DNA from: Planctomycetota bacterium
GTDB lineage: Bacteria; Planctomycetota; Planctomycetia; Planctomycetales; Planctomycetaceae
Assembly (NCBI GenBank): GCA_027618475.1
Contig: JAQCEJ010000002.1
Span: 1 to 64,000 of the forward strand
Reading direction: 5' to 3'
DNA: 64,000 nucleotides
A model generated the notes under the pieces. That model did no database searches. It saw only the letters and a program-made list of their open reading frames with translations, and had not been told where the DNA came from. Below are positions 1 through 64,000 of the stretch, in pieces (the stretch's first letter is position 1; each line of letters starts with the position of its first letter). The position numbers were made by a program, and so were the translations under genes.

Positions 1-200
1 ACACAACACCACAGCGCAAGTCGCCTCAGACTACCAAGTTAACCCAGAGTGCGCGCTGGCCCTGCATCGAATACGACATTGACGCCGGCAGCATGAGAGT
101 CTCAGAAGCCGATGACGGTTTGCAGTGGATGTATTCATTCTGGTTCGCCTGGTATGCGTTGCATCCCGAGACCGATGTGTACTCGAATCCGACACTTTGA
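1..200 (+). CDS. C-terminal end of a cut gene, DUF3179-like
   Basis: Reading from base 3, an open frame of 65 codons runs to TGA at 198-200 with no start inside the window, so only the C-terminus of a longer protein is present. It contains the aromatic stretch MYSFWFAWYALHPETDVY. That resembles, from memory, the closing WFAW..FHPDT motif of DUF3179 proteins, a family often predicted to be exported. Coding character is clear from the acidic and aromatic composition, but the family call rests on this single motif and would need the upstream sequence. The function of DUF3179 is unknown. Confidence 0.55.
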   Translation, partial: TTPQRKSPQTTKLTQSARWPCIEYDIDAGSMRVSEADDGLQWMYSFWFAWYALHPETDVYSNPTL

Positions 201-403
201 AATCAAAGGTTTCTGTGATTGGCGGGGGGTACAGTCAGCAGAGTTAAGTGAATTCCTGAATGAGCCAGGTGCCCCGGTTGACATGTTACAGCATCGCTCA
301 CTGAATTCATGCGTGCCACGGCGCTGTGAGCCGTGAAAAATGAAGTGGGGTCGCGGGGTAGAGGTGATGGCTTCGGCGTGCACCCTCACGGCGTTCCTTC
401 GGA

Positions 404-456
404 CATTCGGTCATTCGGACTTGATTCGTCATTCGGATTTCGACATTCGACATTCC
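404..456. repeat. Short degenerate repeats of CATTCGG/ACATTCG
   Basis: The heptamer CATTCGG occurs three times (405, 412, 430 area), followed by CATTCGA and CATTCCG, within about 50 bases. The spacing is irregular, so this is a decayed simple repeat rather than an array. Confidence 0.5.
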
Positions 457-474
457 GATGGGTCGTTTCGAAAG

Positions 475-520
475 ACACCCTCATCCGGCCTGCGGCCAAC
501 TTCTCCCAAGGGGAGAAGGA
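475..520. repeat. Intergenic repeat of the CATCCGGCCTGCGGCC type
   Basis: The stretch reads ACCCTCATCCGGCCTGCGGC followed by CAACTTCTCCCAAGGGGAGAAGG. It contains two small hairpins: CCGGCCTGCGGCC-like and CTTCTCCC-AA-GGGGAGAAG. This kind of element is familiar from intergenic spaces of many bacteria. The match is from memory; a genome-wide search would count its copies. Confidence 0.5.
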
Positions 521-547
521 AATTTTGAAAGGCGCAAACACGATTGG

Positions 548-559
548 GTTGCGCGCAAC
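548..559. repeat. Perfect 12-bp palindrome GTTGCGCGCAAC
   Basis: The twelve bases are their own reverse complement. The half-site GCGCGCAAC recurs near 735-742 (GAGCGCGCAACC), and other GCGC runs lie between. It could be a binding site, but nothing in the sequence names the protein. Confidence 0.5.
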
Positions 560-635
560 GTTTTTCAAACCATTTTATGTCGGCGTGATCGTTCAAAAGC
601 ATCGATGTTTATGAATGTGTAAAACCGTGTAGAAA

Positions 636-663
636 GCGCGCATTTTTGGCGCAAAAAGCGCGC
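636..663. repeat. GCGCGC-anchored hairpin
   Basis: GCGCGCATTTTT is followed, after GGCGC, by AAAAAGCGCGC. The arms pair over 11 bases with one bulged A. There is no T-run behind the stem, so it does not look like a simple terminator. Confidence 0.45.
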
Positions 664-1055
664 GAAAGGGTTGTGAAACCCCAATTTGGCGCGATTTAGA
701 GCCCGTTTCGTGACCCATATACAAGATTCAACGAGCGCGCAACCGGGATGGGTATGGGGCTAGAATTTCCCTGTTTTTCAAGGCCTGGCGCAACTGACTC
801 CGGATGGATGACGAGGCTGTTTATCGGATCGGTTGCGCGATACCGATTGCTAATCCGCAACAAGGTTGTTGCTCTTAAGCGTACAACATGCTATCCGACG
901 TTTCGGCTCTCCGAATCTCGCGACCGATCCCTTGCAATTCGGTGGCCGAGTCAAGAGGATGTGATGAACCGCACGACAGTGAACCGTGTCGCTGTTTCTG
1001 ACGCGATCTCGTGAAAAAAAGACTCGTCATTTGAACTTGAAATGTGAGCCGACCG

Positions 1056-2255
1056 ATGCCTCAAATTGTATTGTCGCAAACCGTGCAGAAGATCAAGCCC
1101 TCCGCGACGATCGCCGCGGCTGCGAAGGCGAAAGAGCTGAAGAATACCGGCGTGAAAGTGTATGAGTTCACGCTCGGCGAACCCGACTTTGCGACACCGG
1201 CTCACATTTGCGAGGCGGCTAAAAAGGCGATGGATGCCGGGCAGACGCATTACACGCCGGTCGGCGGGATTCCTGAACTCAAAAAGGCGATTTGCGACGC
1301 GTATGCTCGCGATTACGGATTGAAGTATCAGCCGGCGCAAGTGATGGCGTCGAACGGAGCGAAACATTCGATTCATAACGTGCTGACCGCACTCTGCGGC
1401 CCTGGCGACGAAGTGATCATCCCCGCGCCGTACTGGGTCAGTTACAGCGACCTCGTGGAACTCGCCGGGGCAACGCCGGTGATCGTCAGCACGACCGAAG
1501 AGAGCGGGTTCGTCCTTTCGCCGGAACAATTGAAAGCCGCAATCACGCCGCGCACGAAACTGTTGATGCTGAATAGTCCGAGCAATCCGACCGGTGGCGT
1601 CTACACACCGGCTCAGTTGGAAGCGCTCGCCCAGGTCGCCGTCGAGAAAGATATCTGGGTGCTGTCGGATGAGATTTACGAGAAATTGATTTACGGCGAT
1701 GCGACGTTTCGGTCGTTCGCGTCGTTCGGTCAGGAGGTGTACGACCGCACGATCATCGTCAGCGGCGTGAGCAAGGCGTATGCGATGACCGGCTGGCGGA
1801 TCGGCTGGACGTTGGCTCCGGTCGAAATCACGAAAGCGATGGACAAGCTGCAAAGTCAGGAGACGTCGAACCCGTCGAGCATCAGTCAGCACGCGGCGAT
1901 CGCCGCCCTTTTGGGTCCGCAGGATTGCGTCGAAGAGATGCGGCTGAAGTTCGCCGAGCGGCGGGAATACGTCTTGAAGCGAATGCAAGGTTTGCCGGAC
2001 GTGACGTTCGCTCCTCCCGCCGGTGCGTTTTACGGGTTTTTCAATGTCAGCCGGCATTTCGGCAAGACGCTGGGGGGCGGAAGAATCGTTAAGGATGCCA
2101 CCGAGTTCTGCACCGCGATCTTGGAAACGGCACACGTGGCGTTAGTGACGGGTGACGCCTTTGGTGCACCGGGTTACGTACGGTTGTCGTTCGCGACCGA
2201 TCTGGAGACGCTGAAGAACGGGTTTGATCGAATCGAGGGGTTTTTGAAGGGATAA
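1056..2255 (+). CDS. aspC: Aspartate aminotransferase (class I/II, PLP-dependent)
   Basis: The 399-residue protein moves an amino group between aspartate and 2-oxoglutarate (or related acids) with pyridoxal phosphate, in the cytoplasm. Family landmarks are all present: LGEPDF near residue 45, the SNPTGG motif near 176, DEIYEKL near 205, and SGVSKAYAMTGWRIG, whose lysine (residue 240) is the Schiff-base lysine. Length fits the subgroup-Ib aspartate aminotransferases of Thermus and Bacillus type. A GTG at 1044 is an alternative start; the ATG at 1056 gives the usual N-terminus. Two small genes follow at short distance, suggesting one transcript. Some members of this family also use prephenate, which cannot be decided here. 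Confidence 0.93.
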   Translation: MPQIVLSQTVQKIKPSATIAAAAKAKELKNTGVKVYEFTLGEPDFATPAHICEAAKKAMDAGQTHYTPVGGIPELKKAICDAYARDYGLKYQPAQVMASNGAKHSIHNVLTALCGPGDEVIIPAPYWVSYSDLVELAGATPVIVSTTEESGFVLSPEQLKAAITPRTKLLMLNSPSNPTGGVYTPAQLEALAQVAVEKDIWVLSDEIYEKLIYGDATFRSFASFGQEVYDRTIIVSGVSKAYAMTGWRIGWTLAPVEITKAMDKLQSQETSNPSSISQHAAIAALLGPQDCVEEMRLKFAERREYVLKRMQGLPDVTFAPPAGAFYGFFNVSRHFGKTLGGGRIVKDATEFCTAILETAHVALVTGDAFGAPGYVRLSFATDLETLKNGFDRIEGFLKG

Positions 2256-2281
2256 ACCCCGCCACTCTTTGGAATTTTCTC

Positions 2282-2488
2282 ATGGATGATTCTTCCACGA
2301 ACCCTGCGAATTTGCCGCCGGCGAAGCCGGTTGTCGGCGTGCATTTGCGGTGCTGTAACGTATATGTGCATCTGCATCCGAACGCGGCGAAGGATGCGTT
2401 TGTTGGATTTTGTCCACGATGCGCGGCACCGGTGAGAGTACCGATCGTCGAGCAAGGTGGTTCGTCGAGTCGAATTTTTACGACGTAA
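2282..2488 (+). CDS. Small zinc-ribbon-like protein
   Basis: This is a 68-residue hypothetical protein starting 26 bases after the aminotransferase stop. Residues 24-51 carry two cysteine pairs (RCCNVY and CPRCAAPV) of the form expected for a zinc ribbon, with a hydrophilic N-terminus. It has no further domain. Small proteins with this layout are common in planctomycetes, where their role is unknown. The translation overlaps the longest possible reading of the next gene, which is why the later starts are preferred for that gene. Confidence 0.65.
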   Translation: MDDSSTNPANLPPAKPVVGVHLRCCNVYVHLHPNAAKDAFVGFCPRCAAPVRVPIVEQGGSSSRIFTT

Positions 2489-2528
2489 CGTTAGGTCGAT
2501 GAAACGCGGTGTCGATCTTCCAAGGATT

Positions 2529-3290
2529 ATGCCGGGTATGAATGCAGGAAGCACTCCGGACGAACAGAATGCGACACCCGATTCACAATCCGTCGGGCCG
2601 GCTCCGTCTGCGACATTCTCTGAAGGGAGGAATTTCGCCGGGCCCTATGTTGTGTTCCTTTTGCTTATGACGTTCACTTCGTGGTCTCCGCTGAGGCCGT
2701 ATTATCCTTGGATGTATGCACTGACGATTGTGCTCGTCTCGGGGTTCTGTTGGACGTGCCACAGCGCTTTTCCGGCATGGTCTTGGCGCGGTATCGGGTT
2801 GGGTGTCGTCGCGGGTGTGGCCGGCGTTATCCTTTGGGTCGGACTCTGCCACCTCAATCTGGAGGGGAGAATCAACGAGTACCTGCCCGACGGTATGCGG
2901 ATGGCGGAGCGAGTCGGTTACAACCCCTGGGAAGAAGTCGAGACGCGGTTTGGGCAAATCGCGTTTTTGTGCGTGCGGCTCGCGGGAATGGTTCTGCTCG
3001 TACCGCTCATCGAAGAGTTATTTTGGCGCGGGTGCATCTGGCGGTACATTCAGAACGAAAACTTTACGGCGGTTCCGTGGGGAGTACCATCACGGGCGTC
3101 GATTATTGGAGTGACGATTCTCTTTGCGTCGACGCACACCGAGTACATCACGGCCATCGCGTGGTGTTCGTTGATCAACGTGTTGTTCATCACCAGCCGA
3201 AATCTGTGGAGCTGCGTTGTGGCGCATGCGGTCACGAACCTGCTGCTCGCTGCCTATATCCTGCAGTCGGGCCATTGGGAACTCTGGTAA
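2529..3290 (+). CDS. CPBP-family intramembrane metalloprotease
   Basis: This is a polytopic membrane protein of about 250 residues with hydrophobic segments along its length. It has the three motifs of the CPBP/Abi (CAAX-like) protease family: EELFWRG (EExxxR), FASTH (FxxxH), and the late SLINVLF..HAVTN region with His and Asn. The metal and catalytic residues therefore look intact. CAAX-related CPBP proteins are found with exosortase systems, but no exosortase gene is present here. ATGs at 2499, 2529 and 2538 are all possible starts; an AAGGA lies just before 2529. It is probably cotranscribed with the two upstream genes. The substrate is unknown. Confidence 0.85.
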   Translation: MPGMNAGSTPDEQNATPDSQSVGPAPSATFSEGRNFAGPYVVFLLLMTFTSWSPLRPYYPWMYALTIVLVSGFCWTCHSAFPAWSWRGIGLGVVAGVAGVILWVGLCHLNLEGRINEYLPDGMRMAERVGYNPWEEVETRFGQIAFLCVRLAGMVLLVPLIEELFWRGCIWRYIQNENFTAVPWGVPSRASIIGVTILFASTHTEYITAIAWCSLINVLFITSRNLWSCVVAHAVTNLLLAAYILQSGHWELW

Positions 3291-3320
3291 GCCGTGACAC
3301 ATTCGCAGCAATCGGCGATG

Positions 3321-3530
3321 TTACTGAGGCTGATCGCTTTCGGCGGGCAGATCGATTGGTTCGGCGAGCTGCTTTTTGATCGCCTCGTAAACTTCCTGGC
3401 GATGGACGGTGACGTTTTTGGGGGCTTCGATTCCGAGACGGACTTTATCGTGACGAATGTCGATCACCATCAATGTGATCGAGTCACCGATGACGATTTT
3501 TTCATCCTTTTTGCGGCTAAGTACGAGCAT
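3321..3530 (-). CDS. csrA: Carbon storage regulator CsrA
   Basis: A 69-residue RNA-binding protein that binds GGA motifs in mRNA leaders and changes translation or stability. It begins MLVLSRKKDEKIVIGD and continues through the conserved beta strands (ITLMVIDI, VRLGIEAP), with the R-x-E-V-Y-E-A-I helix near residue 45. Length is typical (60-75). A frame extends 12 codons upstream, but the family always starts at MLVLSR, giving 3530. It is convergent with the CPBP protease gene (30 bases between stops). No flagellar genes are near, unlike the fliW-csrA arrangement of many bacteria. Confidence 0.95.
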   Translation of the reverse strand: MLVLSRKKDEKIVIGDSITLMVIDIRHDKVRLGIEAPKNVTVHRQEVYEAIKKQLAEPIDLPAESDQPQ

Positions 3531-3940
3531 GGCGACGTCCTGTAATCCATGTAAAACCCGTTTCAACTCCCGTTTGGCTTACCGTACGATTTGGTCATCG
3601 AGTGGTTTTCGTCGGCCCGAGGCGTTTGAAATGAGTCAGTTTGTATTGAACAGGTCTCGAAACCCGGTGACGGCAATACCAACATGGCGATTGCTGAGCG
3701 ACGATCGAGTTGCGAAACGGAATGGAGAGTAAATACTGTTGCAAAAACCCTACAACACAATGTGGTCGAAAGACGTCACGAAACCGATAGAATTCAATTT
3801 ATGAACCCGGTCGGTCGGTGATCTGGCAGGTTCGTTGCACCACAACGATACGAGGGGATAGCGCGATTGGGCCGATGATATCGGTTGTGCGAAACCATCG
3901 CTGTAACGATGAACCGTCGTAACACACAACGGAAATGGAT
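3531..3940. other. Gene-free spacer between csrA and epmB
   Basis: No convincing frame was found. It should contain the csrA promoter and 5' leader, read on the minus strand. A small palindrome CCGATGATATCGG lies near 3872-3884. Nothing else stands out. Confidence 0.5.
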
Positions 3941-5020
3941 TCAAAGCGGCATCTTGGAGGGGGCTCCGGCAATCTCCTGCACATACTGGGGGACGGCGTA
4001 TCCGGGAAGCCGGCCTCGCAGCCCGGCAACGAGCTGTCGTCCCATTTCGATTGGAACTTCGAAATGTGAGGTACCGTTCACACGATCAAGCTGATGAAGG
4101 TAATACGGCATGACGCCAAGGTTGATCAGCCGTTCGCACAAATCGGTCAGCACATCAACGTCGTCGTTGACTCCCTTGAGCAGCACCGCCTGATTCAATA
4201 CAGGAAAACCTGCCCGAACCAGCCGTTGCAGTGCCGGGGGGCAATCCCGTTCGATCTCGCGAGGATGGTTGGCGTGGACGACAACGATGACCTTTGACCG
4301 CAACTGGCTGAACAGTTCAATCAGACGGTCGGTAACGCGGTTGGGGAGCACTATTGGAAGACGTGAATGAAATCTCAGTCGACAGACATGATGAATCGAG
4401 TCGAGGCGTTTACACAACTCGGTGAGTCGCGCATCTGTGAGCATCAACGGATCGCCGCCGCTGAGAATGATTTCGTGAATCGAACGATCGGTTTCGATTT
4501 CCTGCAGGGCGGGCTCCCATTCCGACATTTGCCGCGGTTCTCGACCGTACGGATATTCCCTTCGAAAACAATACCGACAGTGAATCGCACACGTTCCAGT
4601 GGCAATAAGCAACGCTCGTCCTTCGTATTTTTTCAGTAATCCCGGTGTCAGTCGAGATGATCCGTCACCTACGGCATCGGCGGTAAATCCTTCGCTAGAT
4701 GTGAGTTCAGAATCGCTTGCCAGCACCTGCCGTAATAATGGGTCGTTCGCATCGCCGGGCGTCATGCGACGGATGTAACTTCGCGACACGAACACGGGAA
4801 ACTGACACTTTCCCCTGTCGCCGGTCGAATGTGTGTCGAGTGGCAGGCCGACTGCCGACAGAAGTACATCGGACGAACGAACCGCAAGTGCCAGCGAATG
4901 ATGCCAATCGACCTCGACATCGACGTCCGCGAATAACCCAGTCTGGTCTGAGGGATCGTGATCGGCAGCCGCTATTTCATAATTGTCGCCCAAGATATCC
5001 ACACTTCCCCTCTTCAGCAT
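3941..5020 (-). CDS. epmB: EF-P beta-lysylation protein EpmB (lysine 2,3-aminomutase family)
   Basis: A radical-SAM, PLP-dependent enzyme of 359 residues. EpmB turns L-alpha-lysine into (R)-beta-lysine, which EpmA attaches to elongation factor P. The KamA-type cluster motif CAIHCRYC supplies three cysteines (144, 148, 151). GGDPLM (SAM contact) follows near residue 200. The C-terminal IAGAPSK keeps the lysine (356) that aligns with the PLP lysine of KamA/EpmB. The protein ends four residues later, slightly earlier than the E. coli enzyme. It is divergent from efp, its natural partner, about 130 bp away. An epmA gene is not in the window. The ATG directly follows a GGGGA, so translation initiation may be weak or the true start different. 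Confidence 0.9.
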   Translation of the reverse strand: MLKRGSVDILGDNYEIAAADHDPSDQTGLFADVDVEVDWHHSLALAVRSSDVLLSAVGLPLDTHSTGDRGKCQFPVFVSRSYIRRMTPGDANDPLLRQVLASDSELTSSEGFTADAVGDGSSRLTPGLLKKYEGRALLIATGTCAIHCRYCFRREYPYGREPRQMSEWEPALQEIETDRSIHEIILSGGDPLMLTDARLTELCKRLDSIHHVCRLRFHSRLPIVLPNRVTDRLIELFSQLRSKVIVVVHANHPREIERDCPPALQRLVRAGFPVLNQAVLLKGVNDDVDVLTDLCERLINLGVMPYYLHQLDRVNGTSHFEVPIEMGRQLVAGLRGRLPGYAVPQYVQEIAGAPSKMPL

Positions 5021-5149
5021 TCCCCTAAATGCACGCTTCTGCTATCTTTTTCGGTTCGAAACAGATGTCGGTGTGCGGAGAGTCTGCGCACGGCTTATGA
5101 TACATGGTGAACGATCGAAAAACAGTAAGGGAAGAAGAGAAGAAGAGCA

Positions 5150-5719
5150 ATGCCACAGATTAACACAGGTGACTTCCGCAAGGGAACTAAGGTGATGGTA
5201 GAGGGCGATCCCTACGACATGTTGGAGTGCAATTTCGTCAAGCCGGGCAAAGGACAGGCCCTGTATAAAACGCGATTGCGAAATCTCCTCAAAGGTACAA
5301 TTCTCGACCGAACCTATAAGAGCGGCGACAGTCTTGAGGCGGCCGACATCCGCAAAAGCGATGCCCAATACCTCTATCGGGATTCGACCGGTTACGTGTT
5401 CATGGATCAGGAATCATTCGAGCAATATACGATTCCGACGGCAGTCTGCGAAGACGATGCCAAGTTTCTGCTTGAAGGAGCAATCTGCAACCTCCTCTAC
5501 TGGAATAATCAACCGATCGGCATGACCCCGCCTCAACACGCGATCATGGCGATCACGTACGTCGAGCCGGCTGCTCGCGGCAATACAGCTGGCAACGTCA
5601 CCAAACCGGCGACTGTCGAAACCGGAGCGATCGTGCAGGTGCCGGCGTTTGTCGAAATGGGCGATAAGATCAAAGTCAACGCGCAAACCGGCGAATATGT
5701 TGAACGTGTGAAAGAGTGA
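5150..5719 (+). CDS. efp: Elongation factor P
   Basis: EF-P binds the ribosome between P and E sites and relieves stalling at consecutive prolines. The 189-residue protein has the KOW-like N-terminal domain (1-65), then the two OB-fold domains. Loop residues KPGKGQA place a lysine at position 34, the very residue that is beta-lysylated in E. coli EF-P. This fits the adjacent epmB. The sequence after it (LYKTRLRNLLKGT) recalls the EfpL/YeiP side of the family. A GAAGAGAAGAAGAGC purine run precedes the ATG and supplies the ribosome binding site. A GC-rich inverted repeat follows the stop at 5732-5792. Confidence 0.95.
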   Translation: MPQINTGDFRKGTKVMVEGDPYDMLECNFVKPGKGQALYKTRLRNLLKGTILDRTYKSGDSLEAADIRKSDAQYLYRDSTGYVFMDQESFEQYTIPTAVCEDDAKFLLEGAICNLLYWNNQPIGMTPPQHAIMAITYVEPAARGNTAGNVTKPATVETGAIVQVPAFVEMGDKIKVNAQTGEYVERVKE

Positions 5720-5731
5720 TATCGACAGGGG

Positions 5732-5792
5732 GCCATTGGCTCTGCCAGTGACTGAGATGAGAAGTCGAAGATACACTGGCTGAGCCAGTGGC
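5732..5792. repeat. 19-nt imperfect inverted repeat after efp
   Basis: GCCATTGGCTCTGCCAGTG (5732-5750) and CACTGGCTGAGCCAGTGGC (5774-5792) pair with two mismatches around a 23-base loop. Each arm is itself nearly symmetrical (CACTGGCT-AGCCAGTG). It lies 13 bases after the efp stop and could end that transcript. The same CACTGGCTxxGCCAGTG style is familiar to me as a dispersed repeat in planctomycete genomes; a copy count is needed. Confidence 0.6.
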
Positions 5793-5842
5793 ATTCGAAT
5801 CGCCGATATCGCGAGAGGACGGATCCTCTTCGGGAAAATGTT

Positions 5843-6067
5843 ATGACCATATGGGAATGGGGATTGTTCGCTGGTGCGGCAGTGATTGCACTGCAGATTA
5901 TGACATCGCTGATGTCTTACTACCATCGGCTTTATCGGCAGGAGTATCTGATTGAATATCTCGAACGCCAGCAAAGGAATCCATCGATGCACGACGAATC
6001 CTCGAATGCGTCAGATGTGGCGGAATCGCCAGTGACCGAACAACAGCCAACGCGAAATGCGGCGTAA
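5843..6067 (+). CDS. Small single-pass membrane protein, unknown
   Basis: A 74-residue hypothetical protein. Residues 5-27 form one hydrophobic segment (WGLFAGAAVIALQIMTSLMS). A basic stretch rich in Tyr and Arg follows, then an acidic, Ser-rich tail. No family is recognised. It sits between efp and miaB on the same strand, with spacers of 120 and 126 bases. The GGGAAAATGTT before ATG is only a modest ribosome binding site. It may be a real gene since its composition is that of a membrane anchor, but support comes from the frame and composition only. Confidence 0.5.
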   Translation: MTIWEWGLFAGAAVIALQIMTSLMSYYHRLYRQEYLIEYLERQQRNPSMHDESSNASDVAESPVTEQQPTRNAA

Positions 6068-6193
6068 TACCGTCGTGGAGTGTTCTCCCGGCCGATCAGT
6101 GTTTCCCTGAAACGCACAAGATCGTAGAATCGTATGACGTTACGAAAATTACCGAACGCGACGTCAATACAAGATGTCATTTAAGATACTTCT

Positions 6194-7816
6194 ATGCACG
6201 ATCAGCTTTTCACAAATGGTTCGACGTCTACTCGGAAAGGCGATGCTTCCGAAAGCGAATATATGCATCGTGTCGCTGCCGATGCACCCTCCGAACTGGT
6301 TTCATCTGAAAACGAGAAAATCTCGACCGATGGACACAACGGCAGGGTTTATATCGAAACCGTCGGCTGTCAGATGAATATGCTCGACAGTGAACTCGTC
6401 GTGGCGACACTCCGCCGCAACGGTTATGACATTACTAGCACGATACAGGATGCCGATACGATCCTGTTTAATACGTGTAGCGTCCGCGAACACGCCGAAC
6501 ATAAAATTTACAGCCAGTTGGGGCGATTAAAGTTCGCTCATCGTCAACGTCCTCAACGCGTGATCGGCGTGCTCGGCTGCATGGCTCAGAAAGATCAAGA
6601 ACTCATCTTCGAACGTGCCCCGCACGTCGATTTTATCGTCGGCACTGGTCAGCTGGGCGAAGTCTCGCGACTTGTCGGCGAAGCTCGCGAACATCGTTTG
6701 CAGCAAAAGAAGGCTTACCGTGCACTTGCGGTCGGTTTGGGCCGCCATGAAGGATCACGTCTGGAAATTTCGAATAGTTTCCAGCTTTACGATCCGCTGC
6801 GCGATCCTGAAATGCGGCCGAGTCCGTATCAGGCATTCGTGCGGATCATGATCGGTTGTGACAAATTCTGTTCGTATTGTGTGGTACCGACGACGCGCGG
6901 GCCGGAGCAAAGTCGGCCTCCTCTTGAAATTGCCGCCGAAGTCCGGCTGCTGGTTTCTCAGGGAGTTCGCGAAGTCACGCTGCTCGGACAAACTGTCAAC
7001 AGCTACAAGTACACGCACGATGGCACGTTGTATCGACTTTCAGATTTGTTAGGGTTGATTCATGACACCCCGGGTTTGCTACGGGTCAAGTTCGTCACAA
7101 ATTATCCGAAAGACATGACCCCCGATCTGCTCGATGCGATTCGCGACTTGCCGAAGGTTGCACGATATCTGCATGTGCCGCTTCAATCGGGATGCGATGA
7201 AATGCTTAGGAAAATGAAGCGGGGTTACACGGTCGAGGAATATCGCAAGATGATGCACCTGATTCGCGAACGCCTTCCCGATTGTGCCGTGTCGAGCGAC
7301 TTCATCGTCGGTTTCTGCGGCGAGACCGAGACATCACATCAGCTCAGTCTCGATGCTGTTCGAGAATTTCGCTTCAAGAACAGTTTCATCTTCAAATATA
7401 GCACGCGATCTGGGACGAAGGCCGACGATATGTTCGCCGACGATATTCCCGATGCAATCAAGCGGCAGCGCAATAACGAGATGCTGGCGATTCAGAATGA
7501 AATCAGCGAAGAAGACAACGCCGAGTATATCGGCCGGCAGATGCAGGTGCTCGTCGAAGGCCCGAGCAAGGCGGCGATCAAGTCGGGACGCCGTACAGAA
7601 GACGAAACCGACGATGGTGCAGGGAATCGGCTTGCACAGCAATTCGTCGGTCGTACTACCTGCGATCGTATTGTCGTTTTTGATGCCAATCCTCGTTTAG
7701 CCGGTTCGCTGGTCGACGTCGAGATCCTGGACTGCTCGGCGACGACGCTGATCGGACAGATTGTGACGCGACAGGTTCAGCACGGCAGTTCGTCGATGTT
7801 GCCGATCCTCGGTTAA
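6194..7816 (+). CDS. miaB: tRNA-2-methylthio-N6-dimethylallyladenosine synthase MiaB
   Basis: MiaB adds a methylthio group to i6A37 of tRNAs that read UNN codons, using SAM and two iron-sulfur clusters. The N-terminal UPF0004 domain shows the three cluster cysteines 59 (VGCQMN), 95 (NTCSVRE) and 129 (LGCMAQ). The radical-SAM motif CDKFCSYC gives cysteines 222, 226 and 229. A TRAM domain closes the protein (about 450-535). At 540 residues it is longer than usual (about 440-480). The surplus is about 50 polar residues ahead of RVYIETVGC, so a later start is possible, and a low-complexity insertion inside the TRAM part. Confidence 0.93.
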   Translation: MHDQLFTNGSTSTRKGDASESEYMHRVAADAPSELVSSENEKISTDGHNGRVYIETVGCQMNMLDSELVVATLRRNGYDITSTIQDADTILFNTCSVREHAEHKIYSQLGRLKFAHRQRPQRVIGVLGCMAQKDQELIFERAPHVDFIVGTGQLGEVSRLVGEAREHRLQQKKAYRALAVGLGRHEGSRLEISNSFQLYDPLRDPEMRPSPYQAFVRIMIGCDKFCSYCVVPTTRGPEQSRPPLEIAAEVRLLVSQGVREVTLLGQTVNSYKYTHDGTLYRLSDLLGLIHDTPGLLRVKFVTNYPKDMTPDLLDAIRDLPKVARYLHVPLQSGCDEMLRKMKRGYTVEEYRKMMHLIRERLPDCAVSSDFIVGFCGETETSHQLSLDAVREFRFKNSFIFKYSTRSGTKADDMFADDIPDAIKRQRNNEMLAIQNEISEEDNAEYIGRQMQVLVEGPSKAAIKSGRRTEDETDDGAGNRLAQQFVGRTTCDRIVVFDANPRLAGSLVDVEILDCSATTLIGQIVTRQVQHGSSSMLPILG

Positions 7817-7930
7817 TCAGCCGATAGAGACCTGCGTGGCACAGCCAGCTTACCTGTCAGAGTGGTTTTCAGGCTGATCATCGATCCTTTTCATCGTTGG
7901 CTCATCAGCCGTCGCGCAGTCAGGGGGCGT

Positions 7931-8434
7931 TTATTCTTCGCTAGACGTTCCCACTGAAGATGATGGCGGTGAATCTTCTCCCAATTCAGGCTTGCCGACA
8001 AATGCAGCGAGTGCATGCCTCGTGATCTGCGTCATGGTCCACCCCTGTTTCAGCCGGAGGGAATCGACTTCGTCGTAAAGTTTGGCCGTAAGGGCCTGAC
8101 GAAAACCGACGAACTTGAAAAACTCGTACTCTTCGTTGTCGGAATGGGCATCCAACTGGTCTTCCTCATCCGGTGATGTGGGGGCTGGCGTGGATTGTTG
8201 TGCTTCCGGTGCTTCCGGCGTAGTTGTTCTTGCCGCAGGTGGTAAGGGTGCGGGGGGAGTGGGAATGTCGAATAGACCTTTGATTTGACTCGCATCCACC
8301 CAGCGCGCTGAATTCCCCGAACGGATAGGTGTATCCGTGGTGATTTCTCCCCGCGTCACCTTCTGACGGAGTTCCACCGAACTCAACGGACCGATTTCAG
8401 AACCCATAAGCTGGTAAAACCATTCTTTACTCAT
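7931..8434 (-). CDS. GYF_2-domain protein
   Basis: A 167-residue protein starting MSKEWFYQLMGSEIGPLS. Residues 3-55 match the GYF_2 fold: a W-F-Y opening, the E-I-G-P-L-S turn, then D-T-P-I and a W near residue 45. GYF_2 domains are short adaptors that probably bind proline-rich peptides and are abundant in planctomycetes. A Pro/Thr-rich linker (60-105) follows. The C-terminal 60 residues (LYDEVDSLRLKQGWTMTQIT) look like a small helical unit reminiscent of ribbon-helix-helix proteins, though this is uncertain. AAGGAGAT lies six bases before the ATG, so the start at 8434 is good. The role is unknown. Confidence 0.7.
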   Translation of the reverse strand: MSKEWFYQLMGSEIGPLSSVELRQKVTRGEITTDTPIRSGNSARWVDASQIKGLFDIPTPPAPLPPAARTTTPEAPEAQQSTPAPTSPDEEDQLDAHSDNEEYEFFKFVGFRQALTAKLYDEVDSLRLKQGWTMTQITRHALAAFVGKPELGEDSPPSSSVGTSSEE

Positions 8435-8530
8435 TGTCGATCTCCTTGTCCAGACATTTCGACCCCAATGCCGACAGGAACTACCATTGAACCCCGAACG
8501 ATCGACGAAAATCAACTCCAAACCGACAAA

Positions 8531-9952
8531 TCAACGCCCCAGCAGATGTCGCAGTGCAGGCTCGAGTCCGGCGTACCGAAACTGGTAACCGCATTCATCA
8601 AGTCGTTGAGGACTAACACGCGTGCTCGAGAGCAGCAGTGCTTCTCCCATTTCCCCAAAAGCAAGTCTAGCCGCGAAGGCAGGCATGGGAAAAAGCGTGG
8701 GGCGACGTAATACCTTTCCCAAAGTTTTTGTAAACTCACGATTTGTGACCGGACAGGGGGCGACGGCATTAACTGGGCCAGACATGCGTTCGTTCATGAT
8801 ACAATGAGTGATGATCCCCACGAGATCATCCAGAGCAACCCAACTCATGTATTGTCGTCCGTTGCTGATCACCCCACCGAGGCCAAGTTTGAACGGCAAC
8901 AGCATCTTGTGCAAGGCTCCCCCCTGGGGACTGAGAACCACACCAATGCGCAGGTTCACGACGCGAATTCCCTTCTTCCGAACCGGTTCAGTCGACGATT
9001 CCCACGATTGACAGACTTCAGCGAGAAAATCTGTCGCCGGAGGTTTTGTCTCGTCCATAATTTCATCACCGCGATCACCATAATATCCGATGGCCGAAGC
9101 GCAAACTAAAGTTGACGGCGGCCGTTCAAGTTGGGCAATTTGTTCACAGAGAAAATGGGTGGCATCGACGCGGCTGCTGCGAATCTTCTTCTTTTGCTCG
9201 GAACTCCAGCGTTTGGTGGCGATGTTTTCTCCCGCAAGGTGGACCACCGCATCAAATCCCTCCAGTCGCGAGGAATCGATATGATGGGAAGCCGGGTCCC
9301 AGATCACAGTTTCACCGGCGTTTCCTCGAAGTGAACGACTTAGGGCAACGACCTCGTGTCCCCCGGTTGTGAGAAACGGAGTCAATGCTGATCCGACCAG
9401 ACCGGTTGCTCCACTTAAAAGTATGCGCATAGAATTTCGTGCTCCCTGTCGCATTGCGGCGACTTGTCCATGTTGTTGAATTGCCCAGTGCTGTGCGATA
9501 TCTTGTGCGGTGATGCGGTGCCGGGCTTCGAACAGTCGTGACAATTTAGCATGAATCGCATTCGATCCCAACCAGTTTCCAAATCGTCCCCCCGGCAATT
9601 CGTATTCGATGTCGTCGACCAGAAAGCATCGTTCCCGGCCATCTGGAACGATGGTGTGGGTATGTGTCCATTTATGAAACGGACCAACGATCTGCACATC
9701 TTCAAACTGCTGTCCCGAGATGTAGTGTTGATGCCGCGCAACCCATCGCTGGCGGAACGGACCAAGCTGGATTCGAAACTCGCTTTCATCTCCATCACGA
9801 ATGCCGCCCGATTGCCGTACCAATTCGATTCTCTCCCAGGGAGGAGCCAATCGAAAAAATGCCCCCGGTCGCTCATGCCAGAGGAAGGCAAATTCCGCCG
9901 GTGCGGCAATGGGAGAGCGTTTATAGAATCGCAGCGGCGTCAAGAGATGCAC
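8531..9952 (-). CDS. SRPBCC domain fused to a TIGR01777-type NAD(P)-dependent epimerase
   Basis: This 473-residue protein has two parts. Residues 1-150 form an SRPBCC-like ligand-binding domain (PIAAPAEFAFLWHERPGAF, then PFHKWTHTHT). Residues 175-473 are an extended short-chain dehydrogenase of the YfcH/TIGR01777 group: GATGLVG at 181-187 binds NAD(P), VVHLAGENI and SAIGYYGD follow, and VNAVAPCPVTNREF lies near the C-terminus. The same fusion is known from other bacteria. Its substrate is unknown; epimerase or nucleotide-sugar activity is only inferred. The upstream 370 bases separate it from a divergent small gene. Confidence 0.85.
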   Translation of the reverse strand: MHLLTPLRFYKRSPIAAPAEFAFLWHERPGAFFRLAPPWERIELVRQSGGIRDGDESEFRIQLGPFRQRWVARHQHYISGQQFEDVQIVGPFHKWTHTHTIVPDGRERCFLVDDIEYELPGGRFGNWLGSNAIHAKLSRLFEARHRITAQDIAQHWAIQQHGQVAAMRQGARNSMRILLSGATGLVGSALTPFLTTGGHEVVALSRSLRGNAGETVIWDPASHHIDSSRLEGFDAVVHLAGENIATKRWSSEQKKKIRSSRVDATHFLCEQIAQLERPPSTLVCASAIGYYGDRGDEIMDETKPPATDFLAEVCQSWESSTEPVRKKGIRVVNLRIGVVLSPQGGALHKMLLPFKLGLGGVISNGRQYMSWVALDDLVGIITHCIMNERMSGPVNAVAPCPVTNREFTKTLGKVLRRPTLFPMPAFAARLAFGEMGEALLLSSTRVSPQRLDECGYQFRYAGLEPALRHLLGR

Positions 9953-10150
9953 CTCCTCGTGTCGAATACCGACGATCTGTTGTCATCGTCCGATGCCGTT
10001 CCAAATTATTATAGCGAATCATTTCAAGTGGCATGGCTCGATTTCTATAGGCTTCCAACAGTTGTGGGTTGAAAAATGGAAACCTATAAGAGATTCTAAA
10101 GCAGGACATAGCCGAACCGGCGGTGGTTTCAGTGAGGCAGACCGAGATTC

Positions 10151-10183
10151 GCCGGCCTATGCAATCGTTTCATTGCAGCCGGC
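10151..10183. repeat. GCCGGC hairpin
   Basis: GCCGGC, three unpaired bases and TGCAAT pair with ATTGCA and GCCGGC around a six-base loop. It is followed eight bases later by ATTTTTAT. It could act as a weak plus-strand terminator, but no plus-strand gene ends nearby. Confidence 0.45.
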
Positions 10184-10206
10184 GTGAGCCAGATTTTTAT
10201 GAAATA

Positions 10207-10227
10207 GTCACATTAATTTAATGTGAC
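10207..10227. promoter_or_regulatory. 21-bp perfect palindrome, likely operator
   Basis: GTCACATTAA, one central T, and TTAATGTGAC form exact 10-base arms in an AT-rich stretch. There is no T-run behind it, so a protein-binding site is more likely than a terminator. It lies 95 bases before the ATG of the next gene, a normal distance for an operator. The ends TCACA/TGTGA are the inverse orientation of a CRP/FNR site. Confidence 0.55.
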
Positions 10228-10322
10228 GATAATCGTGAGAATTGGGTATTGAAACTCCGGAAAATCTGTTACAATTTTCGCCAAACCATAACGCGAACCT
10301 CTGATCGAGATGAGTGGGAGTT

Positions 10323-10598
10323 ATGTCGAGTAAGCCCTCAGCAAAAATCGGTGTTGGCGCAAAAATTCGCGTCAAGCCGGGGACGGTCTCCCCGGAATTT
10401 CCCGACATCACGTGCGCCGGATGGACCGGCACGATTCTGGAGGCGTCGGGGAAAAAGCAGGAAATAAAATTCATTATCGAGTGGGACGACGCCACGCTGG
10501 GTCAGATGCCTGCCGATTACTTGCAGAAGTGCGAACAACAGGGGTTATACCACAAGATGGCCTGCTTTCAGTCGGACCAAGTCGAGTCGTGCGATTGA
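10323..10598 (+). CDS. Small KOW-like conserved protein, unknown
   Basis: A 91-residue hypothetical protein beginning MSSKPSAKIGVGAKIRVKPG. The first 55 residues look like a small beta barrel with a KOW/SH3-like pattern: a V-K-P-G-T turn, G-W-T-G-T-I, then a charged E-A-S-G-K-K-Q-E hairpin. The C-terminus has three cysteines, widely spaced. The ATG at 10323 follows GTGGGAG; an upstream GTG at 10314 is less likely. A 21-bp palindrome upstream suggests specific regulation. I know of no assigned function for this type. Confidence 0.65.
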   Translation: MSSKPSAKIGVGAKIRVKPGTVSPEFPDITCAGWTGTILEASGKKQEIKFIIEWDDATLGQMPADYLQKCEQQGLYHKMACFQSDQVESCD

Positions 10599-10722
10599 GC
10601 TGTCGGTGCTAACGGTAACGGCCAGCGTCAAAATGATGGTTCGTTCTGGCGAATCGCCACGTTAATACCCTCATCAACAGAAGGTTTCCGCATCTCAGTC
10701 GTTATTGATCCCCCGTCGTTGA

Positions 10723-11418
10723 TTATTGAAGTGTGATTGCGAAATCGGCCTGGTTACTTCCCTCTTTCACTTCGAAATTCAATGTCGTTTGAACGTTGTA
10801 TTCCGGGGGAATTCGTTCGCGGCCGTTTTCGTCTCGAGCCCGAACTTCCACGCGGTGCACTCCTACGGCCGCCCCTTTGACATTCATCACATAGTCAACG
10901 GTGTATTCCCCCTGGTCGTTGGTTACGCCGATCGAAGCGGCTTGTGCTCCTTCCTGATCCCCCATCACAGGACGGAAGACGACTTCGGCGTTCGGCAGCG
11001 GAGCGCCGTTGAACGTGATAACTCCACTTACGTTACCGAGCGGAGGATGTTTCGGACCCGACTTCATCACCGAAGCCGAAAGGTAGTATACAACCACGCA
11101 TAATAACGTGATGACGGCGATGGCCGGGACGATCTGTTTGGCAATGTCGATTCCGGCATCGGTGACATCATCGGCCATCGATCTTGGTTTTTCTTCGGGG
11201 AGATCCTCATCTGCTTTCTTACGGCTGGTGGCACTGGCGACCTTCAACAGATCGCTGGCCAGACTCGACGCCGAAGAAGAGACATCTTCGACTTCTACCG
11301 TGTCCGATTCGGGAACGATAATCGCGGCCCCGCACGCCGTACAAAGAATCTTTTTGCCGATCTTGTCGTCGGTTGTCTTGAATTTCTTTCCGCACTTGCA
11401 TTGGAAACGCACGGCCAT
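10723..11418 (-). CDS. Zinc-ribbon, single-TM protein with carboxypeptidase-regulatory-like domain
   Basis: A 231-residue protein. An N-terminal zinc ribbon has cysteines 7, 9, 26 and 29. A 60-residue acidic linker follows, then one membrane segment (about 96-116: IVPAIAVITLLCVVVYYLSA). Outside the membrane sits a transthyretin/carboxypeptidase-regulatory-like beta domain (128-231), seen in GVITFNGAPLPNAEVVFRP and VGVHRVEVRARDENG. Such domains commonly accompany DUF1559 proteins in planctomycetes, and a DUF1559 gene lies just upstream. AAGGGG precedes the ATG. A stem-loop with a T-run stands between the two genes, so this gene may be expressed by partial read-through or from its own promoter. 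The role is unknown. Confidence 0.8.
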   Translation of the reverse strand: MAVRFQCKCGKKFKTTDDKIGKKILCTACGAAIIVPESDTVEVEDVSSSASSLASDLLKVASATSRKKADEDLPEEKPRSMADDVTDAGIDIAKQIVPAIAVITLLCVVVYYLSASVMKSGPKHPPLGNVSGVITFNGAPLPNAEVVFRPVMGDQEGAQAASIGVTNDQGEYTVDYVMNVKGAAVGVHRVEVRARDENGRERIPPEYNVQTTLNFEVKEGSNQADFAITLQ

Positions 11419-11480
11419 ACTGGACCCCTTGCTTGAAAACGTCGACCCGGTCACTCTCGCAGAATACCTGATTCCCAATC

Positions 11481-11522
11481 AAAAATAAAAGGACGGACAG
11501 CGTAAAAATTCACGCCGTCCGC
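11481..11522 (-). terminator. Minus-strand intrinsic terminator after the DUF1559 gene
   Basis: On the minus strand, CGGACGGCGT, the loop GAATTTTT and ACGCTGTCCG form a ten-base stem with one mismatch, followed by TCCTTTTATTTTTG. It lies 145 bases after the DUF1559 stop and about 60 bases before the next start, which makes it a terminator or attenuator between the two genes. Confidence 0.7.
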
Positions 11523-11665
11523 CCCAAGACGTTAGATATAGATTATGGACTGAAGACATTTGGCGAATAGCCGTTGTGTCTGTGTCGGTCGGAGTTCACC
11601 CAGAAAATGAAGCGAAATTACGACAAAACGGTCATCCACTCGCGTCAAACTGCGCCATTTCGGTC

Positions 11666-12691
11666 TTATGGCAATTGAACGGGAACGCCGTTCGACATGT
11701 TACCGAGATTCTGAAACGTAATGAGATCGACGTTTTCGGTAATCGACCGGACACTGCCGTCCGCAAACAGGAATTGAGCCATACCTTCGTGAATACTTCC
11801 CGGGCTGTCGTAATGAATTCCCTTGTTGATTCCCAAACGCGTCGTGAACAGGGTGGACAGGCCGCCCCATGCCCAGCCGTCACTGCTTTGTTGCAGATTG
11901 ATGGTCGGGTTATTCAGTCGTTGCAATTCACCAACGAGAATCACATTAGAAGTACCGTCGGTGACCTCAGCAATACTTGTCTTACTATTGACATACATGA
12001 TGCCCAGGTAAAACGGTGCCGGAAGCTGCGTCGTTAACGGTGCATTCTGCAACTGGGGGCCCGTCAGATTCCAGGTTGCACGATTGGTTTCGTTGAAGGC
12101 CAATCCCGAACCGACACAAGCACCGTAGTCGTTTCCTCCCTTGGTCCAGGTGTTAAGAACGCGGGTGACAAAGGCGAGGTTGCTTGTGTTCATGTTCGTT
12201 CGGCGAGACGGGCAATAAAACGCCGCAATTTCAGTGGTTGCCGGCGGCTTCAAACCCGGTGGAATCAGCGGGGTATAAAGTGGATTGCCATTGTCGACTA
12301 CGTTCAAGAAGAAGTTCCACTGGTTATAGACGGTTGCCTGGTCCATATAAGGCAGAATCTGCAGCATCCAGCTCGTTCCATGCAGGCCGGTGCCCAAACT
12401 TCCCGGTGTAACGGCTTCGGTCGGATCGTTCGACTGTGCCCCGGTTGCGCTGGTGAAATTCAGGAACAATTGATTGACCTGTCCCGGCGGAAAGACCTTA
12501 TGCACGTCATGGTAGTTGTGCAGCGCCAATCCAAGCTGTTTCAGGTTATTCTGACATTGAGTTCTTCGCGCGGCTTCTCGGGCCTGCTGAACAGCTGGTA
12601 AAAGTAGTGCAATCAAAATCGCGATAATGGCAATAACGACCAGAAGCTCAATCAGCGTGAAGCCCTTGGTCCGCATGCGACGACTTAACAT
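11666..12691 (-). CDS. DUF1559 prepilin-like protein with H-X9-DG tail
   Basis: A 341-residue secreted or pilus-like protein of the large planctomycete DUF1559 family. It opens with a type IV prepilin signal ([20 protein letters not shown]), the leader peptidase site lying at [28 protein letters not shown] follows as the family hallmark. The C-terminus shows the H-X9-DG motif ([13 protein letters not shown]). The family's function is unknown; a pseudopilin-like surface role is inferred from the signal. GGGGGGAGAAATCC precedes the ATG, a strong ribosome binding site. A regulatory-like protein gene lies downstream on the same strand. Planctomycete genomes typically carry many such paralogs. Confidence 0.93.
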
Positions 12692-13793
12692 GGATTTCTC
12701 CCCCCATTACGAGTATAAAGCCACCGTAACATCGAGTTGCTACAAATATTCACTCAAGTCCAGGCGACGTCATTCAACATCGGGAAATGTCGCCTTGGTC
12801 CACGGACGTTTTCTGTTTGGGGCTCATGCGCGGTCCGAAATACGCGCGAATCATACTCTGGCTACATCGTTTTCCGATCGCGATAAAAGCTCTCGTGAAT
12901 TCTGAATTCGCGTCAACGGTTCGACTACTGACAGTTCATGGTAACTGTATTTTTGCCGACTCGTCAACTAGAAAATCGAGTTAGAGCCAAGAATTCCGTT
13001 GTACGCGGTGGAATTTCCCAAAGGTTGTGACTCGCTGAAACCGTTCGTAACCAGGTTCAATTGACCCCGTTTATGATATTCTCTCGACCGATGCCTGACG
13101 ACGCATACTTCGTAAGACTGCGACGTCGAGTTCTACGATCGTCATGGAGCTAATCGTCTGGGATTCGCGGTTAAGAAGAAATAATACTGTATGTGAGAAT
13201 AGGTTCCTGGCGAGAGGAGTGTTGTTCGGTCACTGAAAGGGGTTATTTTGCTTTCAATCCAGGGTTTTGTCCTATGCAGGCATGGCCAGACCGTGCGTCA
13301 CGCCGCTCCGTAGACAGTGGATCGGCCCAACTGGTCAGTTCGATCAAGCAACACGCAAAACTCAACGATTATGACAAGGTTGTAAACCCTGTCAATTTAT
13401 TGGTTTGGTGCTGTCTCGCCGAATGTATTGTCGGCGTAGCCGATATCGCAGTGAGGTGACTTAAATTGGTTGGTCGTAGTCCTATTATCATTAAAGGTCA
13501 CACAGAAAGTGCTAAGCACGATGTAAACGGGCGGAAATCCTGACATTGAATTTCGTATCAGCGATTTTCTGCGAACACCTGCGGACGATTTCTTCCGAAC
13601 TCAAGTTGGTCCTCAGATCAGCGCAGAGGATTTTATTCTCATGGTGCTTCGGAGAAATGCGGGAGATGCAAGGAGCAATCTCTGATATGAGAGTTAGACA
13701 AATCGGGAAAAACCTTCCAACATTGTCCCCTTTGAAAATTCCGACACATCGTTCAGTCGTCGGCATTTTCCATTCGCCGGCCGACGACAACGT
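12692..13793. other. 1.1-kb gene-free region between two surface-protein genes
   Basis: Several short frames exist, for example 13193-13459 (plus) and 13512-13790 (minus), but none has a good start, a ribosome binding site or a recognisable motif. The left part must hold the DUF1559 promoter (minus strand). The right part lies after the stop of the giant protein. I see no strong hairpin or repeat. Confidence 0.5.
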
Positions 13794-16700
13794 CTATAAC
13801 CATGTGCCGGTATTGATAAAGGCGTAATCGACTGCCAGCACGTTCGATGTGGGAGTACTCCCCGATTTGGCAGCAGCGGTGACTTTGTCGAATCCCGTCA
13901 GTTGGTCCTTCTGAAAACTTCGGCTCAATTCGAATAGTTTTCCTGATCCGAAGACCGTATCGAGCGTGGCGACGTCGACCACTTTCGCCTGATCGTTTCC
14001 GGTACTCGCCAGGACTTCAATCAATTTGAAGTCCCTGGCCTGCGTGTGATAGGTCGCGCCTTTTAGCGTGCCAGATATCTGCGTGCTGGTGTACACGTCG
14101 TCGCCGCTCGAATCGAGCATGAGAGCCGTATCGTTACCGCCAGGCAAGGCGAATGCATACGTCGATTCGAAGTACGTCGCAAGATATCGATATCCTGGTC
14201 CGCGCATCGACGTTCGATCTGGGAGAGAATTGAGACGATCATCACCCGATGAACCGTAAAGATAAGCGAGATCAATTCCGGCCAGATACGCATACGCATT
14301 CACACGATCGAATCGCGAGACCGTATGATTGTATCCGGTGCCAGTCATGTTACTCTTGTTTTCACGACCAATAAATCGGTCATTGCCGGGGGTGTCGTAC
14401 AGATTTGCCGTGTCGTAACCACCAGTATATGACAACGCCCATACATTGCCGAAGTCGTAGACCATGTGAGACACGCCCGAACCTGTCAGCGTAGCCTTGT
14501 AGACGTAAGATGTAAACGTATCGTCTCCGATGGTGTCATTCATCACGGCGGAATCGACTCCTCCTCCACCATACACTTCAACTATTGAAAAGCTCGTGGC
14601 ATCGATAAACAAATTCTCGCCGGTCCACGTCATATGTCCCGGATCGATTTGTGTCGACTCGTCGGCTATCGTGCCATGAATGATAATGCTGTCATTGTCG
14701 GCTAAACCGTCAATCAAGTACCGGCGGAAGCGGGCGAGGTCGTAGCTCGTCGTTGCCCCGTTGACTTTCACATGCACCTGACCATTGATGGAAACGTCGA
14801 TCGTGTCGGCAAGTGCCGTTCCGTTGATCGACATCGTATCGCCGTGAACGTCGATCTTGCCCTGGTTGTCGATCACCACGGCGTTGACGGCACCGCTCAA
14901 TTCGACGAAGAAATTCTCGTCGAATTCATTGAAGGTATTGCCCGCCACGTTGATGGTGATCGTCTTCGACGTTTCACCCGGATTGAACACGAGTGTACCC
15001 GATTTTGTGGTGTAATCGCTCCCCTGTACAGCCGTGCCATCGTTGGTCTGATAGTTCACGGTCACCGTCTTCCCGCTGGCTCTCGACAAGTTGACGGTCA
15101 ATTGAGCAGGGACAGTGCCAATTCCTTGAGCGGGAGGGATGACGACATCGGTAATGGTTATCGTTGGCGGGGCGTCGTCGTCGAAGATGGTGACTTCACC
15201 GAGGACGTCGCCAATGTCGGCTCCGACAACGTTAGTGACGTAGACGGCAAACGATTCGTCGTCTTCATCGTTCAAATCGCCCTTCACGGGCACGATCACC
15301 GTCTTCGATGTCTCGCCGGGATTGAAGCTCACGGTGCCGATTGTGCCGACGTAATCGACGTCGAACAGGGCCGTGCCGAATGCGGTTGCATAATCGGCGG
15401 TGATGATTTTTGCACTCGCCTTGCTGAGCGAAATCGTAAAGACGGTGTTTGTCGATCCGGTGTCGCCTTCGATGACATTCGCGGCGTCGGAGACCGAAAT
15501 GAGCGGCGAAGCGTCGTCATCGAGAATCGTACCGATCGCCAGATTGCGAATGATTACCGCGTTAAGCGATGACAGCAGCGACACGTGAAATTTCTCGTCG
15601 TATTCATCGAGAGTATCGCCCAGGATGGCGACATCGATTGTCTTCGTGGTCTCGCCGGGATTGAAGACGAGCGTGCCGCTGGTCGGCGTAAAATCGACGT
15701 TGGGAGTCGCCGTGTTGTTCGTTACGGCGTACGTGACCGTCACCGTGTCGGTGGCCGGCTGACTGAGGCTGACAATGAATGACGCCGTTTTTGTCCCGAC
15801 GTTTCCCTCGGTGATGCTCAGATCGGCGATGGAAACCGTCTGGTCGGACGGGAAACCATAACTAGGGAACAACGGGTCGGCAAAACCGACTTCGATATAA
15901 CCATTCGGCTGAAATCCGTCGGAGCCGAATCGAACGTCCTGTTGAATGCCAAACTGACGGAAATCGTTGTTCGGGAAGTTCAAACCGGGAGCGTTGTCGA
16001 TGCGGAAGAGATCGGCACGTCGGTTCGTTGCCGAGAACGGCCGGGTAAAGGCCGGTCCGGTACCGTTGCCGTTCGCCCCATTTTGTTTACCGGGATCGTT
16101 ATTCATGTATAGTGCACCGATGGCAACGACTTCGATGTGGTCGCCGGTATTGAGTGCGAAACGCAAGTCGAGTTGTGCCGAATCATCGAGCGTGACGATG
16201 TCGAACGTTCCTGCTCCCGAATTATTCACCGAAGTGTTCGGGTTGCCCGCCGAGACAAAGCTATCGGTATGAAAGTCGGAGAGCACGTTTCCGCCGAAGA
16301 CGTTCGACTGCACGTCGGCTGCGACGTACGAATTCGTTCCCACATTGATGAAGACGCCGTGGCTATCGACGCGATTTCCGTTGTCGCGAATCAGGTTGTT
16401 GGTAACGGTCAATCGTGCGACGATGTCGGTGAACATGTTCAGCCAGGGAAAATCCTCGCCGTCATACCGCTGCTGATTGAGCGCATTTCCCCGTTGCGAA
16501 CCGAAGAACTCGACATCGCGAGGATCGTACGCAGGTAAAAGATTGCTACCCGGGGCACCGCTGTTGGGGAGGCGGACTTGAAACTGCTGGTTGATACCGG
16601 AATTGGCCTCGAACTTAACGCCTTCAAGGCCGTTGTCGGTGATTGTATTATTGGTGAACAGAAAACCGACACCGCCGACTTCCGTTCCCGCATTGTTGAC

Positions 16701-18935
16701 GCGATCACCGACAAAACCGGTTAATATCGCGTCGACTCCCTGTTCTCCACTGTAGCGAAGAAGATTATCGTCGAAAACGAAGTTGGCCAGACTGTTGCCG
16801 TTCACCCGCAGCTTTACGGCATCATCACCGTTATATTGAATGCGGTTTCCGACAACGGTCAGATCGAGATTCGAACCGAGCGCACTGGCGTTACCGCCGT
16901 TAGTGCTGACGTCGATTCCGTCGCCGCCATTTCCTTCATAGGGTGTCACGCCGCCGATATTGTTGATGTCTACAGGATCGGTGCCGCCGATGATGAAACT
17001 GGCGACGGAGCGATCGCCCGTAAAGATGACGATCGCGTCGTCGGTGTTCAACATCGCGTTTGTGCCACGAATTGCCATGGTAACAACCGACGTGCCGTAT
17101 GATTCGAATGAATATCCGTCGTCACCGTTGACATTGAGTTCTGTCTTAAATGTAGCATTGACATCGTTCGGACTGTCGAAGTGAAGCAACTGTCGGCTGT
17201 TATCGTTGGCGACAGTGTGTACGCCGTCCAGACCGTTGAAGCTATAGCTGTTGTTTTCGAAGAGCGAGGTGATCAGCGGCTGCGAGACGGTCGGGTCGCC
17301 CGGATCGCCGATGGCCGAGTCCTGATTGGTCGTCAGGAATAATCCATGTCCGTCGTTACCGTCGAACTTATTCCGGCGGGCAAAGACAAGCGAAATCGAG
17401 TCGGCCCGTGTATCGAATGATGCACCGTCGCTGCCGTTGTCACGGAACAGATTGTCGAACAGATCGAATTCGAGAATTGCCGTCTTTCGATTGGTGACAA
17501 AAACGTTCAAGCCGTCAGCCGTGTTGTTGTGTATGTCGTTATGATCGAGTATGGCGAAGAGGTCGGCAGGACCAGTTCGGTTAAGCGATACGCCGTTCAA
17601 GTTGCCGAAAATATTACTGTTGGAAATGGTCAGATTCGCGATCCTTGTCGATTCGACCATTTCGACGGCGATGCCGTTGCTGATGTTCCCCGACACGGTC
17701 GCTCGGTCGACGATCACCGCCGACAGTAAGACGCGTCGAGCGATTTTCACTTTGATCCCCTCGCCGTTAAAGGCCGCATCTGAGCCGTTAACGGTATTTG
17801 TAGCCGTGACGTTGTTCATCAGGATCTGCCCGGTGACATCATCCGTCAGGTCGAATCCGACGCCGGCGTCGTGGTTAGCAAAAAACGTGTTCGATGTGTT
17901 GGAAAGTAATGTATTGCCGAATTCGACGTTGACCGTCGCGTCGCGATTGGCCCTCGTGAACCAGCCAAATCCTCCATTGGCGGAAATGGTGTTGCCGCCA
18001 AGTTGAGCCTGAAACTGCATGTACTTTGTCAGTATCGAAACGATGCCGTGGCCGGTATTTCCGGTAATCGTATTGCCGGTAATTTTACGGCCGAGTGTGA
18101 GATTGCCGAAATCGATGACTTGGTTCGAAGTAGCCGTCGGGGCGAAATTGATGCCGTTACCGACGTTGTCGATGATGTTGTTATCGTTGATCGCCCCGGT
18201 GACGTTGCTGTTATTGAGTTGCAGTCGTACACCATCCCCCGCAGTATTCGCCTGAATGTTGTTTCGTTCGATGAGCAGAGCAGCGATCGGGGTGTTGGTC
18301 AGATTGAAAACGACACCTGCACCGATATTATTTGAAATGGTCGTGTTGTCGGTGAGTTTGAATTCATCGACCGAACATCTGGTCAGCTGGAACGTCATGC
18401 CGTTTCCGATGTTGCTGGTGCTGGACGATTCGGTGATCGAGACCTGATGGATGGTGCTGTTATTCGAGGTGATCAGCACGCCGGCTCCGCCGTTGTTGTT
18501 GGTCGATACGTCAATGACGGTCAACGAGTTGATCGAAACATTATCGAAGACAAAGCTGATGCCAGGGTCGCCGTTACTGTTGAACAAGGCTGTGTCGATT
18601 GTCAGAGAGTCGATCGTCATGTTCTTGAGTGAGACGATGATTCCCGTTTCGCCGTTGCCCGACGCGGTGATGTTCGAGAGGCTGATGGTATTGAGCCCGA
18701 CAACCCCATTCAAATTGATGGCGATGCCATGCGACGTGTGATTGTTGACGGTAGCGCCGTCGATCGACACAACGCTCGAAGAAACCGAACTGTTATCGAT
18801 GTACAGACCGATATCCTTGGTCGGATCGATCACTGTCGCGCTGAGCATCGTCCGCGCTTCGAGGAATTCGACGATCGCAGCGGAGGAAAAACTATTGGCA
18901 ATCCGCAAAGCCCTACGACCTTGAGAACGAGGCAT
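13794..18935 (-). CDS. Giant exported beta-helix/Calx-beta surface protein with LEPR-XLL type start
   Basis: The 1,713-residue protein starts with a basic segment, then VEFLEARTMLSA at residues 23-34, a variant of the LEPR-XLL motif of large planctomycete exported proteins. Residues about 40-880 are right-handed beta-helix material with N-G-D-G-I and N-N-T-I style rungs. Residues 1035-1365 hold three Calx-beta domains, each with the FNPGETxKT strand. Residues 1458-1690 are five tandem units of 46-47 residues. The product is probably a calcium-binding adhesin or surface layer protein. GAGGACC lies eight bases before the ATG. No sortase-type or PEP-CTERM tail is visible at the C-terminus (FINTGTWL), so the anchoring mode is unclear. 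Confidence 0.88.
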   Translation of the reverse strand: MPRSQGRRALRIANSFSSAAIVEFLEARTMLSATVIDPTKDIGLYIDNSSVSSSVVSIDGATVNNHTSHGIAINLNGVVGLNTISLSNITASGNGETGIIVSLKNMTIDSLTIDTALFNSNGDPGISFVFDNVSINSLTVIDVSTNNNGGAGVLITSNNSTIHQVSITESSSTSNIGNGMTFQLTRCSVDEFKLTDNTTISNNIGAGVVFNLTNTPIAALLIERNNIQANTAGDGVRLQLNNSNVTGAINDNNIIDNVGNGINFAPTATSNQVIDFGNLTLGRKITGNTITGNTGHGIVSILTKYMQFQAQLGGNTISANGGFGWFTRANRDATVNVEFGNTLLSNTSNTFFANHDAGVGFDLTDDVTGQILMNNVTATNTVNGSDAAFNGEGIKVKIARRVLLSAVIVDRATVSGNISNGIAVEMVESTRIANLTISNSNIFGNLNGVSLNRTGPADLFAILDHNDIHNNTADGLNVFVTNRKTAILEFDLFDNLFRDNGSDGASFDTRADSISLVFARRNKFDGNDGHGLFLTTNQDSAIGDPGDPTVSQPLITSLFENNSYSFNGLDGVHTVANDNSRQLLHFDSPNDVNATFKTELNVNGDDGYSFESYGTSVVTMAIRGTNAMLNTDDAIVIFTGDRSVASFIIGGTDPVDINNIGGVTPYEGNGGDGIDVSTNGGNASALGSNLDLTVVGNRIQYNGDDAVKLRVNGNSLANFVFDDNLLRYSGEQGVDAILTGFVGDRVNNAGTEVGGVGFLFTNNTITDNGLEGVKFEANSGINQQFQVRLPNSGAPGSNLLPAYDPRDVEFFGSQRGNALNQQRYDGEDFPWLNMFTDIVARLTVTNNLIRDNGNRVDSHGVFINVGTNSYVAADVQSNVFGGNVLSDFHTDSFVSAGNPNTSVNNSGAGTFDIVTLDDSAQLDLRFALNTGDHIEVVAIGALYMNNDPGKQNGANGNGTGPAFTRPFSATNRRADLFRIDNAPGLNFPNNDFRQFGIQQDVRFGSDGFQPNGYIEVGFADPLFPSYGFPSDQTVSIADLSITEGNVGTKTASFIVSLSQPATDTVTVTYAVTNNTATPNVDFTPTSGTLVFNPGETTKTIDVAILGDTLDEYDEKFHVSLLSSLNAVIIRNLAIGTILDDDASPLISVSDAANVIEGDTGSTNTVFTISLSKASAKIITADYATAFGTALFDVDYVGTIGTVSFNPGETSKTVIVPVKGDLNDEDDESFAVYVTNVVGADIGDVLGEVTIFDDDAPPTITITDVVIPPAQGIGTVPAQLTVNLSRASGKTVTVNYQTNDGTAVQGSDYTTKSGTLVFNPGETSKTITINVAGNTFNEFDENFFVELSGAVNAVVIDNQGKIDVHGDTMSINGTALADTIDVSINGQVHVKVNGATTSYDLARFRRYLIDGLADNDSIIIHGTIADESTQIDPGHMTWTGENLFIDATSFSIVEVYGGGGVDSAVMNDTIGDDTFTSYVYKATLTGSGVSHMVYDFGNVWALSYTGGYDTANLYDTPGNDRFIGRENKSNMTGTGYNHTVSRFDRVNAYAYLAGIDLAYLYGSSGDDRLNSLPDRTSMRGPGYRYLATYFESTYAFALPGGNDTALMLDSSGDDVYTSTQISGTLKGATYHTQARDFKLIEVLASTGNDQAKVVDVATLDTVFGSGKLFELSRSFQKDQLTGFDKVTAAAKSGSTPTSNVLAVDYAFINTGTWL
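13866..14564 (-). repeat. Five tandem 46-47-residue repeats in the giant protein
   Basis: Residues 1458-1504, 1505-1551, 1552-1598, 1599-1644 and 1645-1690 align without gaps in the first four units. The shared pattern is G-x-D-x-A-x-L-x-D-S-x-G-D-D-x-F at the start, then a T-G-x-G-Y turn and an aromatic F-x-x-x-x-A-Y-A end. The fifth unit is degenerate. At DNA level the units are diverged. Confidence 0.85.
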
Positions 18936-19563
18936 ATTAAATGGTCCTCATCAATTGACGGTTGAAAAATCGAGTGTCGTTTCAGACATCCGGACGCATG
19001 GGTGTTCAGAAAGATACTGGTCGGCGCACGACCAAATTCTCTCGTCAGGCGTCATTCGTAAAGATTCCACATCATATGACGTGTGAACGATCTCGCGAAG
19101 GTTTGCGAGTGCAGCGCACACGGGCCCCTGAATGCCATACAATCCGACAGAACACGCGAAATGTCGCATCGCTCCATCATTTGGCTGAGCCCGAACAGCC
19201 AGTGTCCCGATCACCGTAAATCTCGTGGATGACGGTTGATGCCGCGAGAATCGCCGATGATGGATATCTATCTCACTCGATCAGTCGATAACCCATCATA
19301 CTCCTGCCCCGGGGTATCGATGTCGATTCGGCTGATCTTGCTGAAAAGGAATGGTGTGTCAACTTATCACAACACGGTCACTGACAGGCGAATCCATCGT
19401 CATATCGCAGAAAAATAGTACAGTGAAATCCGTGACTTGCCATTCCGCTCGGTATTGTGACGGAATCTCCCTTCTAATTGCAATATCGAGCACCTGGGAA
19501 ATTCACTGATTAGCCGTTTTTTTCTCCGACCCATTATACATGATGTCGTTCTGTGATTGGAAT
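18936..19563. other. Upstream region of the giant protein gene
   Basis: Gene-free by inspection: short frames here have no motif or ribosome binding site. It lies between the start of the giant gene and the stop of the carboxyltransferase gene, both on the minus strand, and should contain the promoter of the giant gene. Confidence 0.5.
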
Positions 19564-21168
19564 TCAAACTTGCCATACACCGCTTTGAAGCGGAACGTCC
19601 TCAGCAAAGCGTGTTGACCACTCCAGGGCTCGGGTCACCAGCTCGCGAGTCTGAGCGGGCTCGATGACCGCGTCGACCCAGCCGCGGGCGGCGGCATAAC
19701 GGATATCCATTTGCTCTTCGTAATCGCCGATCGTTTTTCGTCGAAGGACTTCCATCTCGTCGGCGTCGACGACGCGGCCGGTACGTTTCAGGGCGGCGAT
19801 GTTGATGTCGAGTAGCGTTGCCGCAGCTTGCCGTGCTCCCATCACCGCATACTTCGCTGTCGGCCAGGCAAATAGAAATCGAGGATCGAACGCTTTACCA
19901 CAGAGGGCGTAATTCCCCGCGCCGAAACTTCCGCCGGTGATCACCGTGATTTTCGGGACGCGGCTGTTGGCGATCGCATTCACGAGTTTGGCCCCCGCGC
20001 GAATAATCCCCCCCTGCTCTGCCTGCTTGCCGACCATAAAACCGTAGACATCCTGTAGAAAAACAATCGGTGTCCAAGTCTGATTACAGTCGAGAATAAA
20101 TCTGGCGGCCTTGTCGGCCGATTCGGGATAGATCACACCACCGAATTGAATTCCTGCCTGGGGTGATTTTTCCTGCTGGTGCTGATTACCGACGATGCCG
20201 ACGGGAAATCCGCTCCAGCGGGCGTAACCGCAAACCAGCGTCTTGCCGTATTGTGCTTTATATTCTTGAAACGAATCCTGATCGATAAGACATTCGAGAA
20301 CATCACGTACATCATACGCCGCCTGGGGATCGGATGTGACTGTTTGATATATGGCATTGATATCACGCGCCGGAGACTTCGCCATTTCGCGCCGAAACAA
20401 AGGCGATGTTCTATTCACCGGAAATGTCTCAATGAGCGAGCGGACCCGTTTCAAACAGCTTTCGTCATCGGGTTCCAAAAAATCGATCGTACCGCTGATT
20501 TCGGCGTGCATCTGTGCCCCGCCAAGTTCCTCGTGTGAGATTTCTTGTCCTATCGAACTTTTGACAAGGGCAGGACCGGCCAGGTACAGCCCTGAACCAC
20601 TAGTCATTACCAACTTGTCGCAAAGGACCGGAAGGTAGCCTCCTCCTGCGACGCAATTTCCCATAATCGCTGCTATCTGTGGAACACCAGCTGCAGAAAT
20701 AACGGCGTTATTGCGGAAGATGCGTCCAAAGTCGTCTTCGTCGGGAAAGATTTCATCCTGAAGCGGCAGAAACACGCCTGAGGAATCGACGAGATAACAG
20801 ATCGGCAGTCGGTTCGTGAGGGCGATCTTTTGAGCTCTCAGCACCTTCTTCGCCGTCATCGGAAAGAACGCTCCCGCTTTGACGGTTGCGTCATTGGCGA
20901 TCACCATCACTTCGCGGCCGGAGATGGTGCCGATTCCGCAGACCACGCTGGCTGCCGGAGCGCCACCCCACTCTTCATACATATTCCAGGCGGCCCATTG
21001 GCCGAGTTCGAAAAACGAAGTATCGACATCGATGAGGCGTTCGATACGCTCGCGAGCGATCAGCCGTGATTTATCGTGCTGCCGCGCGATGGCCTTCGCC
21101 CCGCCCCCCTGGTTGATGACGTGTTGTTGTTCGCGAAAATGCTGGAGAATTTCATCCCATTGATTCAT
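19564..21168 (-). CDS. Acyl-CoA carboxylase, carboxyltransferase (beta) subunit
   Basis: A 534-residue carboxyltransferase of the PccB/MccB type. It transfers CO2 from carboxybiotin to an acyl-CoA in a complex with a biotin-carrying subunit, which is not encoded here. Visible landmarks are GGGAKAIARQHDKSRLIARER near residue 20, ICYLVDSSGVFLP, GNCVAGGGYLPVLCD, the second-half oxyanion region GGSFGAGNYALCGKAFDPRF, and a WPTAKYAVMGARQAA motif. The length fits methylcrotonyl-CoA carboxylase beta subunits (about 535-563). The exact acyl-CoA is undecided. A frame runs 18 codons further upstream, but MNQWDEI is the likelier start. It is divergent from the large cytochrome-like gene, with 100 bases between them. 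Confidence 0.88.
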   Translation of the reverse strand: MNQWDEILQHFREQQHVINQGGGAKAIARQHDKSRLIARERIERLIDVDTSFFELGQWAAWNMYEEWGGAPAASVVCGIGTISGREVMVIANDATVKAGAFFPMTAKKVLRAQKIALTNRLPICYLVDSSGVFLPLQDEIFPDEDDFGRIFRNNAVISAAGVPQIAAIMGNCVAGGGYLPVLCDKLVMTSGSGLYLAGPALVKSSIGQEISHEELGGAQMHAEISGTIDFLEPDDESCLKRVRSLIETFPVNRTSPLFRREMAKSPARDINAIYQTVTSDPQAAYDVRDVLECLIDQDSFQEYKAQYGKTLVCGYARWSGFPVGIVGNQHQQEKSPQAGIQFGGVIYPESADKAARFILDCNQTWTPIVFLQDVYGFMVGKQAEQGGIIRAGAKLVNAIANSRVPKITVITGGSFGAGNYALCGKAFDPRFLFAWPTAKYAVMGARQAAATLLDINIAALKRTGRVVDADEMEVLRRKTIGDYEEQMDIRYAAARGWVDAVIEPAQTRELVTRALEWSTRFAEDVPLQSGVWQV

Positions 21169-21269
21169 GTCGTCTCGCTCAACGGTTATAATCGCGGCGC
21201 ATTGACCAGATTGAGGCTTCAACGTGTGAACGACACCGAAACGATCACAGACAGAAACGGTTGATCGAA
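21169..21269. promoter_or_regulatory. Shared divergent promoter spacer
   Basis: These roughly 100 bases separate the carboxyltransferase gene (minus) from the large CXXCH protein gene (plus). Promoters for both must lie here or inside the neighbouring 5' ends. No clear operator palindrome was seen. Confidence 0.4.
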
Positions 21270-24200
21270 ATGAGAGTAACGATTCCGACGCGAAATGTCA
21301 CGGCGGGTTTCAGTTGGGCACGATGTCTCAACGGCGTCTGCTTTGGATTGACACTGACGCTGGTGATCATCGGCGGTGACACCGATACCCTAGGTCTCAC
21401 AAGCGTCTTGTATGCCCAAGCAGACGATGGCGAGATCGACGACGAAGATCAGAACGGATTGATCCTCACGCTTCGCAGGGGAGAAAAGACGATTCAACGA
21501 GTAGAAGACGTTGTTAGCGTCGACTGGCAGGATCGATCACCCGATCCGCGACTCGCAGTCGGAAATTTCTCGGCGGATTGGAACGGTCGGATCTTGATTC
21601 GTCAGGCAGGAAAATATCGGCTGCATCAGTATCTTTCGGGAACGGTCTCGGTGGCGATCGATGGAAACGAAATCGTCTTCGGACGGAGCGAGTCTCCGTC
21701 ATGGATCACCAGTAAAGAATTCGAACTCGACTTTGGCGAGCACGACATCCATATCCATTTTGAAAAGACCGCATCGACGGCTCGAATCCATCTATTCTGG
21801 TCGTCAGAGCACTTTCCGCTAGAACCTGTCTCGGCGTCACTGTTTTATCGCGATGCTTTATTGGCTGAGGCTCGGCAGATTGAACGCGGTCGCGAACAAT
21901 TCGATGTGCATCGTTGTGGTCGGTGCCACTGGGGAGAAGGAGAAACGCTTCCTCCGGCGGCTCCGTCTCTCGAATTGACAGCGAGCGGTGTCTCGGCGGA
22001 GTGGCTTCTCCGTAAATTGTTGGATCATGTGCCGAAAAAAGATGTCGGCAGTCCCTATCGAAGCAAAATGCCACATTTTCAACTGTCGGTCCGAGAAGCG
22101 CAAGGAATCGTCGTCTATCTGAATACGAAATCAAAGACGATAGATCTTCCGCCATATGCGTTCCCCGAGGAACGTTCGAAGAACTCAGCGGAAGGTCGCT
22201 TGAAGCTCTTATCGCTCGGTTGCCTGGCATGTCATCACGTTCAGGATGAATATGTTGCCGAAGGAAGATCACAGTTGTGGAATGGCGGCTCGTTGGCCTC
22301 GATCGGCCTGAAGCGAACTCCCGAATGGTTATCGCACTGGCTGCGCCGTCCACAGGATTTGAATACTGATCATCGCATGCCGACGTTTTCACTCGAAGAA
22401 ACCGAACGTCAACAACTCGTGTTGGCGTTGTCGGATCTAAGGCGACCACTACCGGCAAGTTCACTGTCGCCCGACGATTTGATAATCGACCCGTTTGATA
22501 CCGAACTGGTTGAAATCGGTGCCCGAGTCCTTCGTCAGAAAAAATGTTTCGCGTGTCATCGCATCCCCCAGTTCGACTATGCAATGAAGCAATTTGACGA
22601 ACAGCCCCTGTCACCTTTGAGTGGCGATCAGGTGAACTGGAATGATTCATGCATTGCGGATATGCCACTTGTCGAAAAACATCCGAAATACGACGGTCTC
22701 GATCGCGAGGCGATACGAGCGTTTGTCGCATCCCGGGGGGAAACAGCTGTACCACCGAGTCTTGATCTCATCGGTCAGCGGTCACTCGAACAAAATAATT
22801 GTCTGGCATGCCATCCCCGTTCGACGTCGTTGGGATTGACTCCACTCGCAGGCCGTCTGGCAAACGATATTGACGAACTGCGCGGACGGAGCAGTGAATT
22901 GATACCCCCTACTTTGACCGCAGTCGGTGACAAACTCTTCGATACGGCGCTCATTGAAGCGATTGGCGGTCAACAGCCAAAGCGACGACTCCCCTGGTTG
23001 CAGGTGCGTATGCCAAAGTATGAACATTCCTCAGAGGTGAAGATAGCGCTGGCCCATCATCTGATCGGAAGAGACCGCATTCCCGCAGAGGCGCCGGTGA
23101 GCCCCAGGCAAACGGTCGATATTCCTCAATCGCAACAGGTCGTTATCGGCCATACGCTCGTTGGCGGCCGCGGGTTCAGTTGCATTGCGTGTCACACAGC
23201 GGGAAATTTTCAACCGCGCGGAGTGGCTCTCGGTAGCCGGGGATCGGATCTGCTGATGCTACAGACTCGCATGAGGAAAGAGTATTTTCTCCGTTGGACG
23301 CGGAGTCCTTTGCGAATCGTGCAAGGGGTCGAGATGCCTTCATATCAGCAGCCAAAGCCGATGATTCTTAACGGTAATCTCGATGCACAACTCGATGCAA
23401 TCTGGTTGGCGCTTAACGACGGTAATTTTACGGTGCCGACAAATCCCGGATCTGTCGAGCAGTATCTCGTGCTTAAACCGGGGAGCACACCGCGGGTCGT
23501 ACGAGATGTGTTTACGCTCCCCCTGATGAACGATGACGAATTTGTGCCGAGGGCTTTTGCCGTCGGTCTGGCGAATGGTCACAGTCTGCTTTTTGATCTC
23601 GATCGTGGTGCGATACGACAATGGACTATCGGAGATTTCGCACGACAGCGCACGCAGGGGAAAAGCTGGTTCTGGGACATGGCAGGAATCACACTTATGA
23701 CCGGTATCGGCAAACAATCCGATATCGTGCTCGCACGATGCGACCGAGATTCTGGAGACGTCATCGATCCCGTCGCTAACGACGGGAGTATTTCTCAACT
23801 GGTTGATTACGAAATTACAGCGAATCGTGTAGAGATGAATTATCGCCTGACTTTTCTCATCGACGACAACAAGCACGATGTCGTTGTCAACGAGAGGTAT
23901 TCGGCTGAGCCGCCTTCATCTTCCGAGGGGACCGGCTGGTTGCGTTCGATACGCGTCGGGGAAGTCCCCGACGAATTCGATGTGCTCGTTCGTCGACCGG
24001 TCCCGACTCAAGCGTTTGGTGAAGCTGGAGTGACATCGGCAGCACGGTGGAACAACGTCGCGTCTGAAGAATTCGCGCGACTCGAACCGCTGCACAACAC
24101 TGCCGAGATTCTGTTGAAATATCACTGCTCGCTTCAACCGACGATGGCTGGGGACGTACCCGTCGTTTCTCGCGAACCTCCACTGGCGGAGACAGTGAGA

Positions 24201-25550
24201 ACCGTTCCCGGATTCGACGGGGTTCGCCTGCCGATCGACGCGGCGATTATGCCGACGGCAATGACGTGGACCAATGATGGAACTCTTGCATTCACATCAC
24301 TGAGAGGTGATGTTTATCTTGCCAAAGATTCCGATGGTGACGGTCTCGAAGACACGCTTACTCTATTCGAGACGGGGCTTGCCGCTCCCTTCGGTCTTAT
24401 TGCGGATGGCGATGATCTCATCATTTCTCATAAACCTGAACTGTTGCGTCTATGCGATACCGACGCTGATGGACATGCCGACGTTCGAGATGTGTTGGCA
24501 ACCGGTTGGGGATACACCGAAAATTATCACGACTGGACCTGCGGTATCGTCCGCGACTCGAACGACCGAATTTACGTCGCTTTGGGTAGTGATTACGGCC
24601 AACCGCAGCGGCCCCGCTACAAAATACGCTGGCGCGGCAAGGTGCTTCGGATTGATACCGACGGGACGATTACCCCTGTCGCCCACGATTTGCGCTTTCC
24701 CACCGGCCTGGCCATTGATTGCTACGATCGCGTGTTTATCAGCGATCAGCAAGGAGTGCAGAATACGTTTAACGAACTCAATCTGCTCGTCGACGATTCG
24801 CATTACGGTGTGCCGAGCCAATCGGAAATAGAAAAGAACGAACCGGGGATCCCGGCTGCGATTCAAATTCCTCACCCGTGGACGCGCAGTGTGAACGGCA
24901 TCGCTTTCATTCCGCAAGATAGCCCAATTGAAGAGTGGCGCGGCCAGGGTATCGGTTGCGAATACGACACCCGATTTCTGATTCGATACTCGGTTCAGCA
25001 GATCGGCAACACCGTGCAAGGAGCCGTGTATCCGATGTCACTTCCAGACGGCGACCGGGGTGGTGACAATTTCGTTGGCCCAATTGCCGTCGCCGTCAGC
25101 CCTGAAGGGGACATTTACATTGGTAGCATTCACGACAGCGGCTGGCAGGGGGGAATCAACACCGGTGCCATCGAACGGCTTACCTATACGGGAGAACTGC
25201 CTCCAGGAATTCAAGAAGTGACGGTGGTTCCTGACGGGATCGAGATTGCCTTTACCGCGCCGGTCAACATCGTCGCCGCGACGAGAACCGAAAACTACTC
25301 GATTTCGGGATATACGCGAGTCTATCAAGGGGGATACGCTACGCCCGATACGGGAAGGTTCCAACCGAAAATTGAACGTGCCGAAATAAGCGACGACTGC
25401 CGGACGGTCTGGTTGCACACCGACGAATTGAAAGAAGGCTTCGTCTACGAGATTCATTGCGGAAAACTTGGCGTCGATGGTGACGCTTCACTCTGGCCGA
25501 GCGAAGCACATTATACCCTGCACCGACTTCCAGCGATCGAAGAAAACTGA
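21270..25550 (+). CDS. PA14-like, five-CXXCH, propeller protein (exported cytochrome-like)
   Basis: An exported protein of about 1,426 residues. A signal or membrane segment lies near 25-45 (FGLTLTLVIIGG). Residues 60-190 resemble a PA14 carbohydrate-binding fold (SADWNGRILIRQAGKYRLHQ). Five heme-c motifs follow: CGRCH (about 216), CLACH (317), CFACH (426), CLACH (511) and CIACH (638). From about 960 to 1330 there is a propeller like PVC-type or PQQ-dependent sugar dehydrogenases (TNDGTLAFTSLRGDVYLAKD, DSDGDGLEDTL, DGDDLIISH). A C-terminal beta domain ends it. It probably oxidises a sugar or polyol and passes electrons along its hemes, but this is inferred. The ATG at 21270 lacks a strong ribosome binding site. 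An SDR gene follows after 17 bases. Confidence 0.8.
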   Translation: MRVTIPTRNVTAGFSWARCLNGVCFGLTLTLVIIGGDTDTLGLTSVLYAQADDGEIDDEDQNGLILTLRRGEKTIQRVEDVVSVDWQDRSPDPRLAVGNFSADWNGRILIRQAGKYRLHQYLSGTVSVAIDGNEIVFGRSESPSWITSKEFELDFGEHDIHIHFEKTASTARIHLFWSSEHFPLEPVSASLFYRDALLAEARQIERGREQFDVHRCGRCHWGEGETLPPAAPSLELTASGVSAEWLLRKLLDHVPKKDVGSPYRSKMPHFQLSVREAQGIVVYLNTKSKTIDLPPYAFPEERSKNSAEGRLKLLSLGCLACHHVQDEYVAEGRSQLWNGGSLASIGLKRTPEWLSHWLRRPQDLNTDHRMPTFSLEETERQQLVLALSDLRRPLPASSLSPDDLIIDPFDTELVEIGARVLRQKKCFACHRIPQFDYAMKQFDEQPLSPLSGDQVNWNDSCIADMPLVEKHPKYDGLDREAIRAFVASRGETAVPPSLDLIGQRSLEQNNCLACHPRSTSLGLTPLAGRLANDIDELRGRSSELIPPTLTAVGDKLFDTALIEAIGGQQPKRRLPWLQVRMPKYEHSSEVKIALAHHLIGRDRIPAEAPVSPRQTVDIPQSQQVVIGHTLVGGRGFSCIACHTAGNFQPRGVALGSRGSDLLMLQTRMRKEYFLRWTRSPLRIVQGVEMPSYQQPKPMILNGNLDAQLDAIWLALNDGNFTVPTNPGSVEQYLVLKPGSTPRVVRDVFTLPLMNDDEFVPRAFAVGLANGHSLLFDLDRGAIRQWTIGDFARQRTQGKSWFWDMAGITLMTGIGKQSDIVLARCDRDSGDVIDPVANDGSISQLVDYEITANRVEMNYRLTFLIDDNKHDVVVNERYSAEPPSSSEGTGWLRSIRVGEVPDEFDVLVRRPVPTQAFGEAGVTSAARWNNVASEEFARLEPLHNTAEILLKYHCSLQPTMAGDVPVVSREPPLAETVRTVPGFDGVRLPIDAAIMPTAMTWTNDGTLAFTSLRGDVYLAKDSDGDGLEDTLTLFETGLAAPFGLIADGDDLIISHKPELLRLCDTDADGHADVRDVLATGWGYTENYHDWTCGIVRDSNDRIYVALGSDYGQPQRPRYKIRWRGKVLRIDTDGTITPVAHDLRFPTGLAIDCYDRVFISDQQGVQNTFNELNLLVDDSHYGVPSQSEIEKNEPGIPAAIQIPHPWTRSVNGIAFIPQDSPIEEWRGQGIGCEYDTRFLIRYSVQQIGNTVQGAVYPMSLPDGDRGGDNFVGPIAVAVSPEGDIYIGSIHDSGWQGGINTGAIERLTYTGELPPGIQEVTVVPDGIEIAFTAPVNIVAATRTENYSISGYTRVYQGGYATPDTGRFQPKIERAEISDDCRTVWLHTDELKEGFVYEIHCGKLGVDGDASLWPSEAHYTLHRLPAIEEN

Positions 25551-25567
25551 ATAAAGGGCTGTAGACG

Positions 25568-26260
25568 ATGAGCAGGAATTCATCGCGCACGATAGTGATA
25601 ACCGGCGCCACTCGTGGTTTGGGTCGAGCCATGGCAGAGAGATTGATAGAAAAAGGACACAGAGTCGTCGGCTGTGGTCGCAACGCCGCGAGCGCTCAAG
25701 ATCTCGCGAGAAAATATGGTGTACCTCATCGATTCGACGCGGTTGACGTCAGCAGTGATCTCGATGTCGGACGTTGGGCGAAAGAAGTCCTTGAATCCCA
25801 CGGTCCCCCCGATCTGCTGCTCAACAATGCTGCGATCGTCAATCGTAACGCCCCACTGTGGGAACTCGGGGCCGACGAGGTCAGCGAACTTTACGACGTC
25901 AATTTGAAAGGTGTCGTAAACATGATTCGGCATTTCGTCCCGGCAATGATCGAACGGTCGTCCGGGGTCATCGTCAACTTCAGTTCGGGCTGGGGAAGGT
26001 CGACGTCCCCTGAGGTTGCGACCTATTGCTCATCTAAATGGGGCATCGAAGGGCTGACGAAAGCACTCGCCCAGGAACTCCCCCGCGGCATGGCGGCGAT
26101 TCCGCTTAACCCCGGGATCATCAACACCGAGATGCTGCAAAGTTGTTTCGGCCATTCCGCCGATAAATTTCCCGACGCCGACACCTGGAGCCACGCGGCA
26201 GTGCCATTCTTATTGAAGTTAGGGGCGAAGCATAATGGGGAGTCGTTGAGCGTGGAGTGA
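25568..26260 (+). CDS. SDR-family NAD(P)-dependent oxidoreductase
   Basis: A classical short-chain dehydrogenase of 230 residues. TGATRGLG at 12-19 binds the cofactor, NNAAIV lies near 90, the catalytic serine is in VNFSSGWG near 140, and YCSSK carries the Tyr and Lys. NPGIINTEM follows in the usual place. The substrate is unknown. The gene starts 17 bases after the large CXXCH protein, so both are probably one operon, which points to a shared alcohol or sugar substrate. Confidence 0.9.
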   Translation: MSRNSSRTIVITGATRGLGRAMAERLIEKGHRVVGCGRNAASAQDLARKYGVPHRFDAVDVSSDLDVGRWAKEVLESHGPPDLLLNNAAIVNRNAPLWELGADEVSELYDVNLKGVVNMIRHFVPAMIERSSGVIVNFSSGWGRSTSPEVATYCSSKWGIEGLTKALAQELPRGMAAIPLNPGIINTEMLQSCFGHSADKFPDADTWSHAAVPFLLKLGAKHNGESLSVE

Positions 26261-26320
26261 CGTTGTTGCGTTCATCATCCAAGGGCCAACGGTCCTGTCT
26301 TTGCAAGTCGAGAATAGTTT

Positions 26321-26821
26321 TTATTCCGAATCATTTATTTTGATTTTGACGTCAATGTGGCTCTTGTTCGGTACGCCGCGAACTTTCAATAATCCCGACA
26401 TCAGTACGATGATCACTGTCATCGCTACCAACACAGCGAGCCAGCGTTTGCGGTTCTGGCGGAGAGGTTCAAACGCGGCGGAACGGCCCACGAGGCCCGA
26501 AGCGATCATGAAAACGACCAACGCGAGAATGATTTTTGTCCCCATTACGCCGTGATACAGTCCGTCTCCCCCATGAGACGGGCGCATCACCACGAGGTAA
26601 TTGTAAAAACCGGTAAGCAGCAATAATCCAATGCCGGCATGAACAAACTTTTTCCACCGGCTGAGCAATTGTTCTCGCAATGCGTTGTGTTCTCCCTCGG
26701 ACAACACCGTCGCTGACGGCATGAGTACGAATCGCATGAAAATCGTCCCTCCCACCAGCACGATCGCGGTCAGTACGTGTAACCAGCGGGAGATTAGAGG
26801 TAACAGCAGATCAGCGTCCAT
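26321..26821 (-). CDS. CopD-like four-TM membrane protein
   Basis: A 166-residue integral membrane protein with four hydrophobic segments (about 10-35, 55-75, 88-110 and 125-147). The first contains WLHVLTAIVLVGGTIFMRF, typical of the CopD/DUF2269-like group, whose members have histidines in the first helix that may bind copper or heme. GTKIILALVVFMIASGL lies in the third helix. It stands alone: the plus-strand SDR gene ends convergent to it, and a zinc-ribbon protein gene lies divergent on the other side. A role in copper or heme handling is only suggested by the family. Confidence 0.7.
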   Translation of the reverse strand: MDADLLLPLISRWLHVLTAIVLVGGTIFMRFVLMPSATVLSEGEHNALREQLLSRWKKFVHAGIGLLLLTGFYNYLVVMRPSHGGDGLYHGVMGTKIILALVVFMIASGLVGRSAAFEPLRQNRKRWLAVLVAMTVIIVLMSGLLKVRGVPNKSHIDVKIKINDSE

Positions 26822-26987
26822 GTGTTCGATGCCTTATTCTTATGTGCTCACCTGAAGCGTAACGGAGATCGATTTCTTTCGGGGAAGCTACGCGATTTCC
26901 CGTGTGACCGCACAGCATAACGGACCAGCGCACAGTGTTCCATGCAAATCGTGAGAGGATTTCAAAACTCTCTTGGCAAAATGAGGT

Positions 26988-28925
26988 ATGACAGCATACG
27001 ATATGGAAATGCAAAGCATTGAAATCGCCTGCCCCAAATGTGGAAGTATGCTCAAACTCAAAGATCGGCATCTGCTCGGTCGCAAAGGAAAATGCGCCCG
27101 ATGCAGTCACATGTTTATCATGAAAGAGCCTGATCCGGTCGTATTGGATGCGGCGAACGAAACGGCGGTCTTTGTGTCGCAGTTGTCCGAACCGGCGAAA
27201 TCGCCGGTTATTGGGGGTACTTCCAGTGGGAGAGAAATTGCTCCGCCGATTCCTCCTCTGGGGGGGACCGAACCGGGCCTCAATCTCATCAACGAATCCG
27301 CCTCGCCGGGAATGGTTGCCTTTCAGGAGATTCGACAGCGGAACAAGAAGTCTTCTCGAGTAGCCTGGGGCGCGACGATCGGTACGGGTTTGCTGCTGGC
27401 GCTATCAGTATGGTGGTTTGCGCCGCAGATTCAGCAGGCAATCGAAAGGCCCGCAACGAACAATGAGAACGCAGCCGGAGAAACGACACGTGTAATCGTC
27501 GAAAAAACCGACAATCTGCTTCGGAAGGAAGAACTCGAAAAGAACTTCAAGTTTGTCAAGGCCCAAAGCCCGACCGCCGGCGAACCAGTCGATATGCATT
27601 TTATTCCGGCGGGTTCTCGGATTATCTTCCATCTGCGGCCAGCCGCTCTTTGGGAAGACGGAGGGCTTGCCCAGGAAGTTCGCTATTGCCTCGGTCCCGT
27701 CACAGAATGGGCCGAAACCAAGATTAAAGAAATCTCACTTCGCGAACCGGCGGAGATCGAAGAACTCCTCGTTTGTCTTGCGTTGGGGAGTCCGAGTACA
27801 CCACCAGAAATCTCGGCTGTGGTTCAACTGAAACAGGAAATGAAACGATCGGAATTCATTACAGCTGTTCAGGGGCGGCCGGATGATCAATTCGGATATC
27901 CGGTCTACATAGCTGGTGATCGCGCCTTTATGATCGCCGATGAATCACTGAAAACATACACGACGTGCCCTGCCCATTTGGCTCAGGAGATGGTACATGC
28001 ACGTGGTCGGTTGCAGCCGACCGATCCTGCGATTGAAGAAATTATGTCCCACACCGATCGCGACCGTCATTTTACGCTCGTCTTGACGCCGATCGACCTA
28101 TTGTTGACCGGACATCAGGAAACCCTGTTGCCGGAACTCGCACGCCCCTTGTTCACGAACATGATCAACTGGCTGGGAGACGATGTCGAAGCGGTCGTCT
28201 GGAGTGCGCACCTTGACGAGGAGTTTCGCTCCGACATCATTATCCGCAGCGATGCAAAAATGTCGGTGATGCGCTCGCAGCGCCAATTTCAGAATCGGCT
28301 TGATGAGCTGCCGAAATACGTACTCTCACTTGTGCAGCAAATGAATCCGACGAAAGTTGGTGTGCGGAAAATCATCGGTCGTTTCCCTGCGATGCTTAAG
28401 GCGTTGCAAATGGCAACACTCATCAGCATCGACGAGCGACACGTGCTGCTATCGGCTCAACTCCCCGAACGGTCGGCCCCCAACCTGGCGCTCGGTACGC
28501 TTCTGACCTGGGATGAATCCACGCGAACTAGTTTCTCGGCCGATGGTGGGGGAAAACCGACCACGCTCGCTGCTGCGGACAGGAATAAGACTCAGCAAAC
28601 GAAGATCGTTGACCGCCTGAAAAAGAAGATCGATGTCGACTTCCGAAGAACTCCATTACAAGAAGCCTTTGCCTACATTGCTGACGAAACGTCGGTGACA
28701 ATCGACATCGATGGCGATGTCGGATTACGAGGCGCTGGATATACCAAAGTGATGCCGCAGACGTATAAGATGGATCAGTCATCGGCTCTGGAAGTCATCG
28801 AAGCGATTTTCAAGCCTTATCCCAAGATGTGTCTGATTATCGATGAGAAGAAAAATATTGCGACGATAACAACATATCAGGCGGCCGAAGACCAGAAGCT
28901 AACGCCTTTCGTCTTTGAAAAATAG
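26988..28925 (+). CDS. Zinc-ribbon, single-TM protein with STN-like C-terminal domain
   Basis: A 645-residue protein. The N-terminus (residues 10-45) is a zinc ribbon of the MJ0042 kind: CPKCGSM and CARCSHMF. A proline-rich linker precedes one membrane segment (about 126-146, ATIGTGLLLALSVWWFAP). The exterior part is long and of unknown fold. The last 90 residues look like a secretin/TonB short N-terminal (STN) domain: VDFRRTPLQEAFAYIADETS, then SALEVIEAIFKPY and CLIIDEKKNIATIT. The ribbon would lie in the cytoplasm and the rest outside. A similar but shorter protein is encoded 170 bases downstream. ATGs at 27003 and 27009 are alternative starts. The role is unknown. Confidence 0.75.
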   Translation: MTAYDMEMQSIEIACPKCGSMLKLKDRHLLGRKGKCARCSHMFIMKEPDPVVLDAANETAVFVSQLSEPAKSPVIGGTSSGREIAPPIPPLGGTEPGLNLINESASPGMVAFQEIRQRNKKSSRVAWGATIGTGLLLALSVWWFAPQIQQAIERPATNNENAAGETTRVIVEKTDNLLRKEELEKNFKFVKAQSPTAGEPVDMHFIPAGSRIIFHLRPAALWEDGGLAQEVRYCLGPVTEWAETKIKEISLREPAEIEELLVCLALGSPSTPPEISAVVQLKQEMKRSEFITAVQGRPDDQFGYPVYIAGDRAFMIADESLKTYTTCPAHLAQEMVHARGRLQPTDPAIEEIMSHTDRDRHFTLVLTPIDLLLTGHQETLLPELARPLFTNMINWLGDDVEAVVWSAHLDEEFRSDIIIRSDAKMSVMRSQRQFQNRLDELPKYVLSLVQQMNPTKVGVRKIIGRFPAMLKALQMATLISIDERHVLLSAQLPERSAPNLALGTLLTWDESTRTSFSADGGGKPTTLAAADRNKTQQTKIVDRLKKKIDVDFRRTPLQEAFAYIADETSVTIDIDGDVGLRGAGYTKVMPQTYKMDQSSALEVIEAIFKPYPKMCLIIDEKKNIATITTYQAAEDQKLTPFVFEK

Positions 28926-28957
28926 GCTGCAACATGTCGATTGATTATCCCGTAGTA

Positions 28958-28990
28958 GTGCGTTTCCATTTTTGAAATGCGCACGTTTTG
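28958..28990 (+). terminator. Stem-loop with T-run after the zinc-ribbon/STN gene
   Basis: GTGCG-TTTC pairs with GAAA-GCGCAC across a CATTTTT loop, with a small bulge, and GTTTTGAT follows. It lies about 30 bases after the stop and looks like a moderate intrinsic terminator. Confidence 0.45.
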
Positions 28991-29095
28991 ATGAGGACCG
29001 GCTGCATAACCCAGTTGGCGACAGAATGAACGACGGAAAATTCCAACAAAATTCGCAGTTTATGTGGTTGTGAAACTGCTATTAGGGATGCCGAC

Positions 29096-30109
29096 GTGAC
29101 GGAGCAAAATCGATGGCTGTGTCCGCATTGCCAAATACCGCTCCGATTCCGTGAATTTATGCCGGGGGAGCAGATTTTTCCCTGCCCCGATTGCGAACAG
29201 CCGATTCAGATTTTGATATCAGGTCGTAGAATTACTTCGATTCGAGCTGTTGCCGACGAAAATTCGTCGACCGTTAACGCCCCGTCGGGGCAATGGTTGC
29301 GAGCAGGTTGGCCTGGATTGGTTTTTTCGTGTGCGATGAATTCTCCCCGTGCAATCAGTTTGTTCATCACGATCGCAATTAGTCCAGTCATCGTGGGTGT
29401 GTGGATGGCAAATCGTCCGCTGCCGGTTCCGTCATCCATCGATGGGCCGCAGGAAGATGCACTGCACGCGACCGATGAAGTCCCTGCGAATGAAATGACG
29501 GTCGATGACTTGACCGCTCACATTCAGGACGTGCCCGTTGAGACGAAATCCTCTGCAAATGACGATGTACCGCTCGCGGATACCAATCTAACTGAAGGTT
29601 CTAGCGTTGAAGACGTTCCGGAGGCTGAACCTGTTGACGTTCCGTCGGGGTCGAAGGGCATAGACTCAGTCGATACATTAAAAACCGACGTTGTCGCTGC
29701 CAGTCGTTTGTTCGACAGTACAGTCGAAATGCCGGCAACTGATCCCGTTGCGTCGAGTGTGGAACACTCAGAACTTTCAAAACCGATCCCGGTGGATGAC
29801 GCACCCGGCGACAATCCAGTACCGGATGTCGACGTGGCAACGGCAATGCAGACCAAGGTCGCCCGGTGGGAGCAGGCGCGTTCGATTCCGCTTATTGAAA
29901 TTCTCGATCAGTTCGAAGAAATGGTAGGAGGGAAAATTGTACTCGATGAGTTCGATTCTCCCGAAATGCAACAACGATTATCGCAACCGGTTTCGTTCGC
30001 ATACCGACAGAAGACGTTTACAGAGATACTGACCGGTCTACTCGACGATGCCGGACTTCGATTTGAAATTCACGAGAACAAGATTCGCATCTCACCGACA
30101 AAGCCGTGA
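29096..30109 (+). CDS. Zinc-ribbon, TM, acidic linker and STN-like domain protein
   Basis: A 337-residue protein with a GTG start at 29096. It has a double-CxxC zinc ribbon (CPHCQI and CPDCEQ, residues 9-40), a membrane segment around 87-107 (ISLFITIAISPVIVGVWMA), a long acidic Pro/Ser/Thr/Asp-rich linker (115-255) and a C-terminal STN-like domain (260-337) with the hallmark RSIPLIEILDQFEEM, then FTEILTGLLDDAGLRFEIHE. It shares this architecture with the protein encoded just upstream. The long linker could span the periplasm. The role is unknown. It could be coupled to the following (2Fe-2S) gene, which starts 30 bases after its stop. Confidence 0.75.
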   Translation: MTEQNRWLCPHCQIPLRFREFMPGEQIFPCPDCEQPIQILISGRRITSIRAVADENSSTVNAPSGQWLRAGWPGLVFSCAMNSPRAISLFITIAISPVIVGVWMANRPLPVPSSIDGPQEDALHATDEVPANEMTVDDLTAHIQDVPVETKSSANDDVPLADTNLTEGSSVEDVPEAEPVDVPSGSKGIDSVDTLKTDVVAASRLFDSTVEMPATDPVASSVEHSELSKPIPVDDAPGDNPVPDVDVATAMQTKVARWEQARSIPLIEILDQFEEMVGGKIVLDEFDSPEMQQRLSQPVSFAYRQKTFTEILTGLLDDAGLRFEIHENKIRISPTKP

Positions 30110-30139
30110 TGAAACGACGCCTGAAAGAGTAAACCAGCC

Positions 30140-30427
30140 GTGCAGCTCGACGACAAAGTCTGTTACTGTTTTCATATCTCGAAGCGGAAGATTGTCAATC
30201 ATCTGCGCATCTACCAGCCCAAACGGGTCAGCCAATTGAGCGAATGCGGCGGTGCTGGGACCGGTTGCGGCTGGTGTATTCCGTTTTTGAAGAGATACTA
30301 CGAGCAATGGCAGCAGGGTGATATTGTCGCCGCCGATGATATCTCTCCCGATCAATACGCCAAAGACCGGGGACATTACATCAAAGCCGGAAAAGGGACT
30401 CCTCCACCTGGTGCAACGCCATCATAA
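30140..30427 (+). CDS. BFD-like (2Fe-2S)-binding protein
   Basis: A 95-residue protein with GTG start. The BFD motif appears as VCYCFHISKRKI at the start and GAGTGCGWCIPFLKR near residue 40, giving four cysteines for a [2Fe-2S] cluster. The helical pair fits the bacterioferritin-associated ferredoxin fold. BFD proteins release iron from bacterioferritin or deliver electrons. No bacterioferritin gene is near, and the C-terminal 40 residues are extra. It lies 30 bases after the STN protein. Confidence 0.8.
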   Translation: MQLDDKVCYCFHISKRKIVNHLRIYQPKRVSQLSECGGAGTGCGWCIPFLKRYYEQWQQGDIVAADDISPDQYAKDRGHYIKAGKGTPPPGATPS

Positions 30428-30493
30428 TCAATAAATCCATTTCGCATCCGACGTCGTTGGTTGGCATTCTATCGTGAATAGCGATTCGGCCAA

Positions 30494-30898
30494 TCATTGT
30501 GAATTGATCTGAATTCGGCGAGGTTCGGGCTTCGGGGCACGCGGGAGCACGACTTCAAGCACCCCGTGATTGAATTTCGCCGATATCCGTTCGTGGTCGA
30601 CTTCATCGCTGAGGATAAACGACCGCAAAAAATCGCCGACGCCGTATTCCTGATGTAGAACTTTGACTCCTTCGGGTACGTAGGGAGCGACGTGTCCGAA
30701 GAGTGTGAGTTTGTTATCCTGCACCTGCAATTCGACGGTCTCTGCCGTTACGCCGGGGAGATCGGCGCGAAGCACAAGACCTTCGTCCGTCTCAAATATG
30801 TCGATCGGCGGCGTGAAGACGTAACGTGGTTCAGTCGTCTCTTTCGCGACGTCTTCTTCAGGTTTATCCGGTCGTTGTTCGATCATATCCTGAGACAT
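30494..30898 (-). CDS. Hsp20/alpha-crystallin small heat-shock protein
   Basis: A 134-residue chaperone that binds unfolding proteins without ATP. The alpha-crystallin domain spans about 30-125: [19 protein letters not shown] at its start, the ...[10 protein letters not shown] strand at the end (G-V-L motif), and a short C-terminal tail. GGAGAGC lies eight bases before ATG. It follows another Hsp20 gene (24 bases between) on the same strand, and both are likely cotranscribed from the upstream control region. The two proteins are clearly different, not recent copies. Confidence 0.93.
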
Positions 30899-30922
30899 AA
30901 TTTGCTCTCCGAACCGGTCGGA

Positions 30923-31465
30923 TCATTCGATGGGAATAGACTTTGTCGTTGAATGACGAATCGTCGGTTGATTGTTAGAAGTAGCGACCGGCGACGCTCC
31001 TCGTTCAGCCTGGACGGACGAGGAATCTCCGTCGGCAACTTGAATCTGACGAGGTATCACAGCCTCTGCCTTTGGCAAGTGAATCTTCAAAATTCCAAGA
31101 TTGAGTTCGGCAGAGAGTTTCTCTTCCTGTACCCTTTCTGGAAGAGTGATCGCCCGCTGCCATACACCGCGAACTCGCTCCTGTCGGCGGTAACGTTCTT
31201 CCGGAATGGCACTGGTATCGTGAGATTTGCCTTTAAGTGTCAGGACTCCGCCAGCGATGGTGAGTTCGAGATCTTCGACTCGGATGCCGGGTAGTTCGGC
31301 GGTAAGAAGATATTCCTCTTCGAGTTCGAAGAGGTTTAGCGAGGGAAATTGTCGTCCAAAGCGAAACCCTTGAAATGTCAGGTTGACGCTTTGAAGTAAG
31401 CGATCAACTTCCCTTTCGAGATCTCGAAACGCATCCCATGAATGGCCCCAACGAAAAACGGGCAC
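30923..31465 (-). CDS. Hsp20/alpha-crystallin small heat-shock protein, upstream paralog
   Basis: A 180-residue Hsp20. It starts with GTG preceded by GGGAGGAATTGCA, a strong ribosome binding site. The N-terminal arm (1-45) is basic and aromatic. The alpha-crystallin domain (46-140) shows LNLFELEEEYLLTAELPGI, GGVLTLKGK and NLGILKIHLP (the conserved G-I-L). A Ser/Thr-rich tail ends the protein. Class-A-type small heat-shock proteins in other planctomycetes look similar. The upstream control region holds three GCCA-N3-TGGC related sites, which may regulate it. Confidence 0.93.
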   Translation of the reverse strand: MPVFRWGHSWDAFRDLEREVDRLLQSVNLTFQGFRFGRQFPSLNLFELEEEYLLTAELPGIRVEDLELTIAGGVLTLKGKSHDTSAIPEERYRRQERVRGVWQRAITLPERVQEEKLSAELNLGILKIHLPKAEAVIPRQIQVADGDSSSVQAERGASPVATSNNQPTIRHSTTKSIPIE

Positions 31466-31881
31466 TGCAATTCCTCCCAGTTATTTTCGTCTGAAATTTA
31501 GCCTGACAACCTTGGGAAATATCGATTAAGACTTCTAAAATGATGCAAAGTCTATTCCCAACGGAAATTTTATCTGATGAACTTAGGTGAAATGAGTTGG
31601 CCTTCCGTAACATGTTCTGTTGTCATTGGTTAAGATGATTTTCTGTTGGCTGTCTTGCCAAAATGGCGTTCGCGTAGCATTTGTCAATCTGGCAGATCGA
31701 CTCGTCGAGTTCATCATAAGTCAGTCCGGCTTGTCAAATTGGCAGTTACGGGTTTTCACTTTTCCACAAGTGCATTATACACTGAACCACGTATTCTCTG
31801 CTGTTCGGACCGGTGATATCTACTTCTGTAAGTTGCTGGAATTGGGCTGTGATTTCACACGGCCTCTCTGAAGGAGTTGAA
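31466..31881. other. Divergent hsp20/coaD control region
   Basis: A 416-bp gene-free spacer between the hsp20 pair (minus) and coaD (plus). It contains three related imperfect palindromes with an inner GCCA-N3-TGGC core (31655-31745), described separately. Confidence 0.7.
31655..31745. promoter_or_regulatory. Three related sites TTGYCAAAWTGGCAG
   Basis: The sites are TTGCCAAAATGGCGT (31655-31669), TTGTCAATCTGGCAG (31681-31695) and TTGTCAAATTGGCAG (31731-31745), all on the same strand. Each is a half-symmetrical GCCA/GTCA-N3-TGGC. The start-to-start distances are 26 and 50 bases. The nearest gene starts are hsp20 (190 bases left of the first) and coaD (137 right of the last). They look like binding sites of one dimeric regulator, probably of the heat-shock gene. 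Confidence 0.65.
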
Positions 31882-32400
31882 ATGTCAGGGCAACTGGATT
31901 CTCGTCATGCGGTTTACGTCGGGAGTTTCGATCCTCTCACATTAGGGCATGAGGACATCATTCGCCGCGGTGCAAAAATTTTTGAAAAGGTTACGGTCGG
32001 TATCGGAACGAATCCTGACAAAAGCCCGCTCTTTCTCCCTGACGAACGACTTGAATCGATTACAGCAATATTGAAGCCCTACCAGAACGTGTCCGTCAAA
32101 TGCTTTGACGGGTTGACAGTTAGTTTCGTCCGCGAGTGCGGCGGTCGTGTGATGCTTCGCGGCATCCGCACGTTATCCGATATCGAGGCCGAGTTCACTA
32201 TGTCGCTGACGAATCGGGCTCTCGACCCCGAGATCGAAACGGTATTTCTGATGGCGAGTGAACGATTCACCCATATATCCAGCACACTCATCAAGCAAAT
32301 CGCAAAATTGGGAAAAGATGCCGCAACCGAGCAGTTGAAAGATTTCGTTCCACAGGCGATCATCGAACCCTTATTGAAAAAATATCGTGACGGTGTCTAA
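31882..32400 (+). CDS. coaD: Pantetheine-phosphate adenylyltransferase CoaD
   Basis: A 172-residue enzyme that joins ATP and 4'-phosphopantetheine to dephospho-CoA, the penultimate CoA step. The nucleotidyl-transferase motif is SFDPLTLGH near residue 15. RGIRTLSDIEAEF (with the conserved Arg) and ISSTLIKQIAKLG complete the family pattern. Length is typical (about 160-170). AAGGAGTTGAA precedes the ATG at 31882; the frame starts further upstream, but that part is not conserved. The gene is divergent from the hsp20 pair, with the triple motif between. Confidence 0.95.
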   Translation: MSGQLDSRHAVYVGSFDPLTLGHEDIIRRGAKIFEKVTVGIGTNPDKSPLFLPDERLESITAILKPYQNVSVKCFDGLTVSFVRECGGRVMLRGIRTLSDIEAEFTMSLTNRALDPEIETVFLMASERFTHISSTLIKQIAKLGKDAATEQLKDFVPQAIIEPLLKKYRDGV

Positions 32401-32587
32401 TTTCGATTCCATGGGCATGATCCGACGCAGGGGACGTGCTGTTATTCTCGCAAGACTTCCGACGAGATGCGAATTTGATGCTGGAACTGGTTCACGGCAC
32501 GGCTGAAGATGGGGGGCACAGTCAAATGAGAGTCAACACGCCGCCATCCAAAGTTTTTTGACCCGAGTTGAATGGAAAGTACCGGTC

Positions 32588-33748
32588 ATGTTGAGCCTGA
32601 CAGGGAAACGCTACGATACCAGCGAAACCGTTCGCCTGCGCATCGAAGCAGGGCGGATTCGATTCATCGAGATCATCGATGCCCGCGGGGAAGAGCGTAA
32701 CCTACCCTATCTTGCTCCTGGTCTGTTTGACCTGCAGATCAATGGTTTTCGTGGCGTTTGGTTTGGCCAGCCGGAACTGACGTCTCAACAGGTGGTTGAT
32801 ACCGTACTTCCTCATTTTCAATTCGGCGTCACCCGGTTGTGTCCTACATTGATTACGAATTCATTTGAGAACCTGGCAAACGGATTCAGGGCACTGCGAG
32901 AGGCGTGCGAACAGAATGCCGATGTTGCCCGCATGGTTCCCGGATTTCATCTCGAAGGCCCCTACATCTCTCCTGAAGATGGACCGCGAGGAGCCCATGC
33001 CAGCAAGCACGTTCGTCCGGCCGATTGGAATGAGTTTTCTCGTTTGCAGGAGATTTCCGGCGATCGCATCCGGTTGGTCACATTGGCCCCCGAAGTCCCT
33101 GGTGCGATCGAATTCATACGGCGAGCGGTCGATGTGGGGGTGGTTATCGCTATTGGGCATACCGCTGCGACTCCGGAGCAGATACAAGCGGGAGTCGACG
33201 CTGGTGCTACGTTGAGCACTCACTTGGGAAATGGAGCGCACGGCATGATTCGTCGGCACCCGAATTATATTTGGGAACAACTCGCCGAGCCTCGCCTGAT
33301 ACCGAGCATGATTTCGGACGGCCATCATTTGCCGAAGAGTGTCGTACAGACGATCATCAAAACTAAAGGTTCCGAAAATACAATAATCACTTGCGATGCC
33401 GCCGGTCTGGCGGGATGTGCACCGGGTCGATATCAAATCGAAGGAATCGAAGTCGAAATTCTTCCTGACGGACGCATTGTGCTTGCTGGTCAGCAACAGT
33501 TACTTGCCGGTTCAGGACTGGAGACCGACCATTGCGTTTCGACCGCAATCGACATGGCGGGAATCAGTCTAAAAGAAGCGATCGATATGGCGGGTCGCAT
33601 TCCAGCACGAGCACTCAATTTCGAACCGATTTCTCTCGAACCCAACAGTCGTGCCGACATCATCGTCTTCAGAGACGGCGGGTTCGGTCGACATATCGAG
33701 TTACAGGCGACTCTATCTGAAGGCGAGCTGAAGTGGGGTGAGATATGA
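32588..33748 (+). CDS. nagA: N-acetylglucosamine-6-phosphate deacetylase-like amidohydrolase
   Basis: A 386-residue amidohydrolase that removes acetate from GlcNAc-6-phosphate, opening aminosugar use and murein recycling. Metal and substrate positions are visible: GLFDLQINGF near residue 50, HLEGPYISPE near 120, AIGHTAATP near 190, STHLGNGAH near 215 and CDAAGLAG near 268. These give the His-Glu-His-His-Asp set of the NagA family. The ATG at 32588 is preferred over a TTG at 32558. No nagB is near. The general fold is sure; the precise sugar is inferred. Confidence 0.85.
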   Translation: MLSLTGKRYDTSETVRLRIEAGRIRFIEIIDARGEERNLPYLAPGLFDLQINGFRGVWFGQPELTSQQVVDTVLPHFQFGVTRLCPTLITNSFENLANGFRALREACEQNADVARMVPGFHLEGPYISPEDGPRGAHASKHVRPADWNEFSRLQEISGDRIRLVTLAPEVPGAIEFIRRAVDVGVVIAIGHTAATPEQIQAGVDAGATLSTHLGNGAHGMIRRHPNYIWEQLAEPRLIPSMISDGHHLPKSVVQTIIKTKGSENTIITCDAAGLAGCAPGRYQIEGIEVEILPDGRIVLAGQQQLLAGSGLETDHCVSTAIDMAGISLKEAIDMAGRIPARALNFEPISLEPNSRADIIVFRDGGFGRHIELQATLSEGELKWGEI

Positions 33749-34093
33749 ATTTCACGGGACGCCCCAAAGTATTTCGTGTTTCTACGGTAAAAAGGCTTCA
33801 CGACATTAACTTTTAAAATTGAGATCGATTCGTATTTTTCGCACTTGGCATAAGCGATTTCGTCTTGCTACGATCAAAAAATACGAATCCATCGTATAGA
33901 TAAACCAGTCATAATTTTTCGTTGGAGAAGGTGCCACGAAAGTTCCAACGAGAGTTAAACCAGGGACGTTGAAGAGGTAGAAATGTTTTTCAGATCGGGG
34001 AAATGATGAATGCTAAGGCGTTGTATCGTTTGCTCGGAATGATGTCACCAATTCAATATTTATTATTAACCTACACCCATCCGGTTGAGGGCC
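33749..34093. other. Spacer with a large inverted repeat
   Basis: Gene-free spacer between the nagA-like gene and the kinase gene. It holds a 13-base inverted repeat (33827-33889) and is otherwise AT-rich. The kinase promoter must lie to its right. Confidence 0.55.
33827..33889. repeat. 13-nt perfect inverted repeat GATTCGTATTTTT/AAAAATACGAATC
   Basis: GATTCGTATTTTT (33827-33839) and AAAAATACGAATC (33877-33889) are exact reverse complements separated by 37 bases. The arms are AT-rich and the outer flanks (ATC/CATCG) do not extend the pairing. It could be a terminator of the nagA-like gene, a recombination relic, or a binding region. Confidence 0.6.
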
Positions 34094-35647
34094 ATGCTGA
34101 CCGGCTCATGGGTGCATAATAGCGATACGTCAATGTCACTCATCAGCATGTCCGATCTTGGTGGCCAACTGATTCGCCACCGACTCATTGAACCTTCTCA
34201 ACTCGAAACCTGCCTTGCGGACCTCCCTGTCTCGCTTGACGACTCGGCACGGTTATTAGAAGAACTCGAAAAGCGATCTCTATTGACGTCCTATCAGGCA
34301 CGTCAGATCGTCAAAGGGGAAATCGAAGGGCTTATCCTTGGCGATTACAAATTGATGTATCGTAACGCCGCTGGGAGTTTTGCCCGCGTTTTTCGCGCTT
34401 GCTCGCTGAAAGATGGGCGAATGGTTGGCTTGAAACTGTTGCGCCGTCGCTGGGCAAACGACCCGCAAATCGTTTCGCTCTTTTTTCACGAAGCCGAAGT
34501 CGGCAAACGATTGGTTCACCCCAATATCGTTCCGATCTACAGTATTGAGACCGATCGAAACTTCCATTTCCTCACTATGGAATTTATCGAAGGAGGGAAT
34601 CTCAGAGATTTTCTTGCCATTCGTCAGAAGATGTCCCCGATTGAATCAATTCGGTGTGCGCTGGATATATGTGAAGGATTGAATTATGCCATTCGACAGG
34701 GCATCACGCATCGCGACCTTAAGTTGACGAACGTGCTGATGAGCAGCCAGGGGGTCGCTAAACTTGTCGACTTCGGCCTAGCGACTATTGAAGGAACTCA
34801 GCTTGCCCGGTCGGACAGCTTTCAGCGGGCGTTGGAATACGGCACGTTAGAAAAGGGGACAAACGCCCCAACTAACGACCCCCGATCGGATCTCTATTTT
34901 CTGGGAACAATTCTGTACGAATTGCTGACAGGTATTCCTCCCTATCCGAGGACAAACGACCGCGACAGTCGACGTCAGACGTCGCGTTATGCAAATATCC
35001 GCCCGATTCGAACCATCGATCCGAACATCGCCCGTTCGGTCGAAGATATTGTCGAGCGACTGCTCAAGTTTGATCCCAAACAGAGGTTTCAGTCAGCAGC
35101 CGAAACAATCGCTTCATTACGATATGCACTAAAAGACCTGGGTGCCTCACCCGACCGTCCTAATTCGTCGAGTTCAACGGTGTTGTCCCAGCCTGAGACA
35201 GTGCCGCAGAACTCCCGTTCCGGCCCCGCGTCGCAAAGCACGTCCGGGACAATCATGTTCGTCGAGTCACGCGGTAAATTGCAGGAGCAACTGCGGAACC
35301 ACTTCAACAAACACGGATTTCGGGTACTGGTAATCAGCGACCTCCGCCGCGGCCTTGCCCGCTACAAAAATAACCCGCCGGATTGCACAATTATTCTAAG
35401 CGAGACTATCGCCGATGATGCGGAAAGTATCGCCTCGGAATTGGGAGAGATCAGCGAAAATTCCCCCTTCGCCGGTGTGATCGTGTTCAGTTCGCAGCAC
35501 TGCCATTTACAAGAGCTATTTCAAAACATCCCTCAACTCCGCCTTCTCGAGCAGCCGATCACTTTGGGGCGATTGAGAAAAGTAGTTGATGCATTGCTCG
35601 AATCGCGAACACCAGGAGGGGACGCAGCAAATCACCGGTTATTGTAA
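34094..35647 (+). CDS. Ser/Thr protein kinase with degenerate C-terminal receiver
   Basis: About 517 residues. A helical N-terminal part (20-80) precedes a Hanks-type kinase domain (85-345) with GSFARVF as a shortened glycine-rich loop, the ATP-lysine near 114, the HRDLKLTN catalytic loop at 206-213 and DFG at 226-228. All catalytic residues are kept. Residues 387-515 fold like a response-regulator receiver (IMFVESRGKLQEQLRNHF, then LARYKNNPPDCTIIL), but the phosphoacceptor aspartate position is occupied by Leu/Ser and the conserved lysine is Gln (EQPIT). The receiver is therefore likely phosphorylation-dead and used for binding. There is no membrane segment. Planctomycetes have many such kinases; this fusion is unusual. 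Confidence 0.85.
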   Translation: MLTGSWVHNSDTSMSLISMSDLGGQLIRHRLIEPSQLETCLADLPVSLDDSARLLEELEKRSLLTSYQARQIVKGEIEGLILGDYKLMYRNAAGSFARVFRACSLKDGRMVGLKLLRRRWANDPQIVSLFFHEAEVGKRLVHPNIVPIYSIETDRNFHFLTMEFIEGGNLRDFLAIRQKMSPIESIRCALDICEGLNYAIRQGITHRDLKLTNVLMSSQGVAKLVDFGLATIEGTQLARSDSFQRALEYGTLEKGTNAPTNDPRSDLYFLGTILYELLTGIPPYPRTNDRDSRRQTSRYANIRPIRTIDPNIARSVEDIVERLLKFDPKQRFQSAAETIASLRYALKDLGASPDRPNSSSSTVLSQPETVPQNSRSGPASQSTSGTIMFVESRGKLQEQLRNHFNKHGFRVLVISDLRRGLARYKNNPPDCTIILSETIADDAESIASELGEISENSPFAGVIVFSSQHCHLQELFQNIPQLRLLEQPITLGRLRKVVDALLESRTPGGDAANHRLL

Positions 35648-35702
35648 CACATCGTTACACCATCCTGTGTGAATTAGAATTTATCTTGCAAATACTTTCG
35701 GA

Positions 35703-36755
35703 GTGACCGTTGTGGAAACGTCATTGTCCTTATCGTCAACCCGACTTTTTCGTCCGGCAGGAAGTAGACCACTTCGCTGGGGAATCATCGGGACCGCTCG
35801 AATTGCCACGAAGGTCGCCGAGGCGATTCATGGTGCAACGGGAGCCGAACTCGTCGCTGTAGCCAGTCGCGATAAGTTACGCGCGGCGGAATGGGCCACG
35901 GCGCACCGTGTTCCTGTCAGTTATGGCCATTACGATGAACTGCTGAACGATCCGGATATAGACGCCGTTTATATTCCCTTGCCACCGTCAATGCACTGTG
36001 AATGGACGATACGTGCCGCGGAGAAAAAGAAACATGTTCTTTGCGAGAAGCCGTTGGCCATGACTGCGGCAGAGGGTGAGGAAATGTGGGCTGCCTGTCG
36101 AGTCAACGGAGTGCAATTGATGGATGGCGTGATGTGGCTCCATCATCCTCGTACTGCGGCAATGAAGGCGAATATCCGCGATGGGTCGCTTGGTAAAATT
36201 TGCAAAGTCACCTCTGGTTTTTCGTTCTGCTGGAACCCTCTCCCTCTTGAGAACATTCGAATGCAATACGATCTCGGCGGCGGATCGCTCGGCGACCTCG
36301 GTTGGTATTGCGTTGGCGTTGCCTTGTGGTCGCTGAATAAGCAACCGGTCCGCGTATTTGGTTCAGGAAGATACGTGCAGAATGTGGATGTTCATTTCAA
36401 TGCATTGATGTGGTACGACGATGAATGTGTCGCTTCATTCGACTGCGGCTTTGATACGACACATCGAAAGTGGTTTGAACTCGCTGGGACTGAGTGTTCG
36501 CTGGTCTGCGACGACTTCGTCAAGCCACGGTCACTCGAAAAGATTCGTTTCTGGCTTCATCGAGGGGACGACGACGTGACAGAGACGGTTTCCGCTCCTC
36601 TCGTGCAGGAAGTCTGCATGATCGAGGACTTCTGCCAAATCGTACGATCAGGAGAATTCAATGATCATTGGCCCCGCATTGCGATTGAAACGCAACGAGT
36701 CTGCGACGCACTCGACCGCTCAGCCCGCAGCGGCCAGGTCGTAGACCTGGCGTAA
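35703..36755 (+). CDS. Gfo/Idh/MocA-family oxidoreductase
   Basis: A 350-residue NAD(P)-dependent oxidoreductase of sugars or inositols. The Rossmann part begins RWGIIGTARIATKVAEAI near residue 25. LLNDPDIDAVYIPLPP and the catalytic-lysine motif HVLCEKPLA (about 105-115) follow. The C-terminal beta domain has HHPRTAAMK and GGGSLGDLGWYCV. The GTG at 35703 is the likely start. The next gene is a Tat-exported sugar isomerase, so both may serve one sugar-degradation route. The substrate is not known. Confidence 0.88.
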   Translation: MTVVETSLSLSSTRLFRPAGSRPLRWGIIGTARIATKVAEAIHGATGAELVAVASRDKLRAAEWATAHRVPVSYGHYDELLNDPDIDAVYIPLPPSMHCEWTIRAAEKKKHVLCEKPLAMTAAEGEEMWAACRVNGVQLMDGVMWLHHPRTAAMKANIRDGSLGKICKVTSGFSFCWNPLPLENIRMQYDLGGGSLGDLGWYCVGVALWSLNKQPVRVFGSGRYVQNVDVHFNALMWYDDECVASFDCGFDTTHRKWFELAGTECSLVCDDFVKPRSLEKIRFWLHRGDDDVTETVSAPLVQEVCMIEDFCQIVRSGEFNDHWPRIAIETQRVCDALDRSARSGQVVDLA

Positions 36756-36962
36756 TGATCTACGGACTTCCTTCTCGCGAGTTATTTCGATAGCTTGGTA
36801 GTTAGAACTGAATATAACGCGTTGTTCGTGAGCGAATACCTGTCCAAGAGATCTGAATGTTTGTCATGTCGAGGGGTATAAAGCAGGTTGTTGTATGTTT
36901 GAACAATCGGGTTGTGTTCCTGTCGTATGATTTTCGCGATATAACCTTTAAGAGGAAGAATC

Positions 36963-37901
36963 ATGACCACTTCTCAATTCTTGAACGATTTATTACCGGA
37001 TCGACGTGATTTTCTGGTTCAAACGGGTTCCGCACTAGCAGCAGTCGGACTGATGGGGCTGACTCATCCAATGCGAGTCGGTGCCGATGACACGAAGAAT
37101 CATGGCATCAAGAAGGCTGTTAAATACAGCATGGTGGCCGGCGACGCACCGATGGTCGAGAAATTTAAATTGCTCAAAGCGATCGGTTTCGAAGGGATTG
37201 ATATGAATGTCCCCGCCGATCACGACGAAGTCAACGCAGCGCAAAAAGAATCGGGTCTCATCGTGCATGGCGTGGTCTCATACGACCACTGGAAGAAACC
37301 GTTTTCACATCCTGATCCGGAAGTCCGCAGTTCGGGTCTCGAAAGTTTTCTCGGCGCGATTCGCGATGCACACGCATACGGTGCAAGCAGTGTCCTCCTC
37401 GTTCCGGCGGTAGTCAATAAGGACATTTCATACGATCAAGCCTATGATTATTCGCAACAGGAAATCCGCAAGGCGATTCCGCTGGCCGAAGATTTAGGAA
37501 TAGATATTCTGATCGAAAATGTTTGGAACAGCTTTCTGCTCAGCCCGCTGGAACTGGCACAATATCTCGATGAATTCGATACGCCACATATCGGTGCCTA
37601 TTTCGACGTCGGTAACGTGGTGCGGTACGGCTGGCCCGAACAATGGATTCGTATCCTCGGACCTCGCATCAAGAAACTCGATATTAAGGAATACAGCCGC
37701 GAACTGGAAAGCAAACAGGGACCGTCAGCCGGATTCAAAGTGAAGATCGGAGACGGCGACTGCGACTGGCCCGCCGTGATGCGGGCCTTGGATGACATCG
37801 GTTATACCGGCTGGGGAACTGCCGAAGTACCCGGCGGGGGACGCGATGAACTCGCGGACATTTCACTCCGAATGGACAAAGCATTTTCAACCCTGGCATA
37901 A
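36963..37901 (+). CDS. Tat-exported sugar phosphate isomerase/epimerase (AP endonuclease 2 fold)
   Basis: A 312-residue protein. Residues 13-38 form a twin-arginine signal (DRRDFLVQTGSALAAVGLMG) ending near AD-D. The rest is a TIM barrel of the xylose-isomerase-like family, with metal-binding Glu in DILIENVWNS, Asp/His-like sites in GAYFDVGNVV, and GTAEVPGGG near the end. The exported location is unusual for a sugar isomerase but frequent in planctomycetes. AGAGGAAGA lies before the ATG. It is preceded by the Gfo/Idh/MocA gene with 207 bases between, and is not clearly cotranscribed. Confidence 0.85.
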   Translation: MTTSQFLNDLLPDRRDFLVQTGSALAAVGLMGLTHPMRVGADDTKNHGIKKAVKYSMVAGDAPMVEKFKLLKAIGFEGIDMNVPADHDEVNAAQKESGLIVHGVVSYDHWKKPFSHPDPEVRSSGLESFLGAIRDAHAYGASSVLLVPAVVNKDISYDQAYDYSQQEIRKAIPLAEDLGIDILIENVWNSFLLSPLELAQYLDEFDTPHIGAYFDVGNVVRYGWPEQWIRILGPRIKKLDIKEYSRELESKQGPSAGFKVKIGDGDCDWPAVMRALDDIGYTGWGTAEVPGGGRDELADISLRMDKAFSTLA

Positions 37902-38052
37902 TGAAGCTCATGTTGATTCGACTATTCGTCAAATATGAGGATTCGAATCGTTAATGCGGCGAGTCGTGTGAGACATTATATGAACCGAGTTATGAATTCT
38001 GTTCATAAGTTTTTGCGTTCGTCATCAGCCAGGTCTGCAAGGTTCAACCATA

Positions 38053-40446
38053 ATGCATGTTTGCAGGGGTGAATACGTTTATCTGATATTTCTTGGAATA
38101 TTCCTGTTTGGATCGGGTTGCTGGGTGGACCGCCCCGACAAGTCCAAGAAAGTGGTAGACAATGCCAAACCTGTCGATGTCACAGATGTTGGCGATGACT
38201 TCGCTTCGGGTCACGACAAGATGTTGGCGATATTGGAGCGGGTCAAAGAACGGGCACCCTACGAGTTTCCGTTTTTCGGTCAACAGATGCACGTAAAAAC
38301 CCGGCGGGAATTCGAGAACCTGAGTCCGAATGCTCCCCTTCAACAAAAGATCGATCTCCTGCAGCGTCTCGGATTCCAGGAGTTGCTTTATGAGGAAACG
38401 CCTCGATTGGCGATCGATCATTTAACAGAAGCCTTTGATATTCTCTCACAGACGGCCGAAATCGGTTCGACTACCGATCGGATCGAATCGCAAAATGAGA
38501 CAGCGTTCTATCTGGCTGTCGCCTGGTTGAGGCAGGGTGAAGTAGAAAACTGCTGCTCGCGCAACACTTCCGAGAGCTGCATTCTTCCGATTCGCGGGGA
38601 AGGAGTGCATGCCAAAGAAATTGGTTCACGGCAAGCGATCAAATACTTTCAGCACGTGCTCAAAAACGCAAGAATGGAAAAATCGTCGCAGAGGACACTT
38701 GCGATCGACGCACGTTGGTTGATGAATATTGCTTACATGACGCTCGGTGAATATCCGACGCAGGTTCCGAAGGACGATTTAATTCCCCCCGAATATTTTA
38801 ACTCGGAAGTCGATTTTCCTTCATTTGAAAACGTCGCTCCCAAGCTCGGTTTGAATACCTATAATCATGCTGGAGGGGCAATCGTTGATGACTTCGACAA
38901 CGACGATTATCTGGATATTCTCACGTCGTCGTCGAACCCAAGTACGCAAACTCGTTTTTTTCGCAATAATCGAGATGGCACATTCACCGACTACACCAAA
39001 GAAGCCGGACTGACGGGGATATGCGGCGGGCTAAACATCGTTCAGGCCGATTTCAATAACGACGGAAATCTGGATGTACTGATTCTGCGTGGTGCCTGGC
39101 ATGGAAAATATGGTAAGCGACCGAACTCACTCCTGCGAAACAATGGCAACGCGACATTTACCGACGTGACATTCGATGCGGGTTTGGGTGAGGTTCATTA
39201 TCCGACAAAAACTGCTGCGTGGGCCGATTACGACAACGATGGCGATCTCGATCTCTATATCGGCAACGAACACAGTTCTGAATACTATGCGCCCGGTCAA
39301 TTGTTCCGAAATAACGGAAACAGCACCTTCACCGACGTGGGAGCGCAGGCGGGGCTGCAGCCGCGAGTATTCTCAATGGGGACAGTTTGGGGTGACATCG
39401 ACAACGATCGTTACCCCGATCTCTTTCTTGCGGGACGTTCCCTGACCGATCAGAACGCGAATCGCCTTTTTCACAACAATCAAGATGGAACCTTTACAGA
39501 CATCGCCTCGAAACTGGGAATGGTTCCTAAGCAACGATCATTCCCCTTTCCGGTATGGTTCTGGGATTACAACAATGACGGTGCTCTCGACTTATATGTG
39601 AGTGCTTCCAATGCCGGAATCGGACTGTTAACTCTCGATGCTCTGAACCCCGAAGCGGTTGCGAATCGTAATGGAGTCGTTCAGGGACGTGCCAATTTGG
39701 GTTATCCGAATTCCAGATACGAGCCTTGGGTTTTTGATCTGCCCTCTCTCTACCATGGCAACGGAGATGGTACGATGGTCGACGTAGCGGCCGACCAGAA
39801 TCTCAACTCACCGACCGAACCAATGGGAGCCAACTTTGGCGACATTAACGGTGACGGCTTTCTGGATTTTTATCTGGCGACCGGCAACGTCGGGTATTGG
39901 ATACTTCGACCCAATATCATGTTTCTTAACAACGAGGGACGCGGATTCTCTGATGTCACAATGGGAGGAGGGTTCGGTCACCTGCAAAAAGGGCACGGGG
40001 TAAGTTTTGCAGACATCGACAACGATGGAGACCAGGATATATACGTCCAGATGGGGGGGCAACTTCCGGGTGACAAATATTACGATTCCCTATTTCAGAA
40101 TCCGGGGTTTGGTCATCACTGGATTACCATCAAACTGGTGGGAAAAACGTCGAATACTTCCGCTATCGGCGCAAGGATTCATGTCACAATTTCCGAAGAC
40201 GGAACTCCACGCTCGATCTATCGCCACGTCAACAGCGGTGGCAGTTTCGGTTGTAATCCTCTGCAGCAGAATATCGGGCTGAGGATGGCAGAAAAAATAG
40301 ACTCAATCGAAGTCTACTGGCCCACGTCCGATACGACACAGGTTTTTCGCGATGTCAAGATGGACCAGACGATTCGCATCACTGAGGGGGAAAACTCATT
40401 CCAGACGATCAAACTTAAAACACTTGAGTTGGGACGAAAGAAGTGA
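38053..40446 (+). CDS. CRTAC1-family exported FG-GAP/VCBS and ASPIC/UnbV protein
   Basis: A 797-residue protein. A signal with a likely lipobox ends at GSGC (residues 20-23), so it is probably a lipoprotein. Residues 60-230 are a helical section. Seven FG-GAP/VCBS calcium-loop repeats follow, for example DFDNDDYLD, DFNNDGNLD, DYDNDGDLD, DIDNDRYPD, DYNNDGALD, DINGDGFLD and DIDNDGDQD, which probably build a propeller. The C-terminus is an ASPIC/UnbV domain (IGARIHVTISEDGTPRSIYR, then IEVYWPTSDTTQVF). Such proteins are abundant in planctomycetes and may bind ligands or calcium on the surface. The function is unknown. Confidence 0.9.
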   Translation: MHVCRGEYVYLIFLGIFLFGSGCWVDRPDKSKKVVDNAKPVDVTDVGDDFASGHDKMLAILERVKERAPYEFPFFGQQMHVKTRREFENLSPNAPLQQKIDLLQRLGFQELLYEETPRLAIDHLTEAFDILSQTAEIGSTTDRIESQNETAFYLAVAWLRQGEVENCCSRNTSESCILPIRGEGVHAKEIGSRQAIKYFQHVLKNARMEKSSQRTLAIDARWLMNIAYMTLGEYPTQVPKDDLIPPEYFNSEVDFPSFENVAPKLGLNTYNHAGGAIVDDFDNDDYLDILTSSSNPSTQTRFFRNNRDGTFTDYTKEAGLTGICGGLNIVQADFNNDGNLDVLILRGAWHGKYGKRPNSLLRNNGNATFTDVTFDAGLGEVHYPTKTAAWADYDNDGDLDLYIGNEHSSEYYAPGQLFRNNGNSTFTDVGAQAGLQPRVFSMGTVWGDIDNDRYPDLFLAGRSLTDQNANRLFHNNQDGTFTDIASKLGMVPKQRSFPFPVWFWDYNNDGALDLYVSASNAGIGLLTLDALNPEAVANRNGVVQGRANLGYPNSRYEPWVFDLPSLYHGNGDGTMVDVAADQNLNSPTEPMGANFGDINGDGFLDFYLATGNVGYWILRPNIMFLNNEGRGFSDVTMGGGFGHLQKGHGVSFADIDNDGDQDIYVQMGGQLPGDKYYDSLFQNPGFGHHWITIKLVGKTSNTSAIGARIHVTISEDGTPRSIYRHVNSGGSFGCNPLQQNIGLRMAEKIDSIEVYWPTSDTTQVFRDVKMDQTIRITEGENSFQTIKLKTLELGRKK

Positions 40447-40578
40447 TACCGCAGGGTACTCGAACGCATTGAGAGCATTGATTCGTGAGACTTAAATCGG
40501 TCTTCGACCTCGTTTTCTGATTGTACTTTTCAAAAACACATCGGGCCGGTACCTGTATTAACCTCTACGAATTCGGGA

Positions 40579-41436
40579 TCATCCCCTCCCTTGCACATGC
40601 CCCCCCCACCCGAGTTTTCGGTGGAGCGTGGTGTAGTAGCTATGTCCGGGAAGCCGGGCTAGCAGGCAATGGACGGGGGCCTTGTGAATCTCGATGGTAT
40701 CATCGGCGTGAACAGCGAGCTGTGTCTGGCCGTCGATCACAAGGGTTGCTCCGTTAACGGCGTGAGGAACCGTGAGCTGAAAGCGGCAATCGGCGTCATC
40801 GACCAGCGGTCGGTTTGTCAACGTATGTGGACAAATCGGTGTGATCACGAACGCCGGCAGACTCTGCCTTAAGATTGGCCCTCCTGCCGACAGGCTATGA
40901 GCCGTCGAACCGATCGGGGTGCTGACGATTAGACCATCGCAACGGTAGGTCGTCACCGGCGCGCCGTCGATTGCCAAATGAACGTCAAGCATTTCCATTG
41001 TCGCAGGGGTATGAATCAAGACCTCATTCAATCCAAGAAACTTCTGGGATGTGCCGTCCTTTTTTCGGAGTATGCACTCGAACATCAGGTGTTTCACAAC
41101 GGTAAAATTCTGACGGCGAATGTGTTCGAATTGCGTTCGAAAATCTTCAGGCGAGACATCCGCCAGAAAACCAAGTCGACCGAGATTGACGCCGAGAATC
41201 GGTCGTTGGTGTGATCCCATCTGTCGGCAGGCACGCAGGATTGCACCGTCTCCCCCCAGCACGAGCACTAAGTCCGTTTCCAGATTCTCTAACAGGTCGT
41301 TGTCTGTCAGCACATCGGCAATGACTTCGACGTCGCCCGTTAGTTGGCAGATCTGATGGATTTCGTCGCGAATATTTTGAACTGGCGGACTTTGATCTCT
41401 CGCGACAATTACCAATTTCATCGGGGATTCTGTCAT
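40579..41436 (-). CDS. nadK: NAD kinase
   Basis: A 285-residue enzyme that phosphorylates NAD to NADP with ATP. GGDGAILR near residue 61 is the NTP motif, FLGLNEVLI is the acidic N-E motif, and STPIGSTAHSLSAGGP (about 172-187) is the second signature. NRPLVDDADCRFQL completes the beta-sandwich part. The family length (about 290) fits. The start is either 41436 or 41421. It is convergent with the CRTAC1 gene. Confidence 0.93.
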   Translation of the reverse strand: MTESPMKLVIVARDQSPPVQNIRDEIHQICQLTGDVEVIADVLTDNDLLENLETDLVLVLGGDGAILRACRQMGSHQRPILGVNLGRLGFLADVSPEDFRTQFEHIRRQNFTVVKHLMFECILRKKDGTSQKFLGLNEVLIHTPATMEMLDVHLAIDGAPVTTYRCDGLIVSTPIGSTAHSLSAGGPILRQSLPAFVITPICPHTLTNRPLVDDADCRFQLTVPHAVNGATLVIDGQTQLAVHADDTIEIHKAPVHCLLARLPGHSYYTTLHRKLGWGGHVQGRG

Positions 41437-41672
41437 TTGTCTCGTTTTCGCAGGAGGTAGCGGTCTCTGAAGCGTGTATCGATGAAATTATATTCACGAA
41501 CCTGCGATGACAACCAGCGTAGCGACGAAGTTCTTCGGAGATAATGCCGACCCGCCGGACGTGATTTGTCGCGAAGGGCTTGGTACAACATGTGATATCG
41601 GAACGATGTTGTTATAGATGACTGTTGTCACGCGACAATGGTTCTCGAAAATCGACGAGGGAGAGCAGGACG

Positions 41673-42044
41673 ATGGGCTGGTTGTTCGGAGGGAAAGATT
41701 GGAACGTAGTCGCTGTCATTTTTGAGAAAAAAGATCTTTATCGGGTCAATGGAAACCGGGCCAAAGGAGGCAACGCCGACAAAGCCCGTGATGGTGCGAA
41801 AAACCATGCACGGACATTATATTGGGCAGTGTTCGATCAAAAGCGAAAATTCGTCGAAGGGGCCGAGGGACATTCCAGTAATCTCATCCCCGCAGTCACA
41901 TTGCAAAAACTTCAGCGAGACCTCGCCACAAATCGCACGGTGATGAAAGTACTCGAAACGCTTGAACAGGCTAAAACCGATCGCCTCTCAGTCGCTCTCG
42001 AATGGAGCGGCTATCCTAAGAGCGATGCGCCGAAGGGTGAATAA
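41673..42044 (+). CDS. 123-residue protein of unknown function in a catabolic operon
   Basis: MGWLFGGKDWNVVAVIFEKK opens a small hydrophilic protein with no signal, membrane segment or metal motif. It has a basic stretch (KARDGAKNHARTLYW) and an alpha-helical C-terminal half. GGGAGAGCAGGACG before the ATG is an excellent ribosome binding site; a frame begins 16 codons earlier but lacks one. It is the first gene of an operon whose next gene starts only seven bases after its stop. I do not recognise the family. The operon suggests it may be a small accessory protein of sugar-acid catabolism. Confidence 0.65.
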   Translation: MGWLFGGKDWNVVAVIFEKKDLYRVNGNRAKGGNADKARDGAKNHARTLYWAVFDQKRKFVEGAEGHSSNLIPAVTLQKLQRDLATNRTVMKVLETLEQAKTDRLSVALEWSGYPKSDAPKGE

Positions 42045-42051
42045 AAACGTC

Positions 42052-43134
42052 ATGAAGATCACTCATGTTGACGTCACGATCGTAGAGGTTCCACAAATTC
42101 CGCCGATCGCGCCGTATCGTTCACATATCCGTACGAGTTCCACAACTCAAAGCGCGATCGTAAAACTCGAAACTGACGAGGGAGTGGTCGGATGGGGCGA
42201 GCACAACGTCAATTTTCTACCGAATCTCAGTGGTCGTGCGCAAACCGCTGTCGCTCAAGAATGGCTGATTGGTCGAGAGGCGACAAACATCACCCTATTT
42301 CATCAGACGTGTCCCTTAGAAACCCGACTCAAGTCGGGGATAGAAATGGCAATGTGGGATATTGTCGGTCAGGTTGCCGGTTTACCGTTAGCTGAGTTAT
42401 GGGGTGGGATCATCCGTCCCGAGGTTGAACTGGCCGCGTGTATGGGAATTCAACCCTATTCACGGGCTGGTGAAATCGCATCGTGGTGCGTCGAGCAGGG
42501 ATTCCGCTCACTAAAGACGAAAGCCGGAGCAAGCATCGAGAGCGATCTTGAGATGGTCCGCGGCATCCGCGATGCCGTCGGTGACAAGTTGAAATTGAGG
42601 ATCGATCCCAATCGTGCGTACACCCGCGAACAGGGAGCCGAACTCGCCAAAGCTTTGGAAGACTACGACCTGCAGTATCTCGAACAGCCAATAATGGCAG
42701 AACCCCTTACGGATGCCGTCTGGCTCCGCAGTCAATCGCGAACGCCATTGGCTCTCAATGAAAGTGTGACGAACCCTGCCAGCGTTTGGGATATTCTGCA
42801 CGTCGGTGCAGCTGAATTCATTCTCCCCGATACGCATATCGCCGGAGGATTATGGCCATGTCTGGTGATCGGTCACCTCTGTGCTGCCGCGGGGGCGACA
42901 ACCATTATGCATTGCGGACATGATTTAGGACCGAAAACAGCCTCAATGGTACATATCGCTGCCTGTTCGCCTGCCTATACACTGGGAAATGACAGTACGT
43001 ATTATGGGCTCAAGGAAGACATCATCACCGAACCGTTGTCGATCATCCGTGGTACAATCGCTGTGCCGAAGCGACCAGGTCTCGGGGTCGCGGTGGATCC
43101 AGTAAAATTGAGTCAATATGCTGTCGACTGCTGA
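42052..43134 (+). CDS. Enolase-superfamily dehydratase (mandelate racemase/MLE group)
   Basis: A 360-residue enzyme. The N-terminal capping domain spans 1-120. The barrel shows LKTKAG (K-x-K acid/base pair, about 160), RIDPNRAY (metal Asp, about 185), LEQPI (Glu) and LALNES (Glu). Late in the barrel, LPDTHIAGG and IMHCGHDLG supply an Asp-His dyad of the mandelate-racemase type. It probably dehydrates an acid sugar such as a hexonate, but the substrate cannot be read. The start at 42052 is chosen for the typical MKITHVDV opening. It is in an operon with the unknown 123-residue protein and a hydrolase. Confidence 0.88.
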   Translation: MKITHVDVTIVEVPQIPPIAPYRSHIRTSSTTQSAIVKLETDEGVVGWGEHNVNFLPNLSGRAQTAVAQEWLIGREATNITLFHQTCPLETRLKSGIEMAMWDIVGQVAGLPLAELWGGIIRPEVELAACMGIQPYSRAGEIASWCVEQGFRSLKTKAGASIESDLEMVRGIRDAVGDKLKLRIDPNRAYTREQGAELAKALEDYDLQYLEQPIMAEPLTDAVWLRSQSRTPLALNESVTNPASVWDILHVGAAEFILPDTHIAGGLWPCLVIGHLCAAAGATTIMHCGHDLGPKTASMVHIAACSPAYTLGNDSTYYGLKEDIITEPLSIIRGTIAVPKRPGLGVAVDPVKLSQYAVDC

Positions 43135-43190
43135 GTCAAAAATTTCGCCCTGCAGTCGAGTCTGATACGATCGATCCGAAAGGAACCGTC

Positions 43191-45374
43191 ATGTTGCATC
43201 TCTTGAGACCCTGTCAAACGGTGTGTTTACTTGCCCTCGCGTGGGGGTTGACGTCGCTTTCGTTGCTTTCAGCACAGGATCGAAATGCACCCGTCGAAGG
43301 GCCGATCGTCGACACCTCACGTGGTAATCGCATGATTTCCGAATACTTCCGCCGCGAGACGAAAAAGCTGGCTGTGTCCTGCTTTGCCGATATTCACACA
43401 GCCGATGACTGGAACGCCCGTCGACTGGAATACGTTCGACAATTGCGGGAAATGCTTGGCCTCGATCCCTTTCCCGAAAAAACGCCACTCGATGTCGAGA
43501 TCACTGGGAGCGTCGACCATCCGGAATTCACCGTGGAAAAGTTGACGTATCAATCGATGCCCGGATTGTACGTCACGGCGAACTTGTACTTACCAAAAAA
43601 GTCCAAGGGACCGTTGCCAGCCGTGCTCTATGTCTGCGGTCATGCACGCGTTCAGAAGGAGGGAGTGAACTACGGTGGTAAGACACATTATCAACATCAC
43701 GGTACCTGGTTCGCCCGTAACGGTTATGTGTGCATGGTCATCGACACGATCGAACTGGGTGAGCTCGCCGGTGAACACCACGGAACCTACAATAAGGGGA
43801 TGTGGTGGTGGAATTCTCGCGGCTACACCCCTGCCGGTGTCGAAGCATGGAACGGCATTCGCGCCCTCGACTACCTGCAGTCGCGCCCCGAAGTTGACGG
43901 CGAAAAACTCGGAGTTACCGGTCGCTCGGGAGGAGGAGCGTACAGTTGGTGGATCGCCGCGCTCGATGAGCGCGTAAAGGTCGCCGTGCCAGTGGCGGGG
44001 ATCACCAACATGCAAAACCATGTCGTCGATGGCTGCGTTGAGGGGCACTGCGATTGTATGTATCAGGTCAATACGTACCGTTGGGATTTCCCGATGATCG
44101 CCGCAATGGTCGCACCGCGAGCACTGCTGATTTCGAATACCGATAAGGATAGAATATTTCCGCTCGACGGAGTCGTCGACGTCTATCAGCGAACTCGCAA
44201 GATTTACGAATTACTCGGTGCGGGATCGCGGCTGGGGCTCAACATTGCCGAGGGACCGCATCATGACGTACAGGAACTGCAAATCAATGCCTTTCACTGG
44301 TTCAACCGATTTTTGAAAGAAGACCCCGGTTACACGTCCGGTGGACAACGTCCGCAGTTTGAAATCACAGCGACCAAACTGTTCGAACCCGAACAACTCA
44401 AGGTCTTTGTCGATGACCCGGCCGATGAGCGGACGACGACGATTCACAATTCCTTCGTTCCAACGGCCACAATTCCCGCTGTACCGGAGAATCAGAGCGA
44501 GTACTCCGATCTCAAAAACGAAACGCTTAAGGCTCTCCGTGAAAAAGTATTCCGCGGCTGGCCGAGCGAGTTGGAAGGTGACGTCAGTTCGCTTAATCTC
44601 ACGCATGCATTTACCCAGACGTCGGGTGATATCACTCTCACGGTATATGATTTCACACCTCAGGAACCGATTCGACTGCGATTGTACCTGTCACAGCGGA
44701 CCGACATAACTCGCGAACAACTTAAATTTATATTCATGGACATAATGAATGAAGAGAGCTGGATAAAATTTCTTGCAGGGATGCGTACCGAATTTGCCGA
44801 TGTCCTCGCGGATGAACAAGCAGTCGATGCGAATCCAGATTATTTCCTTGAGATAAATCAATTGATGCTCGACAGCAAAGTCGCGATTGCCTTTGTAGCG
44901 CCGCGCGGCATTGGTCCAACGCAATGGGATCAGAAACCGTTCAAACAAACGCAGCATCGACGCCGATTCATGCTGCTCGGCCAAACGCTCACTGGAATGC
45001 AGGTGTGGGACGTACGGCGTGCCATGCTAGCGCTCCGCAATATTCCCGGAATGAATGATGTCCCACTGTGGATTCAAGGGACGAGCGACCAGGCGGTTAC
45101 TGTATTGTATGCAGCGTTGTTTGAACCCGAAGTTAAGCAGGTGTTGTTAAGTGATCTTCCCACGACGCATGCCAAAGGGCCTGACTTGTTGAACGTATTG
45201 CGTGTCACTGACATTCCCCAGACGGTCACACTGGTTGGCGGACATGCCAGAATCGCAGTTTTTACTTCCGATGATCCCGAAACTTGGGACTTTCCGCGAA
45301 ATGTTGCCGACAAGCTCGAGTGGGATCAAGGTACGATTACAATTCATAACTTTCCACAAATTGACACAGAATAG
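43191..45374 (+). CDS. Exported alpha/beta hydrolase with two hydrolase-like halves
   Basis: A 727-residue protein with a signal peptide (residues 1-29, LLALAWGLTSLSLLSAQ). The first half is an acetyl-xylan-esterase/dienelactone-type hydrolase: nucleophile elbow GRSGGG near residue 245, DKDRIFPLDG with the acid Asp near 325, and HHDVQ with the His near 360. A second alpha/beta unit lies at about 440-727. Its elbow-like IQGTSDQA sequence resembles a nucleophile motif, but a catalytic set is not evident, so it may be a dead or altered copy. It follows the dehydratase gene after 56 bases. A carbohydrate-ester substrate is likely. The membrane or periplasmic location is inferred. Confidence 0.8.
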   Translation: MLHLLRPCQTVCLLALAWGLTSLSLLSAQDRNAPVEGPIVDTSRGNRMISEYFRRETKKLAVSCFADIHTADDWNARRLEYVRQLREMLGLDPFPEKTPLDVEITGSVDHPEFTVEKLTYQSMPGLYVTANLYLPKKSKGPLPAVLYVCGHARVQKEGVNYGGKTHYQHHGTWFARNGYVCMVIDTIELGELAGEHHGTYNKGMWWWNSRGYTPAGVEAWNGIRALDYLQSRPEVDGEKLGVTGRSGGGAYSWWIAALDERVKVAVPVAGITNMQNHVVDGCVEGHCDCMYQVNTYRWDFPMIAAMVAPRALLISNTDKDRIFPLDGVVDVYQRTRKIYELLGAGSRLGLNIAEGPHHDVQELQINAFHWFNRFLKEDPGYTSGGQRPQFEITATKLFEPEQLKVFVDDPADERTTTIHNSFVPTATIPAVPENQSEYSDLKNETLKALREKVFRGWPSELEGDVSSLNLTHAFTQTSGDITLTVYDFTPQEPIRLRLYLSQRTDITREQLKFIFMDIMNEESWIKFLAGMRTEFADVLADEQAVDANPDYFLEINQLMLDSKVAIAFVAPRGIGPTQWDQKPFKQTQHRRRFMLLGQTLTGMQVWDVRRAMLALRNIPGMNDVPLWIQGTSDQAVTVLYAALFEPEVKQVLLSDLPTTHAKGPDLLNVLRVTDIPQTVTLVGGHARIAVFTSDDPETWDFPRNVADKLEWDQGTITIHNFPQIDTE

Positions 45375-45392
45375 ATAACGAGGATAATTTCC

Positions 45393-46238
45393 ATGAGCCA
45401 CGACCGTCCGCCACACGCGGCACCCGCATCGCCACCGACGATCAAAATGACTGAAGGTTGGCATTGTCTGCATCTTTATTATCGCATCGATCCGGTGGCG
45501 TTTGCTCAGCTGGATGGTTCGGCCCGCGCGCAAGGGAAAGAAGAACTCATCGAACTGCTCCGGCCCGATCGCGAAGGAGCGCCGGTACGGATGCAGACTT
45601 CAATCGTCTCAGGTCACAAAGCCGATCTCGGACTGATGCTAATGGACGACGATCCAATTGTCATCGATGGACTCGTTCAGGATATCCGCACGAGTAATCT
45701 GGGAACGGTGCTATCGCCGACGTATTCTTTCGTCTCGATCACCGAAATTTCAGAGTACGTTCCCACAATTGAGCAATATGCCGAAAAACTGCAACTCACT
45801 GGTACGTCGCCCGACGATCCGTCGTACGGTGCGAAGGTGCAAGCCTATGAACAGCGCCTCCCGGCGATGAACAAACAGCGAATGTATCCCGACTTTCCGC
45901 CGTATCCCTGTACCACGTTTTACCCGATGAACAAAATCCGGCATCCTTTGGCGAACTGGTATACCGAGCCGTTCAGCGCACGGAGCGATCTGATGGCCGA
46001 ACACGCCACCAGTGGAATCAAATTCGCGGGTCGGGTCAGCCAGCTCATCACGGCGTCGACCGGCTTTGACGACTGGGAATGGGGCGTAACGCTTTGGAGC
46101 CGGGCACCGGAGCACATTAAAGAAATCGTTTACACGATGCGCTTCGATCGCGCCTCGGCGAAGTACGCCGAATTTGGTCCGTTTTATGTCAGCTATATTT
46201 TGTCGGCTGCGGATGCACTGGGGCATTTGAAGGTGTGA
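45393..46238 (+). CDS. chdC: Coproheme decarboxylase ChdC/HemQ (chlorite-dismutase family)
   Basis: A 281-residue heme enzyme that converts coproheme to heme b with peroxide at the end of the coproporphyrin-dependent pathway. Family marks are TFYPMNKIRHPLANWYTEPF (the catalytic Tyr-Pro-Met region), EHATSGIKFAGRVSQLI with the likely proximal His, GFDDWEWGVTLWS and MRFDRASAKYAEFGPFYVS. The first 20 residues are extra. GAGGATAAT precedes the ATG. It ends an operon of dehydratase and hydrolase genes (19 bases behind the hydrolase), an odd neighbourhood for heme synthesis. Chlorite dismutase proper is unlikely, given the HemQ-type motifs. Confidence 0.88.
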   Translation: MSHDRPPHAAPASPPTIKMTEGWHCLHLYYRIDPVAFAQLDGSARAQGKEELIELLRPDREGAPVRMQTSIVSGHKADLGLMLMDDDPIVIDGLVQDIRTSNLGTVLSPTYSFVSITEISEYVPTIEQYAEKLQLTGTSPDDPSYGAKVQAYEQRLPAMNKQRMYPDFPPYPCTTFYPMNKIRHPLANWYTEPFSARSDLMAEHATSGIKFAGRVSQLITASTGFDDWEWGVTLWSRAPEHIKEIVYTMRFDRASAKYAEFGPFYVSYILSAADALGHLKV

Positions 46239-46265
46239 AGACGCCTTCCATCCTGACATACACGA

Positions 46266-47381
46266 TTATTGCAGTTGATATGCTTCGTTATTTCGATCGA
46301 ATTCTTTATCCGCGAGCTGGGGACCGAGCTTGATGTTCGTGTAGGTGTAGAATTCGAGCAGCGTTTCTTTGTCGAGTTGATCACCGGAGAGCAAAGTACC
46401 TTCCTCGGGCCAAGTGTAGTTCTTGCAGAAAATCGGCAGGCAGTGTTGCTTGTCGATCATCAGAATCGATTTCCGATAATCAGGAGATCTTGCAGGGTCG
46501 GGGTATTCGACGACAAAACAGTAACAGTCGTAGCCTTCGAACTTGCGTTCATCCATGACGATTACTTGAGCACCAGTCTCACCCGCGAGATCTTTTTCGC
46601 GGTAGCTGATCAGGATTTTTGCCAGTTCGAGCATGCCGACCTTATCGATAGGATAGCGATTTTCGCTCATCGCCATATTGCTGTCGCGTGCCAGACTCAG
46701 GGCGGAGACGAGTTTCCCGGCGACGCCTCCCGGATGTACCAGGAGGTTGTTATCGTTCTGGCCGTCGATATACAGCAGTTCGCGACCCTTGTCGCCGACA
46801 AGCCATCGCATATAGACGCTGAACGGTTTCTCGCGTACCTTGAGATCGATTACTTCAGGACTGAGTAATTCACCCTTAACGCGTTCGTGCTTATGAAAGG
46901 TAGCAGTATAGTCGCCGAATTGTGTCAGATTCGAGATTGCTTTTTCGAGCAACAGTTTACTCAGCAGCAAGGCCTGCTCCTGATTGATCGCCATACCCTC
47001 CGTAGGAGATGTGTTGCGATCACTCGACTTCTGGTTTCGTTTCGCTGATGGGCTTGATTTGTTTGTGAACTCACTGCCTCCTGCAGATCCAAAGGACGCC
47101 GATAAATAGGCATCTTCGGCGTTTGTTCCCGCGCGGGCAAAATCGAAATTTGAGTAAAGCGTCGCAAACGTCATAGCGCAAATTGTCATCACGGCGAAAC
47201 TCGGAGTGCGACCCCATTGTGCGGACTTCGTCGCTATCCATCGGCTGATACGCCATTTGACCCGCACGAACCATGAAACTGGCCGCAGGACGAAGAAGTA
47301 TCCAATGATAATGGCAAAATGAATTGTCCAGAACGATAAACGCCTGAACCAGAGTGCGAATCGTCGAAACCGCTGCAACAT
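46266..47381 (-). CDS. DUF1571-domain protein with N-terminal membrane segment
   Basis: A 371-residue protein starting MLQRFRRFALWFRRL. One or two membrane segments lie near 20-40 and 65-80 (FAIIIGYFFVLRPVSWFV and FAVMTICAMTF). The C-terminal 220 residues are a DUF1571 domain: DYTATFHKHERVKGEL, then FSVYMRWLVGDKGRELLYIDG and AQVIVMDERKFEGYDCYCFVV. Such proteins in planctomycetes are predicted to be extracytoplasmic; the function is unknown. The frame runs a further 114 codons upstream to 47723 but without recognisable content, so 47381 is chosen. It is convergent with chdC (27 bases apart). Confidence 0.75.
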   Translation of the reverse strand: MLQRFRRFALWFRRLSFWTIHFAIIIGYFFVLRPVSWFVRVKWRISRWIATKSAQWGRTPSFAVMTICAMTFATLYSNFDFARAGTNAEDAYLSASFGSAGGSEFTNKSSPSAKRNQKSSDRNTSPTEGMAINQEQALLLSKLLLEKAISNLTQFGDYTATFHKHERVKGELLSPEVIDLKVREKPFSVYMRWLVGDKGRELLYIDGQNDNNLLVHPGGVAGKLVSALSLARDSNMAMSENRYPIDKVGMLELAKILISYREKDLAGETGAQVIVMDERKFEGYDCYCFVVEYPDPARSPDYRKSILMIDKQHCLPIFCKNYTWPEEGTLLSGDQLDKETLLEFYTYTNIKLGPQLADKEFDRNNEAYQLQ

Positions 47382-47875
47382 ATAATGTACTCGCTGGGGG
47401 GAAGTGTCAGTCCCGGACACCGAAATGCATCGCAGCAAACATGACATCCGGATAAACCGAGTCGACGTTGATCGATACGGTGTGAACCGGAGGAGGTGAG
47501 TCACGAACTCTGCGTTACCCAAAGCCCAAGCCGGCCGAAACTCTGTCGGCCATCGTCCTAAGTTTCGGCGGATTTCAGCAGTGGCGGTTAACGTTTCACA
47601 TGAGTGACATATAATCGAATGAACCGCGTGATTGACTTCTTTAGCCAGACTCTCCGGAATTGTTGCATTCGGCGACATCTGAATTTCGGTGATCGTGAGC
47701 AATCTCGCCGTATCTTTCCTCATTTGAACGACGTGATACTTTCGTCAGAGAAGAATCGTCTTTCGGACCGGAGCGAATGGGAAGTCTGTGTCGATAAAGT
47801 ATGCAGTTACGTTCGTCGGCGGATCTCGAAAACCGACGTTCGATTCGACACCGACGACACGGAAGACGTTTCGTT
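47382..47875. other. Spacer upstream of the DUF1571 and aldolase genes
   Basis: A divergent control region of about 490 bases between the DUF1571 gene (minus) and the aldolase gene (plus). The DUF1571 frame stays open to 47723 but without recognisable domain content. A short GTGTC...GACAC symmetry lies at 47404-47420. Nothing else was recognised. Confidence 0.45.
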
Positions 47876-48676
47876 ATGAAAAACGCGGCATTACAGCAAT
47901 TTCGGCAAAAAATTCGTGCTGACCAGACGGTTCTCGGATTGTGGGTGACGCTCGAATCGCCGTCGATTACGGAAATGGCGGTCGGATTGGGCCTCGACTG
48001 GGTCGTCATCGATGCCGAGCATGGCCATCTCGACTGGAAGGAAATCCTCGAACACATTCGCGCCGCAGTGCGGAGTTCTACCGTCGTGCTCGTCCGTCTC
48101 GCTGAACTCAACGGCGGGATGATCAAACGGACTCTTGATATTGGAGCCGATGGTGTCGTCCTTCCGTGGATGGAGTCGGCCGGCCAACTCAAACAAGCAA
48201 TCGCCTATGCTCAATATCCACCCAAAGGGTTGCGCGGCATCGGAGGCGAACGAGCAACAGTCTGGGGACAATGCCTCAAAGAGCACACGGCGACCGCGGA
48301 TGAAAATGTGCTTGTTATCCCTATTATCGAAACCGTTCGTGGCGGGCAACATCTCAATGAAATGCTTAGTGTACCGGGCTCTGAGATTTTCTTCTTCGGC
48401 CCCGCCGATTACTCCGCTTCAGCCGGTTTCAAAGGCGAATGGGAAGGCCCCGGAGTCGCCCAGATGATTCTCAACGGCAACAAATCGATTCGCTCTCGCG
48501 GCAAACACAGCGGTGTTTTAACCACCAGCGCCGCCGATCTCGCCGCCCGTCAGCAGCAAGGTTTCCGCATGTTATCAATCGGCATGGACGCCGGTTTACT
48601 CATCCGCGAGATGAAATCCATGCTCGCCAGCGCAGCCCGTGACCGCAAGTTGACGACGGAGTTTGTGCCGCAATAG
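47876..48676 (+). CDS. HpcH/HpaI-family aldolase
   Basis: A 266-residue class II-type aldolase of the HpaI family, which cleaves 2-keto-3-deoxy sugar acids to pyruvate and an aldehyde. WVVIDAEHGHLDW near 42 (with the catalytic His), VLVRLAEL, PPKGLRGIGGERATVW near 120, PIIETVRGG (metal Glu) and FFGPADYSAS (metal Asp) match the family. The start at 47876 gives the normal opening. Together with the enolase-superfamily dehydratase a few kb away it suggests sugar-acid breakdown, but the two genes are not in one operon. Confidence 0.88.
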   Translation: MKNAALQQFRQKIRADQTVLGLWVTLESPSITEMAVGLGLDWVVIDAEHGHLDWKEILEHIRAAVRSSTVVLVRLAELNGGMIKRTLDIGADGVVLPWMESAGQLKQAIAYAQYPPKGLRGIGGERATVWGQCLKEHTATADENVLVIPIIETVRGGQHLNEMLSVPGSEIFFFGPADYSASAGFKGEWEGPGVAQMILNGNKSIRSRGKHSGVLTTSAADLAARQQQGFRMLSIGMDAGLLIREMKSMLASAARDRKLTTEFVPQ

Positions 48677-48748
48677 TGGCATATTTCTCAATATCGCATC
48701 GCGGCGAGGCCACGAGTCCAGATTCTCCGTTCTATTTTGCCAAAAAAA

Positions 48749-51700
48749 TCACTTTCCCGCCTGCAGATTGGATTGCAAATACGCGAACAAATCCCGGCGT
48801 TCTTGCGGAGTGAGCGGTTCCAGCAACTTTTCGGGCATAATCGAAACGGCCGATTCATTTAACTCGTCGATCTGATCTTTCGGAATGCGCGTCTTGTTGT
48901 TTTTCGCATCTAGCAGCGTCACGCTCGCGGCGTCTTGCTCGGAGATCAGGCCGGTGTAGATGACTCCTTCGGTCGTCAAGACGACATAACTCATGTACTG
49001 GCTGCGAACAACGGCACTTGGATCGACGATATTCGCGAGCAATTCGGGTAAGTTGCCGCGTGTTGTGGTTGTGAGATCGGGGCCGATGGTGTTCCCTTCG
49101 CCGAAGAGTTTGTGACAGGTGCCGCAATGCTTCTTGAAGAGTTCCTTTCCCGTTGCCACGTGGCCACTCGCGGCTCGCAGGTCGTTATTGAATCGCCGCA
49201 TCGTGGCCAGTTTTTCTTCCGGGGTACCGGGCTGTATGTTCCCCCAGATTTTGCGAACGAGTTCGTTCAGCTCTTCGTTTTCGTGCAGTGCCAACCGACG
49301 TAACTGATCGATTGGCACGCTCTCAGGGGGAACCATTTTCTGCTCCACAAGCGTTACAAATGCAAGGCTCGAAGCCGGTTTGCTGAAAAGCACATCCCTC
49401 ACGCGACTTTGCACTTCGGGCGTTAAGATCGGATACAATTCCAGTAATTTCTCGCCGATCGCTTCGTTGCCGAAACGACCGAGCACGCCGATCGCGGCAA
49501 GCAACACATCGGTCGGTTGCTCTACGTCGATACGCTTCAAAACAACGTCGATGCAATCGTCGTGGCCGAGTTCTCGCAAGATATCGAGTGCGTTGAGTAA
49601 TGTTGCCTGGTCGCTCGCGACATCTTCAACCATCGAAAGTAGTTGCGCATACGCTCCGTCAATCCCGGCACGCACGGCAAGTTTGAGCCGCAACGTCTGA
49701 TTCGGTTTTTGTTGCCAGATGTCGAAGACGATCATTTTCAGGTCTGGCGAGAGAGGCGCAAATGCTCTCGTCGTCGACGGATCGGACGAGTTCTCCGCCG
49801 TAAATTCGAAGAGGCCCCCCTGCCCGACTCCGACCAATCCGACTGAACGTTCCGAAAGCCCTTGCTCCAGTGCCACAACCATCGATTCCCTTTGATTTTC
49901 CGGAGTTGTGTTCCACAGCGCAACGCAGGCGTCGTAGCCTTCGGCCGAACCATCGGCGGCGTAGCGACGCATCAATCGCCGTAGGTTGCCGCGATACGAA
50001 CCGTTGTTCCACGCCTCGGGAGTCGAAAACGTCGTGAGCACCAAATCTCGATCTGTCAATGACTTCGATTCCATCGCCCACCACAACATCCAGGGAATAC
50101 GTTCGTCGTTATCATCAATGTCGCGATCAAGAATCGCTTTAACGATCGGCAGCCCCTGCTCCGCCGATAACCGCTTGGCCGAAGCCGCAAGTTGACACCG
50201 CACCACGGGACTCGCTTCAATATGCGCCAGCTCATAAAGTCTCTCGGCCATAGGCTTTGAAATCAACTTTGCATCGCCGAGAAATCGAACTGTCCACATG
50301 CGGATGTATTCTTCCGGATGATTCAATAGCTCAAGCGCGATCGTCTCATCGAAGCCGCCGTTGACGTAGAGCGACCACAAACCCTGCAGCGCCAATCGCG
50401 AATCGTCGGTCTGTAGTGCCAGCTTTCTAAGCTGCGGATTCACCGCAAGATCCTGCAATGCTGCGAGTTGTACCCGCGCCCGGCTGCTGAACCATCCATT
50501 GGGATGCGACAACAACTCCACACATTCTGTCGAGGTCTTCGTGCGGATGTCGAACTCCTTCAAAGGTTTGGTGTTAACCGCTTCGATCTTGTAAACCCGG
50601 CCGTTGGTCTTATCCCAGTTCGCATCGGGGTCGGGATGAGCGGTTCGCTGATCGTGAAAATCGCAAAGATACATAGACCCGTCAGGACTTAGGCACACAT
50701 CGGTTGCCCCGAACCAGGTATCGTTTGACTGCAAAATCGTACCGCCGTATTTGACGGTGACCGTCGCAGACTTGGGAAAGATGTTCCAGTACGAGGCCGT
50801 ATGCCCGAGAAAATCGCCCGACATAAACGTATCGCGATACTCTTCCGGAAACGAATCTCCCAGGTAAATAGTACCTCCCGTTGGCGGACCGACCGGCGCT
50901 TTATCCCGTTCGACCGTATCGAACCATCCGTAAGCAAAGAGGTTATGCAGCGGTCCATGCTTACCGAAATTCTTAGCGTAATACGCCCCTTGCAAACCAT
51001 GCACGAACGGATTCGCATTCGTCGAATAGAACAGATTTCCCCAGGCATCGAACGTCAGTCCCCAGACGTTGCCCCCCCCTTCGCAGAAGAGCTCAAACTC
51101 TTTCCTAATCGGATGATATCGCCAGCATCCTTGCTGAAACTCGATGCCGCGCACCAGCCCCGTCGTCGTGCTGCCGTTCACGCCGTAAAGCCAGCCGTCC
51201 GGACCCCAAGTCAGGTGATTGGCAAGCGACTGCGCGTCTTCCATGCCGAACCCTTCGAGCAACACTTCGGGGTCGCTGTCGGGGACATCGTCGCGGTCGC
51301 GATCAGGGTAGAACAACAAATAAGGCACCTGTAATACATAAACGCCGCCGTGACCGAACTCGATCGATGTCGCGAGGTTTAGGCCATCGATGAAATCCTT
51401 GTGACTCTGCGCTTTTCCTTCGGCATCGAAGTCCGACAGGATCGTAATCTTATCGGCCCCGCGCGGTCCGTGCGGCGGAGGTTCGGGGATGCGATCGTAA
51501 ACCGTGCGCGACCAACGGTCGACCTTTACGCGCGTAAGACCAGCCGGGTTCGGATATTGCAAATACTGAATCACCCACAACCGCCCGCGGTCGTCGCATT
51601 TCACCGTATTCGGCTGCAAAATGACTGGCTCCGACGCCACGAGCCGCACGCGTAAACCCTGGGGGGTCTCCATCTTCTGCACGGCGACGTCGGGAGCATA

Positions 51701-51802
51701 ACCCTGCGAAAACGCGAAACGCTCGACCACCAAAATCGTCAGCAGAGCGTAACCAACAGCCATAAGGTGAGGCATCATTCTTAACACTATTGGTGAATTC
51801 AT
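48749..51802 (-). CDS. PVC-type heme-binding propeller protein (membrane-bound dehydrogenase-like)
   Basis: A 1,017-residue exported protein. A signal lies at 1-33 (LMAVGYALLTILVVERFAFS). Residues 40-430 are a propeller of the PVC-type dehydrogenase family (CDDRGRLWVIQYLQYPNPAG, GPDGWLYGVNGSTTTGLVRG). The middle (440-860) is HEAT-like alpha-helical repeat material. A C-terminal cytochrome c with CGTCH (about 891-895), GPDLTTTTRGN and the SIMPEKLLEPL Met region closes it. It may oxidise a sugar or alcohol in the periplasm. AAGGAAGATT precedes the ATG. It resembles the other large CXXCH protein of this window in mixing a propeller with a heme c, but with one heme motif rather than five. Confidence 0.85.
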   Translation of the reverse strand: MNSPIVLRMMPHLMAVGYALLTILVVERFAFSQGYAPDVAVQKMETPQGLRVRLVASEPVILQPNTVKCDDRGRLWVIQYLQYPNPAGLTRVKVDRWSRTVYDRIPEPPPHGPRGADKITILSDFDAEGKAQSHKDFIDGLNLATSIEFGHGGVYVLQVPYLLFYPDRDRDDVPDSDPEVLLEGFGMEDAQSLANHLTWGPDGWLYGVNGSTTTGLVRGIEFQQGCWRYHPIRKEFELFCEGGGNVWGLTFDAWGNLFYSTNANPFVHGLQGAYYAKNFGKHGPLHNLFAYGWFDTVERDKAPVGPPTGGTIYLGDSFPEEYRDTFMSGDFLGHTASYWNIFPKSATVTVKYGGTILQSNDTWFGATDVCLSPDGSMYLCDFHDQRTAHPDPDANWDKTNGRVYKIEAVNTKPLKEFDIRTKTSTECVELLSHPNGWFSSRARVQLAALQDLAVNPQLRKLALQTDDSRLALQGLWSLYVNGGFDETIALELLNHPEEYIRMWTVRFLGDAKLISKPMAERLYELAHIEASPVVRCQLAASAKRLSAEQGLPIVKAILDRDIDDNDERIPWMLWWAMESKSLTDRDLVLTTFSTPEAWNNGSYRGNLRRLMRRYAADGSAEGYDACVALWNTTPENQRESMVVALEQGLSERSVGLVGVGQGGLFEFTAENSSDPSTTRAFAPLSPDLKMIVFDIWQQKPNQTLRLKLAVRAGIDGAYAQLLSMVEDVASDQATLLNALDILRELGHDDCIDVVLKRIDVEQPTDVLLAAIGVLGRFGNEAIGEKLLELYPILTPEVQSRVRDVLFSKPASSLAFVTLVEQKMVPPESVPIDQLRRLALHENEELNELVRKIWGNIQPGTPEEKLATMRRFNNDLRAASGHVATGKELFKKHCGTCHKLFGEGNTIGPDLTTTTRGNLPELLANIVDPSAVVRSQYMSYVVLTTEGVIYTGLISEQDAASVTLLDAKNNKTRIPKDQIDELNESAVSIMPEKLLEPLTPQERRDLFAYLQSNLQAGK

Positions 51803-52334
51803 AATCTTCCTTCGATGGAAAGCTGTCCTATGCACGTTTTCGAAGCCCTCGCGATTTCGCGGTTAAAATCAAAATGTTGCCGCCCCAGCAACTCTGCAGC
51901 CGACAACATTTCAACTCCCAATCTATCAAGACCTTGTGGTGAACTGCCTGGCGATAATCGTTGGTATTCTGCAAAACATTTTACAAAATTTCGGGAAAAT
52001 GGCGAACAAAACGTAAGCCAGATGCGTCTTAGTGCGTATTAAGGAGTGTATCGATTTCAGAGCGATGATTCGACGAACCGGGCCTTGCCGCCAAAACGAC
52101 GGCATCCGTTCAATTCGAGAAGAGTTCCGAAGTCGATCTTGACGAAACAACCACTAACTTGTGATCATCTCTCGCGGTGATCGAAAAGTGTGGAGCAAAA
52201 GCTCAGAAACGATTACCGTTCTCTAGACGATTCACGAAAGATTTTTTCTCGTTACCTGTTCCGTCTTGTCCTGCTTTATTTTCGCGTTGGACACGGAACT
52301 CCAGCTCTGCGGGGACCACCGCAGGAGGTGCAAG
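51803..52334. other. Gene-free stretch upstream of a small ORF
   Basis: No convincing gene. It holds the promoter for the PVC-type gene on the minus strand, and its right end bears a strong ribosome binding site (AGGAGGT) for the 52335 ORF. Confidence 0.5.
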
Positions 52335-52616
52335 ATGCAGACCAATAATACCTACCGCAACGCCGCCAACAGTCAAGCCGACATTCGCTTTGATCTGAAC
52401 GCCGTCGCCACGGGTCATGGTTGTTGCACGCCCTCCGCGCAAATGCATCTGCCATCGGCGCAAATGCAACCGAGGTCCGTCGTCGCGGTACGACAAGTAC
52501 CAGTCTCGGCATCGAAACCGGCGCTATTAAAACCGGAGTGGCTCGAAGTCACACCGGTCGAGCCGCCGGCGAGAGCCTGGGCAGCATTGGTGATTGGGCA
52601 AGCCCTCTCATCGTAA
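52335..52616 (+). CDS. Small protein with excellent ribosome binding site, unknown
   Basis: The AGGAGGT at 52324-52330 lies four bases before the ATG. The frame codes for 93 residues: a polar N-terminus (MQTNNTYRNAANSQADIRFD), a CC pair near residue 30, the repeated PSAQMHLPSAQMQP, and a hydrophobic C-terminus (ARAWAALVIGQALSS). No family is recognised. The 11-base direct repeat GCGCAAATGCA (about 52437 and 52457) codes for the repeated SAQM. Minus-strand frames in the same region could be a competing Cys-rich reading, so the strand is not fully certain. If real, the product could be a small secreted or ribosomally made peptide precursor; nothing shows this. Confidence 0.5.
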   Translation: MQTNNTYRNAANSQADIRFDLNAVATGHGCCTPSAQMHLPSAQMQPRSVVAVRQVPVSASKPALLKPEWLEVTPVEPPARAWAALVIGQALSS

Positions 52617-53245
52617 TACCAAAAGTATTAAACAACCAATGCTGAGTTGATCTCCCCGGTTATCTCGACGCAAGACTGTTCGAGTGTGTCTCACTGTATA
52701 CACCTCGACAGTCAACCGAAGCGAAACCTCGGCTGACTTCAACGATCGCCCAGTACCGTTTTTCTCTCTCCGGCGGATGTTCCGGCTTGCACAGAGCCTC
52801 TTCAGATTCTGCGGCAACTGCGAATTTCAACCGGCAGGTCGTACCCGAACTTATTCTCCTCAGAGCTCTAGGAACCTATATGTTAAATCAAGGACCAGAT
52901 GAAACTTTGCCTTTAAGCCTCGGAGAGTCGACCGTCAATAGCATGGCGCGTAAGCCCCGGGCACACCGGCATCACAGGATGCAAAACCCCGCAGGGGTGA
53001 CAGTATTAACGATATTAACGATCGACGTAAAAGACCGAATGTCTTTCGCCCCTTCGGGGCTTAGAGGCAACGTTCGCAATTCACTCCAGGGGCTTCCGCC
53101 GCTGGATATGAACGGTCACCCTTCCGGGGTGAAGAAAAAGAAGAACCCTTTATTCAGTGAGACCCAAGTATCAGCAACTTCATCCCATCAACCGCGTGAT
53201 CAGAATTCAAACCAACAACAACAGAAGGGACCAGGTGATGTTATC
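52617..53245. other. Region of GC-rich hairpins before the sigma factor gene
   Basis: The sigma factor frame is open through this region (from 52787), yet most of it consists of a repeat block with four hairpins (52986-53132) and has no protein-like content. It is treated as noncoding, a long leader or a repeat insertion. Confidence 0.55.
52986..53132. repeat. Block of four small GC hairpins (planctomycete-type dispersed repeat)
   Basis: ACCCCGCAGGGGT (52986-52998), GCCCCTTCGGGGC (53048-53060), TCCAGGGGCTTCCGCCGCTG (53085-53104, pairing to 53106) and TCACCCTTCCGGGGTGA (53116-53132) each pair with themselves. CCCCTTCGGGG and CCAGGGGCTTxCGCC styles are familiar from intergenic repeats of planctomycetes and related phyla. 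Confidence 0.65.
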
Positions 53246-53803
53246 ATGGACGAATTTGAGTTGACGCAACTTGTGCTCCGGGCGCAAACCGGAGACCGGC
53301 AGGCTTTCGGTGAGTTGGCTCGTCATTACGAGCGAACCGTTTTCGCCATCGTGTTCCGTCGACTGCGGAATGCAGCGGACGCGGCTGAACTCACTCAGGA
53401 TGTGCTCATCCAGGCGATGCGCAAGTTGCCGCAATTGCGGCAACCCGAGCGTTTCATCGGCTGGCTGAAGCAGATCGCCGTCCGGATGTCGCTCAACCAC
53501 CTGTCCCGCCGGGCTCCCGTGTTGACGGGGGTCAGCGAGTTCACCGATTACAGCCGCACCACGGGTGAGATGGGGAATCCTCTGGAGAACCTGCTCACCG
53601 GTGAGACGGCCGCGAATTTGCGGGGAACGCTGAGCCGGTTGGGGGACATCGACCGAAAGACGCTGGTCGCGTTCTACTTCGAGGGGCACAGCTTGAAGCA
53701 GATGAGCGACGAATTTGACCGCCCGATCGGCACGATCAAGCGCCGACTTCACACCGCCCGTAACCGCCTGCGGGACCAACTACTGGAACCCCAGCGGGTG
53801 TGA
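53246..53803 (+). CDS. ECF-type RNA polymerase sigma factor
   Basis: A 185-residue sigma-70-family protein. Region 2 spans 10-75 (LVLRAQTGDRQAFGELARHY, then AADAAELTQDVLIQAMRKLP and FIGWLKQIAVRMSLNHL), and region 4 lies at 125-180 (LSRLGDIDRKTLVAFYFEGH and RPIGTIKRRLHTARNRLRDQ). The ATG at 53246, with a GGTGATG eight bases ahead, is chosen because the upstream open part (to 52787) is made of hairpin repeats. No anti-sigma gene is beside it; the neighbour is a terminator and then a gene remnant. The target promoters are unknown. Confidence 0.88.
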   Translation: MDEFELTQLVLRAQTGDRQAFGELARHYERTVFAIVFRRLRNAADAAELTQDVLIQAMRKLPQLRQPERFIGWLKQIAVRMSLNHLSRRAPVLTGVSEFTDYSRTTGEMGNPLENLLTGETAANLRGTLSRLGDIDRKTLVAFYFEGHSLKQMSDEFDRPIGTIKRRLHTARNRLRDQLLEPQRV

Positions 53804-53868
53804 AGGTTTAGCCACGACGCAACGCGGAGCGCTAGCCGAGGGATACTGATGGTGGGGACATGGTTATA

Positions 53869-53911
53869 CCCTCCTCAAAATTCGCAAGAATTGCGAGGAG
53901 GGGTCTTTTTT
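53869..53911 (+). terminator. Strong rho-independent terminator
   Basis: CCTCCTC, AATTC, loop GCAA, GAATT and GAGGAGG form a two-part stem, followed by GGTCTTTTTT. It lies 66 bases after the sigma factor stop. Confidence 0.85.
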
Positions 53912-53968
53912 ACACACAAACTGGGGGGCAGCAAAAAATCATGCATTTCGAGTATTCGAAATTCGTGA

Positions 53969-54178
53969 GGCAGGTCAGTTTGTGAGTGGGCGGAAAAACG
54001 CGGTAATCCGCTGCAACGATCCGACAGTTTGGCCAAGCTGAATAACGACATGTTGCGCGTCGGCAAAAAGATCGAGCTGGTCTTAATCGCGGACGACCCA
54101 AATCGAGGGAGAGCCTGTGCCAGATGTGCGAAGATGCGCATCGCCGACCTCAGCCTTGAAAATGTTGAGAGCCGATAA
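53969..54178 (+). pseudogene. Gene remnant without a start codon
   Basis: An open frame of 69 codons runs from just after a TGA (53966-53968) to TAA at 54176. It contains a protein-like amphipathic stretch (EWAEKRGNPLQRSD, then LRVGKKIELVLIADDPNRGR) but no good start or ribosome binding site. It may be the C-terminal part of a decayed gene, or a frame open by chance. No family was recognised. It lies between the sigma terminator and the convergent kinase gene. Confidence 0.35.
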
Positions 54179-54252
54179 CATCGAACTCGTGCAGGACAGG
54201 TATCTGTCTGATGACGACTGCCACTCGAAAATTGTCATGCCGTTCGCTCAAC

Positions 54253-57099
54253 CTACGGAACCTCGGTTTTCGCGATTCCCAACAGGATGTCGGACAGCTC
54301 GGCCGATCGTAATGGTTTTGAAAGGTAGCCGTCCATGCCTGCCATGAGGCACATTTCCCGGTCCCCTTTCATCGCACGGGCTGTCAGCGCAATAATAGGC
54401 GTATGGCGATTCGTATTTCGTTCCAGCTCGCGAATGCGACACGTAGCCCCTATTCCGTCGAGAACGGGCATTTGCACATCCATCAGAATCAAATCGAAGG
54501 TGTCAGCCTGAAACTGAGCAACTGCCTCTTCACCATTTTCAGCGACGATGACCTCGTGCCCCCATTTCGAGAGCAGGCCTACGGCCAATCGTTGATTCGT
54601 TTTGCCATCTTCGGCGAGCAGGATTTTCATCCCTGGCAACGGAGTGCTCGTCACCGATGGTTGAGATGACGCGACGATTCGCTGTTTTTGTGATCGACGT
54701 CCAATTGCGATCAAAATGGCGTCCAATAATTCTGACTGTTTCACCGGCTTGATCAAGTGAGCGCTCACTCCCAGATTCTCGCATCGTTTTGCGTCGCCTG
54801 GCCGGCCGCCGGAAGTGAGCATGATGATGGCCACGTCTTGATATTCGGCGATTGACCGTAGCCGTTCGGTCAGCGTAAAACCGTCCATACCGGGCATGTT
54901 GACGTCGGTGATAACCAGTGGTAACCCCTGTTGTCGACTCAAGGTTTGCTGTAATACCTTGATCGCTTGTGGTCCACCTTCAGCCGTTTCAACAATCATA
55001 TTCCAGCTTTGCAGCATTTCCTTGAGAATGCGACGATTGGTCTCATTGTCATCGACAACAATCACGGGCAAGTCGATCAGATCCGGCAGTGCCTGCTGAT
55101 CGAGTTGGCTACGATTGGAGGCTTGGAAGACGAGTGTCACATGAAAGGTACTACCCTGACCCGGTATGCTGTCGACTTCTATCTTGCCACCCATCGCTTC
55201 AGCGATGCGGGCAGTTATTGTCAAACCGAGGCCGGTCCCGCCGAATTGACGAGTCGTTGACGAATCGGCTTGTTCGAACGCCGAAAAAATGGATTTCAAT
55301 TTCTCGTGAGGGATGCCGACGCCGGTATCTTGAATACTGATCTTCAGCGTTATCTGTGAGTCATTTGATTGCTCACACGTCACATCGACCAGCACCTCTC
55401 CTTGTTCGGTAAATTTGATGGCGTTACCAACCAGATTGACCACTATCTGACGCAATCTTGCGGGATCGCCTGTCAGCCAAACAGGGACGTCTGAGTGAAC
55501 ATGCCATGCGAGTTCGAGATGCTTCGCATTGGCGCGCTGCCCCATGGACTTGAGAGTGGTTCCGATTTCCTCCCGCAGGTCGAATTCGACGGATTCGAGA
55601 TCCAGAATTCCCGCTTCGATCTTCGAGAAGTCGAGGATTTCATTGATGATGGTCAGCAACGATTCTGCCGACTCATTAACGACGTTGAGATACTCTCTCT
55701 GCGTCGAATCCAAATTGGTGTCGAGAACCAGCTCAGTCATCCCGATGATTGCATTCATAGGTGTGCGAATTTCGTGGCTCATGTTTGCTAGAAAATCGCT
55801 TTTGGCACGGTTAGCCTTTTCGGCGACATCGCGTGCATGTCGCAATTCTTCGTTCATTCGTTCGATTTCTTGTTGTTGAATCTTGCGATTTGTGATTTCA
55901 CGAGCAATGCCAAACGTACCAATGAGCTGCCCCATATCATTGTGTAACGCCATCTTTGTGACCAGCATCCAGCATGGTTCCCCCTGAGGCGAGATCACCT
56001 GTTCCTCTTTACTAATTAGAGGTACACCGGTATCGAGAATGCGTCGTTCGTCTTCCTCCGTTTCTGCGGGTAAGTTTCCCACCCAGACATCGGCATCTGT
56101 TTTACCCAACATTTCAGCGGGGTCAGAAAACCCGGCATAGGCCGCCATCGCACGGTTGACGCGAACGAACTGTCCCTGGAGATCCTTGAAGAAGACAGCA
56201 TCGGGAATGTTTGCGACCAACGTATTAAGTAGATACTGCTCATGGGTCAGTTGCTTGTTGGTTTTCTCTAACTCGTTTGTTCTCTGTTCGACCGTACGGT
56301 CGAGATCGAGATTCAGCGCACTCAACTTTTGATTAAGGTCAAAGAGTTCGAGTTCGGCATGAAGGTAAGCACGCACTGCGTACGACAGTGCGGCCAAGTA
56401 GGCAACCATTCGTAAGAAATGCCACCACCACCAGGCGACGTTCCAAAGCACCGAGAGTTCGAACAGGATGCCTGCGGCTCCAAATAATGTCGTGTGGACG
56501 GCAAACAGCCAGTCTTCATGAGAAAATCGTTGATGAAAACGACGCACAAAGAAAACGCCGGCAACGAGAAACCCCAGCCCGCCTCCGATATTCAACGACC
56601 TTGCGAACGTTGAGAATTCGCCGTCTACCACCATTGTCGGTAACCGTGCATTATTCGCACACGAGAAAATTCCGAAAACAACGGCAAGTCCAAAAGTAAT
56701 ACCCGGAAACCACTTGATCATTCCTCTGGGACGCTTGCCCAACCAGACGAACGCAAATAATACCCCTCCCACAAAAGTAGCTGTGCTGTGGAGCCATACG
56801 AACGATTTTCCCGGTTCGACGCCCGAATGAAATAGATCGAGTACACCCATTCCGCACAACGCGCTCGCCATCCACAGATAGTGATCTGACGATTTTTTAC
56901 CGGGCTGCTCGACAACTAATATGCCTGCAATGGCGATCGCCATCACCCCCCCGACGGCTTCCACCAATGAATGTATCGGGATGTGAGCAAATCGCGAATC
57001 TGGAAAATACATTGTCGACACAACGCTGCCGACTGTCGGCATCACTAGCGACAAGGTGATGCCCAATGCAATCCAGTACGCGCGTGCCTGATAACGCAT
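54253..57099 (-). CDS. Hybrid histidine kinase with membrane sensor, PAS and two receivers
   Basis: A 948-residue inner-membrane kinase. Residues 8-245 form about seven membrane segments, a MASE-like sensor (LDLFHSGVEPGKSFVWLHS). A coiled linker (250-290) leads to a PAS domain (295-405, FFKDLQGQFVRVNRAMAAY). HisKA follows with NMSHEIRTPMN, the phospho-histidine being residue 442. HATPase_c has NLVGNAIKFT (N box), DTGVGIP and GGTGLGL. Two receivers follow: IVVDDNETNRR...ITDVNMPGMDG and ILLAEDGKTNQR...ILMDVQMPVLDG, both with their phospho-aspartate. There is no HPt domain, so a separate HPt protein is needed for relay. The ligand is unknown. It is likely transcribed with the FHA-STAS gene upstream of it. 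Confidence 0.9.
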   Translation of the reverse strand: MRYQARAYWIALGITLSLVMPTVGSVVSTMYFPDSRFAHIPIHSLVEAVGGVMAIAIAGILVVEQPGKKSSDHYLWMASALCGMGVLDLFHSGVEPGKSFVWLHSTATFVGGVLFAFVWLGKRPRGMIKWFPGITFGLAVVFGIFSCANNARLPTMVVDGEFSTFARSLNIGGGLGFLVAGVFFVRRFHQRFSHEDWLFAVHTTLFGAAGILFELSVLWNVAWWWWHFLRMVAYLAALSYAVRAYLHAELELFDLNQKLSALNLDLDRTVEQRTNELEKTNKQLTHEQYLLNTLVANIPDAVFFKDLQGQFVRVNRAMAAYAGFSDPAEMLGKTDADVWVGNLPAETEEDERRILDTGVPLISKEEQVISPQGEPCWMLVTKMALHNDMGQLIGTFGIAREITNRKIQQQEIERMNEELRHARDVAEKANRAKSDFLANMSHEIRTPMNAIIGMTELVLDTNLDSTQREYLNVVNESAESLLTIINEILDFSKIEAGILDLESVEFDLREEIGTTLKSMGQRANAKHLELAWHVHSDVPVWLTGDPARLRQIVVNLVGNAIKFTEQGEVLVDVTCEQSNDSQITLKISIQDTGVGIPHEKLKSIFSAFEQADSSTTRQFGGTGLGLTITARIAEAMGGKIEVDSIPGQGSTFHVTLVFQASNRSQLDQQALPDLIDLPVIVVDDNETNRRILKEMLQSWNMIVETAEGGPQAIKVLQQTLSRQQGLPLVITDVNMPGMDGFTLTERLRSIAEYQDVAIIMLTSGGRPGDAKRCENLGVSAHLIKPVKQSELLDAILIAIGRRSQKQRIVASSQPSVTSTPLPGMKILLAEDGKTNQRLAVGLLSKWGHEVIVAENGEEAVAQFQADTFDLILMDVQMPVLDGIGATCRIRELERNTNRHTPIIALTARAMKGDREMCLMAGMDGYLSKPLRSAELSDILLGIAKTEVP

Positions 57100-57183
57100 A
57101 GAGCAAACCAGAAAAGTGTTTGTGATCTGAAAAATGCTCGGGGGATGTGCTGCTAACCGAATTCAGAAACCATTGTCGAGAAC

Positions 57184-57975
57184 TCAAAACGAATCGAGCG
57201 CAGCCCGCTCATTTTCATGGAATTCGAACATTCGATTCATCAGAGTTGCTTCGAGAACGTCACGCACCACGGGTTGCAAATGACAGAGTCGCAACTCCCC
57301 TCCCCGATTCGTTATCTCTTTTTGGAAATCCACAAGGTGTGTAAGTCCTGTGCTGAAGATCGATTCCACGCTGCTTAAGTTCAGAACGATTTTCTTCTGG
57401 TCTTGATCTTCAATAAGTTCCGTCAATTTTCTGACAATATCGTGAACATTGTAGGCGGAGAGTCGCGGCGATTTTAAACGTACGATGAGCGTATCCGATA
57501 CCTTTTTGACCGAGAATTCGGAACTGGGTCGTGAATCTGCATCATACTTTGCTTCGGAGGTCACGACGTTTCGAACGATGGTGGTGTCACTGGAATCGTT
57601 GTCCCCCTCCCCATCATTCATTAACATGTCAAGAACATTCTGGTCTGACAGTTCTCTTTTTGTCGCTGAGTCCGACGAACGAGCATCAGGTACGACTTCG
57701 AATAAAAACGGCCCGATCTTCAATTGATCTCGCTCCACCAAATTGGTGAGCACTTTGATGGGCGTTCCATTGACGAATGTGCCGTTTCCACTCTCTAGAT
57801 CCTGAACGGTCAGTCCCTCTGCCGTTCGGGTGATAAGGCAATGCTCCCGGCTGACTTCTGTGGAATTCAAACGAAATCTGCAGGATTGGTCTCGGCCGAA
57901 TACTATACCCTCATTGAGTGGAAGCCGAAGTTGTTTACCGTTTTGTCCGCCAGATCGAAACAATAAGGTAACCAT
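57184..57975 (-). CDS. FHA-STAS fusion protein
   Basis: A 263-residue soluble protein. Residues 18-85 form an FHA domain with all binding residues: GRDQSCRF, TEVSREH and SGNGTFVNGTPI. FHA domains bind phosphothreonine. Residues 155-258 are a STAS domain like anti-sigma-factor antagonists: LNLSSVESIFSTGL corresponds to the D-S-S-G phosphorylation loop, with F-S-T-G here, so a threonine may be the site. A Ser/Asp-rich linker joins them. The protein probably links a Ser/Thr kinase pathway to a partner-switching system. It lies 84 bases upstream of the hybrid kinase on the same strand. A start at 57975 fits the FHA opening; the frame runs further up. Confidence 0.85.
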   Translation of the reverse strand: MVTLLFRSGGQNGKQLRLPLNEGIVFGRDQSCRFRLNSTEVSREHCLITRTAEGLTVQDLESGNGTFVNGTPIKVLTNLVERDQLKIGPFLFEVVPDARSSDSATKRELSDQNVLDMLMNDGEGDNDSSDTTIVRNVVTSEAKYDADSRPSSEFSVKKVSDTLIVRLKSPRLSAYNVHDIVRKLTELIEDQDQKKIVLNLSSVESIFSTGLTHLVDFQKEITNRGGELRLCHLQPVVRDVLEATLMNRMFEFHENERAALDSF

Positions 57976-58157
57976 GATTTGCTGCGCCCTTCGTTTCCAT
58001 AGCCCCGCGGCTTGTTCTGAAGAACTCTTGAAAACAAGATATGGCAGTGCTCGACGCCGATCGCTAGTATAACAAAAGTCCTGTAATATTTCATCTTTCC
58101 CTTGCGAAAATGAAATCCTTACGGCGCAGACACCCGATTTTCGAATCACGGGAAGAG

Positions 58158-58988
58158 TCAAATTCCACCGCCGTCGTCGATGAAGGGGAACGTGGCGTCC
58201 ATTTCCAACGCCGGTTCTTCGACGGTGCATTGGCCAACGACGCGGGCGGGGACACCGGCGACGGTGGTGTGCGGAGGGACGTCTCTCAAGACGACGCTGC
58301 CGGCTCCAACTTTGGCACCGCAGCCGACTTCGATGTTGCCGAGAATCTTCGCCCCTGCGCCGATCAGAACACCGTGGCGAATTTTGGGATGTCGGTCGCC
58401 TGATTCTTTCCCCGTCCCTCCGAGAGTAACTTCGTGCAGCATCGATACGTTGTCTTCGACGACGGCAGTTTCTCCGATGACGACGCTTGTGCCATGATCG
58501 ATTAGAATTCCAGACCCGATTTTAGCAGCAGGATGAATGTCTACGCCGAACGTTTCCGAAGTGCGATTCTGGATATGAGCGGCGAGTCCGCGACGCTGAT
58601 GTTGGTACAACCAGTGGGCAATACGATAGGCCTGAAGTGCATGAAAGCCTTTGTAGTAGAGAAAAGGTTGAATATAACCGTGAGTTGCAGGGTCGCGCGT
58701 GCGTGCCGCCAGCAGATCGGCGCGAATCGAAGCCAGGATCGACGCGTCGGAGTGAAAAGCATTCATGATCAAATCGCGAAGCACATTCGCCGGCAGATCA
58801 GTAGTGTGCAGCTTATTGGCAAGAACGACGCATAGCGCCTCTTCGAGATTTACATGCCTCAGCACCGAAGCGAATAGAAATCCGGCCAGCGCAGGCTCGT
58901 GCTCGGCCTCACGCCGCGCCTCGGCTTGAATTCGATCCCACAATTCGTCTTCATTACTGTTGAGCAGGTATTCGGTGAATTCGTCCAT
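58158..58988 (-). CDS. cysE: Serine O-acetyltransferase CysE
   Basis: A 276-residue enzyme that makes O-acetylserine from serine and acetyl-CoA for cysteine synthesis. The N-terminal helical part (ELWDRIQAEARREAEHEPAL) matches CysE. A left-handed beta-helix of hexapeptide repeats follows, with GFHALQAYRIAHWLYQ, the catalytic region IDHGTSVVIGETAVVEDNVS and GVLIGAGAKILGNIEVG. GGGAGGAC precedes the ATG at 58988, and the frame before it has no conserved content. The C-terminal tail (FPFIDDGGGI) ends in isoleucine, as in CysE proteins that dock into CysK. Confidence 0.93.
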   Translation of the reverse strand: MDEFTEYLLNSNEDELWDRIQAEARREAEHEPALAGFLFASVLRHVNLEEALCVVLANKLHTTDLPANVLRDLIMNAFHSDASILASIRADLLAARTRDPATHGYIQPFLYYKGFHALQAYRIAHWLYQHQRRGLAAHIQNRTSETFGVDIHPAAKIGSGILIDHGTSVVIGETAVVEDNVSMLHEVTLGGTGKESGDRHPKIRHGVLIGAGAKILGNIEVGCGAKVGAGSVVLRDVPPHTTVAGVPARVVGQCTVEEPALEMDATFPFIDDGGGI

Positions 58989-59215
58989 CACTAAGTCCTC
59001 CCGCAGTATAATCCTGGCGAATTCAGTAGTGAAACGGGTGGAAAACTGTGGCGGTGACGGTACGTCAACAAGCAGCTCTCGTCTCATCGAAGTGTCCTGA
59101 GGAACCGGAAGGTCGGGACAGCGTCTCGTTGCTTCGTCCGACTCTACCAGTACTATAGACGATCTTATCGATCAGGCTATGGAACGTCGAGCGAATGGTG
59201 CGTCACTGCAGCGTG

Positions 59216-59653
59216 TTATGCGCCGGCTTTGTTATCGATCTGTTCGGCATCGTCGATAAGGTGGTATTGACGTAATTTCTTGTGCAGCGTGTTCCGATCG
59301 ATTCCCAGCCGAGCTGCGGCGTGAGTTTTCACTCCATTGCAATCGTTGTAGACCTGACAGATCAGCCGGCGTTCGACAGCGGCGACAATGCGCGTCCAGA
59401 GATTGTGAGCCTCCGGACCTGCTGACGCCAGTTCCTGATCGACGAGATACGTCAGAAAAAGTTGCTTGGTCGAAGAGAACCGGCAGGCGGCGACGGCGTT
59501 CAGAATGCGTTCGGCATCGCCGTCAGAGAGAAATGCTTCGACTTTAATAGCCCCTGGTTCGGCAAATTTTGGCGAAAATTCCGGAGGCGAATCTTCCGAC
59601 GAGGTTTCGGGTTCGTCAGCGGAAACGAGGTAGGCGACCAGTTTTTTCATCAA
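59216..59653 (-). CDS. Fis-type HTH regulator with unknown N-terminal domain
   Basis: A 145-residue protein. The C-terminal 40 residues are a Fis-type helix-turn-helix (HAAARLGIDRNTLHKKLRQY), as at the end of NtrC-type activators. The N-terminal 100 residues are acidic and unassigned; no receiver or AAA+ domain is present. It is therefore either a small DNA-binding regulator of Fis kind or a partner of another activator. Two adjacent ATGs give the start. A GTATC-ATAA-GATAC symmetry stands 20 bases upstream, possibly its operator. Confidence 0.75.
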   Translation of the reverse strand: MMKKLVAYLVSADEPETSSEDSPPEFSPKFAEPGAIKVEAFLSDGDAERILNAVAACRFSSTKQLFLTYLVDQELASAGPEAHNLWTRIVAAVERRLICQVYNDCNGVKTHAAARLGIDRNTLHKKLRQYHLIDDAEQIDNKAGA

Positions 59654-59673
59654 TCAACTCTATGCTCGTCAAG

Positions 59674-59687
59674 GTATCATAAGATAC
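59674..59687. promoter_or_regulatory. Small GTATC-ATAA-GATAC symmetry
   Basis: Five-base arms around ATAA, 20 bases upstream of the Fis-type gene start. This is a possible autoregulatory operator, judged by position only. Confidence 0.3.
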
Positions 59688-59991
59688 TTCGTTATCGATT
59701 TCTGTTGCAGGGCGAACGCAACATTCTCGTCGATGGACAAGCTTTCAGGTGACTATGATTTTTGCGAGGTGAGATGAACTGTTTCAAGTACTGTGCCAAA
59801 AAGCACAATACTTTGAAAAACTGAATAATCTCCGGCTTTGGAGCCATGACGCCACAAATTAAGAGGCGTGAGAAATGACAATTGCTGTGGATTAAGGCAT
59901 GGCTGCTGAAAATGGCGTCGATGTAGCCGACTTGTTGCCGAGTGACGAATGACACGATGGCGAACCTCTTTGCGACCTGAGCCACGTTTCC

Positions 59992-60038
59992 AAATCAATA
60001 GAGCCGGTCGGTTTCACACCCTCCGGCTCTATTGATTT
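59992..60038 (-). terminator. Long terminator hairpin after the sugar isomerase gene
   Basis: AAATCAATAGAGCCGG (59992-60007) and its exact reverse complement (60023-60038) flank a 15-base loop. It lies 26 bases after the stop of the minus-strand isomerase gene. The ends are AT-rich and the plus strand continues TTTTC, so it could act in both directions. Confidence 0.8.
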
Positions 60039-60063
60039 TCACCGATTTTCTTGCGTGTAGCCG

Positions 60064-60915
60064 TTATTTCTTTTTCTTCTCCCATCTCGTCTTCATGAAT
60101 TTCAGCGCCTTGGTCACCAGGTATTCTTCGCTTGGGAACATCCGCCGCCAGATTTTTGTCGCGGCGGCCAGGTCGGGAAGCGCCAGTCCAAACGCTTCGA
60201 CGACGAACCAGCCGTCATACTTGACGTCTCTGAGTCCGGCGAAGGATGTATTCCAATCGACGCCCCCCTCCCCTGGCGTCGAACGATCGTTTTCGGAAAT
60301 GTGAACGTGTACCATCTGATCGGCACAGGTCTTGATCGCTTTCTTGATATCCTTTTCTTCGATATTCGCGTGAAATGTGTCGTACATCATCTTCAAATGC
60401 TTGTGATTCACCTCACGCGTGAAACGCGAGCAATCTTCGGCACTGTTGAGAAAATAACACTCGAATCGATTGAGATATTCGAGTACCAGCGTCACCCCCC
60501 GCTTTTCGGCGTGGTCAGCGAGTTTCGCGAGAACATCCTGTCCGCGCTTCCATTCTTCGTCGGTTCGCCCTTTGCCGGTGAACTCACCGAGTGCTGAGTG
60601 AAACGGCCCGCATAATTTCGTCGCTTCCATCGCCGCACAGATGTCTACAACTTTCTTCAATCGGCTTAACGCCGCCTTGCGGACCGAGGCTTGGGGCGAG
60701 ATCGGATTCGCGTCACCGGTGCTGACGGTGACGGCGGTTCGTTCGAGGCCTAGACTGTCGAGTTGTTTGCCGAGCCGTTTGTAATTTTTGAGCGTCATCT
60801 CGAACACCGGAATCTCGACGCCGTCGTAGCCCCATTCTTTTATGTCGGCGAGAAGCGGGTCGTGCGCAGGTGTGACTTCAGTCGCCCAGAGCAGCATATT
60901 CATGCCGTACTTCAT
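60064..60915 (-). CDS. Sugar phosphate isomerase/epimerase (D-psicose 3-epimerase-like)
   Basis: A 283-residue TIM-barrel enzyme of the xylose-isomerase-like family. MKYGMNMLLWATEVTP opens it. YDGVEIPVFEM, LVLEYLNRFECYF (metal Glu), KMMYDTFHANIEE (Asp/His), HVHISENDRSTPGEGG and VVEAFGLAL (final Glu) are the ordered metal and substrate sites of ketose 3-epimerases. AAAGGAAAGACATC before ATG is a good ribosome binding site. It has no export signal, unlike the isomerase at 36963. The last residues are Lys-rich. The sugar is not known. Confidence 0.87.
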   Translation of the reverse strand: MKYGMNMLLWATEVTPAHDPLLADIKEWGYDGVEIPVFEMTLKNYKRLGKQLDSLGLERTAVTVSTGDANPISPQASVRKAALSRLKKVVDICAAMEATKLCGPFHSALGEFTGKGRTDEEWKRGQDVLAKLADHAEKRGVTLVLEYLNRFECYFLNSAEDCSRFTREVNHKHLKMMYDTFHANIEEKDIKKAIKTCADQMVHVHISENDRSTPGEGGVDWNTSFAGLRDVKYDGWFVVEAFGLALPDLAAATKIWRRMFPSEEYLVTKALKFMKTRWEKKKK

Positions 60916-60954
60916 GATGTCTTTCCTTTGTTGAATGAACCGTGTAGATGTGAA

Positions 60955-61668
60955 CTAAACGATACGCAGATGAGTTTTGGCTTTTCTCGCCGTCATGTCG
61001 GCATGCGTTTTGTCGGTGAAGTGTTTTGAAGGAAGAAGTTCATTCCGGCGAGCGGTGACGAGTGTTCGTCCGGCGAGCAACACGCTTTCCGCCTCAGGCG
61101 GGAGAGGGCTCAGTTTGATGCGTGACATCACTTGATTCAAGCGTACGAGCAATCTTTTTGGTTCCTGATAGTCGCGGAGAAATTGTTCGCGTTGAAACAA
61201 CGGAATAAAAATCTCCAGCCGGGTGGTCGGAATTTTCGCGATCCGATTGATCACCGATTGGATCGGTGCGGCGTCGACCGAAGAGATTGCGTCGTAATAG
61301 TTATCGAGCAGGCGTGGTGATTCGGCGATCAGGCAACCGTCGAGCAGCATTTCGGTACCGATGTGACCGAGAACTGATGTACGTACATTGTCGTGCCCCG
61401 AGAGAATCTGACGGAACAGCAGCGTAAGTTGCCCCGAGATTTCGACGAACGCCCGCGTCGTATGAAACCAGTCGTCGTCATACAGATGCTGCAGCACGCC
61501 CGCGGCGATTTCGCGCTCGATGCCCTCGGCTTCGTCAAGAAATCTCAGCACACGTTTGGAATGCATTCGCGTCGCGCGGTCGGCAACCGAGAGCCAATCG
61601 GGGACGGCGGTTCCCGCCAGAAAGTACGGACGATTAAGAAATCGCAATCCGTGCGCGAAGTAATTCAT
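60955..61668 (-). CDS. Conserved protein, possibly AcpH-like
   Basis: A 237-residue soluble protein starting MNYFAHGLRFLNRPYF. The opening N-Y-F-A-H and the motif LAGTAVPDWL recall the acyl carrier protein phosphodiesterase (AcpH/YajB) family, in which an N-terminal His and a conserved Asp bind metal; here H6 and the Asp of VPDWL would fit. HLYDDDWFHTTRAF and GHIGTEMLLDGCL add further His and Asp pairs that suggest a metal-dependent HD-like phosphohydrolase. The call remains tentative. A longer frame reaches 61740. Confidence 0.5.
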   Translation of the reverse strand: MNYFAHGLRFLNRPYFLAGTAVPDWLSVADRATRMHSKRVLRFLDEAEGIEREIAAGVLQHLYDDDWFHTTRAFVEISGQLTLLFRQILSGHDNVRTSVLGHIGTEMLLDGCLIAESPRLLDNYYDAISSVDAAPIQSVINRIAKIPTTRLEIFIPLFQREQFLRDYQEPKRLLVRLNQVMSRIKLSPLPPEAESVLLAGRTLVTARRNELLPSKHFTDKTHADMTARKAKTHLRIV

Positions 61669-61900
61669 GGGAATGGATACGCCCTCGTCGAAGATTATCG
61701 AGACAGACCCATCATAATGCATGGCGGCTCGATTTGCCAAATCCCCAAGAAAGCGGACTCTTCTACTATTCGATCCGAATGTTCCGCAGTTCGTAAGCCC
61801 GATGGGGATACGAAATCGAAATAAACGCGAATAATCAGTCTGGCAGGTGAACGCTCTCCGACATACAATTCCACCTCATTTTCAAGAAAGATGGGTAGGC

Positions 61901-62908
61901 ATGACCGACGAACGACAAGTTGATTCCGATGAAATCCCCGTGATCACTCCTGCGCGGATTGATATTATCGATGCACGTGGAGACGGCAGCGAGTGGTATC
62001 GACAGGAACCGCAAGTAATGCGTCCTCCGGGACGAAGGCGGAGACTACGCTGGCCGATTCTCTTGTTCATAGCCACATGTATTTCGACGTTTCTGGCCGG
62101 GATGATCCCCGGCGGAGGCATGCCCGATCCGAGTCAACTGGGGAACCTGCCGGAGGCGATTCGGAGTCAGCTAATACACAATGGGGCGGTGTTTTCGGGA
62201 TCGTTGATGTTGATCTTGTTCTGTCACGAGATGGGGCATTATCTACAGGCACGACGGCACCGAGTCCATGCCACGTTTCCATTTTTCATACCGATGCCAT
62301 TCACACCATTCGGCACAATGGGAGCGGTCATTTTTCAGGAGCCAGGTGTTGCCGATCGGCGGCAAATGTTCGACATCGCCGTGAGCGGTCCCTTAGCGGG
62401 GTTGATTATCGCGTTGCCGATTGCTTTTTGGGGAGTGCAAGAATCGGTTGTGGCTCAGTTTCCACCGGGTCCGAAGTTGATGTCGTATGGCGATCCATTG
62501 ATTTTGAAATGGATGATCGCCGCGAAACATGGCCCTTTGGCAGCCAATCAAGATATTCTGCTCAATGACAATCCCCTCTTATTCGCGGGTTGGGTGGGGA
62601 TATTTATTACTGCATTAAATTTGTTACCTGTCAGTCAACTCGATGGAGGACACGTTCTGTACACGCTCCTGGGCCCCCCCGCCCGTCGGGTGGCGAAAAT
62701 GTTTATGCTGGGGGCGTTAGCTTATATGTTCATGACTGATAACTGGACCTATTTTTTCATGTGGTTTCTAGTGCTGTTTATGGGTGTTTCGCATCCTCCC
62801 ACGAGGGATGATCGCGTTCCGCTGGGAACGTTGCGCACGATTATCGGGTGGGCGACACTGGCGTTTATTATCGTGGGGTTCACACCGATGCCATTGCAGA
62901 TTCAATAA
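61901..62908 (+). CDS. Site-2-type membrane metalloprotease (M50 family)
   Basis: A 335-residue polytopic membrane protein. A polar N-terminus (1-48) precedes the first membrane segment. HEMGH at 109-113 is the zinc-binding motif, and N240-L-L-P with LDGGH at 247-251 gives the third ligand. Conserved FTPFGTMGAVI and SGPLAGL lie between. It resembles the EGY/M50 plant-type branch (with PxxPFGTMG) rather than RseP, since no PDZ domain is present. The ATG at 61901 is preferred to a GTG at 61847. The neighbouring AcpH-like gene is divergent. A regulated-proteolysis or processing role is inferred. Confidence 0.88.
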   Translation: MTDERQVDSDEIPVITPARIDIIDARGDGSEWYRQEPQVMRPPGRRRRLRWPILLFIATCISTFLAGMIPGGGMPDPSQLGNLPEAIRSQLIHNGAVFSGSLMLILFCHEMGHYLQARRHRVHATFPFFIPMPFTPFGTMGAVIFQEPGVADRRQMFDIAVSGPLAGLIIALPIAFWGVQESVVAQFPPGPKLMSYGDPLILKWMIAAKHGPLAANQDILLNDNPLLFAGWVGIFITALNLLPVSQLDGGHVLYTLLGPPARRVAKMFMLGALAYMFMTDNWTYFFMWFLVLFMGVSHPPTRDDRVPLGTLRTIIGWATLAFIIVGFTPMPLQIQ

Positions 62909-62921
62909 TGACGGAATGACC

Positions 62922-63482
62922 TTACGGGATCAATTTTTCCTCGATGTGGATTTCATCATCGGTGATACCGGCCTGGTGTAATGCTTCTAGAAGTTCCATC
63001 TCGGTACTGACTCGCGATGACCCTCGGCGAGAAATCAAGACACGTAAGCCCGCCTCGTTCGGCTTGATGATTTCTGCACGTTTGACGATTTCGCTCAAAT
63101 TGATCGGCTGCCATTCGAGAGGTGCGTCATTGCTAGATGAATCGGCGGCGACAAGATAGTTGCGGTCGTCGGTCAGGAGGCGTAATAGATGAGGTTGTGA
63201 GGATGCCGAGGACGAATCGTCGGATTTCGTATCTTCGCCATCGGAATTCTTTGCTCCGTTGGAGAGCGATTGAAACATCGAATTCGATTCGGGTGTCATG
63301 ATCTTGACGGTCGTCTCATCCACAGCGGTGGTCTCCACCGGCGGGTTGTTGTCGGTCGATGTTTGCGGATGTCCTCCCGGGAAGAATCCGAGTTCGTGCC
63401 CGAAAAAATAAAGAATTGCCAGAATGGTGGCCGGCCCCCAGAAGACGACCCGTCTGGCTGTGATGATCCGTCCCTTGGACAT
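62922..63482 (-). CDS. Single-TM anchored protein, unknown
   Basis: A 186-residue hypothetical protein. One membrane segment lies near residues 10-32 (VVFWGPATILAILYFFGHEL). A Ser/Asp-rich linker (40-100) leads to a C-terminal domain of about 80 residues (EIVKRAEIIKPNEAGLRVLI, then ELLEALHQAGITDDEIHIEE) with no family recognised. It is convergent with the M50 protease (13 bases between stops), so it could be cotranscribed only by chance. The start at 63482 is preferred over a longer frame to 63566. Confidence 0.6.
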   Translation of the reverse strand: MSKGRIITARRVVFWGPATILAILYFFGHELGFFPGGHPQTSTDNNPPVETTAVDETTVKIMTPESNSMFQSLSNGAKNSDGEDTKSDDSSSASSQPHLLRLLTDDRNYLVAADSSSNDAPLEWQPINLSEIVKRAEIIKPNEAGLRVLISRRGSSRVSTEMELLEALHQAGITDDEIHIEEKLIP

Positions 63483-63961
63483 GTTTTCGCACCCTTTGGT
63501 AAATTTACAACTCACGTCGAAAAACGTCTGTGAACTCGTAACATGACGCCCGCTCGCCCCGACCATCGATAGAACGCATGATTTGTCGGATTTTCGATGT
63601 TTTCGACCGAAAATACATCACTGAGAACCGATTCGATTGTCGGCGATATCGCAAAATTTAGAAAATAGGCTCGATTCTCAGGAGATAATCGATCATCATC
63701 TCGGATTGCAGGAGATTCAACAAGATCGGTTTTTACTCTAAAAACTTATGTCGATCACATCTTAACAAACGACATATTTGCAAGAGTTCCGATATAAATA
63801 GCAATAGTTTCAGATAATCAATAAACGGGAAAACGGGTTTATCAATGTGGCTTCGATAGTGAAGCACCGTGACGAGTCGTTGAATCAAAGCAATTGCGAA
63901 GACGGCGGCCATTCTTTCGGCCTGTTTTTCTCACGCAGGCGCACACATGTAAGGAATGCCG
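63483..63961. other. AT-rich gene-free region before the window end
   Basis: No gene. AT-rich from about 63590 to 63850. It should hold the promoter of the gene that may begin at 63962. Confidence 0.5.
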
Positions 63962-64000
63962 ATGTCGAAGGTTTATGGAACGTATCTGCCACGATTTCCG
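63962..64000 (+). CDS. Possible start of a gene cut by the window end
   Basis: AAGGAATGCCG precedes an ATG at 63962 and the frame MSKVYGTYLPRFP stays open to the window end. AAGGA at six bases is a good ribosome binding site. Thirteen residues do not allow a family call. Confidence 0.4.
   Translation, partial: MSKVYGTYLPRFP

Follow-up and report, generated by a model that had tools for sequence, protein, structure and literature searches.

A single gene in the planctomycete DNA analysed here (the window, 64,000 nucleotides of contig JAQCEJ010000002.1) encodes a chain in which a PA14 domain, five CXXCH heme-c motifs and a six-bladed propeller are joined. We regard as an evenly balanced proposition that this fused protein is an exported single-chain planctomycete oxidoreductase, whose propeller oxidises a sugar or polyol and passes the electrons to five hemes. 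Its full order is a signal-like N-terminus, PA14, five CXXCH motifs, a beta-rich domain, the propeller and a C-terminal beta domain (Table 1). The ORF, Pfam and structure prediction thus bear out the order of PA14, hemes and propeller proposed in a previous sequence-only reading, in which the start was placed at 21270, an in-frame ATG three codons past the TTG at 21261. The beta-rich domain that separates heme 5 from the propeller, and the C-terminal beta domain, were absent from that description; the fold comparison barely reaches these two domains, model residues 241-572 filling the match list.

Table 1. Positions in the window of the fused protein, its parts and two further genes
Feature	Position	Strand	Evidence and remarks
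Fused-protein ORF	21261..25550	+	1429 aa; starts with TTG; ATG in frame at 21270
Signal-like N-terminus, aa 1-54	21261..21422	+	judged by eye
PA14 domain, aa 64-201	21450..21863	+	Pfam PF07691 and fold match
Heme 1 CXXCH, aa 219-223	21915..21929	+	29/29 rows; Met270 (22068-22070) likely distal ligand
Heme 2 CXXCH, aa 321-325	22221..22235	+	29/29 rows; Met373 (22377-22379)
Heme 3 CXXCH, aa 429-433	22545..22559	+	29/29 rows; without conserved Met
Cys464, heme 3 domain	22650..22652	+	29/29 fused rows; 9/9 separate five-heme proteins
Heme 4 CXXCH, aa 514-518	22800..22814	+	29/29 rows; Met584 (23010-23012)
Heme 5 CXXCH, aa 641-645	23181..23195	+	29/29 rows; Met692 (23334-23336)
Beta-rich middle domain, aa ~745-979	23493..24197	+	predicted structure
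Six-bladed propeller, aa ~980-1311	24198..25193	+	predicted structure, fold matches, conserved residues
H1090 of propeller	24528-24530	+	likely catalytic His counterpart; 29/29 fused rows
R1145 of propeller	24693-24695	+	likely PQQ-binding Arg counterpart (CcPDH Arg430); 29/29 fused rows
C-terminal beta domain, aa ~1312-1429	25194..25547	+	predicted structure
SDR ORF, 230 aa	25568..26260	+	Pfam PF00106; start 17 bp after fused-gene stop
Ordinary one-heme PVC-type protein	48749-51835	-	DUF7133, HEAT, Cytochrom_C, one CXXCH; same window

Of 150 genomes sampled from the family, 111 contain a match to the fused protein (E 1e-60). Orthologs were drawn from 40 loci (L009-L048), and the resulting alignment of 29 rows combines 28 orthologs with the window protein. 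Two loci, L010 and L021, duplicate L038 and L040 and were omitted, as were ten incomplete ones (L024, L026, L028, L032, L034, L035, L037, L043, L044 and L048), each of the ten having the number of CXXCH motifs expected for the part covered; L016 and L036 were kept though cut at a contig end. Most ortholog matches start past the signal-like N-terminus.

The five CXXCH motifs of the fused protein start at residues 219, 321, 429, 514 and 641, as compared with a mean of 0.0076 and a maximum of one motif in 5000 shuffles of the protein. All five are kept in each of the 28 (near) full-length orthologs, the point on which the earlier reading of these motifs had been made to depend. The motifs would carry c-type hemes, and the genome has two matches to the cytochrome c assembly family PF01578. 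For hemes 1, 2, 4 and 5 a downstream Met is invariant across the 29 fused rows, whereas in the heme 3 domain neither Met, His nor Lys is conserved, be it in these rows or in the separate five-heme proteins described below. Judging from the alignments, heme 3 together with the invariant Cys464 is a special site. The profile of the heme 3 domain (built from 28 of the 29 rows, L039 being left out) has among its matches the cytochrome subunits of dehydrogenases acting on sugars and alcohols. The NCBIfam SoxX model matches the heme 2 domain (residues 321-379) with a score of 38.7 bits, short of its cut-off of 61. The heme-free model of the five-heme part is of intermediate confidence, with a mean pLDDT of 72.6 (~63 round Cys464), and many of its fold matches are to PA14 alone.

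In the genome that contains the window and in some of its relatives, the same two parts have separate neighbouring genes, one for a five-heme cytochrome and one for a propeller protein. This suggests that the fused chain unites parts that are likely partners, and it supports the coupling of cytochrome and propeller that had been read from one sequence. Separate five-heme and propeller genes are adjacent in 5 of 12 stretches; in the stretch covered, four five-heme genes have no propeller gene and some propellers have no five-heme gene. The separate five-heme proteins are ~25-29% identical to their fused counterpart. Pairs such as that on contig C194 of the same genome (L057) share the five CXXCH motifs, the Met pattern and Cys464 with the fused protein and have a related propeller, but consist of two chains, and in the five-heme protein of L057 the PA14 domain lies between hemes 2 and 3. 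A departure from the Met pattern is the Arg that replaces the heme 2 Met at L059 in the 15-row five-heme alignment. In the propeller tree, a branch (100/99) sets the eight rows labelled as split apart from the rest. Among these eight, L060 is in truth a fused protein truncated at the contig end, and its label is wrong since one CXXCH precedes its propeller; with a single outgroup on a very long branch, this tree does not separate fusion from fission.

These observations also bear on the possibility that enzyme activity resides in the five-heme part, with heme 3 and Cys464 as a catalytic or redox-tuned site (through a thiolate ligand or Cys chemistry) and the propeller providing a docking or substrate-binding scaffold. 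This would agree with the retention of Cys464 in all 29 fused and all nine separate proteins within a domain devoid of conserved Met, His or Lys, with the four five-heme genes that lack a propeller gene nearby, and with the catalytic role described for Cys-ligated hemes in TsdA (PMC4423706). We nevertheless consider it unlikely, given that SoxA and TsdA are absent among the families listed for the heme 3 domain (28 members), that Cys464 lies 23-31 residues from the heme His in the 29-row alignment vs 39-67 for the Met ligands, and that the pocket residues of the propeller are strongly conserved. On the first of these points, membership of heme 3 in the SoxA/TsdA group was provisionally set aside. 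The Cys in the place where a Met ligand is expected resembles SoxA and TsdA as described in excerpts of that source (PMC4423706) by analogy only, since the heme 3 domain has no listed match to these families and its spacing is different. A broader proposal, somewhat less improbable yet doubtful, is that the five-heme proteins represent a new class of enzyme in which the conserved Cys would ligate or serve heme 3 and Met the other four hemes, and which would work alone, in a two-gene complex with a propeller of sugar-dehydrogenase fold, or fused as a single-chain glycan oxidase with a cofactor site unlike that of known PQQ enzymes.

Our preferred reading, in which oxidation takes place in the propeller, draws on fold comparison and conserved residues. 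The predicted propeller has the six-bladed fold of the PQQ sugar dehydrogenases (sGDH, Asd and AA12). For this model the best 13 Foldseek rows and the best 16 VIA-align rows (Z 26.6-28.9 over 281-309 residues) are PQQ-type sugar dehydrogenases, in line with the dehydrogenase fold assigned earlier. Against the dehydrogenase reading, designed and NHL propellers are near in Z (25.6, VIA-align), and the Pfam GSDH score is 13.6 bits against a cut-off of 25. In the alignment H1090 sits beside a gap, one residue off the catalytic His (sGDH His144, CcPDH His363). Q1164 and G1165 are invariant in the 29 fused rows, and once separate propellers are added, all 14 rows have R1145, Q1164 and G1165 and 13 have H1090, the exception being the truncated L060 with Tyr. 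Of the residues of a PQQ-type site, the Arg and probably the His are kept, whereas the Asn beside this Arg (CcPDH Asn431) is replaced next to R1145 by Tyr (21 rows) or Phe (8 rows).

A profile search for pqqC (TIGR02111) did not find it in the same genome, and the control genomes gave no match either. None of 149 genomes of the phylum has a match above the cut-off. Weaker matches in five of these, including G153 with two adjoining pieces of ~110 bits each, indicate that the search is able to detect the family; one family is weak evidence that the PQQ route is absent. A search for radical SAM proteins (PF04055) as a further clue to this route was dropped, the family being too general. Given the constant Tyr or Phe in place of Asn and the failure to find pqqC, PQQ is only a putative cofactor. 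The incomplete PQQ signature, the pqqC result in this genome and in the 149 of the phylum, and the closeness of non-catalytic NHL propellers in Z would also suit an electron-transfer or structural protein of the cell surface, with the propeller serving in interactions rather than catalysis and the hemes acting as a wire. We think this rather improbable, because few residues are as conserved as H1090, R1145, Q1164 and G1165.

A pyranose dehydrogenase of the fungus Coprinopsis cinerea (CcPDH) provides a close comparison. It is described as one secreted chain with a cytochrome b domain (AA8), a six-bladed PQQ propeller (AA12) and a CBM1 binding module, in which electrons pass from PQQ to heme (PMC4332668), and as such it resembles the fused protein in combining a cytochrome, a sugar-dehydrogenase propeller and a binding module. 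This example shows that a propeller-to-heme plan can work within one chain (PMC4332668), and the AA12 domain of CcPDH ranks near the head of the propeller's fold matches (6jt5, Z 28.1). CcPDH differs in having one heme b, CBM1 and a full PQQ site, as opposed to five heme c motifs, PA14 and the replaced Asn. The bacterial soluble enzymes sGDH and Asd (Pfam GSDH) share with the fused protein the propeller fold, the Arg and probably the catalytic His, but the fused protein falls under the GSDH cut-off, is changed at the Asn position and has hemes fused to it.

The PVC-type CxxCH proteins (TIGR02604/DUF7133), an ordinary member of which is encoded elsewhere in the window, share with the fused protein a DUF7133 match above the cut-off (PF23500, residues 1014-1287, 77.1 bits against a gathering cut-off of 27). 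They carry one heme behind the propeller, in contrast to five ahead of it, and the fused protein has no HEAT match and scores 70.4 bits for TIGR02604 ('PVC-type heme-binding CxxCH protein') against a curated cut-off of 122.2. A purified protein with TIGR02604, HEAT repeats and one cytochrome domain is reported to hydrolyse lactose with a Km of 1.8 mM (PMC5342196), and the 3-keto-disaccharide hydrolase family is matched 25 times in the genome; both would fit a propeller acting as glycoside hydrolase or lyase, with the hemes engaged in separate electron transfer. This reading too has a low probability in our estimate, as sugar dehydrogenases head the fold matches, the lactose-hydrolysing protein has another architecture, and the window protein falls below the TIGR02604 cut-off. 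In openly licensed PMC papers we recognised no fused architecture like that of the window protein and found no description of the separate five-heme and propeller pairs; the Thermogutta xanthan paper deals, in its excerpts, with DUF1080 proteins and not with the fused protein (PMC5673643).

The PA14 domain is identified by Pfam (residues 74-139, 26.4 bits against a cut-off of 24) and by VIA-align fold matches of its predicted model (6qdi, Z 20.1; 6xa5, Z 16.2). The sugar binding attributed to it earlier finds a counterpart in the fold only: the Asp-Asp calcium pair of the binding loop, which we take to be the mark of sugar-binding PA14 lectins, is absent from all 29 rows.

The SDR gene behind the fused gene had been viewed as coupled to it. 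The close spacing stands in the window, but an SDR gene is directly downstream in none of the 40 loci searched, several of which end soon after the gene; relatives occur in three of them, 1.3-1.4 kb downstream with one ORF between (ORFs of at least 90 aa). By this gene-order comparison the SDR is probably not a conserved partner, and we rejected it as such. The divergent carboxyltransferase neighbour likewise has relatives in 3 of 40 loci.

In the favoured oxidoreductase model, the propeller would most likely oxidise a sugar or other polyol in the pocket round H1090 and R1145; electrons would then enter the string of five c-type hemes, which may hand them out to a periplasmic acceptor, while PA14 may tether the protein to a polymer or partner. 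PQQ, if it is the cofactor, would have to be scavenged. Planctomycetes and their kin are described as having many large heme proteins of unassigned function with a suspected role in carbohydrate use (PMC5615132), and PSCyt1 is matched 54 times in this one genome. A chain or gene pair uniting a sugar-dehydrogenase-type propeller with five hemes provides an expressible test case for oxidative glycan use, in which the Met, Met, Cys, Met, Met pattern lets heme 3 be probed by site-directed change. Considering its occurrence in most of the sampled genomes, the task of the fused protein is probably part of the core physiology of the family.

The arrangement that the sequence-only reading had described, with PA14, five CXXCH motifs and a propeller in one protein, is confirmed by the open reading frame, the Pfam matches and the motif positions, while its interpretation is supported in part. 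From the N-terminus, the fused protein comprises a signal-like stretch (assigned by eye), PA14, the five CXXCH motifs, a beta-rich domain, the propeller and a C-terminal beta domain. Five motifs are far above chance expectation (mean 0.0076 and maximum 1 in 5000 shuffles of the protein). The propeller corresponds to DUF7133 in Pfam (77.1 bits, cut-off 27), and the protein scores 70.4 bits against the PVC-type model TIGR02604, under its cut-off of 122.2. The middle domain opens with a highly conserved segment, DFArQRtqGKSWFWD, for which the Pfam scan gave no family match.

Features of the fused gene, its surroundings and the separate gene pairs
Feature	Location	Strand	Details
Fused-protein ORF	21261-25550	+	1429 residues
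CXXCH motifs of fused protein	aa 219, 321, 429, 514, 641		
Conserved segment	23493-23696 (aa 745-812)		opens middle domain
Acyl-CoA carboxyltransferase gene	19564-21222	-	divergent, 38 bp from fused gene
Second DUF7133 protein	48749-51835	-	propeller, HEAT, one C-terminal CXXCH
Calx-beta domain protein	13794-18935	-	1713 aa
L057 genes	3857-9479 (own genome, contig C194)		five-heme, propeller, then Gfo/Idh/MocA oxidoreductase; pair gap 21 bp
L061 pair			25 bp gap
L062 pair			20 bp overlap
L067 pair			4 bp overlap
L068 pair			about 1.1 kb gap holding an opposite-strand ORF

The fused protein is conserved and widespread, and has a split-gene counterpart. Matches at E 1e-30 or better occur in 41 of the 59 genomes searched as relatives (own genome counted; some matches partial), and a named-contig scan identified 11 loci, every one in a Planctomycetota MAG. 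At E 1e-60, 111 of the 150 genomes sampled from the window's family gave a match (90 of 119 when counting those with completeness of 90% or more and contamination of 5% or less). Among 392 genomes sampled phylum-wide, 30 had a match, of which 20 belong to this family, 8 to other parts of the class and 2 to the remainder of the phylum. These counts take in the own genome and matches covering only part of the query. The CXXCH motifs, whose conservation in orthologs was to be checked, are all retained in 29/29 aligned sequences (the window protein and 28 full or nearly full-length orthologs), and Met270, Met373, Met584 and Met692 are likewise invariant. The PA14 domain, proposed to be carbohydrate-binding-like, has a clear fold; however, sugar-binding PA14 domains use an Asp-Asp pair in a loop, and this pair is absent from the loop in all 29 sequences. 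Planctomycete-type cytochromes with carbohydrate-binding domains, including PA14, are noted for Verrucomicrobia in a passage of PMC5615132.

Twelve further stretches were fetched around partial matches, with gene starts taken from the longest ORF. In five of them, the gene for a five-CXXCH cytochrome of 827-1027 aa lies next to, and runs in the same direction as, one for a propeller protein of 491-692 aa. Four stretches (L059, L063, L064, L065) have the five-heme gene without an adjoining propeller gene, two (L058, L066) have the reverse, and L060 holds a fused gene truncated at the contig end. Since the two parts adjoin in some genomes and form one chain in others, they most likely work together. 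In the L057 cytochrome, PA14 (317-393) lies between heme 2 and heme 3 (CXXCH at 178 and 447), and thus shifts position within the family.

At heme 3, Met, His, Lys, Tyr and Arg each stay below 60% of the 29 sequences at every position of the domain. Cys464 is present in 29/29 and is the sole invariant Cys of the fused protein outside the CXXCH motifs (second-best column, 24/29); it also occurs in 9/9 aligned separate five-heme proteins, which share about 25-29% identity with the window protein over matched stretches. It lies 23-31 residues from the heme His, a shorter spacing than the 39-67 of the Met residues. The family matches listed for this domain are ordinary class I cytochromes. A thiolate ligand or redox-active Cys near heme 3 would be the natural guess; direct ligation of heme 3 by Cys464 is offered as a tentative proposal that we somewhat doubt.

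The propeller was modelled with AlphaFold2 (mean pLDDT 81.3, pTM 0.84). Sugar dehydrogenases rank first in Foldseek, and PQQ-type sugar dehydrogenases fill the first 16 rows of VIA-align (Z 26.6-28.9, 281-309 residues), followed by designed and NHL propellers (Z 25.6 and below, shorter stretches). Against five solved sugar dehydrogenases, profile-profile alignment (E 1.2e-12) matches R1145 to the RN-motif Arg (the motif occupies positions 228 and 229 in sGDH), and H1090 falls one position away from the catalytic His, next to a gap of two residues. With separate propellers added, R1145, Q1164 and G1165 occur in 14/14 sequences and H1090 in 13/14, yet the RN-motif Asn is replaced by Tyr (21/29) or Phe (8/29) in the fused proteins. 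Judged from these alignments, the pocket is strongly constrained, yet not a standard PQQ site. The equivalent residues in AA12, the family of the Coprinopsis cinerea pyranose dehydrogenase (CcPDH) propeller, are given as His363, Arg430 and Asn431 in a section of PMC6881789. For the proposed dehydrogenase propeller, the fold and R1145 fit, H1090 may correspond to the catalytic His and the Asn is replaced; no pqqC was found in the own genome. PQQ uptake from outside is possible in bacteria, as stated for E. coli in the same source (PMC6881789).

The closest working analogue is CcPDH, a single chain that joins a cytochrome b domain to a PQQ propeller and CBM1 and in which PQQ-to-heme electron transfer was demonstrated, according to PMC4332668. 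The plan is alike, but the fused protein has five heme c motifs where CcPDH has cytochrome b, PA14 in place of CBM1, and a pocket that has diverged; its five CXXCH also set it apart from the ordinary one-heme PVC layout of the second DUF7133 protein. The fused protein is most likely an oxidoreductase; glycan hydrolysis by the propeller remains a rival, because beta-galactosidase activity is reported in PMC5342196 for a protein combining a TIGR02604 domain, HEAT repeats and a single cytochrome domain.

The short-chain dehydrogenase (SDR, PF00106) ORF said to be coupled behind the gene does start 17 bp downstream in the window, but no counterpart directly behind the gene was found in the loci examined. 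A Gfo/Idh/MocA oxidoreductase gene adjoins the own-genome pair, the L067 pair and the ortholog in L041, which is a lead only, because such genes are numerous in planctomycetes. In three of 40 loci (L042, L009, L032), the ortholog has a relative of the carboxyltransferase, at 65-73% identity, as its neighbour. The own genome (G000, many contigs) has 54 PSCyt1 matches and 25 to the 3-keto-disaccharide hydrolase family PF06439, a large heme-protein stock with possible oxidative glycan enzymes. Within the fused protein, the parts that deserve bench work are heme 3 with Cys464 and the unusual propeller pocket.
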